Assembly (NCBI GenBank): GCA_024762535.1
Contig: JANTHG010000006.1
Span: forward strand, 1 to 40,656
Length of the DNA: 40,656 nt
Direction: 5' to 3'
DNA from: Calditrichaceae bacterium
GTDB lineage: Bacteria > Calditrichota > Calditrichia > Calditrichales > Calditrichaceae
Of the stretch, positions 1 to 40,656 are shown one piece after another. The notes beneath the pieces were generated by a model. The model saw nothing but the letters and a program-made list of their open reading frames with translations, was not told where the DNA came from and did no database searches. The first letter of the stretch is position 1; every line of letters starts with the position of its first letter. The translations under genes and the position numbers were made by a program.

Positions 1-356
1 ATTTGGCCGTAAAACTGGTTGTACCAGTTAGCATTGTAGGCATAGGAGCCATAATCATTAAAGCCGACAAACGAATCATAATAGGGATAGGCTCTGTCTT
101 CCGTTATTTTTTGCAGGCCCATTCCGGCGGAGAAACGAATCATTCCTTTACCGTTACGAATCAGAGCGGGATTCAGCACTGTACCGGCAGACAGGTCCCC
201 ATCCGCAATCCCGCTGCCACCCATTCCCAAAGAGCGCGCGGAACTGAATAGCATAGCATCGCCATACCGCATTTTTGACTGGTTAAAGTCGGCCTGTTGT
301 GCAAACAAGATACCGCTTAGTAAAAAGCTGAGTATCAAATATCTGACTATCTTCAT
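1..356 (-). CDS. PorV-like outer-membrane protein, C-terminus off the window
   Basis: This is the first 118 codons of a minus-strand gene that runs off the left edge. It starts at an ATG at 356-354, preceded by a GAGGAA Shine-Dalgarno that lies right after the stop of the upstream gene (12 bases between them). The N-terminus is a signal peptide (MKIVRYLILSFLLSGILFAQ). The mature part carries ARSLGMGGSGIADGD followed by a LNPALI segment about ten residues on, the hallmark of the PorV/UPF0164 group of outer-membrane barrels, in which GMGGA-type and NPA motifs recur near the N-terminus. PorV-type proteins act with T9SS in Bacteroidota, but a non-T9SS role is equally possible here. It is co-directional with two related envelope genes and likely the distal member of their operon. 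Confidence 0.72.
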   Translation of the reverse strand, partial: MKIVRYLILSFLLSGILFAQQADFNQSKMRYGDAMLFSSARSLGMGGSGIADGDLSAGTVLNPALIRNGKGMIRFSAGMGLQKITEDRAYPYYDSFVGFNDYGSYAYNANWYNQFYGQ

Positions 357-368
357 TCTATTCCTCAG

Positions 369-2906
369 TTAAAAATTATAATTCAGTTCAATAAAATACA
401 TATTGCCACTATTTCTCAACCACATGGCATTGTACCGTTTATCGGGATTGGATTCCACTGTAGCCGCTGTTGGGTTGAACGCCACATTTGAAATCGGCTT
501 TTGGTGCTCAGCCGTGTACTTCATCCGTAAAGATAAATGGTGGTCCAGTCGGGCATACATGGAAAGCCAATAACGAATGGCTCCGCGACGGCTGTCCATT
601 ACCACAAACTGCGTATCTTCAAAATTCCACAAAAATCCCTGGTAATAGGCCAGCATACCGCTAAACTTTAAACTCTTGTTAAAATTATGAATATAGGTTG
701 CCGCCAGCGCGCTGCCATCCAGAACAATGTCGCCGAATACACGCGGACGCGGGTGCACAATCAGTTTGGAGGACGCATAGAGCATATCGAAACTATCGAA
801 ATTGGAGAGGCGCATACGCATACGACCGCGGAATTCAAGATTTTTGTAGTACATATTTTTTGTCAGTGAATTCTGCTCTTCACGGGCCTGCCATTTCTGC
901 CGCAGTTGAATGGTTAAAGGGTACACCGGGCGATAGTCCACAGTGCCCACCAAGCGGTAGTGCTTTGCGGCATCCGATTTACGCATCCAGTTGTCATATT
1001 CGAACCGGCCGGTTAGTTTGCGGCTCATCTGATAAAAGCTGCTCAGATAAAATCCTTCTTCGGCTTGGGATTGCGGGCTGTTTTCGTACAACTGCCCATA
1101 TAAAGCGGACTGCAAATAGTAGTAGTCTTCGTAAATGGTTCCTTTAAACCGGTGGTAATTGGAAAAGGAACGCTGATACGGGTTATCGAATCCCAAATCA
1201 TAATTACGGTACAACGCCAGAATATTAAAAGTAGGAAACTGCCAATAGGCCGAAAGAACAAGTGCACCCGGATTTGAGCTAAAACTACCCTTATCTAACT
1301 GCCCGTATTCCCCTTGCAGCACCATATTCCCGAGCACGGTCTGGAAATCGATTCCGTACACCCGGCGGAAGGATTCCGCTTTGGACCAGAGTGCGCTGTG
1401 CCCGCGGGAAATTTCTCCGCCGTAACTCTGTTTAATTTCCGCATCCGCTGTAACCTGCCTGCGTTCCCAGTTCTCCTGACCGCTATAATCCCGGCTTGCA
1501 ATTTCGTAAGGATTCGGGTCTAAGGGGTGGTCATACAAACTCTCATAATAACTCATGCCCAAATAGGTACCGGGAATAAAATCATACTGCAGATGACCGC
1601 CATACGTCATTTCATTCACCGAATTCAGCCAGCTAAGGCCAAGATTATTGGGGCCGCGAATGGAATCATCCAAAGCATATTCGAAACGCTGGTCCAACAC
1701 AATAAACTGATTAAAGGATTGCAGGCTGTCCGGCCCAAAGGGCGTACGATTCATAATGGCGTCGCGCGCATCGAGCGAGAAAAAACCAATAGCGCTAAAA
1801 TTGTAAAAATCCGCTTCGGCAGCCACACCTCTTAAGGTAAATTCTCTAGTGCGGGAATTGTCACCGGAAATACCGGTAAACCGTTTGCGAAAGCCATAGC
1901 CCGATTTACGAGGTGTGTAAAAATCGGTATTTTCCATAACAACACCCTGGCCAAAGGTTACTTTGTAATTTCCCACAAAGACCTTGTGCAAATTAAAAGC
2001 GCCCCAGTTATAATTCTGAAAGCCCAAATAATATTTAACATCCGGGATACGAATACCGCTTTCATTGAGATAGTGGTTTGGTTCGCTCAGATTCCGGGTG
2101 TAGGACACACCAACTTTTATATGCTCACCGTAAGAAACGCGGGTTTTGTAGTACATATTTGGTAACATGGTGTAACCGCTGCGCACATCACCGGAAATAG
2201 CGGATAATCCGGCCTCGCTGGATTGATCGGCCTGTGCCGCCATAAAAGGCGTATTATTCATCCGCATCAGCACATTGCCGTGCCAGCCGATAGTTTCCGT
2301 ATCCTCATAATCCAGAAAATAACGCGCCGTGCGATAGGCATAGTTAGAAAGCCCGGGGGTACGTCGTAAATCGCGCTGGTCACGAAACCAGTGAATATCG
2401 TTTCGGTGCTTTAAGATAGCTACCGCATCCACAGGCGATACGTTCTGCAAATTTATCAGTTGATCGTACCGGGCTGTATTTACATTCATAGGGTCCAGCG
2501 CTTTTTCAATCCACAAATCCACAAAGGCATCATTCACGCCTTCGCTGGAACTCCAGCGGTCCAGGCGAAAATAAATCTGTTCAATCTTTTCCTGAACCGA
2601 GGTTAGCGGGCTGAAAGGCTCGATGCGAATGAGGGGCTTGAGGATTTCGAATAAATCCTGGTCCACTCCCTGCACCTGGCGCAAATCGTAAATACTTTTG
2701 AAATAGCCCTGATAGAGCACATGGTCGTATAAGCGTTTGGCCAGATCCGGACTCACAGGTAATTCTTCAATTTGCGACAGCGTTGCCGAATTAATATTCA
2801 GCTGATTCTTGGATGTGTAGGGCGTTTCTCCGGCAAAAGCCAGTCCCAGTAAAATCAGCCAAACGACTACTATTTTATATTTCATTTTATCCCTGTTCAT
2901 ACTCAT
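369..2906 (-). CDS. Outer-membrane beta-barrel protein with two ComEA-like helix-hairpin-helix repeats
   Basis: 845 residues. A signal peptide lies near residues 8-26 (from MKYKIVVVWL), so Met8 is an alternative start. Two helix-hairpin-helix repeats follow, at about 36-95 (LNINSATLSQIEELP...) and 140-198 (MNVNTARYDQLINLQ...). Both open with the ComEA-like pattern of Asn-rich turn plus helix. In both, the first hairpin that normally reads GIG reads VSP, so DNA-backbone binding may be weakened. The remaining roughly 600 residues alternate aromatic and polar residues and end in MYFIELNYNF, as expected for an outer-membrane barrel with a terminal aromatic. The start overlaps the stop of the PorV-like gene by 4 bases (ATGA), so the two are translationally coupled. 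Function is unknown; DNA capture at the surface or a scaffold for secretion are both possible. Confidence 0.7.
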   Translation of the reverse strand: MSMNRDKMKYKIVVVWLILLGLAFAGETPYTSKNQLNINSATLSQIEELPVSPDLAKRLYDHVLYQGYFKSIYDLRQVQGVDQDLFEILKPLIRIEPFSPLTSVQEKIEQIYFRLDRWSSSEGVNDAFVDLWIEKALDPMNVNTARYDQLINLQNVSPVDAVAILKHRNDIHWFRDQRDLRRTPGLSNYAYRTARYFLDYEDTETIGWHGNVLMRMNNTPFMAAQADQSSEAGLSAISGDVRSGYTMLPNMYYKTRVSYGEHIKVGVSYTRNLSEPNHYLNESGIRIPDVKYYLGFQNYNWGAFNLHKVFVGNYKVTFGQGVVMENTDFYTPRKSGYGFRKRFTGISGDNSRTREFTLRGVAAEADFYNFSAIGFFSLDARDAIMNRTPFGPDSLQSFNQFIVLDQRFEYALDDSIRGPNNLGLSWLNSVNEMTYGGHLQYDFIPGTYLGMSYYESLYDHPLDPNPYEIASRDYSGQENWERRQVTADAEIKQSYGGEISRGHSALWSKAESFRRVYGIDFQTVLGNMVLQGEYGQLDKGSFSSNPGALVLSAYWQFPTFNILALYRNYDLGFDNPYQRSFSNYHRFKGTIYEDYYYLQSALYGQLYENSPQSQAEEGFYLSSFYQMSRKLTGRFEYDNWMRKSDAAKHYRLVGTVDYRPVYPLTIQLRQKWQAREEQNSLTKNMYYKNLEFRGRMRMRLSNFDSFDMLYASSKLIVHPRPRVFGDIVLDGSALAATYIHNFNKSLKFSGMLAYYQGFLWNFEDTQFVVMDSRRGAIRYWLSMYARLDHHLSLRMKYTAEHQKPISNVAFNPTAATVESNPDKRYNAMWLRNSGNMYFIELNYNF

Positions 2907-3775
2907 AAACTAAATTCATAGCTTAAACCGAATTTATGGGTTTCTGGCAATACCGGATGATTATTAAAAGAATAATCCAGGTGAATGCCTTTGTACATAA
3001 TACCCAGCCCGGCGGAGATCCGGTTGGGATCGGTGCTTGCTCCCAGACGTACAGCCAGCCAGCGCAACGGCAGATATTCCACGCCTCCGCGAATCTGCAT
3101 ATCAAATCCAAGGGTTTTATCAAAAGAAATAGATGTGATTAAATTGCTAACCGGGCGGTAGGCCGCTCCCAACACCACTCGCTGGGGTAAATCGTGACTG
3201 ACCTCGGAACCCAAATTCGGCGCATTAATATTGTACACATATACGCCCACATAGGTTCGTTCATACAGTGAGGCCTGCATACCAACATCTACCCCCAAAG
3301 TTCCTGCCGATCCTAAATTCAGCCCGTTTACAGACTGGCCGAGATTCCAGTAGTAGTATTTTAAATTATAGCCAAAAGATAAACTGGAATGCATATCATT
3401 CAGTAAATAAAATCCGTGTGAAAAGGTAGCGGTCATTTCCGAAGAAAGGGATTCGCCCTGATAAGTCACACCGTAATTCTCAAATGCAACACTCATGGTT
3501 CCAAAGCGATCCGAAATAGGCAGACTCGCCCCAAAAAACATATTCGATAAAAAAGTCTGATTAAAGGGACGCTGCATAGCGCTGGCAATGCCGTAGCTAT
3601 GCACCTGAGCCAATCCTGCCGGATTGTAATACGCAGCCCAGACATCGTTGGAAACGGCTACAAACGCGTCACTCATGGCCGTTGCACGGGCCGAAGGGTA
3701 ACGCGCGTCAAACACGCCCGCCTGTGATCCGGCTGCCAATAAAAGGGTTATGATGAGAAATCTTTTAACAATCAT
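2903..3775 (-). CDS. PorV/PorQ-like outer-membrane protein
   Basis: 290 residues with a signal peptide (MIVKRFLIITLLLAAGSQAG). The mature N-terminus has ARATAMSDAFVAVSNDVWAA followed by YYNPAGLA, the signature of the PorV/PorQ (UPF0164) barrel family, and it ends in GLSYEFSL with a terminal aromatic pattern. In Bacteroidota such proteins take part in type IX secretion; several neighbours carry T9SS-type sorting domains, which fits. It sits 21 bases downstream of the LTD/OB-fold gene and overlaps the helix-hairpin-helix barrel gene by 4 bases, so the three look co-transcribed. A porin-like role independent of secretion cannot be excluded. Confidence 0.72.
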   Translation of the reverse strand: MIVKRFLIITLLLAAGSQAGVFDARYPSARATAMSDAFVAVSNDVWAAYYNPAGLAQVHSYGIASAMQRPFNQTFLSNMFFGASLPISDRFGTMSVAFENYGVTYQGESLSSEMTATFSHGFYLLNDMHSSLSFGYNLKYYYWNLGQSVNGLNLGSAGTLGVDVGMQASLYERTYVGVYVYNINAPNLGSEVSHDLPQRVVLGAAYRPVSNLITSISFDKTLGFDMQIRGGVEYLPLRWLAVRLGASTDPNRISAGLGIMYKGIHLDYSFNNHPVLPETHKFGLSYEFSL

Positions 3776-3796
3776 CCTGATTTCCTTAAGTAAGAT

Positions 3797-5842
3797 TTAT
3801 TTTAAAACCGTTCCGATAACAATGGGCGCTATTTTAAGGGTACGTTTGCCCGTATCTTTGTCAATAATTTCGAGATGGCAGATATAGGTACCGAGAGGCA
3901 CATATTCATTTAATTCGTCTCTACCGTTCCAGGTAAAATCCAGCGGTAAGGGCAGACCATTGCCATCTTTAAGGGTCGTAACCAAACGCCCGCCCATATC
4001 GAAGATGCGTAAGGTTATGTGTGTATTCTGAGCACCTGCGCTAATTTGAATGTTTATGGATTCGCCTCGGTCCGGGACAAAGGGATGTGGCTCCACTTTT
4101 AAATAAGCAGGTGTGCCGTCATATTCCGGAGTACCAATATCACTTTGATAACCCACAAGAAGTTGCCCTGTTCCACGGTAACCACTAATGACTCCATAAG
4201 CGCTGATAAAATCTTTTTTTGCCAAACCGGAAAGATCCAATCCCGCCGTATCCCAAATACGTATCGCCGCTTCGCCGGTTCCATCATCCAGATAGACGGT
4301 GGTTCCGCCTCCGGCATAACTGATATTTGTAATAAAACCGATAACACGAACAAACGAGCCATCATATGTTAAAGAAGAAGCTTCTGCTGTTTTAATGGTT
4401 CGAACACCCGGAACGGTTTGTCCGGTATCTAAAAGAGTAGCTGTATAGTTGGTAATTTCTATTTTCCCCTGGTACTCATCAATGTTCCCTTTTAACAAAA
4501 GCTGATTACCACGCACAACCAGGGGATCCAGCCCACTTGGATAATAAATATTCAGCCCATAACCGGAAGCATCCTGAATATAAGCGTCCGTAAAACCGGT
4601 ACGCAGTATACCGGCACCAATAGTTACCACACCCTGTATAGTAACTTCCGTACCGACCGGTTGTTTACGCGCTTCTTCAATGCTCATGGTTTCGTACACA
4701 GAAAATGAGGGCGATTCGGGAATGGGCGTCAGTACGCCTTCGCTTACTGCCGTGCGGATTCCAATCACATAGGTTCCCTTAGTAGAGGGCATGGTGATTC
4801 CGGAAAGAGAAACCGTTCCCGTTTTCGTATCCGTTAAATCGGTTTGTTCCAGTAGAATAGAATTACCATCCACTGAAATGGTTGCATTCTGCAATCCATC
4901 TCCGCTCAGGGTAACATCACCTGAAGATTGCGACCAACTTACTTCTTCGGGTAGTGTAATTTGTACGGAAGCAAGGGTAAAGCCGGCGCTGCCTGTGAGT
5001 TCAAGGGATAGATCGGCTGTTACCCCATTCTGAAACGATTTGGAACTGAGCTGAACCGTACCTGTACCATCGCCCGGATTTTCGCTGTACACGCCGGGTG
5101 TGGGCGCGCCCGAAATAAAACTTTGCGTCCAGTCTTCGCTCGCTTCATTATGGCCGGTAATGCCGTTACCACCCGTTTGTATCTCAGCAGTTTCAGCCAG
5201 GCCGTCCCGTTGTAGACTTTGCCCGTCCGATGGCGTTGTGGTTGCCTTTTGCTGATTTACAGCAACATCCGCCAAATAGCTGCTGTTATCCGAATTGGCA
5301 TCCGGTCCGTCTATACTGACACCGGTTTTGTCCATCCAGTACGACTTAAAAATAACCACGCCCCAGGGCAGATAATCCACATCCTGCACCAAATCGGACT
5401 GGCCATCCCACTTAAACAAAACGACCATACCATGGGCATTTTCCAGGCTGGGATTGCTGCCCACCTGAACGGCTATCATATCCGTTGTGCCGGCATCGCT
5501 GCTGTTAATTTCCAGATCGGCTGCCTGGCCAAAGCCCGCCCTAAACTCCGAACCACGCAAAGCAACGGCCAGGGCCTGGCCGGCAGCTATTTGCATGGAT
5601 GGAAAACGGCTTAAAAAATGAATGGTATTTTGTGAATAAACTGCGTTAACCAGCTCGTAGTACGAATTGTAATTAGCGAGATAGTAATCGCTTAAATCCA
5701 CGCTCTGGCGAGTAGGATTGTAAATTTCCACAAAAGCCTTGCCCGCATCCGCATCCGGTGGAGCCAGAACTTCCGTAATCAGCAGATGATCCTGTGCCAT
5801 TAGCATGAGGGGTAAAAAAAGAAGAACAAACGCATGTTTCAT
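3797..5842 (-). CDS. Secreted lamin-tail-domain / OB-fold protein with FlgD-like C-terminus
   Basis: 681 residues. A signal peptide (MKHAFVLLFLPLMLMAQ) is followed by a lamin-tail domain at about 18-155 (LLITEVLAPPDADAG, FVEIYNPTRQSVDLSDYYL) and its usual Gly/Asn-rich tail (TGGNGITGHNEASEDW). An Ig-like region lies at about 265-385. An OB-fold/DUF5689-like segment lies at about 390-575 (VTIQGVVTIGAG, YIQDASGYGLNIYY, RVIGFITNISYAGGGTTVYL). The C-terminal Ig-like domain at about 585-681 resembles FlgD/T9SS type A (LRIFDMGGRLV, FTWNGRDELNEYVPLGTY), but the usual YPNPFNP entry reads EPHPFVPDRG. LTD and OB-fold modules are common in extracellular nucleases, yet no nuclease motif is visible, so a binding role is more likely. 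SD CAGGAGCGC precedes the ATG. Confidence 0.72.
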   Translation of the reverse strand: MKHAFVLLFLPLMLMAQDHLLITEVLAPPDADAGKAFVEIYNPTRQSVDLSDYYLANYNSYYELVNAVYSQNTIHFLSRFPSMQIAAGQALAVALRGSEFRAGFGQAADLEINSSDAGTTDMIAVQVGSNPSLENAHGMVVLFKWDGQSDLVQDVDYLPWGVVIFKSYWMDKTGVSIDGPDANSDNSSYLADVAVNQQKATTTPSDGQSLQRDGLAETAEIQTGGNGITGHNEASEDWTQSFISGAPTPGVYSENPGDGTGTVQLSSKSFQNGVTADLSLELTGSAGFTLASVQITLPEEVSWSQSSGDVTLSGDGLQNATISVDGNSILLEQTDLTDTKTGTVSLSGITMPSTKGTYVIGIRTAVSEGVLTPIPESPSFSVYETMSIEEARKQPVGTEVTIQGVVTIGAGILRTGFTDAYIQDASGYGLNIYYPSGLDPLVVRGNQLLLKGNIDEYQGKIEITNYTATLLDTGQTVPGVRTIKTAEASSLTYDGSFVRVIGFITNISYAGGGTTVYLDDGTGEAAIRIWDTAGLDLSGLAKKDFISAYGVISGYRGTGQLLVGYQSDIGTPEYDGTPAYLKVEPHPFVPDRGESINIQISAGAQNTHITLRIFDMGGRLVTTLKDGNGLPLPLDFTWNGRDELNEYVPLGTYICHLEIIDKDTGKRTLKIAPIVIGTVLK

Positions 5843-5873
5843 AAAAAGCGCTCCTGAACGTTTACGCTGTAAT

Positions 5874-5907
5874 AAAAGCAGGAGAACCTTGCGGCTCTCC
5901 TGCTTTT
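5874..5907 (-). terminator. Rho-independent terminator after the 640-aa secreted protein
   Basis: A perfect 12-bp stem (AAAAGCAGGAGA at 5874-5885 with TCTCCTGCTTTT at 5896-5907) encloses a 10-base loop. On the minus strand the stem ends in TTTTATT. It lies 10 bases past the stop at 5918 and separates that gene from the LTD/OB-fold gene. Confidence 0.85.
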
Positions 5908-5917
5908 AAATAACTAT

Positions 5918-7840
5918 TTATTTTAACAATAATAATTTAACCGATTGGGTATGAGCAGCTATTTTGAGGATAGCGTAATAAATACCAGTGGAAACGGACT
6001 GATTCTGTTCATTTAACCCATTCCAGGTAACCACATTGGATCCGGCCTGCGCCTGTGTAGATAAAACTTTTACTTTTTGACCCAAATTATTGAATACAGC
6101 TAATTCAAACCCGGCATCCCCCGCCAGTTTTGCCGGTACATCAAAACGGATGGTTGTAGAAGGATTAAAGGGATTGGGGTAGGCCTGGTATAATTTGAGG
6201 GTAACCGGCATATGGGATGCATCATCATCAATGGCCGTTGCATCTTCAAAATCTGCCATGGAACGCGGAATAAGCTGGTACCCATCGGTATAGGGTGATG
6301 AATAATCATACTGACTGAAAATACCAGTGATATTTTGCGGCCAGGTAGGTTCACTGTTGTCATCAATATCCGTATCTTTATCCACACGCAGGGTTACGGT
6401 GTGAGCTCCCGCATCATCTGTAATGGTAATATTGGCGTCCTTACCCGCTTCGGGCCAGGTGCTGCCGTCGGATACCGTATCGGCTCCTGTCACTTTGACC
6501 AGCAGACCTTCAAAGCTCTCGGCACCGCTGAGCAGAGTGGTCAGATCCGTGGCAAAAGCTTCCGGCATGGTAGCCGCGCCATTATCCACAACATCCGTAA
6601 ATACATTTTCCGGCTGCAGCTGGGCCAGGCCGTTGTATTGGCTAACCATTCCGGTTATGGTGTAGCTATTTCCCTGGGTTATGGTTGTTATTTCACCGCT
6701 TTTATGAACCGCAATGGCGCCATAATTTTCATCCTGAATATAGATAGAAAGGCTGCTTGTACTGAACACATCACTGCCCACAGTAGCTACGCCGGTTGTA
6801 CGGGCATAATAGCCTTCGTAAGCAAGGGTTTGATTGGCGGCCGATTGTTTAAGCGAAGCAATCGGTGTGGTGCCGGCAAAAAATCCGACTTTATCTGTGG
6901 AAACTACTGCGCCGCTATCATCGGTAACAGTACTCCAAAAAACGACCCGGTCCCCGTCATTATAAGCGCTGGCGGGAATAGTTGCCACATATAACGAATC
7001 CATTCCCAAATCGGTCATTGCCAGAGTGGTGACTGCGCCATCATTCACGGAATAATTGAATTCCACACTCGCCACAGCGCTTTCGTCATAAGCCCGCACC
7101 GTATCCGTAACATCTTCCGTGGCCGCAGGCACTAATGTTGAGCGTCCTACATCTGCAATTTGCGGATCGATATTGGCGCTTCCGCCCACAGCGATTTGAA
7201 TATTATCAAAATAGACGGCTTCAAAAGAGCCATTGGATTGTAAACCAATTTTTAAAGTTAACTTTTGATGCCCGGCAAACAAACCGTTAGCTGTCATCCA
7301 GGCCCCTTCAATACCTAAATTGTCAATATCTTCCGGTTGGGTATTTACTATATCTTTTTCTTCCGTCCCGTCTAAAACCACCCAGATACGTAAAAAATCC
7401 ATGGGATCTGTTTCCCAGGAATCATCATTGACAAAATAATCAAGCGAAACCTGCACCGAGGGATAGGCACTGACATCCACAGAATCGAAGGTAACAACCA
7501 TATAGCCATCCACATCGGAAAGCTGAAAACCCTGACTACCATCTGTAAAAGCACCTACAGCTCCCGTATAATTGGATACACCTACATAATCACCATCGGT
7601 TAAACCGGTGCCGTTTTCCGTGTTGTAATAATAGGATGAAAAACCCATTTCCCCACCAGTGGATACAAAATTCACATCCGGTTCGCCGGGATTATTTATT
7701 AAAGCATGATCCGTAGCCGCATCACCGGTATCGGTATATTTGGTGCCGGTTGCCGTTGCTTCTTCGAAACTGGTATAGGCTATGGTTTGAGCAAAAAGGA
7801 TCTGAGCTGCAAAAATTAAAAGAATAAACAATGTACGCAT
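5918..7840 (-). CDS. Secreted multidomain OB-fold protein with T9SS type A sorting domain
   Basis: 640 residues. A signal peptide (MRTLFILLIFAAQILFA) precedes a jelly-roll-like segment (about 20-215; SFEEATATGTKY, VYFDNIQIAVGG) of the kind that begins many T9SS-exported proteins. An Ig-like domain with acidic Ca-binding-like strands lies at about 225-315, and a DUF5689/OB-fold-like segment at about 330-520 (YYARTTGVATVGSDVF, SLSIYIQDENYGAIAV, GMVSQYNGLAQLQPENV). The C-terminal sorting domain (about 545-640) has YPNPFNPSTTIRF, VFNNLGQKVKVL, TGIYYAILK and ends in SVKLLLLK. It shares the OB-fold theme with the next gene downstream, from which a terminator separates it. A strong SD (CAGGAGGCGTT) sets the start. 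No enzymatic motif is visible; surface binding of nucleic acid or polysaccharide is inference. Confidence 0.75.
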   Translation of the reverse strand: MRTLFILLIFAAQILFAQTIAYTSFEEATATGTKYTDTGDAATDHALINNPGEPDVNFVSTGGEMGFSSYYYNTENGTGLTDGDYVGVSNYTGAVGAFTDGSQGFQLSDVDGYMVVTFDSVDVSAYPSVQVSLDYFVNDDSWETDPMDFLRIWVVLDGTEEKDIVNTQPEDIDNLGIEGAWMTANGLFAGHQKLTLKIGLQSNGSFEAVYFDNIQIAVGGSANIDPQIADVGRSTLVPAATEDVTDTVRAYDESAVASVEFNYSVNDGAVTTLAMTDLGMDSLYVATIPASAYNDGDRVVFWSTVTDDSGAVVSTDKVGFFAGTTPIASLKQSAANQTLAYEGYYARTTGVATVGSDVFSTSSLSIYIQDENYGAIAVHKSGEITTITQGNSYTITGMVSQYNGLAQLQPENVFTDVVDNGAATMPEAFATDLTTLLSGAESFEGLLVKVTGADTVSDGSTWPEAGKDANITITDDAGAHTVTLRVDKDTDIDDNSEPTWPQNITGIFSQYDYSSPYTDGYQLIPRSMADFEDATAIDDDASHMPVTLKLYQAYPNPFNPSTTIRFDVPAKLAGDAGFELAVFNNLGQKVKVLSTQAQAGSNVVTWNGLNEQNQSVSTGIYYAILKIAAHTQSVKLLLLK

Positions 7841-7932
7841 AACGCCTCCTGTTGAAAAATTTGGACAGGTAATTTACGATAAATTGCAGGAAATAAAAAA
7901 TAAAAAATGGTTAGATTCGTATTAAACACCAA

Positions 7933-7952
7933 GGGCCGAATATTTTCGGCCC
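7933..7952 (-). terminator. Probable terminator of htpG
   Basis: Perfect 8-bp stem GGGCCGAA/TTCGGCCC with a TATT loop, 26 bases beyond the htpG stop. The downstream T-tract on the minus strand is weak (TTGGTGTTTAAT), so efficiency is uncertain. Confidence 0.6.
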
Positions 7953-7978
7953 CTGATAAATTTAAACCCGGTAGATCA

Positions 7979-9883
7979 TTATTGCTGAGCGGGATGCCAC
8001 TGGCTGCTTTTAAGCAAAATGTCCTGAATACGGTTTACTAATTTATGCGGATCCGTTAAATACCCTTCCAACAACAAAGCGCTTTCGTACAACTGTTCCA
8101 CCGCTTCGGTAATAAAAGGATCTTTGGGATCATTCTTGTAAATTTTAAGCATATTGCGCACCAACGCATGGTCCTTGTTCACCTCAAATACTTTTTTGGG
8201 CACTGAGGTATCTTTGTTCATGATGTGCAAAATTTTCTGCATTTGCGACGTCATATCCCCATCGGGACTCACCAGGCAGGAAGCGCTGTCGTGCAGGCGT
8301 TTGGATTCACGCACTTCGGTAACACGGTCACCCAGAATATCCTGAATTTTTTTCAGTAATTTTTTAAATACTTTTTCTTCGCCGTCACTTAAGGCCTCGG
8401 CTTTACTTTCTGTTTCTTCGGAATCTTCAAACTTCTCCAGTTTAGATAAGTCCGCTTGTTCCACAGCGGTTAAGGTGTAATCCGATTTGTATTTCACCAC
8501 ACCAGTCATGGCAAACTCATCTACCGGATCATAAAGATAGAGCACTTCAAGACCTTTGCGTTTAAAAATTTCGAGATGGGGATCGCTTTGCAGCGCTTCC
8601 CGGCTGGCGCCGGTTATGTAGTAAATTTCTTTTTGATCTTCTTTGGCCCGTTCCACATATTCGGCGAGAGACGTGAGTTGCCCTTCTTCTTCCAAAGCGG
8701 AAGAATCAAAACGCAGCAAGTCGGCGAATTTTTCCATATTGGCGTAATCCGAATAGCCGAGTTTGAATATTTTACCATGTATTTTCCAGAATTCCGCATA
8801 CGCTTCCGGATCATCTTTGGCCTTCTTGGTTAAAAAGGACAAAACCTGTTTCACTAAGGTTTGTGAAATTTTCATCACTACCCGGTTTTCCTGGAGCGTC
8901 TCACGAGAGATGTTCAGAGGAATATCCGGCGAATCTACCATGCCTTTGATAAATCCGAGGTATTCCGGCAGAAGCTCAGAATTTTTATGCTGAATAAGAA
9001 CGCCTTTCACATACAGGTCCAAACCGATGTCTTCTTTGGAAATACCAAACATATCAAAGGTTTGCTTGGGGATAAACATCAGGCTGTTAAACTGCACCGG
9101 CGCATCAATGGAAACATGAATCGTATCCATGGGCGGTTCGCTGTCGTAGGTTAAATATTTGTAGAATTCATCGTACTGTTCTTTTTTGATGGATGATTTC
9201 GGTTCGCGCCATAAGGCGGTTACGGTGTTGACTTTTTCACCATCCACCATGATGGGGAAAGAAATAAAATTGGAATGCTTTTTAATTGTAGATTCTACCC
9301 GATATTTTTCCAGAAACTCTTCGGCATCTTCTTTTAAATGAATTTCGATGGAGGTTCCGCGCTGTACGGGTTCATCCAGCTCTTCCAGTTTAAAACTTCC
9401 CATACCGCTGGATGTCCAGCGAATCGGTTTGGCATCCGGTTGAAAGGAACGGCTAGTGATATTTACCTCAGAGGCTACCATGAATACGGAATAGAAGCCC
9501 ACGCCAAATTTCCCAATGATGTTGGACACATCTTTATCTTTAGCTTCTTCCGACAGCTTTTGCAGGAAATCAGCGGAACCCGACTTAGCTATTGTTCCGA
9601 TATTTTTCACAATTTCCTCACCGGTCATACCAATACCCGTGTCATGAATAGTAAGCATTTTTTTATCTTTATCGAGCGTTATCTTTATTTCCAAAGGCAG
9701 GTTTTTATCCGCCACCTCCGTGCCACGGGTCATTTCGAAACGCAGTTTATCCAATGCGTCCGATGCGTTGGATACCAACTCGCGAATAAATATTTCCCGG
9801 TTGGTGTACAGGGAATGTACCAGAATATCCAATAGCTGATTAATTTCTGCTTTAAATTTGTAGGACTTTGCTTTCCCAGCCAT
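7979..9883 (-). CDS. htpG: Molecular chaperone HtpG (bacterial Hsp90)
   Basis: 634 residues, close to the usual length of about 620-640. HtpG is a cytosolic ATP-dependent homodimeric chaperone. The N-terminal GHKL ATPase domain shows [17 protein letters not shown] (the Asp-binding helix), [10 protein letters not shown] and [14 protein letters not shown]. The middle domain has [16 protein letters not shown] and, around residues 325-345, [14 protein letters not shown] with the catalytic-loop Arg. The C-terminal dimerisation domain ends in [12 protein letters not shown] without the eukaryotic EEVD tail. The start is set by SD AAGGAGG, 8 bases before the ATG. It stands alone between a hairpin upstream and a terminator downstream, so it is probably monocistronic. 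No CIRCE-like inverted repeat is evident in the 128-base upstream gap. Confidence 0.97.
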
Positions 9884-9933
9884 TGCAAGGTTCCTCCTTG
9901 TTAAATATAAGTTTTATAACATTTTCATTTTAT

Positions 9934-9959
9934 GCGGTTCCGGTTGTCACCGAAACCGC
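9934..9959. repeat. Inverted repeat between tlpA-like gene and htpG
   Basis: GCGGTT-C-CGGT-TGTC-ACCG-A-AACCGC forms a 10-bp stem with one mismatch and a 4-base loop. It lies 52 bases past the stop of the thioredoxin gene and 50 bases before htpG. On the minus strand it is followed by ATAAAATG, not a T-tract, so it could be an attenuated terminator or a 5'-leader hairpin of htpG. Confidence 0.5.
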
Positions 9960-10011
9960 TGATTTAAAAAATTATCTATATAAATGATGCAAAAACGGTG
10001 GGATAGTTACA

Positions 10012-10542
10012 TTATTCTGCAGCAAGCCGGCTAAGAAAATCGAACAATTCTTTACAAAAGCCGGGATCGTCTTTAAAGCCTTTGCTATAGCGGCGCACAT
10101 TGCCCTGCTTGTCAATTACCACCATAGTTGGCAAGGATTTTACATTATATTTTTTCGAAACCATCTGATATCTGTCTGCCAGGACAGGCAACTTGGGTTT
10201 CTTTTTAGCGAGATAGGGATCGAGTACCTCCGGTTTTTCGCCCACATCCACCAGCATAATTTTAACCGGCGCATCTTTTAACTGTTTTTTTACCTCTTCC
10301 AGGTGGGGAATTTCTTTTTGGCAGGGTACGCACCAGGTGGCAAAAAAACTCATTACTACCACGTATTTGGTTTTATTTTTCCAGGGCTTACGTAATTTTG
10401 GTCCCGAGACATCACGTAAAAAGAAATAATCGCCACCCACTTGCGGCAACGAAAAGGTCGGGGCCGAATCCCCCACCTTTAAACCGTCATTGGCCCATAA
10501 AAGAGAGGTTGAAAAGAGTATGATTAATATCCAGTACTTCAT
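10012..10542 (-). CDS. TlpA-like periplasmic thioredoxin-fold protein
   Basis: 176 residues. A signal peptide (MKYWILIILFSTSLLWAN) without a lipobox directs it to the periplasm. It follows the AhpC-TSA/TlpA plan: KVGDSAPTFSLPQVGGDYF, then SFFATWCVPCQKEIPHL with the redox pair Cys71/Cys74 in WCVPC, and the cis-Pro loop VKSLPTMVVID. TlpA-type proteins reduce disulfides in exported proteins such as cytochrome c apoproteins; no cytochrome gene lies nearby. The gene starts 9 bases after the stop of the SGNH lipoprotein gene, so it is probably co-transcribed with the second FadL-SGNH pair. Its partner is unknown. Confidence 0.85.
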   Translation of the reverse strand: MKYWILIILFSTSLLWANDGLKVGDSAPTFSLPQVGGDYFFLRDVSGPKLRKPWKNKTKYVVVMSFFATWCVPCQKEIPHLEEVKKQLKDAPVKIMLVDVGEKPEVLDPYLAKKKPKLPVLADRYQMVSKKYNVKSLPTMVVIDKQGNVRRYSKGFKDDPGFCKELFDFLSRLAAE

Positions 10543-10551
10543 AATAATCCG

Positions 10552-11925
10552 TTATTGGTTAGTGGTTAATGTGTCCGTATTCATTGGTTGCAAATCGCTC
10601 ATAAGCTGAGGTATATTTACGTAGGGAATCGTAGCACGAAAGCTATCATTAATAGTGCGCAGCCATTCATTGGCAATTAAAGCGTTTCCCAGGTCCGAAG
10701 GGTGGATGCCATCCAGGCTGTAAAAGCCCCCGCTGATATATGCATCCGTAAACACCATGCCCGATTCTGAAATGCCGGTCTTTAACTCTTTAAACATGGA
10801 ATACATATCCACAACAGGAATATGTCTGTTAGAACAAACTGTATCGATGATAGCATTATAATTTTCAATGGCCTCCCTTACCAAAGCTATTTCACTGGTA
10901 TCCAGTACCATATCTGCCGGAATATCCTGGCCGTTTCCGTTTAAAATACCTTCCGGTATTCCGTAACCGGCCTTTTCCGCATTCTTCCCGGGGAACAGTA
11001 CCCTGCTGCCTTCTTCCACGCCCAGCAAAGGAACCGGGTTGCCCTGATCATTTAGATAGGGCGCATTGGTAACCGTATCGATAACCACGGAAGGCACTAA
11101 ATTAAAATACGGCATATCCAGAATATCCGGTACATTTCCGGCCACAACCACGGCATTGGTGCTCAGTAAAGAATCCATTAACGCAGCATATTTTTCCTGA
11201 AACCGTTCCGCCGAAGTTGGAGCGCTCAGTTTTATTTGAGCATTACCCGTATACTGCGCGTAACCAAGTACATCATACATCCCGGCCCAGCAAATCATCA
11301 GGCTGGGAACAAAGAGTTTTGCCTGCTGAAAAGCCGGCAGTTCGCCCAGTGGATTAGCGGAATTACGCAGCACCAAATCTATCATCCCGCTGTGACTTTT
11401 ACTTTTTAATTTCGTCTTTCCGCTTAAAATATCTTCCATTACAATACCCGGAATACCCAAATTATTATACGGAAGCGGATAGGTCATGACCTCTTCGGAA
11501 ACGTAAGGCATGCTAACCGGATCAAAATCGGGGTAGTCTGCAAACGGTACGGCATAAATTTGCGGATCCGGATTAACTGTATTGGGCGTGTTCGGATTAT
11601 CAAGGTAGCGCAATTCCAGTGTTCCATAGCCACTATAGGACTCGGAACCCAGCCCGGGATAGCCAAGCAATGGTTGCATAAAATCCGGTGTTTGACCCTG
11701 TTGGGCCAATAGGGCGACAAATCCCCGTTTTTGATGCTTTTCGGTCAAAGCGGCATTTTGGTAACCGGCCACAATATTATCGCCTACAGCCATAAGGCGG
11801 CTGAAGAGTAACTTTTCATTGTTACTCAAAGTGGTTTCACGAATTTCCGGCTCTTGTAAGTTACAGCCTGTTAACAGGATCAGGCCGGAAATGATGAATA
11901 TAAAACTATATTTTAAATACTTCAT
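10552..11925 (-). CDS. SGNH/GDSL-family lipoprotein lacking the catalytic Ser (probable pseudoenzyme)
   Basis: 457 residues. The signal peptide ends in LLTG-Cys21, a good lipobox, and the mature N-terminus is CNLQEPE. It aligns over its length with the paralogue at 13361-14890: MAVGDNIVAGYQ against VALGNSLTAGYQ, QPLLGYPGLGS against QPLIAYPGLGS, YNNLGIPGIV in both. The block I nucleophile Ser53 of the paralogue is Asn50 here (codon AAT, read directly), and the block III GNND is GMYD (residues 215-218). The block V Asp405/His408 pair (DGIHP) is kept. It probably cannot hydrolyse esters by the standard mechanism and may instead bind a ligand. It starts 25 bases after the second FadL gene and precedes the tlpA-like gene. 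Confidence 0.8.
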   Translation of the reverse strand: MKYLKYSFIFIISGLILLTGCNLQEPEIRETTLSNNEKLLFSRLMAVGDNIVAGYQNAALTEKHQKRGFVALLAQQGQTPDFMQPLLGYPGLGSESYSGYGTLELRYLDNPNTPNTVNPDPQIYAVPFADYPDFDPVSMPYVSEEVMTYPLPYNNLGIPGIVMEDILSGKTKLKSKSHSGMIDLVLRNSANPLGELPAFQQAKLFVPSLMICWAGMYDVLGYAQYTGNAQIKLSAPTSAERFQEKYAALMDSLLSTNAVVVAGNVPDILDMPYFNLVPSVVIDTVTNAPYLNDQGNPVPLLGVEEGSRVLFPGKNAEKAGYGIPEGILNGNGQDIPADMVLDTSEIALVREAIENYNAIIDTVCSNRHIPVVDMYSMFKELKTGISESGMVFTDAYISGGFYSLDGIHPSDLGNALIANEWLRTINDSFRATIPYVNIPQLMSDLQPMNTDTLTTNQ

Positions 11926-11950
11926 AACAAACTCCTAAACCGTTTCCTGA

Positions 11951-13216
11951 TTAAAATGAATAACCAACGCTCATCCCGTAAGCGGTTGCCAATCCCGAAT
12001 ACGTCCCGTTGAAATTCTGCGCCGAATGGGTGATTTTGCGATCTTCCTGCAAAATGATCTGGTAAAACCCGTCCAGTTGCAAACCAAAGAGTCGATAACC
12101 TATTCCTGCTGAATAGATATGTCGGTCCCCTTCGGGCAGGGAAGGTTCCACATAGGCTTCCGGAACCGCATGCCGATCCCAGGCATAACCGGCCCGTACT
12201 TCCAGATCCGGCTGCACCTGATATTCCAGCCCAAAACGCAGGCTGTAGGAATCTTCATAGTTTCGCTTAACTTCGCTTTGTGTTTCACCGGCTACGGGTT
12301 GATCAAAATCAATGGTCAATTTATCGTAGGAATTCCAGGCGGTAAGCACGTAATCCGCTTCGGCCCTTAAATTTTCGGTAAAGACGTAGCTTAGGCCGAC
12401 GCCAAACACATACGGTAATTTTATGGAAGAACTTGCACCTGTTGTAGCCGGGAAATAACCGGCAATTTCCTGATCTATCACCGCATCATTGGTTGAAGGA
12501 AAACGAAAGGTCGCTGTTCCGTCTTTAAAATCCAGTAAAACATTACTGCGATAATTTATCCCAAGACGCACTCCCTGCAGAGGCTGAAATTGTATTCCTA
12601 AATTAAAACCGTACCCACCGCCATCCGCTTGTAAAGAGGAATTGCCATACACATTCCGGGGCGTAAAATAGACACTTTTATCCATGGTAACATTGGCCTG
12701 TGCATACATCACACCCACTGCAAGAGAAAGGTTTTCGATAAGACGATACGATATAACCATATTATAAAACAGCGTTTGTAATTGGGTGTTTGTACCAAGT
12801 TCCCGGCCGACCCAAGGATTATCATCCGTTCCCCAGGTAGAACCCATACCAAAGGGGCTGTACACTCCGATTCCAGCTACCAGCCATTCATTAACGCTGT
12901 ATGCCGCATAAAAATGAGAAGGAAAAAACTGCCCGTCTTGAGCACGGGTATAATGCCAGGGGTCCACGGTTTCCGGTCCGGTAAAAGCAAAGCTGGTATT
13001 GATCACTGTTGTACCCAAGCTGATTTGTAAACCCTGCACATCCGACAGACCGGCCGGATTGTAAAAAATGGCCGAAGGACTGTGCACTCCGGCTATCTGA
13101 GCGCCGCCCAGTGCCGTTGCTTTGGCATTTTGTTCGTAAATGGCAAAACCGGAACTAAACGATTGAGCCAAAGATAGTAATAGAATAAAAATTACTACGG
13201 TTATTTTTTTTAACAT
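11951..13216 (-). CDS. OmpP1/FadL-family outer-membrane transporter (copy 2)
   Basis: 421 residues. FadL-type barrels import long-chain fatty acids and other hydrophobic compounds across the outer membrane. After the signal peptide (MLKKITVVIFILLLSLAQSFSSG) the mature protein begins GFAIYEQNAKATALGGAQIAG, followed by the hatch-domain signature SAIFYNPAGLSDVQG. The rest is a beta-barrel ending in YGMSVGYSF. It is clearly paralogous to the gene at 14915-16168 (same PEAYVEPSLPEGDRHIY-type extracellular segment near the end). It is the first gene of a three-gene unit with the SGNH-like lipoprotein and the TlpA-like protein. A strong SD (AGGAGG) overlaps a CCTGTTAACAGG palindrome just before the start codon. 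Confidence 0.9.
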   Translation of the reverse strand: MLKKITVVIFILLLSLAQSFSSGFAIYEQNAKATALGGAQIAGVHSPSAIFYNPAGLSDVQGLQISLGTTVINTSFAFTGPETVDPWHYTRAQDGQFFPSHFYAAYSVNEWLVAGIGVYSPFGMGSTWGTDDNPWVGRELGTNTQLQTLFYNMVISYRLIENLSLAVGVMYAQANVTMDKSVYFTPRNVYGNSSLQADGGGYGFNLGIQFQPLQGVRLGINYRSNVLLDFKDGTATFRFPSTNDAVIDQEIAGYFPATTGASSSIKLPYVFGVGLSYVFTENLRAEADYVLTAWNSYDKLTIDFDQPVAGETQSEVKRNYEDSYSLRFGLEYQVQPDLEVRAGYAWDRHAVPEAYVEPSLPEGDRHIYSAGIGYRLFGLQLDGFYQIILQEDRKITHSAQNFNGTYSGLATAYGMSVGYSF

Positions 13217-13304
13217 GCGGCCTCCTGTTAACAGGCATTTTAATTATGGGCTAATATACTTTTTTTGGCTGCTTGTACGCAATACAGATTTTATACCTAT
13301 ACGC

Positions 13305-13341
13305 AAAAAAAAAGGCAGAGATTCATCACCTCTGCCTTTTT
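13305..13341 (-). terminator. Rho-independent terminator after the first SGNH lipoprotein gene
   Basis: A perfect 12-bp stem (AAAAAGGCAGAG at 13309-13320 with CTCTGCCTTTTT at 13330-13341) with a 9-base loop runs into further Ts on the minus strand (As at 13305-13308). It lies about 20 bases past the stop at 13361 and separates the two duplicated modules. Confidence 0.88.
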
Positions 13342-13360
13342 ATTCATTTTTTTTACACTT

Positions 13361-14890
13361 CTAACGAAGAATTTTCCCGCCAAAGAGTTCCGGGATGCGC
13401 GCAAAGGCGTTAGTTTTATTAACCGCCCGTTTACTCATGCTTGCAGTTTGCAAATCTTTCATAAACTTCATTACATCCACACGCGGCATATTTGTACTAT
13501 ATTTCGCATTGATCACATCGATAAATTGATTAGCGACTAAAGCATACCCCACATTATTAGGATGCACACCGTCTAAACTAAAAACGCCGCCCGTAATATA
13601 GGATGCGTTAAAATCCACACCTGCTACGGTATAACCATCAGCCAGGTCTTTCATAAAAGCGTTCATATCAACAACAGGGACATCAAACTGGCCTGCAACG
13701 GAGGCAATAGCCGTATTGAAATCTGATGTGGCCTGTTGCGCAATAGCGATTTCATCCGGATCTAACACAAGCGCATTGGGTAGCGGATTGCGCGGATCCA
13801 AACCAAAGGCCTGGGTCGTATCCACAGCCGGCATGGTAGAGAGTAATACACTTACCGGAATGCCTGCTTTACCGGCTACATAGCGATACCAGGCGCCTGT
13901 TGGCTGACCAATTAAACCGGCATAGGAAGAAGCTACCAAAGTTACCAACGTATTTCCGGCCAGCAAGTCATCGGTTGTGGCCTGACCTGTTGCCACGCCT
14001 GTTGCCAGATTATCCGTTGTTTTTTCGTACGCTACCGGATACGGAATATTATTGGCAAGTAAGGAAGCAGCTATTTTAGGACCGATGGTAGTAAAAAAAG
14101 GAATGCTGGTAACATCCGGAATATTGGCTACCACTGCTTTGGCGCCCTGTCCACCGCTGGTTACCTTGTTTAACATGTTTGTGTACAAGAGTTGGAAAAT
14201 AGCAGCATCGGTTGGCGCAGCCGGGCTGGTACCACCACTGGTGGCATAACCGAGCACATCATTATTACCAATCCAAACGCTGACAAAAGTAGGCTGCAAC
14301 ATCAATGCCTGCTGAATCGGATTGGTATTGCCAAAGGCCGGATTTCTTAGAATAGGATCAACAAGGCCGCTATGGCTATAGCTTTCTGCGGCCGTAACAG
14401 CGCTGTCCAAATCCCCTAACACAATACCCGGAATACCGAGATTGTTGTAGGGTGCCGCATAGCTCATAATATCCGTAGAAGTATAAGGCATGGCCGGATT
14501 AAAACTGGTAGCCGCATAGGGAACCGGATTGATAACCGGATTACCTGTAGCATCAAAACCCTGCAATTCCATAATACCGGCGCCGTCCGCTGTATAGGAG
14601 CCTAAGCCCGGATATGCAATCAGCGGTTGCGCAAAAGTTGCACCCACACCTGCCTGATTGGCTATCTGTTTTACAAAACTATTCTTTTGATATTTTTCAG
14701 TTAAAGCGCCTGATTGATAACCGGCGGTCAGACTGTTACCCAAGGCCACGTACTGGCCAAACATTTGAGTGGTGGCTTCATTCAGTTGCACATCGGCCGA
14801 ACTTTTTACAGCCGGTTCTTCTAAAGTACAACCACTTAACACCAGCAAAGCCATAATGCCAACGGCTATTAAGCTATTGATTAGTTTCAT
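13361..14890 (-). CDS. SGNH/GDSL hydrolase-family lipoprotein
   Basis: 509 residues. The signal peptide ends LVLSG-Cys21 (lipobox), and the mature N-terminus is CTLEEP. The SGNH blocks are intact: block I VALGNSLTAGYQ with Ser53, block III VWIGNNDVLG with Asn210, and block V LDGVHPNNVG with Asp440 and His443. Family members are esterases or lipases acting on lipids or acylated glycans. Being a lipoprotein placed 24 bases after a FadL-type transporter gene, it plausibly releases a hydrophobic product at the outer membrane for that transporter. The paralogue at 10552-11925 lacks the nucleophile. Compared with that paralogue it has about 50 extra residues, spread between blocks III and V and at the C-terminus (FGGKILR). 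SD GGAGATTTATAG precedes the ATG. Confidence 0.87.
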   Translation of the reverse strand: MKLINSLIAVGIMALLVLSGCTLEEPAVKSSADVQLNEATTQMFGQYVALGNSLTAGYQSGALTEKYQKNSFVKQIANQAGVGATFAQPLIAYPGLGSYTADGAGIMELQGFDATGNPVINPVPYAATSFNPAMPYTSTDIMSYAAPYNNLGIPGIVLGDLDSAVTAAESYSHSGLVDPILRNPAFGNTNPIQQALMLQPTFVSVWIGNNDVLGYATSGGTSPAAPTDAAIFQLLYTNMLNKVTSGGQGAKAVVANIPDVTSIPFFTTIGPKIAASLLANNIPYPVAYEKTTDNLATGVATGQATTDDLLAGNTLVTLVASSYAGLIGQPTGAWYRYVAGKAGIPVSVLLSTMPAVDTTQAFGLDPRNPLPNALVLDPDEIAIAQQATSDFNTAIASVAGQFDVPVVDMNAFMKDLADGYTVAGVDFNASYITGGVFSLDGVHPNNVGYALVANQFIDVINAKYSTNMPRVDVMKFMKDLQTASMSKRAVNKTNAFARIPELFGGKILR

Positions 14891-14914
14891 CTATAAATCT
14901 CCTTTTTTTCTCAA

Positions 14915-16168
14915 TTAAAATGCATAGCCAAAACTAAGACCGTATAAATTGCCTACGCTTTTGTACGTACCATTGAAATCATGAACGGAATTAGTAATTA
15001 CACGATCTTTTTGCATCAGCAGCATATAATATCCGTCAATGGTAATAGCGCCCATTTTATATCCAAAGCCGATATTATAAATATCGCGGTCGCCTTCCGG
15101 CAAAGATGGTTCCACATCTTCATCGGGAACCGCATGGTTATCGCGCATGTAACCGCCGCGTAAAGCTAATTGGTCATTCAATCGATATTCCAGACCGAGA
15201 CGTAAACTGGCTGAATTTTGATAATTTTTATCCGCTGTGGTCTCTGTACTACCACCAACCGGATCGTCAAAGGTCACGGTTAGTTTATCGTATGATTCCC
15301 AGCCGGTTACCACATAATCAAATTCGGCAGTCAACTGATCGGTGAAATCATAGGAAACGCCAAAGGTCATAAGTGTAGGTAATTCGAGATCTGCGCTGCC
15401 TTTGGTATTGGGAAAGGTCGAACGCATAATCGGGTACAAAGGATCCGTTTCGTCAACGGGTAAATCAAAGGTGGCATCCCCATCTTTAAATTTTAACATA
15501 ACATTACTACGATAGGCAAAACCAATGCTCATTTCTTCGGTGGGTTTGTACTGTAAACCAATGTTCCAGCCCATACCATTACCGTCGGCAGCCAGCTTGG
15601 AATGAACATCACTGTTATTCACCGGAAAGTTAATCATTTTTTCCATGGTTACACTGCCAATGGCGTAATTAAAACCAATGGCCACGGAAAAATTATCCAT
15701 TACTTTGTAAGCAAAAACCGGATTTAAGAAAAAGGTTTGAACCTGTGTATTTGTGGCGAGATATCGGCCAGCCCAGTTATCATCCCAGGTAGAGCCCAAG
15801 CCAAATGGTGTAAAAAAGCCAAATCCAACATTCATTTTATCATTAATCTGATACGTGGTGTAAAAGGTGACCGGTGTAAAGGTTTGATCATCTGCTGCAG
15901 TGTACAAGTTAGGGTCGGTTGAGGTAGGTCCGGTAAAATTGGCATGCGGCATTATGATATCCACACCAAAGCCAACCTGAAAGCCATTTAAAGCAGTGAT
16001 ACCGGCAGGGTTGTAAAAGATCGCCGTAACATCATTGGCCTGAGCCGCAAATGCGCCAGACATGGCGGTTGCTTTGGCTCCCTGCTCGTAGATGGAAAAC
16101 CCTGATCCAAAAACCATAGATGCAGAGAATACCAGCGTTAAAGCCGTTACTGTTAGTTTTTTTAGCAT
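14915..16168 (-). CDS. OmpP1/FadL-family outer-membrane transporter (copy 1)
   Basis: 417 residues. A signal peptide (MLKKLTVTALTLVFSASMVFGSG) leads to GFSIYEQGAKATAMSGAFAAQA and TAIFYNPAGITALNGFQVG, the FadL N-terminal hatch signature. The remainder is beta-barrel ending LYGLSFGYAF. It is the closest relative in the window of the gene at 11951-13216: both share WDDNWAGRYLATNTQ/WVGRELGTNTQ-type loops, WESYDKLTVTFDDPV/WNSYDKLTIDFDQPV and EPSLPEGDR. It heads a two-gene unit with the intact SGNH lipoprotein. SD GAGGAGG is strong, and a GTTAAA-T-TTTAAC inverted repeat lies just upstream of it. Substrate is unknown; hydrophobic molecules are typical for the family. Confidence 0.91.
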   Translation of the reverse strand: MLKKLTVTALTLVFSASMVFGSGFSIYEQGAKATAMSGAFAAQANDVTAIFYNPAGITALNGFQVGFGVDIIMPHANFTGPTSTDPNLYTAADDQTFTPVTFYTTYQINDKMNVGFGFFTPFGLGSTWDDNWAGRYLATNTQVQTFFLNPVFAYKVMDNFSVAIGFNYAIGSVTMEKMINFPVNNSDVHSKLAADGNGMGWNIGLQYKPTEEMSIGFAYRSNVMLKFKDGDATFDLPVDETDPLYPIMRSTFPNTKGSADLELPTLMTFGVSYDFTDQLTAEFDYVVTGWESYDKLTVTFDDPVGGSTETTADKNYQNSASLRLGLEYRLNDQLALRGGYMRDNHAVPDEDVEPSLPEGDRDIYNIGFGYKMGAITIDGYYMLLMQKDRVITNSVHDFNGTYKSVGNLYGLSFGYAF

Positions 16169-16237
16169 AGTGCCTCCTCGTTAAAATTTAACAGGTGATT
16201 GAGTTAGTATGAATTGCCGCTTTGAATGGAACGAATG

Positions 16238-16266
16238 AAACTAAGTGATTTTGCAAATAAAGTCAA
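16238..16266 (-). promoter_or_regulatory. Candidate sigma-70-type promoter for the FadL-SGNH unit
   Basis: On the minus strand TTGACT (16266-16261) is followed after 17 bases by TAGTTT (16243-16238), about 70 bases before the start codon of the FadL gene. The -35 is good and the -10 is poor, so this is only a candidate. Confidence 0.3.
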
Positions 16267-16284
16267 GCATGGCACCTGTCACTG

Positions 16285-17091
16285 CTACCACTTTAATTGT
16301 CTGGAAAAAAATAATAAATGGTATTCCAGGGCATTGGTCCAGTAGCTCCAGCTGTGTCCACCGGGCCGTTCTATGTAGGTATGCGCTACCTTTGCTTTAA
16401 GTAATTTTTGGTGGAATGTACGATTAATCCCAATAAACGGATCATCCACGCCGCAATCCAGGAACAGCTTTACATCAGCTGATGCAATGCGATCTACCAT
16501 ATTGGTAACGGAACGACTTTCCCAGCGCTGCGGATAGCCTTCGTAACTACCCAGTTTTTTAGCAATCTCCCACCGTTTGGTGGAATAGAGTAAATCCACT
16601 ACACCACTCATACTGCCAACTGCTGCAAACAAATCGCTATGCCGGATTGCCAGATAGAGCGCTCCGTGTCCGCCCATACTCAAACCGGTTATGGCGCGTC
16701 CGTTTCTATTTTTTTGAACAGTATAGCGCTGCTGTACATAGGGCAATAATTCTTTAATAATGTGAGTTTCATATTGAAAATTTTTATCTACCGGACTGTC
16801 AAAATACCAACTGTTGTAAGCGCCCTCCGGGCACACCAAAAACAGATGATAACGATCCGCCAGCGTGCCCAGATCCATGTGTTTGGCCCAGTCGGAAAAA
16901 TGCCCGCTGTAACCATGCAGCAAATAAACCACGGGTAGCAATGCCGAATCTCCGGCCGCCTGCGGCGACACAACCAGCGCTTTGATTTCTTTTTGCATGC
17001 TAGTACTGAACACCTGCAGTGTATCTATCCGCGCTGCAAATAGAATTTGCGCTAAGAATACAAAAAGAATGATGGTTCGGAGCGTTTTCAT
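16285..17091 (-). CDS. Secreted putative esterase (esterase D/PF00756-type alpha/beta hydrolase)
   Basis: 268 residues with a signal peptide (MKTLRTIILFVFLAQILFA). The alpha/beta-hydrolase core shows the oxyanion region VVYLLHGYSGHFSDW, the nucleophile elbow GLSMGGHGALYLAIR with Ser138, the acid in FLDCGVDDPF (Asp216 or Asp217) and the base in GGHSWSYW (His246). This layout matches the PF00756 family (S-formylglutathione hydrolase, feruloyl and mycolyl-type esterases). The exported location argues against a formaldehyde-detoxification role and for hydrolysis of an extracellular ester, such as acylated polysaccharide. The start codon lies 2 bases after the stop of the endonuclease gene, with SD GAGG inside that gene's last codons, so the two are co-translated. 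Substrate is not predictable from sequence. Confidence 0.88.
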   Translation of the reverse strand: MKTLRTIILFVFLAQILFAARIDTLQVFSTSMQKEIKALVVSPQAAGDSALLPVVYLLHGYSGHFSDWAKHMDLGTLADRYHLFLVCPEGAYNSWYFDSPVDKNFQYETHIIKELLPYVQQRYTVQKNRNGRAITGLSMGGHGALYLAIRHSDLFAAVGSMSGVVDLLYSTKRWEIAKKLGSYEGYPQRWESRSVTNMVDRIASADVKLFLDCGVDDPFIGINRTFHQKLLKAKVAHTYIERPGGHSWSYWTNALEYHLLFFSRQLKW

Positions 17092-17093
17092 AT

Positions 17094-18791
17094 CTACCTC
17101 ATTAAAATCATTTTTCGAATCTGATCCCGGTCACCGGCCTGTAACCGATACACATAGATACCGCTCGGTAAACCGGCTGCATTAAAACGAACCGTGTGAC
17201 TGCCTGCGTTTTCGCGGCCATGTACCAGCGTGCGTATTTTCTGCCCCAACATGTTGTAAACCGTTAATTCCGTTTCGCAAACCTCTGATAAGCGATAATG
17301 GATGGTGGTTGAGGGGTTGAAGGGATTAGGATAATTTTGTTCCAGCATAAACTGATGGGGCGCTACCGGGGCGCTCACCACACTTACGGTTTCGGATACA
17401 TAAACCGAAAGCGCCACTTCTACGATGCTTTCGTCTGAATCATTATTATGAACTCGGATGGTGGTGGTATGTTCTCCTTCTGAACCGGGAGCCGTAAACT
17501 GGACTCGCGCATACTCATAGGTTTCGGAAGCAAGCGTCATACTTTGCGGACTGACTAAAAATTCCGGATTGGTAGATTCGATTTGTGTAACATTTAGTTC
17601 TGTGTTTCCCGTATTCATAATGGCAATGGAGTAAACAGCAGTAGTCCCATAGCCCAGAGTATCCATTTCGGCTTGTTCGGGCGCCACGGCAATTTCGGGC
17701 GCGTTGGTAAGTTCTACCAGACTTATGGAAGGCATACGTGCGGCAAATTCCGGATGGTCAATAAAAGGATTGCGGTTGTGCTGCCAGTTGGTATAAATCC
17801 GATCGTTTCTGCGGCGTTCCCAGTCGTCCACAGGATCGCTTTGGTGCCATTCATACAAGGTGGATTCTTTGCCGAACAACGGTTCCTTGCTGTTTGTGGA
17901 GGGCGTATAGTCCACCAATTCCAAATCGTAAGACGTATCGTCCCCTTCGTAACGCACAACCATGTAATACATCATGCGTGCCACATCTCCTTTAACCGCA
18001 TCGCGCGGCTCCCAGGAATCATCATCATAGCGGCATTCGGTGGGGCCGTCTCCATCAGTGTACAGCGTGCCACCATTATCAAAATCCAGATTACCCCGCT
18101 TGCTGTTGACTGTTACGTCGGTTGGACGAATATGATGTACATCGGTTCCGGCTGGTGCACTGGTACCAAAATCACCGTGGGATTTAGCCCACACATGCTC
18201 CCTATTCCACTCGCTGGAGTTTCCGCCATGATTCGATTTGGCGTATGACCAACCTGTGTAAAGCAATATTACATTATTTGTATTATCCGGGTCTTCATCC
18301 GTATCGCTGAGAATATTCCACAAATCCCCGTAATCATATTCGGTATGACCCTTTATGGTATTGTGCAAAGCCTCTTTTAAGTCGGCTCCCCATAAATTTT
18401 GTGTAGCGTCGTAGTAAGTATCTTCATAAATGCCTTTTGCTGAAGTTTCCACAATCAACGGGTGGTTACCGGCATCCACGTCGATACGTAAAAAATCGGA
18501 ATAATCCACATTCTGGCCGCTTTCAAAATAGATGTGAAAATTCCGGCTGCCATGAGCCGGCAAAGTGCCTTGGGTCAGGTCGGTCGAAAATTCACTTTCT
18601 TCAAAGGTCGCGCTTTCCACCTGAATCGGCCGTGAAAGATTGTTCTGCAGGACGAGGGTTTTTTCGTGCTGCGTGTAACAGGTTGCTTCGCCAAACTGCA
18701 CTACCGTATCGGATACGGTTACGGCATTCCAGTTGCTTTGCGCCAAAAGTGGAAGCGCAAAAAATAAAACTATCCAACTACTGTGTTTCAT
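17094..18791 (-). CDS. Secreted endonuclease I-family nuclease with T9SS sorting domain
   Basis: 565 residues. A signal peptide (MKHSSWIVLFFALPLLAQ) is followed by an Ig-like segment at about 22-120. The endonuclease I domain (PF04231; Vvn/EndA/BsnI group) lies at about 123-350 with WNREHVWAKSHG (195-206), DVHHIRPTD (217-225), SKRGNLDF, and NRNPFIDHPE near 339-348; Glu198/His199 and the following Asn residues are the expected metal and catalytic residues. A second Ig-like domain (about 365-465) precedes the type A sorting domain (YPNPFNPSTTIHY, VYNMLGQKIRTL, SGIYVYRLQ, ending RKMILMR). It should degrade extracellular DNA or RNA at or outside the cell surface. It sits upstream of the esterase and 27 bases downstream of the unknown 564-aa gene. 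Confidence 0.9.
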   Translation of the reverse strand: MKHSSWIVLFFALPLLAQSNWNAVTVSDTVVQFGEATCYTQHEKTLVLQNNLSRPIQVESATFEESEFSTDLTQGTLPAHGSRNFHIYFESGQNVDYSDFLRIDVDAGNHPLIVETSAKGIYEDTYYDATQNLWGADLKEALHNTIKGHTEYDYGDLWNILSDTDEDPDNTNNVILLYTGWSYAKSNHGGNSSEWNREHVWAKSHGDFGTSAPAGTDVHHIRPTDVTVNSKRGNLDFDNGGTLYTDGDGPTECRYDDDSWEPRDAVKGDVARMMYYMVVRYEGDDTSYDLELVDYTPSTNSKEPLFGKESTLYEWHQSDPVDDWERRRNDRIYTNWQHNRNPFIDHPEFAARMPSISLVELTNAPEIAVAPEQAEMDTLGYGTTAVYSIAIMNTGNTELNVTQIESTNPEFLVSPQSMTLASETYEYARVQFTAPGSEGEHTTTIRVHNNDSDESIVEVALSVYVSETVSVVSAPVAPHQFMLEQNYPNPFNPSTTIHYRLSEVCETELTVYNMLGQKIRTLVHGRENAGSHTVRFNAAGLPSGIYVYRLQAGDRDQIRKMILMR

Positions 18792-18818
18792 GCTATTTAC
18801 CTACTCTTTTGTTAGTGC

Positions 18819-20513
18819 TCATAAAGATTCATTTATTTGCTTTTTTACAATTAATATGCTGCTAATTTCCGTATCTTCTGGTTGGTCTTCCCATTCGAAC
18901 ACCTGGTCTGTTTCATATGGTATGTGTTCTAATTCTATCCATTCAAGAACTATCCGTTTTAACGGGCATTCCTTTGAACCGGCCTGATGATACGGCAGAA
19001 TATAGGGAAAAATCAGTGCAATTCGAAACCCATCCCCTGCTGTTTCTATCCGTTCATTTAAAAATTCATATATTTGCACCCAGGCATAAAACAAGTGTAC
19101 GGCTTCCTGTTTAAGCTCGCGCGCATACAAATGGTTGAATAGCGCCTGCCCGTAGCCTCCTAATTTATTATAGAACGGACCGTGCAACGCTATTTCGTCA
19201 TGCCAAATTATATGCTCATCCGGCCAGTCCGGCAAGGGATTTTCAAACAGAATGTTGATATATTGCCCCCGTTTCCAGTTTTGACCTGGATAGGGGGATA
19301 ATGGGAAAAAGAGAGCGGCGGTACTCTGATTTTCTACAGAAAGTCTCTCGTAATTCCAACGCGTTTTCTCCGGCAAGAGCAGCGGTTGAATTTTATCGAG
19401 CAGAATTGCAAAACGCAGCAATTCGTTTAACGTGGTTTGTAGGCGGGCACTAAAATCATTTCCATCCGCTTTACGACCCGGCTTCTGAACCGTACGCATG
19501 AGAGCCGTCCTTAAAAAATCCAGCACCGGCTGCGATTCACTGACAACTTTTTGTTCAATTAAAAACCGGGCGGCGGCAAATCCCTTTTGCATTTTAATGG
19601 GTAGACCAGCTGCTTCGAGCCGGGGTTTTTGTTGTTCCCAGTAGGTTAAAAAGGATTGCTCTATCCGGTCCATAAACAAATCGGCTTGTTGCTCTCCATT
19701 GGATAGCAGCAGCATGCGCAAACCGGAAAGCAATCCGCTTAAAGCTGTCTGGAATTCGGGGAGTCGTTTTTCCCTGATGGCAGCATACAGGTGATTCGGT
19801 AATGATTGTACATCCGGGAATTCCACGAAATATAGCTCACCTCCGGAAGAGGCGCTAAGAATATTTTGCACGGACTCCGGTGCATTCCAAAGCTCTATGG
19901 GGCCGGGGCTGACAGCTTGCAGGTAATTCAAAATGCCATTCAAATGGAAAGGCTGTACTTCGGGCCAGGTTTTTTTTAAAAGCGGATATTTGTCGGAACC
20001 AGGCGCTACAAGGGATTGGCGAAAGCGGCGGAATTGGCGATCCAGTTCGATTTCGTTAGGAACCCATTCACGGATACGGCAAAGCTGCTGAAGAGTATAG
20101 ACCAAACTGCCAAAACGAAACACATGCCAGTTGTACACTTCGGTTTCTTTTTGCATCATGGAAAACCCGGAAGACGTCAGTTCCGGCGGAGGGTCCGTAC
20201 TTCGCTGGAAAATAAAACAACTCTCAAAAAAGGGTGAAGTGGAAAGAATAAACTGCAGGTCGGGTAAGTGCTCTCCGCTCCATATAAATCCGTAACAACC
20301 TGTTTCCGCTAAATGGGCACTTAATTGCCGTTGCAATTCAATACTTTTAGATATGACCAGTTTTAAATCCGGAAAGTCAACCAGACCAAAAACCGTTTGC
20401 ACTTTTATGGCTTTAATATCCTTTGCGCCAAGTTCCAGTTCCGCCTGTTGTCCGAATGCCGGTGTCTGCGGAGGATGGGATACGCATTTAAAAAGAACGT
20501 GCTTCCTGCTCAT
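18819..20513 (-). CDS. Protein of unknown function downstream of glgC
   Basis: 564 residues, no signal peptide and no membrane segment, so probably cytosolic. I do not recognise a family. It is rich in Leu, Gln and aromatic residues with mixed alpha/beta character. Visible landmarks are FGLVDFPDLKLVISKS near residue 45, FQRSTDPPPELTSSG near 128, a helical middle (LQTTLNELLRFAILLDKIQPLLLP) and a well-defined C-terminal stretch around 440-540 (WHDEIALHGPFYNKLGGYG, FRIALIFPYILPYHQ). The start lies 6 bases after the stop of glgC, so it is probably translated from the same mRNA and may serve glycogen metabolism, though nothing in the sequence shows this. There is no catalytic motif that I can name. 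Confidence 0.6.
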   Translation of the reverse strand: MSRKHVLFKCVSHPPQTPAFGQQAELELGAKDIKAIKVQTVFGLVDFPDLKLVISKSIELQRQLSAHLAETGCYGFIWSGEHLPDLQFILSTSPFFESCFIFQRSTDPPPELTSSGFSMMQKETEVYNWHVFRFGSLVYTLQQLCRIREWVPNEIELDRQFRRFRQSLVAPGSDKYPLLKKTWPEVQPFHLNGILNYLQAVSPGPIELWNAPESVQNILSASSGGELYFVEFPDVQSLPNHLYAAIREKRLPEFQTALSGLLSGLRMLLLSNGEQQADLFMDRIEQSFLTYWEQQKPRLEAAGLPIKMQKGFAAARFLIEQKVVSESQPVLDFLRTALMRTVQKPGRKADGNDFSARLQTTLNELLRFAILLDKIQPLLLPEKTRWNYERLSVENQSTAALFFPLSPYPGQNWKRGQYINILFENPLPDWPDEHIIWHDEIALHGPFYNKLGGYGQALFNHLYARELKQEAVHLFYAWVQIYEFLNERIETAGDGFRIALIFPYILPYHQAGSKECPLKRIVLEWIELEHIPYETDQVFEWEDQPEDTEISSILIVKKQINESL

Positions 20514-20519
20514 GAAATA

Positions 20520-21797
20520 TTATATACTCATATTATCCGGTATTATTGCACCCTTGGGAATGATAATAATGCCATCACGTATCGTATAGTTTTCGGCATC
20601 TTCGTGGTCTTTGTTATCCTTATTGACTAGTTGCACATTATTTCCTATCCGTGCATCCAAATCTACAATAGCATTACGGATGATACAATTGTGCCCAATA
20701 CCTAAATTCGGCGGATCATTTTCTGTGCGACTGTTCCGCTGCTCTACGGATTCATAAAGCGTATTTCCCATAATAATCGAGCGTTGGACAAAAGTACCTT
20801 CATCAATAAATGAGCGAATCCCCACAACTGAGTTTTCAATTATGGAACCGAGCAAAATGGAACCTTCGGAAATGATGGACTGATTAATCTGACAGTTGTA
20901 GATTTTGGATGGTGGCAGAAATCGCGGGTTAGTGAAAAAAGGGAATTTTTCATCGTAAAAATTGAACCGGGGCACCGGCTTGGTTAGCTCAAAGTGGGCG
21001 TCAAAAAAGGCGCGCATGGTACCAATATCTTCCCAATAGCCGTCAAAGAAATAGGCTGAAACTTTACTTGTTTTTAAACTGCTCGGAATCACTTCCCTGC
21101 CAAAATCTTCAAAATCCGTACTTTCTAATAAATCAAACAGAGCTTCTTTTTTGAAGATATAGATCCCCATAGAAGCTACATGGGTTCGACCGGAAGCATC
21201 TAAGTTAAATGTTTTAAATGTTTCATTATCAATTTTATATTTGTCAAGCGTTTCAGGGTCGTTCGGTTTTTCAAAAAAATCCGTGATGGTACCGTGCTTA
21301 TCAGTTTTTAAAACACCGAACTCAGACGCTTCGTGAGTATAAATTGGCTTAACTGCAATGGATATATCCGCTTTTTGATTGAGATGGTGTTCAAAAAAGT
21401 TTTGATAATCCATACGATATAAATGATCTCCGGAAAGAATTATGATATGATCATCGGCATGTTTCAGATAGCGCAGATTCTTACGAACAGCGTCTGCTGT
21501 TCCCTGGTACCAGTCCTGACTTTCCGCGGTTTGCTGAGCGGCGAGGATACGCACATAGCCCTTACTAAAGGTATCGAATCGGTAAGTATTGGTAATGTGT
21601 CGGTGGAGAGATTCGGTATTGAACTGAGTCAGTACAAAAATATGGCGTACATTGGAATGCAGACAATTACTGATTGGGATATCGATTAATCGGAATTTAC
21701 CACCAATCGGTACGGCCGGTTTTGCTCTATGCCGTGTTAAGGGGTCTAACCGTGTTCCCTGACCTCCGCCCAGTATCACTGCTGTTAAAGCGCCCAT
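20520..21797 (-). CDS. glgC: Glucose-1-phosphate adenylyltransferase (ADP-glucose pyrophosphorylase)
   Basis: 425 residues, the usual length for the family. It makes ADP-glucose from ATP and glucose-1-phosphate, the committed step of bacterial glycogen synthesis, in the cytosol. The nucleotidyltransferase domain shows AVILGGGQGTRLDPLT, KPAVPIGGKFRLIDIPISNC, DWYQGTADAVRKNL, ILSGDHLYRMDY, VASMGIYIF and FFDGYWEDIGTMRAFFDAH, all hallmark GlgC positions. The C-terminal left-handed beta-helix (about 300-425) has the hexapeptide rhythm (GSILLGSIIENSVVGIRS). No glgA, glgB or glgP lies in the window. The start is supported by SD AAGGGGAAG. It lies 21 bases after the ArsC-family selenoprotein candidate and 6 bases before the unknown gene. 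Confidence 0.95.
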   Translation of the reverse strand: MGALTAVILGGGQGTRLDPLTRHRAKPAVPIGGKFRLIDIPISNCLHSNVRHIFVLTQFNTESLHRHITNTYRFDTFSKGYVRILAAQQTAESQDWYQGTADAVRKNLRYLKHADDHIIILSGDHLYRMDYQNFFEHHLNQKADISIAVKPIYTHEASEFGVLKTDKHGTITDFFEKPNDPETLDKYKIDNETFKTFNLDASGRTHVASMGIYIFKKEALFDLLESTDFEDFGREVIPSSLKTSKVSAYFFDGYWEDIGTMRAFFDAHFELTKPVPRFNFYDEKFPFFTNPRFLPPSKIYNCQINQSIISEGSILLGSIIENSVVGIRSFIDEGTFVQRSIIMGNTLYESVEQRNSRTENDPPNLGIGHNCIIRNAIVDLDARIGNNVQLVNKDNKDHEDAENYTIRDGIIIIPKGAIIPDNMSI

Positions 21798-21818
21798 CTT
21801 TTCTTCCCCTTATTTTTG

Positions 21819-22163
21819 TTAGGAATCAATAAAGTTTAAAATACCCGGTTCGTCAAATCCAATCCAAAAACGTCCGTTCTTTTCGATGAGCGGGCGTTTG
21901 ATCATACCCTGTTCCTGCAGCAATACCTGAAACAGTTCATCCTCATTCAGATTTTTTTCTTTCAGCTTCAGTTTGCGGTAGGTGGCACCTTTACTGTTTA
22001 CCACCACATCCAAACCGAGCTGATGCACCACATCCCGTAAAAAATCTTCACCTACCGGAGTCTTTTTAAAATTGATGAATTCGTAGTCAACATTGTTGGC
22101 TTCAAAAACCGCACGGGTTTTACGAATTTGCTGTCAGTTGGGAATACCATAAAGTTTAATCAT
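21819..22163 (-). CDS. ArsC/Spx-family reductase with in-frame TGA, probable selenoprotein
   Basis: The full frame is 114 codons plus stop, the normal length of the ArsC/YffB (PF03960) family. It starts at ATG 22163-22161 with SD GGCAGGA, 20 bases after the serine hydrolase stop. It reads MIKLYGIPN, then TGA (22136-22134), then QQIRKTRAVFEANNVDYEFI, and continues without interruption through GMIKRPLIEKNGRFWIGF to the TAA. In relatives the residue at codon 10 is the catalytic Cys (YGIPNC...KKA). The frame, family motifs and length are otherwise undamaged, there is no Cys elsewhere in the protein, and a SECIS-like hairpin follows, so TGA most likely encodes selenocysteine. A gene finder would start it wrongly at GTG 22031 and lose the active site. 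Alternatives are a nonsense mutation or a sequencing error. Arsenate as substrate is not established; a thiol/selenol oxidoreductase role is equally likely. Confidence 0.78.
22101..22126 (-). promoter_or_regulatory. Candidate bacterial SECIS element
   Basis: In the mRNA after the TGA codon, AAAACC (22121-22116) pairs with GGUUUU (22110-22105) around the 5-base loop CGUGC. A 2x1 internal loop follows and then UUC:GAA (22126-22124 with 22103-22101). The apical loop begins 18 nt after the UGA and has G at its second position, followed by U. Known bacterial SECIS rules ask for 16-37 nt and a G within the first two loop bases, so it fits. Confidence 0.65.
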
Positions 22164-22183
22164 CTTTTGTCCTGCCTGTTAAA

Positions 22184-23380
22184 TTATCTTACAATAGCGC
22201 CGGCCACCACATTGGCCACTAAACTACGTAAGCGCACCACATGGCCCTTGTCATAGGGATGTACCCGGTTCGTCAGTAAAATAACTACCGTATGCGTTGC
22301 CGGATCTATCACCATGGAGGTACCTGTGTATCCTGTATGTCCGTATGCACATGCCGAAAACAGATCGCCTTTGTTGGAGCTATATGCGGAGGCCAAATCC
22401 CAACCCAGGCCACGACCAAATTTTTCAAACCCTTTGGGAATGGCTGTCATGGTTTTTACGGCAGCAGGGCTTAAAATACGTACGCCGTTCCAGGCACCAC
22501 CATTTAGCATCATGGAGCCGAACAGAGCCATATCGTCCACGTTGGAAAACAAGCCCGCATTACCGGAGATACAGCCCATCATTACCCGTGCCAACGGATC
22601 GTGCACCGTGCCGATGAGCGGCTGCCCGTCCGGTTGCAGCTGTGTAGCGGCACAACTTTGCGCAATTGCCCCCTGCGGCTGCATTTCTGTTTTTTCCATA
22701 TGCAGAGGCGTAAAAATATTTTCCTGAGAAAAGGTTTTAAGGCTTTGTCCGCTCACCTTTTCCACAATGCGCTGCAGCGTAATAAAATTTAGACAACTGT
22801 ATTTAAAATAGGTTCCCGGCGCGTGGTGTCTGGGAACTCGCGCAATATAGGCCAGCAGCGAATCCGGATTGGGTGCGCCGTATTTTTTTTTCAATTCGTT
22901 CACCGGTGCATAGGGCGGCAGGCCGGAAGTATGAGTCATTAAATGAATAATACGGATATCGGTTTGGACATGGGTAGAATCATCTACCCAGGGAATAAAA
23001 TCCGGGAAGAAGTTTTTCACTTTGTCCAGCAATCGTAACTGACCACGATCAACCAAAATCATTGCGGAGGTGGCTGTGGCAATGGGCTTGGTAAGTGAGG
23101 CCAGATCAAAAACCGTTTCTGCAGTCATCTTCTTTTTTACAGGAATCAGTTCTTTATAGCCGTAGGCCTTTCGGTAAACAACCTGATCGTTCCGGCTGAC
23201 AAGCAGTACGGCTCCGGGAATATCATGCGCAGCAATAGCGGAGTTAATAACGGCATCCACCTGTTGCAGCCTAACAGGATCGAAACCCTGCGTTTGGGGG
23301 GCGCTAACGTGTAATTTCTGAGCTAATAAAATAGACGAATATAATAGAATAAATACAATTAAATTTCGGTGCAGTATCAT
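22184..23380 (-). CDS. Secreted serine hydrolase, beta-lactamase class C/esterase EstB-like family
   Basis: 398 residues with a signal peptide (MILHRNLIVFILLYSSILLA). The PF00144 fold is marked by the nucleophile motif SLTK (Ser95, Lys98) in FDLASLTKPIATATSAM, by HLMTHTSGLPPY, by YSCLNFITLQ (Tyr194 of the YxN-type motif, with Cys in place of Asn) and by YGHTGYTGTS in place of KTG. These are the features of secreted penicillin-binding-like esterases or D-amino-acid peptidases, not of resistance beta-lactamases. The substrate is unknown; peptidoglycan fragments or esters are typical. It is the first gene of a minus-strand unit continuing into the ArsC-family gene, glgC and the unknown gene. It is preceded by about 90 AT-rich bases after a terminator, where its promoter should lie. 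Confidence 0.87.
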   Translation of the reverse strand: MILHRNLIVFILLYSSILLAQKLHVSAPQTQGFDPVRLQQVDAVINSAIAAHDIPGAVLLVSRNDQVVYRKAYGYKELIPVKKKMTAETVFDLASLTKPIATATSAMILVDRGQLRLLDKVKNFFPDFIPWVDDSTHVQTDIRIIHLMTHTSGLPPYAPVNELKKKYGAPNPDSLLAYIARVPRHHAPGTYFKYSCLNFITLQRIVEKVSGQSLKTFSQENIFTPLHMEKTEMQPQGAIAQSCAATQLQPDGQPLIGTVHDPLARVMMGCISGNAGLFSNVDDMALFGSMMLNGGAWNGVRILSPAAVKTMTAIPKGFEKFGRGLGWDLASAYSSNKGDLFSACAYGHTGYTGTSMVIDPATHTVVILLTNRVHPYDKGHVVRLRSLVANVVAGAIVR

Positions 23381-23470
23381 AATATATCCTGTAAGGTATT
23401 GTTATATGGGTATCAACAATATATGAAAAAGCAGAATGGAATGAAAATTGAAATCTCTGGATACATACCT

Positions 23471-23509
23471 AAAAAAATGGTTCCACCCTGTTTAAGAATG
23501 GAACCATTT
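23471..23509 (-). terminator. Rho-independent terminator after the saccharopine-dehydrogenase-family gene
   Basis: Perfect 11-bp stem AAATGGTTCCA (23475-23485) with TGGAACCATTT (23499-23509) and a 13-base loop, running into T residues on the minus strand (As at 23471-23474). It lies 10 bases past the stop at 23520. Confidence 0.85.
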
Positions 23510-23519
23510 AACTTTTGCG

Positions 23520-24869
23520 CTAAAGTTGCTTCACTTGTTCGCTAAAGGCGAACCCTTCGACTTCTAATTCCTTCATAACCGGTTCATAAATCATCGGATG
23601 TGTGGGAATATGACAGCCGGAAAGCGGAAGTTTATCCAACAACAACAGTTTGGCTACGAGGGCAGCCGGCAGGCCAACGGATTTAGCCATAGAGGTAAAA
23701 CCGGCCTTTTCTCCATAATGAATCATTGTGGATGTAATTTCTTCTTTACGGTTGTTTTCATCCGGATATTCGGCAATCATTTTGTGCATTAAAATCACCA
23801 TGTCATGGGCGTCATCGTGCAGGCGCAATTTATCACTGAGCAAATGGGTCATTACTTCGGCAGCAGTTTCCACTTTAACGCCGATTTTTTCATTGGAAAA
23901 CAGCCCTAACCAGCGCATTTTTTCCATGATCGCTCCAGTTGGGTTGATTCCCAAAAAGCGAGCCACACGCTGGTCCACACTCGCTTCCGAGCCATCGGAA
24001 GGTGGAAGCAGCATTTCGGTTAATTGCGCATACGTCGTATTTTCCAAATCCGGGATGCGCAGCATTTCATTCGGCAATCCTAATCGCTGAATCTGAGCCC
24101 AGGTTTCGCACCAGCCCGGAAAGCGAATGGTACCGCGGATTACCGTATCAGCATCGGTAAAACCATACTTATCCCGGTAACCGAGAGAATCGCGGTTCGG
24201 GTACACTTCCATTAAGCCAATGCCGGGCACTTCCATGGGCCAGGTGCTCTGGAAAACATTATGATACGGAATAATTTTGATTTTACCATCTTTCAGATAC
24301 TGGGCACCGCTTTCACCGGCCATCACTACATTTCGCGGATTCCAGCTAATTACATATTTCATGGGATTGCTCAGGGTATCCGGCGCAGGTAATCCCCCCC
24401 CATACGATTCAAAGCTTTTAATCAAACCGCCCTTAGAGCGAATTTTATGAATCATCTGAGTGGCAGACATATGGTCGATACCGGGATCCAAACCGATTTC
24501 CGTCAACATCAACACCCCTTTGCGTTCGGCATCGGGTGCCAGTTCTCGCATCCGGCGATCTTCGTACGAAACGGAAATCATATGTTTACCCTTTCGAACA
24601 CAGGTCAAAGCTACCAAATGTTGAAATCGTGGCGCCAGCATATTAACCACCACATCCGCCTTTTCAATTTGAGCCGAACGTATATCCGAATCATTGACGT
24701 CAAACTTTATCGCGGCTCCCCGAGAACTGCCACGTAAGCGACTTTTGGCCAGGTTTATATCCATATCAGCTACTGTTACGAACCAATCATATTTTTCGGC
24801 CTGATCCAGCAGATACGAAATGAGGTACGGGCTGCTTTTACCTGCTCCGAGTACCAAAATTTTTTTCAT
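23520..24869 (-). CDS. Saccharopine dehydrogenase-family oxidoreductase
   Basis: 449 residues. The N-terminal Rossmann fold shows KKILVLGAGKSSPYLISYLL, VTVADMDINLAKSRL and IEKADVVVNMLAPRFQHLVA, typical of the saccharopine dehydrogenase/LYS9 family. The substrate half has TEIGLDPGIDHMSATQMI, FESYGGGLPAPDT, NPMKYVISWNPRNVV and GWCETWAQIQRLGLP, as in saccharopine reductases of Bacteroidota and eukaryotic LYS9. Such enzymes interconvert saccharopine and alpha-aminoadipate semialdehyde plus glutamate (lysine metabolism). No partner lysine gene lies next to it, so direction (synthesis or breakdown) is open; the related lysine 6-dehydrogenase activity is an alternative. It is cytosolic, monocistronic between a divergent GGDEF-EAL gene and a terminator. 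Confidence 0.87.
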   Translation of the reverse strand: MKKILVLGAGKSSPYLISYLLDQAEKYDWFVTVADMDINLAKSRLRGSSRGAAIKFDVNDSDIRSAQIEKADVVVNMLAPRFQHLVALTCVRKGKHMISVSYEDRRMRELAPDAERKGVLMLTEIGLDPGIDHMSATQMIHKIRSKGGLIKSFESYGGGLPAPDTLSNPMKYVISWNPRNVVMAGESGAQYLKDGKIKIIPYHNVFQSTWPMEVPGIGLMEVYPNRDSLGYRDKYGFTDADTVIRGTIRFPGWCETWAQIQRLGLPNEMLRIPDLENTTYAQLTEMLLPPSDGSEASVDQRVARFLGINPTGAIMEKMRWLGLFSNEKIGVKVETAAEVMTHLLSDKLRLHDDAHDMVILMHKMIAEYPDENNRKEEITSTMIHYGEKAGFTSMAKSVGLPAALVAKLLLLDKLPLSGCHIPTHPMIYEPVMKELEVEGFAFSEQVKQL

Positions 24870-25029
24870 TCTATTTTCCTTTCAATTGTTTTTTTATGAT
24901 TTGAATCTTTAGAATTTAAGGCAAAATAAATTTTTACAAAAGAAAAATAAGTTTAAGCTAAATTTTTAATTACTTTCAACGATTATAGGTAAATCAGATC
25001 TAATACATTAAGCACGGAGACCTCGAAAC

Positions 25030-26790
25030 TTGTTGAAGCGGATATGGAATTTATTCACCCATCGTATTGATAAAGAGCTAAAAATACTTAAACACGCTTA
25101 CGAAGAAATGCCTATGGAAATTGCTTTGTATGATCTTGATCGTAACTTTTCATTTCTTAATCGTCAATTTTTTACAAATGGATTAGATCGCAACCAGTTT
25201 ATTGGACACGATGATCATTATTATTTGAATGTCTTAAATATTAAAAATAATGTTCTAGAAAAACGGAAAGAGGCTTTTGACACAGCCTTACAAAAAAAAC
25301 AAGCGGTCCGTTTTACCGAAAAATTAATTCTGCCGGATGCCAATAAAACTCTCTTCTTTAAACGTACTTTTCAGCCTTTATTCTTAAATGGTGATCAAAC
25401 TGTTTCACACATGGCCTTTTTTGGATCCAATATGACTGCCGTTATCCTATCACAGCAGGAATTAAAATACCTTGCCTTTCATGACAAGCTTACCGGCCTG
25501 ATGAATCGTGACGCCTTTAATCAACAACTTGATCAGCTTATTTCCGAATCAGTCCGCTGGCCCAGCGAGCAAATTGCCGGTATTCTTTTTTGTGACCTGG
25601 ATAATTTTAAACTGGTTAATGATTCTTTGGGACACGATGTGGGAGATTTACTTTTAAGAGAAGTATCTGCACGTATTGCCTCTTGTCTGCGCCAATCCGA
25701 TAGTATTTTTCGCCTTGGAGGTGATGAATTTACTGTTCTGTTACGAAACTTAAAACAGGATATTGATGCTGGCATGGTGGCCGAAAAATTAATTAAAGAA
25801 ATATCCCGACCTTACCAGATAAATGAACATTCCATTACCTATGTTACCTTAAGCATCGGTATCGGACTCTTTCCTAAAGATGGAAATGAACGCGAAACAA
25901 TTGTATCTAACGCAGATATGGCCATGTATGAGGCCAAACGTAATTCCAAAAATAATTATAAATTCTTTTCTAAAGACTTAACTCAAACTTCAAAGGACCG
26001 ACTCAAAATTGTTAAAGGTCTCAAAGAATTGATCAATAAAAAAGATTTTTCAAACCAATTTAAAATGGTTTATCAACCTATTTTTGCCAATAAACAAAAT
26101 AGTGATTTTTCGATTGTTGGTTCCGAAGCCTTATTGCGCTGGAATCACCCCATTCATGGCAATATCCCACCAGATTTATTTATCCCCATTGCTGAAGAAA
26201 GCAATTTAATCCAGCATTTTGGTGATTGGATTTTTCAAAAAAGTTTATCCGATTTTAAATTATTAAACAAATTACATCCAGAAGGAACCTTTTATATTTC
26301 AATCAACCTTTCTGCCAAGCAATTGGATACACCACAAATTGTGTCGGAACTGGAACAGGCTGTTCTAAAAGCTTTATTATCACCCAGGCAAGTTCAAATA
26401 GAAATCACTGAAACAGGTATTATTAAAGACAGTGCCATTGCCTTTAAGAATTTATATATTTTAGCTGAAATGGGTTTCCGCCTGGCTATAGATGATTTTG
26501 GTGTGGGATTCGCCTCTTTAAGCTATCTGCAGAAAATTCCGGCTTCTGTCATCAAGATCGACAAAACCTTTATCCAGCAATCACTAACCAGTACTAAAAA
26601 CCGTGATCTGGTTAAAGCTATCATTGTAATGGGACAAAATTTAAAAAAGGAAGTGATTGCCGAAGGAGTGGAAGAAAAAGAACATTTATCCTTTTTAATG
26701 AAACATAATTGTTACACCTACCAGGGCTATTATTTTAGCAAACCGCTTGATTATATCGATATGGAACAGTTGCTTAAAAAGAAAAAGTAA
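25030..26790 (+). CDS. PAS-GGDEF-EAL cyclic-di-GMP turnover protein
   Basis: 586 residues from a TTG start with GGAG about 10 bases upstream; ATG at 25111 (residue 28) is an alternative. A PAS-like sensor segment spans about 22-140. The diguanylate cyclase domain (about 145-320) has DKLTGLMNRDAF, FCDLDNFKLVND and the signature RLGGDEF (GGDEF at 230-234). The phosphodiesterase domain (about 325-585) has SEALLRWNHP (EAL at 366-368), INLSAKQL, IEITETG and DDFGVGFASLSYL, so both active sites look intact. There is no membrane segment, so it senses a cytosolic signal. It is the only plus-strand gene between 1 and 36.8 kb and meets the neighbouring gene tail to tail with 4 bases between stops. Two hand-counted 120-base samples give 37 and 34 G+C, far below the flanks. 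Confidence 0.92.
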   Translation: MLKRIWNLFTHRIDKELKILKHAYEEMPMEIALYDLDRNFSFLNRQFFTNGLDRNQFIGHDDHYYLNVLNIKNNVLEKRKEAFDTALQKKQAVRFTEKLILPDANKTLFFKRTFQPLFLNGDQTVSHMAFFGSNMTAVILSQQELKYLAFHDKLTGLMNRDAFNQQLDQLISESVRWPSEQIAGILFCDLDNFKLVNDSLGHDVGDLLLREVSARIASCLRQSDSIFRLGGDEFTVLLRNLKQDIDAGMVAEKLIKEISRPYQINEHSITYVTLSIGIGLFPKDGNERETIVSNADMAMYEAKRNSKNNYKFFSKDLTQTSKDRLKIVKGLKELINKKDFSNQFKMVYQPIFANKQNSDFSIVGSEALLRWNHPIHGNIPPDLFIPIAEESNLIQHFGDWIFQKSLSDFKLLNKLHPEGTFYISINLSAKQLDTPQIVSELEQAVLKALLSPRQVQIEITETGIIKDSAIAFKNLYILAEMGFRLAIDDFGVGFASLSYLQKIPASVIKIDKTFIQQSLTSTKNRDLVKAIIVMGQNLKKEVIAEGVEEKEHLSFLMKHNCYTYQGYYFSKPLDYIDMEQLLKKKK

Positions 26791-26794
26791 GGCG

Positions 26795-27550
26795 CTAAGG
26801 CATTTTAAAAATATGCAGCTTCTGCTCCGAATCGCTTACCACATAAATCAAACTATCTGTTGTGCTCACCGCAATACCTTCCGCTTTATCCACATCAATC
26901 GGATAGGAGCTGAGCTGGGCTCCGGTGGAATCGCATTTAACGATGCGGCGTGATTCATCGCTGACCAGCCAAAAAAACCGGCCTGCCGCTTCAATGGACA
27001 GGCCGGAACAATCCTTTACATATTTTACCGGCCGGCTGGATTGAATAATTCCTCTATCCGCAAGATGCACAAACAAGGCCGGATTTTTTTCGTTCAACAC
27101 AAACGTGGTATTGAAAAGCGGATGCAGGGCCAGACCCTCCAATCCGCTATTTTCACTACGGTTTTCCACGGCCACTTTAAATCGTGCCAACTCCTGTCCA
27201 GTGGAATCCAGTTGCACAATTTCCCGTTTGCGTTCTTCCGCTACCCAAATGGTTAAATCCGTTTTAGACTGGCAAACGCCTTCCAAATCCTGTCCTTCGT
27301 ACAAAAGTGTTTTAAGCGTCCGGCCGTCTAGCGCCATTTGGTACACACGAGCGGTTTGGTCACTGACCACCCACAAACTTTTCCCATTAACATGCAGGCT
27401 CAGGCCCGAAGGTTCCGCCACTTCTATACGCATAGAGGTGATTTCCGTAATGCCTCCGGGCTCCACACCCGGGCCGGTTGTATCGTTTAAGGTACAACCG
27501 CCCAAAATAAGGAGAAAAAAAACCGGCCAGTAAAATTGCATATAGCGCAT
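26795..27550 (-). CDS. SdiA-regulated/YjiK-like beta-propeller lipoprotein
   Basis: 251 residues. The signal peptide ends LLILGG-Cys19, a good lipobox, giving mature CTLNDTTGPGVEPGG. The body is a run of short beta-propeller blades (EPSGLSLHVNGKSLWVVSD, LEGVCQSKTDLTIWVAEER, GLEGLALHPLFNTTFVLNEKNP, KDCSGLSIEAAGRFFWLVSDE, AEGIAVSTTDSLIYVVSDSEQ). This repeated S/EG-LxxHP...VLNEKNP pattern matches the SdiA-regulated (PF06977) family, which is related to phytase-like and esterase-like propellers. It is the last gene of a run that contains phosphate transport genes and starts 11 bases after the LTD lipoprotein. A role in binding or hydrolysing a phosphate ester outside the cell is an inference from that context only. 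Confidence 0.78.
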   Translation of the reverse strand: MRYMQFYWPVFFLLILGGCTLNDTTGPGVEPGGITEITSMRIEVAEPSGLSLHVNGKSLWVVSDQTARVYQMALDGRTLKTLLYEGQDLEGVCQSKTDLTIWVAEERKREIVQLDSTGQELARFKVAVENRSENSGLEGLALHPLFNTTFVLNEKNPALFVHLADRGIIQSSRPVKYVKDCSGLSIEAAGRFFWLVSDESRRIVKCDSTGAQLSSYPIDVDKAEGIAVSTTDSLIYVVSDSEQKLHIFKMP

Positions 27551-27561
27551 TTCCTCAGTTT

Positions 27562-28905
27562 TTAATTATTGGACGCGCCCGGTGTTGGCGTCTCGTCCAC
27601 CACCCAGTTATCACTGGCATCCGGCTGACGGGCACAGGATTTATCCGTATCCAATCCATATCCAATAGCACCCATAGTGTCAGCATCATATGTTAATGAA
27701 TCCAGAACCGTTGTACCGTTTGGTGCGGTCAGCCCGATCTGTTCTCCACTGCCGGACAATTTAATTTCCACGTGTAAAATGCCTTGTTCCGATTGTTTAT
27801 CCGCCCATAGCACAAGATACCCTCCGGGTTGAATCGTGGTCGAATCTGGTGCCGTGTCCGGAATTTGCCAGGTGGTTAAACTGGTTAGATCATCCGTAAT
27901 GTACATACCACCAATATCAACCGCTTCTGTACCCGGATTATAAATTTCAATCCAGTCTTCATATTCTCCAAATTCATCGGTATTGGCAGAATCATTACTG
28001 GCCATAAATTCATTGATGTAAAGTACCGGTGCCACATACCCCACTTCAAATGAAAGTGTGTCGGATGTAACGGTTTCCGCTTTATCATCACTGGCAGTTA
28101 TAAAAAAGAATACACGTGTACCATCATCAAATGTACCAAGATTTGCCTGATACAGAGTGTTGGCAAGGGTCATGTTCGCGGTTTGGGTTATCGCGCCCTG
28201 AGGGCCGTAGGTTATGGTAACCGAAGCCAGATTATCATCAGCATCCGTTACTTCCGCCGAAACCACCACGGGCGTATTAGCCGAAACCGTATCCGGGCTT
28301 ACACTGATATTTTTAATTACCGGAGCCACATTGCTCGGTGCACCGGAATTGGAAGCACCCGGAGTGGCTGTACCCATAGTTTCCCAGGTATCACCGCCAT
28401 CCGGATTGCGGCCAAAGGATACATCGGTTTGTTGCGGGCCATAGGTGTACGAATCCACAATTGTGCTTCCATCAGCCAAAATCAGACCAATTGCTTCGCC
28501 CCCTCCCGAAAGAGCAAAATTTACATGATTGACACCCTGTTGCATTTCTTTGTCGGCCCAAATTACTAAAAAACCGCCTGGCTGAATGGTTGTTTTGGCA
28601 GGAGCAGAAGTTGGAATCTGATAATTATCCAGTTTAGATAAATCATCTGTTACCCACATACCGCCAATATCCACAGCTACCGAATCGGCATTGTAAATTT
28701 CGAACCAATCTTCGTACGGGTCCCCATCATTGCTGTCTTCATCCGGGTCCACCGTAGCAGCATCATTACTGGCCATAAATTCATTTATGAATAATTTTGG
28801 TGTTTTTGCCTGCTCCGCCCCGGGACCACTGGTGTCATCCAGATTGCAGCCCCAAAACAAGGCGATCATTAAAAGCGATAAAGTTGAATATTTAAGTATT
28901 TGCAT
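27562..28905 (-). CDS. Lipoprotein with two lamin-tail domains
   Basis: 447 residues. The signal peptide ends ALFWG-Cys20, an acceptable lipobox, with mature CNLDDTSGPGAEQAK. The first lamin-tail domain lies at about 37-190 (LFINEFMASNDAATV, DWFEIYNADSVAVDIGGMWVTDDL, GGFLVIWADKEMQQG, TPGASN). An Ig-like domain lies at about 195-290 (VIKNISVSPDTVSANTPVVV). A second lamin-tail domain lies at about 295-447 (LYINEFMASNDSANT, DWIEIYNPGTEAVDIGGMY, GGYLVLWADKQSEQG, TPGASNN). The two lamin-tail domains are clearly an internal duplication. Such domains often accompany extracellular phosphatases and nucleases. Here there is no enzyme domain, and the gene lies 14 bases after a phosphate-type porin gene, so it may present or bind a phosphorylated polymer at the surface. 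That function is inference. Confidence 0.85.
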   Translation of the reverse strand: MQILKYSTLSLLMIALFWGCNLDDTSGPGAEQAKTPKLFINEFMASNDAATVDPDEDSNDGDPYEDWFEIYNADSVAVDIGGMWVTDDLSKLDNYQIPTSAPAKTTIQPGGFLVIWADKEMQQGVNHVNFALSGGGEAIGLILADGSTIVDSYTYGPQQTDVSFGRNPDGGDTWETMGTATPGASNSGAPSNVAPVIKNISVSPDTVSANTPVVVSAEVTDADDNLASVTITYGPQGAITQTANMTLANTLYQANLGTFDDGTRVFFFITASDDKAETVTSDTLSFEVGYVAPVLYINEFMASNDSANTDEFGEYEDWIEIYNPGTEAVDIGGMYITDDLTSLTTWQIPDTAPDSTTIQPGGYLVLWADKQSEQGILHVEIKLSGSGEQIGLTAPNGTTVLDSLTYDADTMGAIGYGLDTDKSCARQPDASDNWVVDETPTPGASNN

Positions 28906-28919
28906 TGTTCCTCCCTTTT

Positions 28920-30137
28920 TTAAAAGAATACCACAGCCATTGTATGTAAAACACTAAAATGGTCACCACCGATAAAACCATCGCCGGTTGCATTATCTGA
29001 ATTCTGGACAATGGTGTAATCTAAAATGATCTTCATGTTGGCATTTGCATACCAGTTAAGCCCTAAAGTGTAATTATTGGCCATACCTCCCAAAATGCCG
29101 GCTTTCGTGTCCGACAAATCTAAATAGCTGTAACGGGCAGCCACCTCCCAGGCGCCAGAGACATTATTCTTTGGAATAATTTGTCCAAACTCACCCTGCG
29201 TTTCGTCCCAGGGTCGTTCTTCTCCGGTTAAAATATAGCTTACAAAAGCATATCCACCGGAAAAACTGGCATCTTTTGCGCCATTCATACGCTTTAAACC
29301 TTTATGAATATATTCGGACTGAAAGGACAAATTTTTATATTTGAAAGCGCCTTCCAAACCGAACATGGTCGTATAGTCCACATCAAAGATATTCCCCGTA
29401 TCTAAAATTTCCACATCTCCAATTTTAGTTTCCGGCTCACTATTGTAAGCAACAACATTATTATTATCATCCGGATTTATAAAGGCTCCGGCTAAACCAA
29501 GATGTATCCTATATTTTTGTGCGAAAACAGGAGCGTAGGCGAAACGCGCTGCCACACCACCGCCTGTCTCATCCACGGTTTTATTTTTACGTGTATCCAT
29601 AGTTTGACCAAATACATTGCCACGGAAGTTCCAGTTGCTCCCCCATTTTGAATATTCAATACCGGTACGACGACCAATTTTAAATGCCAGCATGGGATAA
29701 GCGCGTTCGGCAAACGTTAAAAAACGCGAGCTGGTCAGTTCGTTTAAACCCACCGGCGCTTTAAAATGCCCTACTTTAATGTGGGCATTATGAAATCCCA
29801 CATAGTTGAAAAACATATCTTTCACTTCCACAACACCTTCTGCAATATCCATATCCCATTCAGCCCGCCAAATATTCCACAATTTGGTTTTCATGGCAAA
29901 GCGGCCCTTACGCAGATGGGTTCCGTTGCTAAGATGATTTTTATTTTCGAAAAAATATGCACCATTGATATACATACGCACATCGAAACGCGTCATAAAT
30001 TGTCCGTCTGCCGACTTAAATTTAATGATTCCGTTATCCCACTCTGTGTCCCCTTTGGATATCTGGTCCTGCGCCGAAGCAGATATAACCAGGCTAAGCA
30101 GAAACGTAAGCGTTAACAGCCATTTAAACGACTTCAT
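28920..30137 (-). CDS. OprP/OprO-type phosphate-selective porin family protein
   Basis: 405 residues. A signal peptide (MKSFKWLLTLTFLLSLVISASA) leads to an outer-membrane barrel of the PF07396 family. The markers are SADGQFMTRFDVRMYINGAY, LRKGRFAMKTKLWNIWRAEW, KVGHFKAPVGLNELTSSRF, FAERAYPMLAFKIGRRTGI and a C-terminal AVVFF. OprP-type trimers form phosphate or polyphosphate channels in the outer membrane. The start overlaps the stop of the Pit transporter gene by 4 bases (ATGA), which couples outer- and inner-membrane phosphate transport and supports the substrate assignment. Selectivity for orthophosphate, pyrophosphate or polyphosphate cannot be read from the sequence. Confidence 0.85.
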   Translation of the reverse strand: MKSFKWLLTLTFLLSLVISASAQDQISKGDTEWDNGIIKFKSADGQFMTRFDVRMYINGAYFFENKNHLSNGTHLRKGRFAMKTKLWNIWRAEWDMDIAEGVVEVKDMFFNYVGFHNAHIKVGHFKAPVGLNELTSSRFLTFAERAYPMLAFKIGRRTGIEYSKWGSNWNFRGNVFGQTMDTRKNKTVDETGGGVAARFAYAPVFAQKYRIHLGLAGAFINPDDNNNVVAYNSEPETKIGDVEILDTGNIFDVDYTTMFGLEGAFKYKNLSFQSEYIHKGLKRMNGAKDASFSGGYAFVSYILTGEERPWDETQGEFGQIIPKNNVSGAWEVAARYSYLDLSDTKAGILGGMANNYTLGLNWYANANMKIILDYTIVQNSDNATGDGFIGGDHFSVLHTMAVVFF

Positions 30138-31639
30138 TTTGCCTCCTCTTTATTGATTGGTTTGTTTTCGATATGAAATGTAGAAAATAGAAAGTTTAAT
30201 TTTGTTTTAATATCTTTATTATACAACTTATTTTTTTTGTTATCCGGTTTGAAGCGCCAGACTTCACTACTTTTTTGCAGGGCTTGTTGCAATTCCCAGT
30301 GATGCCCAAATGTTTTACCGGACAGGGCTCGCACGGCTTCTAACTGTTCCTGTGAAAACCAGTTCTTATCCAATTCTGTGGCTATCTTTTTCGGTTCTAT
30401 ATATAAATAACTGATTTGAGAAGCATCTAATATGAGCTGCGCCTGGTCTTCGCTTATAACGCCGGTCTTTTCCAGTTCATCTTTTAAGCGAATGGAATTG
30501 GTGAATACTTTGTTTTTGTACGGTTGCAGAGCTTGGGTATCGATTTGTTTAGACTGCAGGTATTCCATAACCGGTTCGGAAATACTGTATTTGATTTCTT
30601 TGTTCACCTGCTGATTAAATACGTTCTGGAAAATAAACAGAGAAACAAAGGTTAAGATACCCGCTGCTATGGGAGTGCTTACCCAACCGGCAGCAATTTC
30701 ACCTAAAACGTTAAAACGGATACCACGCCCTCCTTTGGCAATACCGATGCCAATAACCGCACCTACTACCGCCTGGGAACTTGAAACGGGCACCAAAGGG
30801 ATGCTGGGCAAACCATGACTGATGAGCCAGGCTTCCAAACCTTCCGAAGAAAAGAGAAACAAAACCAGTGATTCCGACAATACAACAATCAAAGCAGCCA
30901 CGGGTGACAACTTAAAAAGTCCGCCACCGACCGTATCCATCACTTTATAAGAATAGGTAAACACACCCAGGGCAATGGCCAATCCACCGATAAAAAAGAG
31001 AATTTGCGCCGCATTCAGGCTAAACAAACCAAATACATCCAAAGTAGGAAAACTAACCACCGGTACAAATACTCCCATCACATTGGCAATATTATTTGCG
31101 CCCAAACTGTACGCTCCAAAAGCACCTACCAGTACCAATCCCGCACGGGTGTAGGAATCCATTGATAACAGGTGAATATTCAGTTTATCCAGCACATTGC
31201 GAAAGGCGTAAAAAAGCAGCAGAGCAAAAACTGCGGATAACACCGGGCAGAGCACCCAGGTAGAAACAATCTTGGTTAGGGAATGGGTATCGGTAGCGGC
31301 GCCGGCAAAAAAGTTCCAGCCAATAATAGCTCCCACAATGGCCTGAGAGGTGGAAACAGGCAACTTCAGTTTGGTCATCCAGGCCACGGTAAAAGCGGCT
31401 GCAAAAGCTACAATAAAAGAACCGGCAATGGCATTAACCGCACCAAGCTTCCCCAGGGTGTGGGTTGCCCCGGCACCACCGACTACGGCACCGATAATTA
31501 CAAATACACTGGCAATAATAGCTGCGGTTTTAAAGCGAATCATACGCGTACCCACCGCAGTTCCAAACACATTGGCCGCATCATTGGCACCCAAAGACCA
31601 ACCGAGAAAAAGCCCGCTTGTTAAAAAGATAAATATCAT
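30134..31639 (-). CDS. pit: Inorganic phosphate transporter, PiT family, with long C-terminal tail
   Basis: 501 residues. The two PiT family repeats are visible: LGWSLGANDAANVFGTAVGT near the N-terminus and AYSLGANNIANVMGVFVP in the middle, each followed by PVSTSQAIVGAIIGWNF and VPVSSSQAVVGAVIGIGIAKGG. About nine or ten membrane helices occupy residues 1-330. Pit transporters move metal-phosphate with protons or sodium. The last 165 residues or so are hydrophilic and helical (EIKYSISEPVMEYLQSKQI...), longer than the short tail of well-known members, and may be a regulatory domain. The upstream DUF47 gene is the usual partner. It overlaps the porin gene by 4 bases. Confidence 0.92.
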   Translation of the reverse strand: MIFIFLTSGLFLGWSLGANDAANVFGTAVGTRMIRFKTAAIIASVFVIIGAVVGGAGATHTLGKLGAVNAIAGSFIVAFAAAFTVAWMTKLKLPVSTSQAIVGAIIGWNFFAGAATDTHSLTKIVSTWVLCPVLSAVFALLLFYAFRNVLDKLNIHLLSMDSYTRAGLVLVGAFGAYSLGANNIANVMGVFVPVVSFPTLDVFGLFSLNAAQILFFIGGLAIALGVFTYSYKVMDTVGGGLFKLSPVAALIVVLSESLVLFLFSSEGLEAWLISHGLPSIPLVPVSSSQAVVGAVIGIGIAKGGRGIRFNVLGEIAAGWVSTPIAAGILTFVSLFIFQNVFNQQVNKEIKYSISEPVMEYLQSKQIDTQALQPYKNKVFTNSIRLKDELEKTGVISEDQAQLILDASQISYLYIEPKKIATELDKNWFSQEQLEAVRALSGKTFGHHWELQQALQKSSEVWRFKPDNKKNKLYNKDIKTKLNFLFSTFHIENKPINKEEAK

Positions 31640-31653
31640 AATCAGTCTCTGAG

Positions 31654-32301
31654 TTAAATGGTTCTTTTAATCGTGTAAATGGAAAGGCGGTCTGCCACCC
31701 GCTCGGCATTATCCGCCAATGTATCGATGTGCAAGGCAAAATAACGCAGATGAAATTTTTGAGATAATTCCAAATCGTCTTTGGCGAACACGTCCCGTTT
31801 AATCTGGTCGCTCTGCTTGTCTGCCTCTTTTTCGTAGAAATAGACCTTATGCAGATGATCTTTCACCATTTTTACTTCTTTAAAAAAAGCTCTGGTGGCC
31901 AGCACAACGGATTCCGCCGCTTTGCTGGTGGTCTCCGCCAATTCCACAAAACGTGGCTTAAATTGGTCCGGAATAAAAGGTCGTTCCACGTCAAACTGGT
32001 TCAGGGTTTCTTTGGCCGTGTCAATCACATCGTCCATACTTTCCAGCAGACCCAATACGTCGCCACGGTGTTCGGGAATAAGGGAATGGAGATAAAGGTC
32101 GTTTTCAATATTCCTGCGCAAATCGTCTGCCTTGCCTTCCAGCTTATCAATGGTTTTTAAATGCGTTTCAAAACTGGATTTATTTTCATTCATATAATTT
32201 TTTACCGCCTGCACAAAAACAAGCACTCCCTGACTCACGTCATCCAAGTATTCATCGATGCTATTTTCCAGCGCTTTTGTGGTTCTAAATAAAACAGCCA
32301 T
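31654..32301 (-). CDS. DUF47 family (PhoU-like) phosphate transport regulator
   Basis: 215 residues, all-helical, close to the TIGR00153/DUF47 length. Recognisable stretches are HLKTIDKLEGKADDLRRNIENDL, LLESMDDVIDTAKETL and VYFYEKEADKQSDQIKRDVF, with the paired acidic metal-binding-type helices (ExxxD) of PhoU-related proteins. Proteins of this group are almost always encoded beside a PiT transporter and are thought to regulate or gate it. It is 14 bases upstream of the pit gene here and 25 bases downstream of tctA, so it may belong to the tct transcript. It is cytosolic and peripheral to the membrane. Confidence 0.9.
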   Translation of the reverse strand: MAVLFRTTKALENSIDEYLDDVSQGVLVFVQAVKNYMNENKSSFETHLKTIDKLEGKADDLRRNIENDLYLHSLIPEHRGDVLGLLESMDDVIDTAKETLNQFDVERPFIPDQFKPRFVELAETTSKAAESVVLATRAFFKEVKMVKDHLHKVYFYEKEADKQSDQIKRDVFAKDDLELSQKFHLRYFALHIDTLADNAERVADRLSIYTIKRTI

Positions 32302-32326
32302 GATTTCACCTTAATGTTTATGTTTG

Positions 32327-33814
32327 TTATTTTTTTGTTTTTCGCTTTTTTATATACGAATTAATAAGCGGCCAGAACAGAGAAAATGCAGCCAAAATCA
32401 GCATAATTAAACTTACCGTCCTGGTAAAAAAGATACTGGCATCGCCCATCAACAGTGCGCGGCGAAAATTGGTTTCTGCCAGGAAGCCCAAAATTAGTCC
32501 CAGAATGACCGGTGCAGTAGGAAAGTTGTAGCGTCGCAGCAGCCAACCCAACAGCCCAAAGCCCAGGCAGGACCAGACATCAAACATGGAATTGCCCACA
32601 GCGTAACTGCCAATCACTGCAATGGCCAGAATAGCGGGATTGAGCAGGGCTCTGGGCGCGGAAATTATTTTTATCCAGATTTTATTACCGATTATACCAA
32701 GAAAAAGCATTAAAAAATAAGCGATGAATAAACTGGCAAAAATCCCATATACAATGGAGGCGTTGTCTTTGAATAATTCGGGCCCCGGCGTTAAACCGTG
32801 CAGCATCAACGCACCGATAAGCACAGCCGTAGCCGCACTACCCGGAATTCCAAGCGTAAGCAGAGGTACCAGTGCCCCGCCCACCGAGCCGGATGTGGCC
32901 GCTCCGGAAGCGGCAACACCTTCTAATGCGCCTTTACCAAATTTTTCAGGTGTTTTGCTGGCACGTTTGGCTTCGTTGTAAGCAATGAATGCTGCAATAG
33001 TCGCGCCTGCGCCCGGCACCACGCCAATTAACGTTCCAAGCACGGATGATTGCAAAACGATCCGTTTCATTGAAAACATTTCTGTAAGAGAAGGCATTTT
33101 CCCAGAAATTTTCTTTATCGCTTTTTGTGTTTTGGGCGCCTGTTCAATGCTTAAAAAAATCTCGCTTAAAGCGAATAAACCGATAAGCGCCGGAATAAAG
33201 CTGAAGCCGTCAGCCAGCTCGGCCATTCCGAATGTAAATCGCTGATAACCGGTAAAGGGGTCCATGCCTACCGTATTCAGCAACAAACCCAGCAGGGTGG
33301 CGATAAAAGCTTTTATGTAGTTCCCTTTGGAAAGGGATGAAATAATCGTTAATCCAAAAATAGCAAGCGCAAAATATTCAGGTGGTCCAAAACTCAGTGC
33401 TGCCTTAGCCAATGGCGCGGAAAAAAAGACCAGCACTAAAGCGCCCAGGATACCACCCACGGTAGATGCCATTACCGAAGCACCCAGAGCTCGGCCGGGC
33501 TGCCCTTGTTTGGTAAGCGGATAGCCGTCAAAGGTGGAGACAATGGCAGAGGGCGTTCCCGGCGTATTGATGGCAATGGCTGTAATAGTTCCACCATAGT
33601 TTGCAGCCGAGTACAGTGCTACGAGCAAAATCATAGCATTTAGCGGTGACATGCCATAACTGAAAGGCACCAACAGCGCCACACCCATCGCGGGCGATAA
33701 ACCCGGCAGCACACCCACCAGAATGCCCATCATCACTCCGGCCAGAATAATCAGCAAAGGGCTCCAGTGCATCAATTCGGAAAACCCGCTTAGTAAATGC
33801 GTCAGTATATCCAT
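32327..33814 (-). CDS. tctA: TctA, large permease of a tripartite tricarboxylate transporter
   Basis: 495 residues with about twelve membrane helices. Family markers are GVLPGLSPAMGVALLVPFSYGM, YSAANYGGTITAIAINTPGTPSA with the YGG and NTPG motifs, and VVPGAGATIAAFIAYNEAK with GIPGSAATAVLIGALMLHG in the second half. TctA is the main channel subunit of TTT-type secondary transporters for di- and tricarboxylates driven by an ion gradient. It starts 1 base after the stop of the TctC-TctB fusion. The substrate could be citrate, tartrate, aromatic acids or others; nothing in the sequence decides it. Confidence 0.95.
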   Translation of the reverse strand: MDILTHLLSGFSELMHWSPLLIILAGVMMGILVGVLPGLSPAMGVALLVPFSYGMSPLNAMILLVALYSAANYGGTITAIAINTPGTPSAIVSTFDGYPLTKQGQPGRALGASVMASTVGGILGALVLVFFSAPLAKAALSFGPPEYFALAIFGLTIISSLSKGNYIKAFIATLLGLLLNTVGMDPFTGYQRFTFGMAELADGFSFIPALIGLFALSEIFLSIEQAPKTQKAIKKISGKMPSLTEMFSMKRIVLQSSVLGTLIGVVPGAGATIAAFIAYNEAKRASKTPEKFGKGALEGVAASGAATSGSVGGALVPLLTLGIPGSAATAVLIGALMLHGLTPGPELFKDNASIVYGIFASLFIAYFLMLFLGIIGNKIWIKIISAPRALLNPAILAIAVIGSYAVGNSMFDVWSCLGFGLLGWLLRRYNFPTAPVILGLILGFLAETNFRRALLMGDASIFFTRTVSLIMLILAAFSLFWPLINSYIKKRKTKK

Positions 33815-33815
33815 A

Positions 33816-35291
33816 TTAGCCCCAAATTCCCAGCGGCAGCGGTACCTGCAAAACCTGATTAAAAATCAAATACGACAGCGCTGTAAAACCGGCAGCCGTG
33901 GCCAGAATAAGCGCGTGTTTACGATAGCGTAATAAGTAGGAACCGACTATCAGAAAAATAAAGGTTGAAATGTAGTACCCCAAATAGGGTAAGGATATTA
34001 GGTAAACCAGCATTACACCCACCAGCCCTAAAGCCTGCCGGCCATTGGGTCGGGCCTCTTCCTGCTGAGGATTTTTAATATTTTGAGCCAAAAGCCAGCC
34101 GTTAAAAAAAATCAGGCCGTAAAGCCATAAACGTGGCATTGCTGCCGGCCCTGCGGTTTTAGACAATTTCCCGGAAGGAAACGCTCCGGTTAGTGTGTAT
34201 AGAAACAGGGACAGAATAATCAAAAAGAGCGGGATTAAGATTTCGGCTTTAAACCATTCCCGTTTAAAGAAAAAGAAGGAAGCGGCCAAAATAATAAAAA
34301 CCAGCAAACTTACGATTCCATTACGCCCTGAATAGTCTGTTTTGTTAACGCCTTTTGCCAAAATGCCGGCCTTTTGTAAATAGGTTACAGCCTGCTCCTG
34401 GTCTTTATGGACCATCGCTGTAAAGGGCTTTTGGCTCAGCAAAACAGGCTGCGCAGAGGTGGAACGGATAAACTGAACCCAATTGCTGTCCTGTGTAATT
34501 TTTTTAAACAAATCGGTTAAATAAATCACTGCCTGTGGGTCGGTTCCCTTTTTTAGGGCATACCCGCGCCATAGGACCTCATCTTCCAGACCAAAGCCTT
34601 TTTCGGAAAAGGTGGGCGCTTTTGGAAATTCCGACAAACGTGATTTGGCAGCTACCGCCGCTACCATTAAGTCCGGCCTGCCTTTCACATCCACGGGATT
34701 GCCCACATATACGGCGCCGTGCTTACCCATCAAAGCGGCCAGAGCATCCGAACCGCCTTCAAAGGGAATCCATTCGCCGTGAATCCCTAAATGGTCCCAG
34801 GTTTTCAGGGCCATTAAATGGTCCACACCACCCACCAGCGGTCCCAGCCATTTTTGACGCCCTTTTTGGACCAGTGCGTCCGAAATAATATCTTCGAGCG
34901 TACGGATTTTGGAATGCCGATTGGTAATCAGCACTTCCGGGTCAATCACCACACAAGCCAAAAAATCGAAATCATCCATCTGTACGCCACCCTGTGTTAA
35001 GAGCGCTGTAGAGATAAACGATTTGGTCACGGCCAAAACAGTGTAGCCGTCCGCTTGACGGGAGAGCACCTCGCGCATAGCCACAATTCCCGAACCACCT
35101 GTTTTATTTTCGACCAGAAAAGTAGCGGAACTGTGTTTGGCCGCAATCTGTGTTAAACGCCGGGTAGTAATATCAATGGCGCTGCCCGGTTTACTGTGCA
35201 CAATAAAAGTTATCGGCTTCTCGGGATACTTTGCCAGCACCGTGGCTATCAGAGTTAGAAGCAGAAGTGTACTTTTGATAATTTTTGACAT
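33816..35291 (-). CDS. TctC-TctB fusion: solute-binding protein joined to small permease
   Basis: 491 residues in one uninterrupted frame. Residues 1-20 are a signal-like hydrophobic segment (MSKIIKSTLLLLTLIATVLA). Residues 21-320 are a TctC/Bug-type binding domain (YPEKPITFIVHSKPGSAIDI, VENKTGGSGIVAMREVL, DGYTVLAVT, LGPLVGGVDHLMALKTW). After a linker comes a membrane helix at about 328-350 (IVSLLVFIILAASFFFF). The TctB-like part (about 352-491) has IPLFLIILSLFLYTLTG, TAGPAAMPRLWLYGLIFF and two further hydrophobic hairpins. In most systems tctC and tctB are separate genes and the binding protein is free. The fusion tethers it to the membrane at a fixed ratio. It is followed by tctA with a single base between. 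Confidence 0.85.
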   Translation of the reverse strand: MSKIIKSTLLLLTLIATVLAKYPEKPITFIVHSKPGSAIDITTRRLTQIAAKHSSATFLVENKTGGSGIVAMREVLSRQADGYTVLAVTKSFISTALLTQGGVQMDDFDFLACVVIDPEVLITNRHSKIRTLEDIISDALVQKGRQKWLGPLVGGVDHLMALKTWDHLGIHGEWIPFEGGSDALAALMGKHGAVYVGNPVDVKGRPDLMVAAVAAKSRLSEFPKAPTFSEKGFGLEDEVLWRGYALKKGTDPQAVIYLTDLFKKITQDSNWVQFIRSTSAQPVLLSQKPFTAMVHKDQEQAVTYLQKAGILAKGVNKTDYSGRNGIVSLLVFIILAASFFFFKREWFKAEILIPLFLIILSLFLYTLTGAFPSGKLSKTAGPAAMPRLWLYGLIFFNGWLLAQNIKNPQQEEARPNGRQALGLVGVMLVYLISLPYLGYYISTFIFLIVGSYLLRYRKHALILATAAGFTALSYLIFNQVLQVPLPLGIWG

Positions 35292-35355
35292 ATAGTGCTT
35301 CGTGATTTAGTTATTGAGTTATCAGGTTGTTGGTATAGGGCATCCCGGCACATTT

Positions 35356-35823
35356 TTACCATTTCGTGTACGGGTGTTTCATCAGCATAGAATTGTAATA
35401 TTTAGCGTCGCCGGTTACTTCTTCACCCAGCCATTCCGGTTTTTCAAAAGATTCGTTTTCTTGTTCCAGTTCCACTTCAGCCACAATCAGTCCTGCGTTA
35501 TCGCCATAAAATTCATCTACTTCGTAGGTATGCTTTCCCACTTCTACCAAATAGCGTGTTTTGTCGATAACGCCCGGTTCACAAATTTTCAGCAGATTTT
35601 CTACATCTTCTTTGGAAATTTCCTTTTCCCACTCAAACCGGCTGGCGCCGCTTTCGTTGCCAATGCCCTTGACTGTAATAAAACCCTTATCGCCTTTAAT
35701 CCGTACCCGCACAGTGCGTTCCGGTACAGATGAGAGATAGCCCTGAACAATGCGCATGGAATGCTTAACAAAGGGTTTGAAATCCCCTTTTACCAAGAAT
35801 TTTCGTTCGATTTCTTGTGCCAT
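35356..35823 (-). CDS. CYTH-domain protein, probable inorganic triphosphatase
   Basis: 155 residues, the length of the compact bacterial CYTH triphosphate-tunnel proteins. It begins MAQEIERKFLV, the signature ExExK (Glu4, Glu6, Lys8). It continues with VQGYLSSVPERTVRVRIKGDKGFITVKG, RFEWEKEISKEDVENLL, KTRYLV, YEVDEFYGDNAGLIVAEVELE and WLGEEVTGDAKYYNSML, covering the eight tunnel strands. Characterised relatives hydrolyse tripolyphosphate with Mg or Mn; some members are adenylate cyclases. Given the Pit, DUF47 and porin genes close downstream, a tripolyphosphatase role is attractive. It is 152 bases downstream of the CYTH-like gene. SD AAGGGAAAAAGAT precedes the ATG. A small inverted repeat (AGGCG-AATC-CGCCT at 35865-35878) lies upstream. 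Confidence 0.92.
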   Translation of the reverse strand: MAQEIERKFLVKGDFKPFVKHSMRIVQGYLSSVPERTVRVRIKGDKGFITVKGIGNESGASRFEWEKEISKEDVENLLKICEPGVIDKTRYLVEVGKHTYEVDEFYGDNAGLIVAEVELEQENESFEKPEWLGEEVTGDAKYYNSMLMKHPYTKW

Positions 35824-35975
35824 ATCTTTTTCCCTTTTTTATAAACCTTTCCCCCTTTGCTGCTAGGCGAATCCGCCTCACGATATAATTTAAAAAGAGG
35901 GTAAACTGGTTGCCTTTTTGTTTTTACAACCCCTTTAACTTCCCTTTTCCTGGGGGAAATTATCCTCGCGTTTTA

Positions 35976-36626
35976 CTAAATAGTTTCATCTGCCAGGGGT
36001 TTGTCAATCATACCGATGACCCGTTTAATGGCCTGCAAATAATTTATGTTTTCGTATCCTTCCAGCCCCACATCGGAAAGGGTCTTTTTGATGTCTTCAA
36101 TTTCAGTGGATTCCGAATTTATACTAACAACCAGCGCACCGTTAATCAGCACTTCTGCCACTTCGCAGATGGTATCATTCACCATGTAGCCAAAGCGATG
36201 TTTTTTTACACGCACAGCCTGCAAATCGGGGTTTACTTTAATCATGCTTAAAAATTCATCCAGCGTATAAATTTCTTTTTCGAATTCCGGTACGGCCACC
36301 TGAAAGGCAGGATACACTTCTGTTTTAAGCGTGGCCGCTGAAATGGGAAATTCGGCTTTCATTAACGGATTCCACTGTTCCAAACCATCCACTTCCTGCA
36401 CAAAAGTTTTAATGTCCATTTTGCCATCGCGGATTTTAGTGTTGTTGATATTATTTGTGCGCGAAACAATATAGATTTCTTCGGAATTGCGTTCCCAAAC
36501 TTTTTCCGGTACCGGCACCGACAAACGGGCCATGCGGTAATGCTGTTCTTCAAAATCCTGCCCAAACGTACGGAATTCGAAACGTGGTTTGGAAATTTCC
36601 CCGATTGTCATTTTGTCTTTTGCCAT
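35976..36626 (-). CDS. Divergent CYTH-like (triphosphate-tunnel) protein, tentative
   Basis: 216 residues, cytosolic. I see a CYTH-like plan: RFEFRTFG near the N-terminus in place of ExExK, charged strands EEIYIVSRTNNINNTKIRDG and KMDIKTFVQEVDG, then AVRVKKHRFGYMVND, EVAEVLINGALVV and SINSESTEIEDIKKTL, which recall the substrate-binding Lys/Arg strand and the acidic ExE metal strand of tunnel proteins. The next gene is a canonical CYTH protein, which supports the idea. The assignment is weaker than for its neighbour and needs a profile search. SD CAGGAGATAGT sets the start. A near-consensus sigma-54 promoter lies about 50-65 bases upstream, so expression likely depends on the divergently encoded activator. 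Confidence 0.6.
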   Translation of the reverse strand: MAKDKMTIGEISKPRFEFRTFGQDFEEQHYRMARLSVPVPEKVWERNSEEIYIVSRTNNINNTKIRDGKMDIKTFVQEVDGLEQWNPLMKAEFPISAATLKTEVYPAFQVAVPEFEKEIYTLDEFLSMIKVNPDLQAVRVKKHRFGYMVNDTICEVAEVLINGALVVSINSESTEIEDIKKTLSDVGLEGYENINYLQAIKRVIGMIDKPLADETI

Positions 36627-36674
36627 ACTATCTCCTGAGGTTGGATTACTTCATTTTGAAAAAGAAGTTTATTT

Positions 36675-36690
36675 TGCAAAACCTATGCCA
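36675..36690 (-). promoter_or_regulatory. Sigma-54 (-24/-12) promoter driving the CYTH-like gene
   Basis: On the minus strand the sequence reads TGGCATAGGTTTTGCA. It matches the consensus TGGCAYR-N4-TTGCW with GG and GC separated by exactly 10 bases. The predicted start site near 36664 gives a leader of about 38 bases with SD CAGGAG before the ATG at 36626. The adjacent divergent operon encodes an NtrC-class activator. Confidence 0.75.
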
Positions 36691-36718
36691 TCGAAACTTT
36701 TCATCTATTTTGTACAAT
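36691..36718 (+). promoter_or_regulatory. Candidate sigma-70-type promoter for the PhnD-like/kinase/regulator operon
   Basis: TCGAAA (36691-36696) and TACAAT (36713-36718) are spaced 16 bases apart. The -10 is good and the -35 is fair. If used, the two palindromes at 36751-36789 would lie just downstream of the start site, which would allow feedback control by the regulator. Confidence 0.3.
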
Positions 36719-36750
36719 AAGAGCATAAAAATGCATTGCAAATTCGCCAT

Positions 36751-36768
36751 TTGGCGATATATCGCCAA
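36751..36768. promoter_or_regulatory. Palindromic operator/enhancer box 1
   Basis: TTGGCGATATATCGCCAA is a perfect 18-bp palindrome. Its centre lies about 95 bp upstream of the predicted sigma-54 start site near 36664, a typical place for an enhancer bound by an NtrC-class dimer. The core CGATATATCG recurs in box 2. Confidence 0.75.
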
Positions 36769-36773
36769 TTTAT

Positions 36774-36789
36774 TAACGATATATCGTTA
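36774..36789. promoter_or_regulatory. Palindromic operator/enhancer box 2
   Basis: TAACGATATATCGTTA is a perfect 16-bp palindrome with the same CGATATATCG core as box 1. The centres are 22 bp apart, about two helical turns, so two dimers would bind the same face of the DNA. A further TATCGCC half-site follows at 36788-36794. Confidence 0.75.
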
Positions 36790-36831
36790 TCGCCTCTTTC
36801 CTTTTCTTGTATTAATTCCTATTTTACAACC

Positions 36832-37809
36832 ATGAAGGAAGAAATGAAAGAAAAAAAGACAGGCATGAAATTTGATCCGGATTTGCGAATAATAAAACCA
36901 TATCCTTTTATTTCGAAGGTTTTTATGCGTAAATCATTTATCTGGACCGCAATTTTAATTACCGTGATTTTTACAGCCGGTCTGTTTTTGCTCTATTCCA
37001 GTTTATTAGATATCCGAGTTACCCGGCAGGATCCAGTTCAAAGGATACTTCCGGATACACGGCCGCAGGTTTTTTTTGGCGTAGTTTCACGCTATTCACC
37101 GCATCTGCTTTACGAAGGTTATCAGCCGCTTATGGACTACTTAAGCCGACAAACACCCTTTCGCTTCCGCTTAAAACTGAGCCATAGCTATGACGAAACC
37201 ATTGAGCAGCTCCGGAACGGACAAGTGGTGGCCGCTTTTCTGGGGACGTATATTTATCTTAAAAGCAGGAAAAAGGATCACTTGCACTGCATCCTTAAAC
37301 CGCTGAATAAAGAAGGCAAACCCTTTTTCCGCTCCGTAGTGATTACAGGGAGCCACAACACCATTCGCACTTTAAGCGATTTGCAGAATAAACGCCTGGC
37401 TCTGCCTTCACCTCTGTCTTATTCTGCAAACTGGCTCTTTTTCGAAAGAAGGCTATCCAAAAAACATTTAGCTCTGGTACGTTATTTTAATTTTCACAAC
37501 ACCGTGGTTTACCAGGTGCTTAAAGGAAATTTTGACGCGGGTGTAGTTAAAGACCGGGTCGCCAACGCCTTTACAAACAAAGGCATTCGAATCATTTACC
37601 GCTCCGCCCCCATACCTGCTTCTCCCATTGTAGTGCACCAAAATACCAATCCCCAAATAAGCAAAGCCATTACTGATGCATTACTTAAAATCGATATCCG
37701 GCAGCCGAAATTTAAAAAACTGGTGGAATCCTGGGATGCGGAATTCCGCTACGGCTTTGTTCCGGCCAGAGATGCGGATTATGTTTTTATGACAGGTGGC
37801 GGACAATGA
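36832..37809 (+). CDS. Membrane-anchored PhnD-like substrate-binding protein of a sensory operon
   Basis: About 325 residues from ATG 36832. Other starts in frame are 36844 (AAGGA just upstream) and 36925 (AAGG plus 5 bases, giving MRKSFIWTAILITVIF directly). The long frame back to 36736 would run through the palindromes and is unlikely. One membrane helix (IWTAILITVIFTAGLFLLYSS) is followed by a periplasmic PhnD/SsuA-type binding domain: VFFGVVSRYSPHLLYEGYQPLMDYL, EQLRNGQVVAAFLGTYIYL, TLSDLQNKRLALPSPLSYS, FDAGVVKDRVANAF and IIYRSAPIPASPIVVHQN. Relatives bind phosphonate, phosphite or other oxyanions for ABC import. No ABC genes are here; instead the stop overlaps the kinase start by 4 bases, so it most likely senses the ligand for the kinase. 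Confidence 0.83.
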   Translation: MKEEMKEKKTGMKFDPDLRIIKPYPFISKVFMRKSFIWTAILITVIFTAGLFLLYSSLLDIRVTRQDPVQRILPDTRPQVFFGVVSRYSPHLLYEGYQPLMDYLSRQTPFRFRLKLSHSYDETIEQLRNGQVVAAFLGTYIYLKSRKKDHLHCILKPLNKEGKPFFRSVVITGSHNTIRTLSDLQNKRLALPSPLSYSANWLFFERRLSKKHLALVRYFNFHNTVVYQVLKGNFDAGVVKDRVANAFTNKGIRIIYRSAPIPASPIVVHQNTNPQISKAITDALLKIDIRQPKFKKLVESWDAEFRYGFVPARDADYVFMTGGGQ

Positions 37810-39257
37810 AACGATTCATCTCATTAAAAGCGCGCATCCTGCTTAGCTTTGGTTCTTTAATCATTTTTTTAATGCTGATTATTTCGCTCAGTGTGTTGTA
37901 CCAATGGCGAAAACTTATTATAAATAATCAGATTAAAAACACGGAAGCCATTGCCCAGTCTTTTTCCTTTTCCGTGCTGGACGCCTTGATTTACCGTGAA
38001 AATAATCTGCAAAATAGTGAGGACTATCTGCAATCCTATCTGTTAAATTATGCAGCCAAGAATCACTCCATAAAATATGTAGCGGTTTGGGATGAACAGA
38101 ATCATTTAATAGCACACAGTGACATACGTGCCCTTTCACAACCCGAACGCTATCCTGTGCCAGTTAGAACGGAAAAGGAAGAAGCGGTTACACAAATTTT
38201 TCAACAGCCATCTTTAGGTTGGGTTATTGAAACCGATTTCCCCCTAAAAACCGGTCAGAAATGTTTGGGTGTGTTGCAAATCGCTTTTGATTCCGAACCC
38301 ACCAGACTGGCCATTCGCAATCTTTTTTTCTTGTTACTGGGGCTGGCTTCGGTAAGTGTTTTTATTGTGTTGATGGTACTTTACTATTTTGCCAACCGGT
38401 TGACAGCTTCTCTAACTACGCTGGTACACAATATGGACGCTTTCGATATACAGAACGAGCAAAGTGAACCGCTTCCGCCTGTGCACGACGAAACAGGCTA
38501 TCTGCTGCACCATTTTGAACTACTCAAAAACCGGCTCAGTGCTTCACGGCAAAAACTGCTTTCTGCTCAAAAGCAGATGCATCAAGCCGAAAAACTGGCT
38601 TCTGTCGGTCGCCTGGCTTCCGGGGTAGCCCACGAAATCAACAATCCGTTGAACGGTATTAAAAATTGTATGTATGTACTGGAAAAACATGCCGACGACC
38701 CTGCCCAGCGTGAAAAATATGTACCGTTGATTAACGAAGGTCTGACCCATATCGAAACCATTGTGCGTAAATTGCTCAATTTTGCCCGACAGGAACATAC
38801 CCAATTCCGGCCGGTACAACTTAATAAAGAAATAGAATTGGTGCTTTCCTTGTTAGAATACCGTTTAACTGAAAAACAGGTACAGTTGCGCCTCTCTCTT
38901 TTACCCAATCTGCCACCCATCCAAGCAGATGCCCAGCTTATTCAGGAAGTGCTGATGAATTTGCTGATTAATGCGCTGGACGCTTTGGAAAAGGGTGGAC
39001 ACATCGCTATTGAAACACGCTTGCCAAAAACAGATCAGATTCTACTTATCCTTTCTGATAATGGCAGCGGTATTCCGACTGAAGTGTTAAACCATATTTT
39101 TGACCCTTTTTTCACGACCAAAGAAGAAGGCAAAGGAACCGGCCTGGGCCTTTCGGTGAGCCTGGGTATTATCGAAGCGCATAACGGCAACATTCAGGTT
39201 TCCAGCACAACCGGGAAAACTGAATTCCGCATAACATTGCCGGTTCAAAATATGTAA
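37806..39257 (+). CDS. Sensor histidine kinase of NtrB type
   Basis: 483 residues. Two membrane helices (about 11-33 and 172-196) flank a periplasmic domain of about 135 residues. A HAMP-like linker and coiled coil (about 197-262) lead to the HisKA box [20 protein letters not shown] with His276. The ATPase domain shows LINALDAL (N box), LSDNGSGIP (G1), IFDPFFTTK (F) and GTGLGLSV (G2), all intact. The kinase should phosphorylate the regulator encoded 15 bases downstream. Translational coupling (ATGA) with the PhnD-like gene suggests the periplasmic domain touches the anchored binding protein. The signal is unknown; a phosphorus oxyanion is a guess from the family and nearby genes. Confidence 0.94.
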
Positions 39258-39272
39258 TCTGAGGGAACGTTC

Positions 39273-40643
39273 ATGCAGATTTTATTAATTGAAGATGAAA
39301 AAATTACCCGCATCACTTTAAGCGATACACTCCGCGATGAAGGATATTCCGTAACCGCCTGTGCCACGGGAAAAGAGGGTTTGGATGCTTTTAGGTTGGG
39401 TACCTTTGATGTAGTGCTCACAGATTTACGCTTGCCGGCCATGAGCGGCATCGATATCTTAAAACATATTCACTCCGAAGCGCCCGATTGCAAAGTAATT
39501 GTAATGACTGCATACGCATCCGTGGATACAGCAGTAGAAGCCCTTAAATTTGGAGCCTACGATTATTTAACAAAGCCTTTTTCTCCGGACGAACTGCTGG
39601 CTTTACTGAATAAAATCAGGCAATTTAAAGATGTAGTTACGGAAAATATTCAATTAAAGAAACGCATCCAAATTTTCGAAAACCGCACTTTGATTGGTCA
39701 ATCCCAAGTAATGCGTCGGTTAATTTCTACCATAGAGGTGGTAGCCAAAAATGATTTTACTGTACTGATTCAGGGTGAAAGCGGTACAGGCAAAGAAGTG
39801 GTGGCCCGCTACCTTCATTATCACAGTCCCCGACGCGACAACCCTTTTGTGGCAGTCAACTGCGCCGCCATCCCGGAGAGCTTACTGGAAAGCGAATTAT
39901 TCGGTCATGATAAAGGCGCTTTTACAGGTGCCAACAAGCAGCACACCGGTTATTTTGAACGGGCACAAAACGGTACCCTGTTTATTGACGACATTGACGA
40001 CATGCCCTTGCCGTTGCAGGTAAAATTACTCCGTTTTTTACAGGAACGACGTATTCACCGCGTTGGAGGCAGCAAAGAAATCGCTTTAGACCTGCGCATT
40101 GTAGCAGCCACAAAAATCGATTTACGGGAACTGATTCAAAAAGGCCGCTTCCGGGAAGATTTATACTATCGTCTAAATATCATTCCTCTCTTTCTGCCGC
40201 CATTGCGCAAACGCAAAGAGGATATTCCACTTTTAGTCAACCATTTCATTGAAAAACTAGGAGCACAAAGCCCGAAGCCAAAGGTTTCAAAAGAGCAACT
40301 TGCCAGGCTGGAAGCCTACCACTGGCCCGGCAATGTACGCGAACTGGAAAATGTGGTGGGCCGGCTGCTGGCTCTGCCTGGAACGGATTATTTTCTGGAA
40401 CAGTTACAGCCGCGCAACCAAAATAAGGCAGGCGAAGCCGCATCAGCAGAGGCAATTGACTTTCAGACATTCGAAGGTATTCAGGCATTTATGCAGAAAC
40501 AGGAGCGGAAGCTGATTGAAGAAGCGCTAAAAAAAGCCGGGTACAACATCAGCAATGCCGCCCGGCTTTTAAAAATCCCACGCAGTACTTTGCGCAGTAA
40601 AATGGAAAAATTAAAAATTACTGATTCTGTAGTTCCGCGATGA
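39273..40643 (+). CDS. Sigma-54-dependent NtrC-class response regulator
   Basis: 456 residues. A receiver domain (1-120) has Glu8/Asp9, VVLTDLRLPAMSG with phospho-acceptor Asp51, Thr79 and Lys101. The AAA+ domain (about 138-370) has Walker A GESGTGKE (168-175), the sigma-54-contacting GAFTGA (215-220) and FREDLYYRLN (the Arg finger region). A Fis-type helix-turn-helix closes the protein (ALKKAGYNISNAARLLKIPRSTLRSKM). Two conserved ATPase positions differ: Walker B reads LFIDDIDD, with Asp240 where Glu is usual, and the sensor I strand reads RIVAATKID, with Lys281 where Asn is usual. The likely targets are the palindromes at 36751-36789 and the sigma-54 promoter at 36675-36690. Confidence 0.94.
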   Translation: MQILLIEDEKITRITLSDTLRDEGYSVTACATGKEGLDAFRLGTFDVVLTDLRLPAMSGIDILKHIHSEAPDCKVIVMTAYASVDTAVEALKFGAYDYLTKPFSPDELLALLNKIRQFKDVVTENIQLKKRIQIFENRTLIGQSQVMRRLISTIEVVAKNDFTVLIQGESGTGKEVVARYLHYHSPRRDNPFVAVNCAAIPESLLESELFGHDKGAFTGANKQHTGYFERAQNGTLFIDDIDDMPLPLQVKLLRFLQERRIHRVGGSKEIALDLRIVAATKIDLRELIQKGRFREDLYYRLNIIPLFLPPLRKRKEDIPLLVNHFIEKLGAQSPKPKVSKEQLARLEAYHWPGNVRELENVVGRLLALPGTDYFLEQLQPRNQNKAGEAASAEAIDFQTFEGIQAFMQKQERKLIEEALKKAGYNISNAARLLKIPRSTLRSKMEKLKITDSVVPR

Positions 40644-40656
40644 GTTTAATGAGCTT

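Follow-up and report, generated by a model that had tools for sequence, protein, structure and literature searches.

We identified, in a stretch of 40,656 nucleotides from a Calditrichaceae bacterium (assembly GCA_024762535.1, contig JANTHG010000006.1, positions 1 to 40,656 of the forward strand; hereafter, the window), what is very probably a selenoprotein gene, in which an in-frame UGA would be decoded as selenocysteine (Sec) by means of tRNA-Sec, SelA, SelD, SelB and a hairpin and whose product is most likely a one-selenol reductase. The gene has an otherwise open frame, orthologues that carry either Cys or UGA at the same codon, purifying selection beyond the UGA and a product with a predicted fold of the ArsC/Spx superfamily. 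Its host contains tRNA-Sec, selA and selD, and the other genomes of its family contain SelB.

Reading frame, orthologues and selection

The frame on the minus strand from 22163 to 21819 reads MIKLYGIPN-TGA-QQIRKTRA and then remains open through residue 114. It starts with ATG at 22163, and its TAA stop ends at 21819. With TGA translated as Sec (U), the product begins with MIKLYGIPNUQQIRKTRAVFEANNVDYEFINFKK... and contains the motifs MIKRPLIE and FWIGF, but no Cys elsewhere in its 114 residues. An earlier note on this DNA had described such a frame with intact family motifs and without another Cys, and the translation bears out each of these points. It had also anticipated that a gene finder would call a truncated product; with translation table 11, the only open reading frame obtained in this frame was indeed one of 70 aa from GTG at 22031. 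An annotation that treats the UGA as a stop loses the part of such a gene that encodes the active site. The features of the gene are as follows.

21819..22163, minus strand: gene of a predicted Sec-containing reductase (YffB/ArsC-like) of 114 aa, which starts MIKLYGIPNUQQIRK... when TGA is translated as Sec
22134..22136, minus strand: in-frame UGA as codon 10 (predicted Sec), aligned in orthologues with the catalytic Cys
22170..22173, minus strand: AGGA, Shine-Dalgarno-like, 6 nt 5' of the ATG at 22163

A start upstream of the UGA is supported by this AGGA and by the similar stretches found 5' of the ATG in the three other genes with UGA described below (AAGGA in genomes G006 and G011; AGGAGA in G005). 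When the window was scanned for frames broken by one TGA, 30 candidates were obtained, and the reductase gene was the only one that did not overlap with an open frame of at least 200 codons. The read-through frames at 9868-10281 and 13140-13364 on the plus strand had no Pfam match.

A protein search of 60 genomes yielded matches in 24. Nineteen of the matches were strong, i.e., 13 from the family of the window (the window included) and six from a sister family, f2; we infer both the name of f2, partly from kinship, and that of the order, Calditrichales. Codon 10 is TGA in four of these 19 orthologues (G000, which is the window genome, G006, G011 and G005) and TGC or TGT in the remaining 15, so that the close homologues have Cys or TGA there throughout. 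This agrees with the placement, in the earlier note, of the UGA at the catalytic Cys. The alignment contains no stop besides TGA at codon 10, and the random disruptions in sister species that would have spoken against a functional gene were thus not observed. Over codons 11-112, dN/dS was ~0.11 between G000 and G006 (0.148/1.31), ~0.10 between G000 and G011 (0.149/1.49) and ~0.03 between G006 and G011 (0.047/1.52), all of which are rough values because synonymous sites are near saturation. Ratios of ~0.03-0.11 beyond the UGA argue for more than a chance open frame.

These results bear on two alternatives. The TGA could be an ordinary stop in a decaying pseudogene: the frame has a single in-frame stop near its 5' end, one base change turns TGC or TGT into TGA, and selB was not seen in the host assembly (see below). 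The same codon is, however, TGA in three other genomes, one of whose genes is just 58% identical to that of the window, and the gene has no further stop and low dN/dS downstream; decay of the gene is therefore highly improbable. The second alternative, an error of one base in sequencing or assembly, might be entertained for a draft such as this: the assembly to which the window contributes contig 6 comprises 317 contigs, totals 3,271,545 bases and is 89.18% complete. Given that G006, G011 and G005 carry the same TGA, such an error is very unlikely, indeed close to negligible.

The phylogenetic tree requires two changes between Cys and Sec, with G005 placed apart from the other three UGA genes; a single Sec clade is not rejected (p-AU 0.168). 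A profile search of 40 genomes of the phylum revealed no additional close orthologue, but it did show a TGA in the three distant ArsC relatives of family f5 described below. In a profile search of 385 genomes (E ≤ 1e-12), 45 genomes matched at 48 places, six of which had one TGA: the four UGA genes and one gene each in G246 and G070. A scan of genome contigs with the reductase gave three loci.

Selenium machinery and a putative SECIS hairpin

The host genome contains a tRNA-Sec with the anticodon UCA (70.6 bits, over the gathering score), selA (493.9 bits) and two selD genes over the cut-off (415.7 and 360.9 bits), of which the one with 360.9 bits has an in-frame UGA itself. The loci of the host selD genes, one of them with the in-frame UGA and its own hairpin, are as follows.

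L018, G000:C2:31521-32459: selD
L017, G000:C9:597-1523: selD

The selD gene without in-frame UGA is a single open frame, and the stretch upstream of it resembles a cysteine desulfurase, which we take to be of the NifS type.

The earlier note had proposed a search of the host for selA, selB, selC and selD. While tRNA-Sec, selA and selD were found, selB went undetected in the host genome, which is 89% complete; the best six matches all fell below the cut-off. Host searches with the 4.1-kb DNA of a relative's selB region and with the product of the gene that adjoins selB in G011, presumably a peptidase, were both empty; as neither search had a positive control, these outcomes agree with a gap in the assembly rather than prove it. 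SelB was over the cut-off in all 14 other genomes of the window's family and in none of the six f2 genomes. Similarly, tRNA-Sec was detected (E ≤ 1e-10) in 9 of 14 family genomes, compared to 0 of 6 f2 genomes. The five family genomes without a tRNA-Sec match are 72-89% complete, and G011, a UGA genome that is 72% complete, gave no tRNA-Sec match. The simplest reading is that selB lies in a stretch missing from the host assembly, in which case the strain would have SelB. The absence of selenium genes that would have counted against a selenoprotein is thus answered mainly, though not fully, since tRNA-Sec, selA and selD are present but selB was not found.

It could also be argued that the UGA is read as Cys or Trp without selenium, either by a changed genetic code or by near-cognate read-through, in line with the selB gene not found in the assembly and with the weakness of the hairpin described below. 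This is still more improbable than decay of the gene, as tRNA-Sec with the UCA anticodon, selA and selD are present and TGA ends other frames in the window. TGA is the stop in 6 of the 29 open frames of at least 200 codons in the window; among these, the frame at 17598-18248 is antisense to another frame, and that at 30134-31666 has a Pfam match, so at least one TGA-ended frame is supported in this way. On the grounds of the shared TGA, the selection, the TGA-ended frames and tRNA-Sec, we rejected a pseudogene, a base error and a global reassignment of UGA.

The proposal that codon 10 specifies Sec, made in the earlier note, is instead supported by the alternation of Cys and UGA and by tRNA-Sec, selA and selD. 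In the proposed mechanism, the UGA would be read by tRNA-Sec(UCA), which would be charged via SelA with selenium from SelD, and SelB would deliver the charged tRNA by binding to a small hairpin that closely follows the UGA. A candidate for this hairpin was found in the window.

22105..22121, minus strand: putative bacterial SECIS hairpin AAAACC[CGUGC]GGUUUU (loop in brackets), with the loop 18 nt after the UGA and G second in the loop

In all four UGA genes, a stem of 6 or 7 bp can form that encloses a loop of 5 nt, 18 nt downstream of the UGA. The loop is CGUGC in G000, G006 and G011 and AGGUC in G005, and the stem of G005 differs from the other three by one double change from C-G to G-C in the same register. 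In a covariation test, which has little power with four sequences, this double change was equalled in 134 of 500 shuffles. We defined a hairpin of interest as one with at least 6 bp and an energy of ≤ -3.1 kcal/mol (the window hairpin's own value), located 16-37 nt after codon 10 and with a G within the first two bases of the loop; such a hairpin was found in 4/4 UGA genes and 0/15 Cys orthologues. The Cys orthologue in G004 has a 4-bp hairpin (-3.7), and in two of the 15, those of G013 and G002, one of the two best hairpins listed has 6 bp but is weaker. Residue 17, the codon of which opens the loop, is Arg in all four UGA genes and in two of the 15 Cys genes (G004 and G015), a bias that would fit a constraint at the RNA level. 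The UGA-type selD of the host has a similar element, UCCGG[AGUUA]CUGGA, with a spacing of 19.

According to the available text of PMC13188914, the bSECIS model comprises a loop of 3-9 nt, an upper stem of 4-16 bp, a G as one of the first two loop bases, a distance of 16-37 nt from the UGA and a minimum free energy (MFE) of ≤ -7.5. The window hairpin agrees with the shape of this model (loop of 5 nt, stem of 6 bp, G in second place, spacing of 18 nt). Its MFE is -6.5 kcal/mol when ~40 nt are folded and -8.3 at 47-52 nt; the limit of -7.5 is reached only with 47-52 nt folded, and in a 57-nt fold the hairpin is replaced by another structure. The folding z-scores of the UGA genes were not significant (window gene, -0.49; remaining genes, -0.39, -0.21 and +0.18), and for two of the four, G011 and G005, folding 39 nt gave a minimum-energy structure other than the hairpin. 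The Cys orthologue in G015 folds more strongly (z = -4.19). As background, 971 of 11486 codons in the long frames of the window are followed by a hairpin of this quality, 56 of them at spacing 18. With a stricter limit of -4.0, which lies beyond the energy of the window hairpin, the counts are 750 of 11486 codons and 3 of 52 Cys codons. The hairpin of the UGA genes is thus a weak, putative SECIS element.

Gene neighborhood

The reductase gene lies between the following two genes of the window.

20520..21797, minus strand: glgC (ADP-glucose pyrophosphorylase), PF00483 and PF25247, 21 nt downstream of the reductase gene
22184..23380, minus strand: beta-lactamase-family (PF00144) gene, the upstream neighbor of the reductase gene

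Judging from this arrangement, the reductase gene and glgC are probably co-transcribed. Across the loci compared (20520-22163 of the window, L024-L039 and L110 among them), the reductase gene is upstream of glgC in 16 of 19. In 14 of the 19, glgC is found on the same strand no more than 61 nt downstream, as illustrated by the 21 nt in the window and an overlap of 4 in G017; three of the starts used for these spacings were estimated from the alignment. In G019 and G016, glgC follows after 378 and 397 nt, respectively, and the stretch covered in G006, G011 and G010 revealed no glgC. Because glgC adjoins both the Sec form (in the window and G005) and the Cys form, the two forms are orthologues and not paralogues. 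With Sec and Cys orthologues at one locus, nature offers a comparison of the two residues in a one-thiol reductase.

A homologue of the gene at 18819-20513 of the window is found ~0.7 kb beyond the reductase gene in both G006 and G011, and the intervening stretches are located as follows.

L109, ~4413-5125, and L111, ~2473-3236: stretch between the reductase gene and the next conserved gene in G006 and G011, respectively

The gene at 18819-20513, which follows glgC in the window, encodes a 564-aa protein without Pfam match, and the homologues of its product in G006 and G011 have identities of 33-48%. On the other side of the reductase gene, a homologue of the beta-lactamase-family gene is also found upstream in G004, G008, G012, G013 and G015. 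Elsewhere in the window, the region 28920-32310 contains three adjacent genes, whose products are a phosphate-selective porin, a PHO4-type phosphate transporter and a PhoU-like protein.

The conserved gene order suggests a functional link of the reductase with glycogen synthesis, and the glgC neighbor gives an initial clue to what this poorly characterized family may act on. It could be speculated that the YffB-like enzyme keeps the GlgC protein from the same operon reduced or free of mixed disulfides, in which case glycogen synthesis would be under redox control in this order and dependent on selenium in some species; we regard this as doubtful, and GlgC as the substrate is a guess from gene order. 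Cys45, Cys302 and Cys371 of GlgC are conserved in 14 of 14 sequences compared (a set that includes the window but not the two f2 copies separated from the reductase gene by a long gap), and this conservation may have other causes.

Family, proposed function and comparison with known systems

With the UGA translated as Cys, the reductase matched PF03960 with 70.1 bits (cut-off 24, E = 2e-19), and TIGR01617 (arsC_related; 88.3 bits, cut-off 75.05) was the sole NCBIfam model that it passed. It was below the cut-offs of TIGR00014 (arsenate reductase; 51.2 bits, cut-off 106.05), NF041106 (ArsC_rel_Se_1; 34.9 bits, cut-off 85), three Spx/SpxA models and NF008107 (ArsC family reductase; 74.7 bits, cut-off 121). 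Given that we take NF008107 to be the NCBIfam model for YffB, the reductase is YffB-like rather than a formal member. Its best sequence match in the PDB was YffB 1rw1 (E = 8.7e-15). An AlphaFold2 model, built with an alignment of 15 orthologues, had a mean pLDDT of 95.5, and in a fold search of this model 1rw1 again ranked first in the PDB (TM 0.89, rmsd 1.7), ahead of Spx and other ArsC-type structures. The model thus points to a thioredoxin-fold protein that is closest, within the ArsC/Spx superfamily, to the YffB branch.

The fold and the single reactive residue together point to a role as a one-selenol reductase. The product would be a 114-aa thioredoxin-fold protein with one reactive selenol (UxxI) and without a resolving Cys, most likely dependent on a low-molecular-weight thiol. 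Its selenolate would attack an oxidized or mixed-disulfide substrate, and an external thiol would regenerate the selenol. For Brucella YffB, reduced glutathione was reported to cause shifts next to the putative active site, and the protein, which lacks the Arg triad of E. coli ArsC, was proposed to be a glutathione-dependent thiol reductase (available text of PMC3169414).

Two other roles for a selenoprotein of this fold were considered. In the first, it would bind RNA polymerase as an Spx-like regulator and not act as an enzyme. TIGR01617, the one NCBIfam model passed, is named for the Spx/MgsR regulatory protein, and Spx structures ranked second and fourth by fold; the reductase, however, has UxxI with no partner residue of the CxxC type, scores below the Spx/SpxA cut-offs and matches YffB best by both sequence and fold, and such a role is unlikely. 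In the second, it would be a true arsenate reductase for arsenic detoxification, as might be expected from the match to the Pfam ArsC family and from a genome paper in which the YffB subfamily is said to reduce arsenate with glutathione (PMC2628731, in the text available). Against this stand the low TIGR00014 score, the missing Arg triad of YffB, whose authors doubt that it shares the mechanism or function of ArsC (PMC3169414, same text), and the absence of an arsenic gene among the 21 neighboring proteins scanned. We consider this role slightly less likely still. A one-selenol, thiol-dependent reductase thus remains the preferred reading.

Selenoproteins of the wider superfamily have been published before. 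'ArsC-like' and 'distant ArsC homolog' selenoproteins were named in 2006, the latter being known here by name alone (PMC1794560, in part). 'Arsenate reductase (ArsC) 1' with UxxS (pfam03960) and 'Arsenate reductase 2' with UxxC (cd03032) followed in 2008 (PMC2398784, in part), ArsC-like entries with UxxS and UxxC in 2022 (PMC9312934, in part) and TIGR00014 with UxxS and NF041106 with UxxC in 2026 (PMC13188914, in part). UxxI is absent from the main text of PMC2398784, and UxxI, TIGR01617 and PF03960 are absent from the main text of PMC13188914. A literature search, which mostly did not extend to subscription journals, found neither an earlier report of Calditrichota-lineage or Spx selenoproteins nor a UxxI, YffB-like selenoprotein in print. 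The description 'unreported-looking' in the earlier note therefore holds, within the literature searched, for the UxxI, YffB-like form but not for ArsC-like UxxS and UxxC selenoproteins, which were published in 2006, 2008, 2022 and 2026. The reductase would represent a new Sec subfamily (YffB-like, UxxI) in a superfamily known for selenoproteins, i.e., a finding of moderate novelty.

Related genes were also observed elsewhere. In three genomes of family f5 (G025, G036 and G027; loci L086, L088 and L090), distant ArsC-like genes with TGA would encode UxxC and carry a hairpin with a GGUC loop at a spacing of 17 nt from the UGA (-5.1, -8.7 and -11.1 kcal/mol, respectively). Outside the phylum, the UGA-containing ArsC-related genes of G246 (L101, UxxV) and G070 (L108, UxxC) each have a hairpin. 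We detected tRNA-Sec in all nine genomes tested (seven of f5, G246 and G070). Six phage records (MT835931.1, CAKLQH020000008.1 and others) contain a YffB/ArsC-like gene with <60% identity, annotated as yffB in two of the three records listed.

Among the closest known systems, YffB (PA3664, 1rw1; Brucella YffB, 2kok) shares the predicted fold, the length and the KRP arginine with the reductase, but 1rw1 and 2kok have Cys where the window reductase would have Sec. Spx, which carries a CxxC redox switch, belongs to the same superfamily and has the same fold, whereas the reductase has UQQI without CxxC. The Sec protein of TIGR01617 type predicted in G246 (UxxV; 79.5 bits, above the cut-off of that model) has a GGUC-loop hairpin and tRNA-Sec in its genome; it is 25% identical to the window reductase, and no glgC was found within ~3.3 kb of its gene. 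The Sec arsenate reductases with UxxS (pfam03960/TIGR00014) and UxxC (cd03032; NF041106), as described in the available text of PMC2398784 and PMC13188914, share the superfamily and the U-x-x motif, but they have Ser or Cys at +3 where the window reductase has Ile, and the latter is below the TIGR00014 and NF041106 cut-offs. The replacement of the usual active-site Cys by Sec is a known kind of substitution, of which the window gene appears to be a sound new case; it adds to these systems a YffB-like UxxI selenoprotein that was recognized through Cys orthologues at the same locus.
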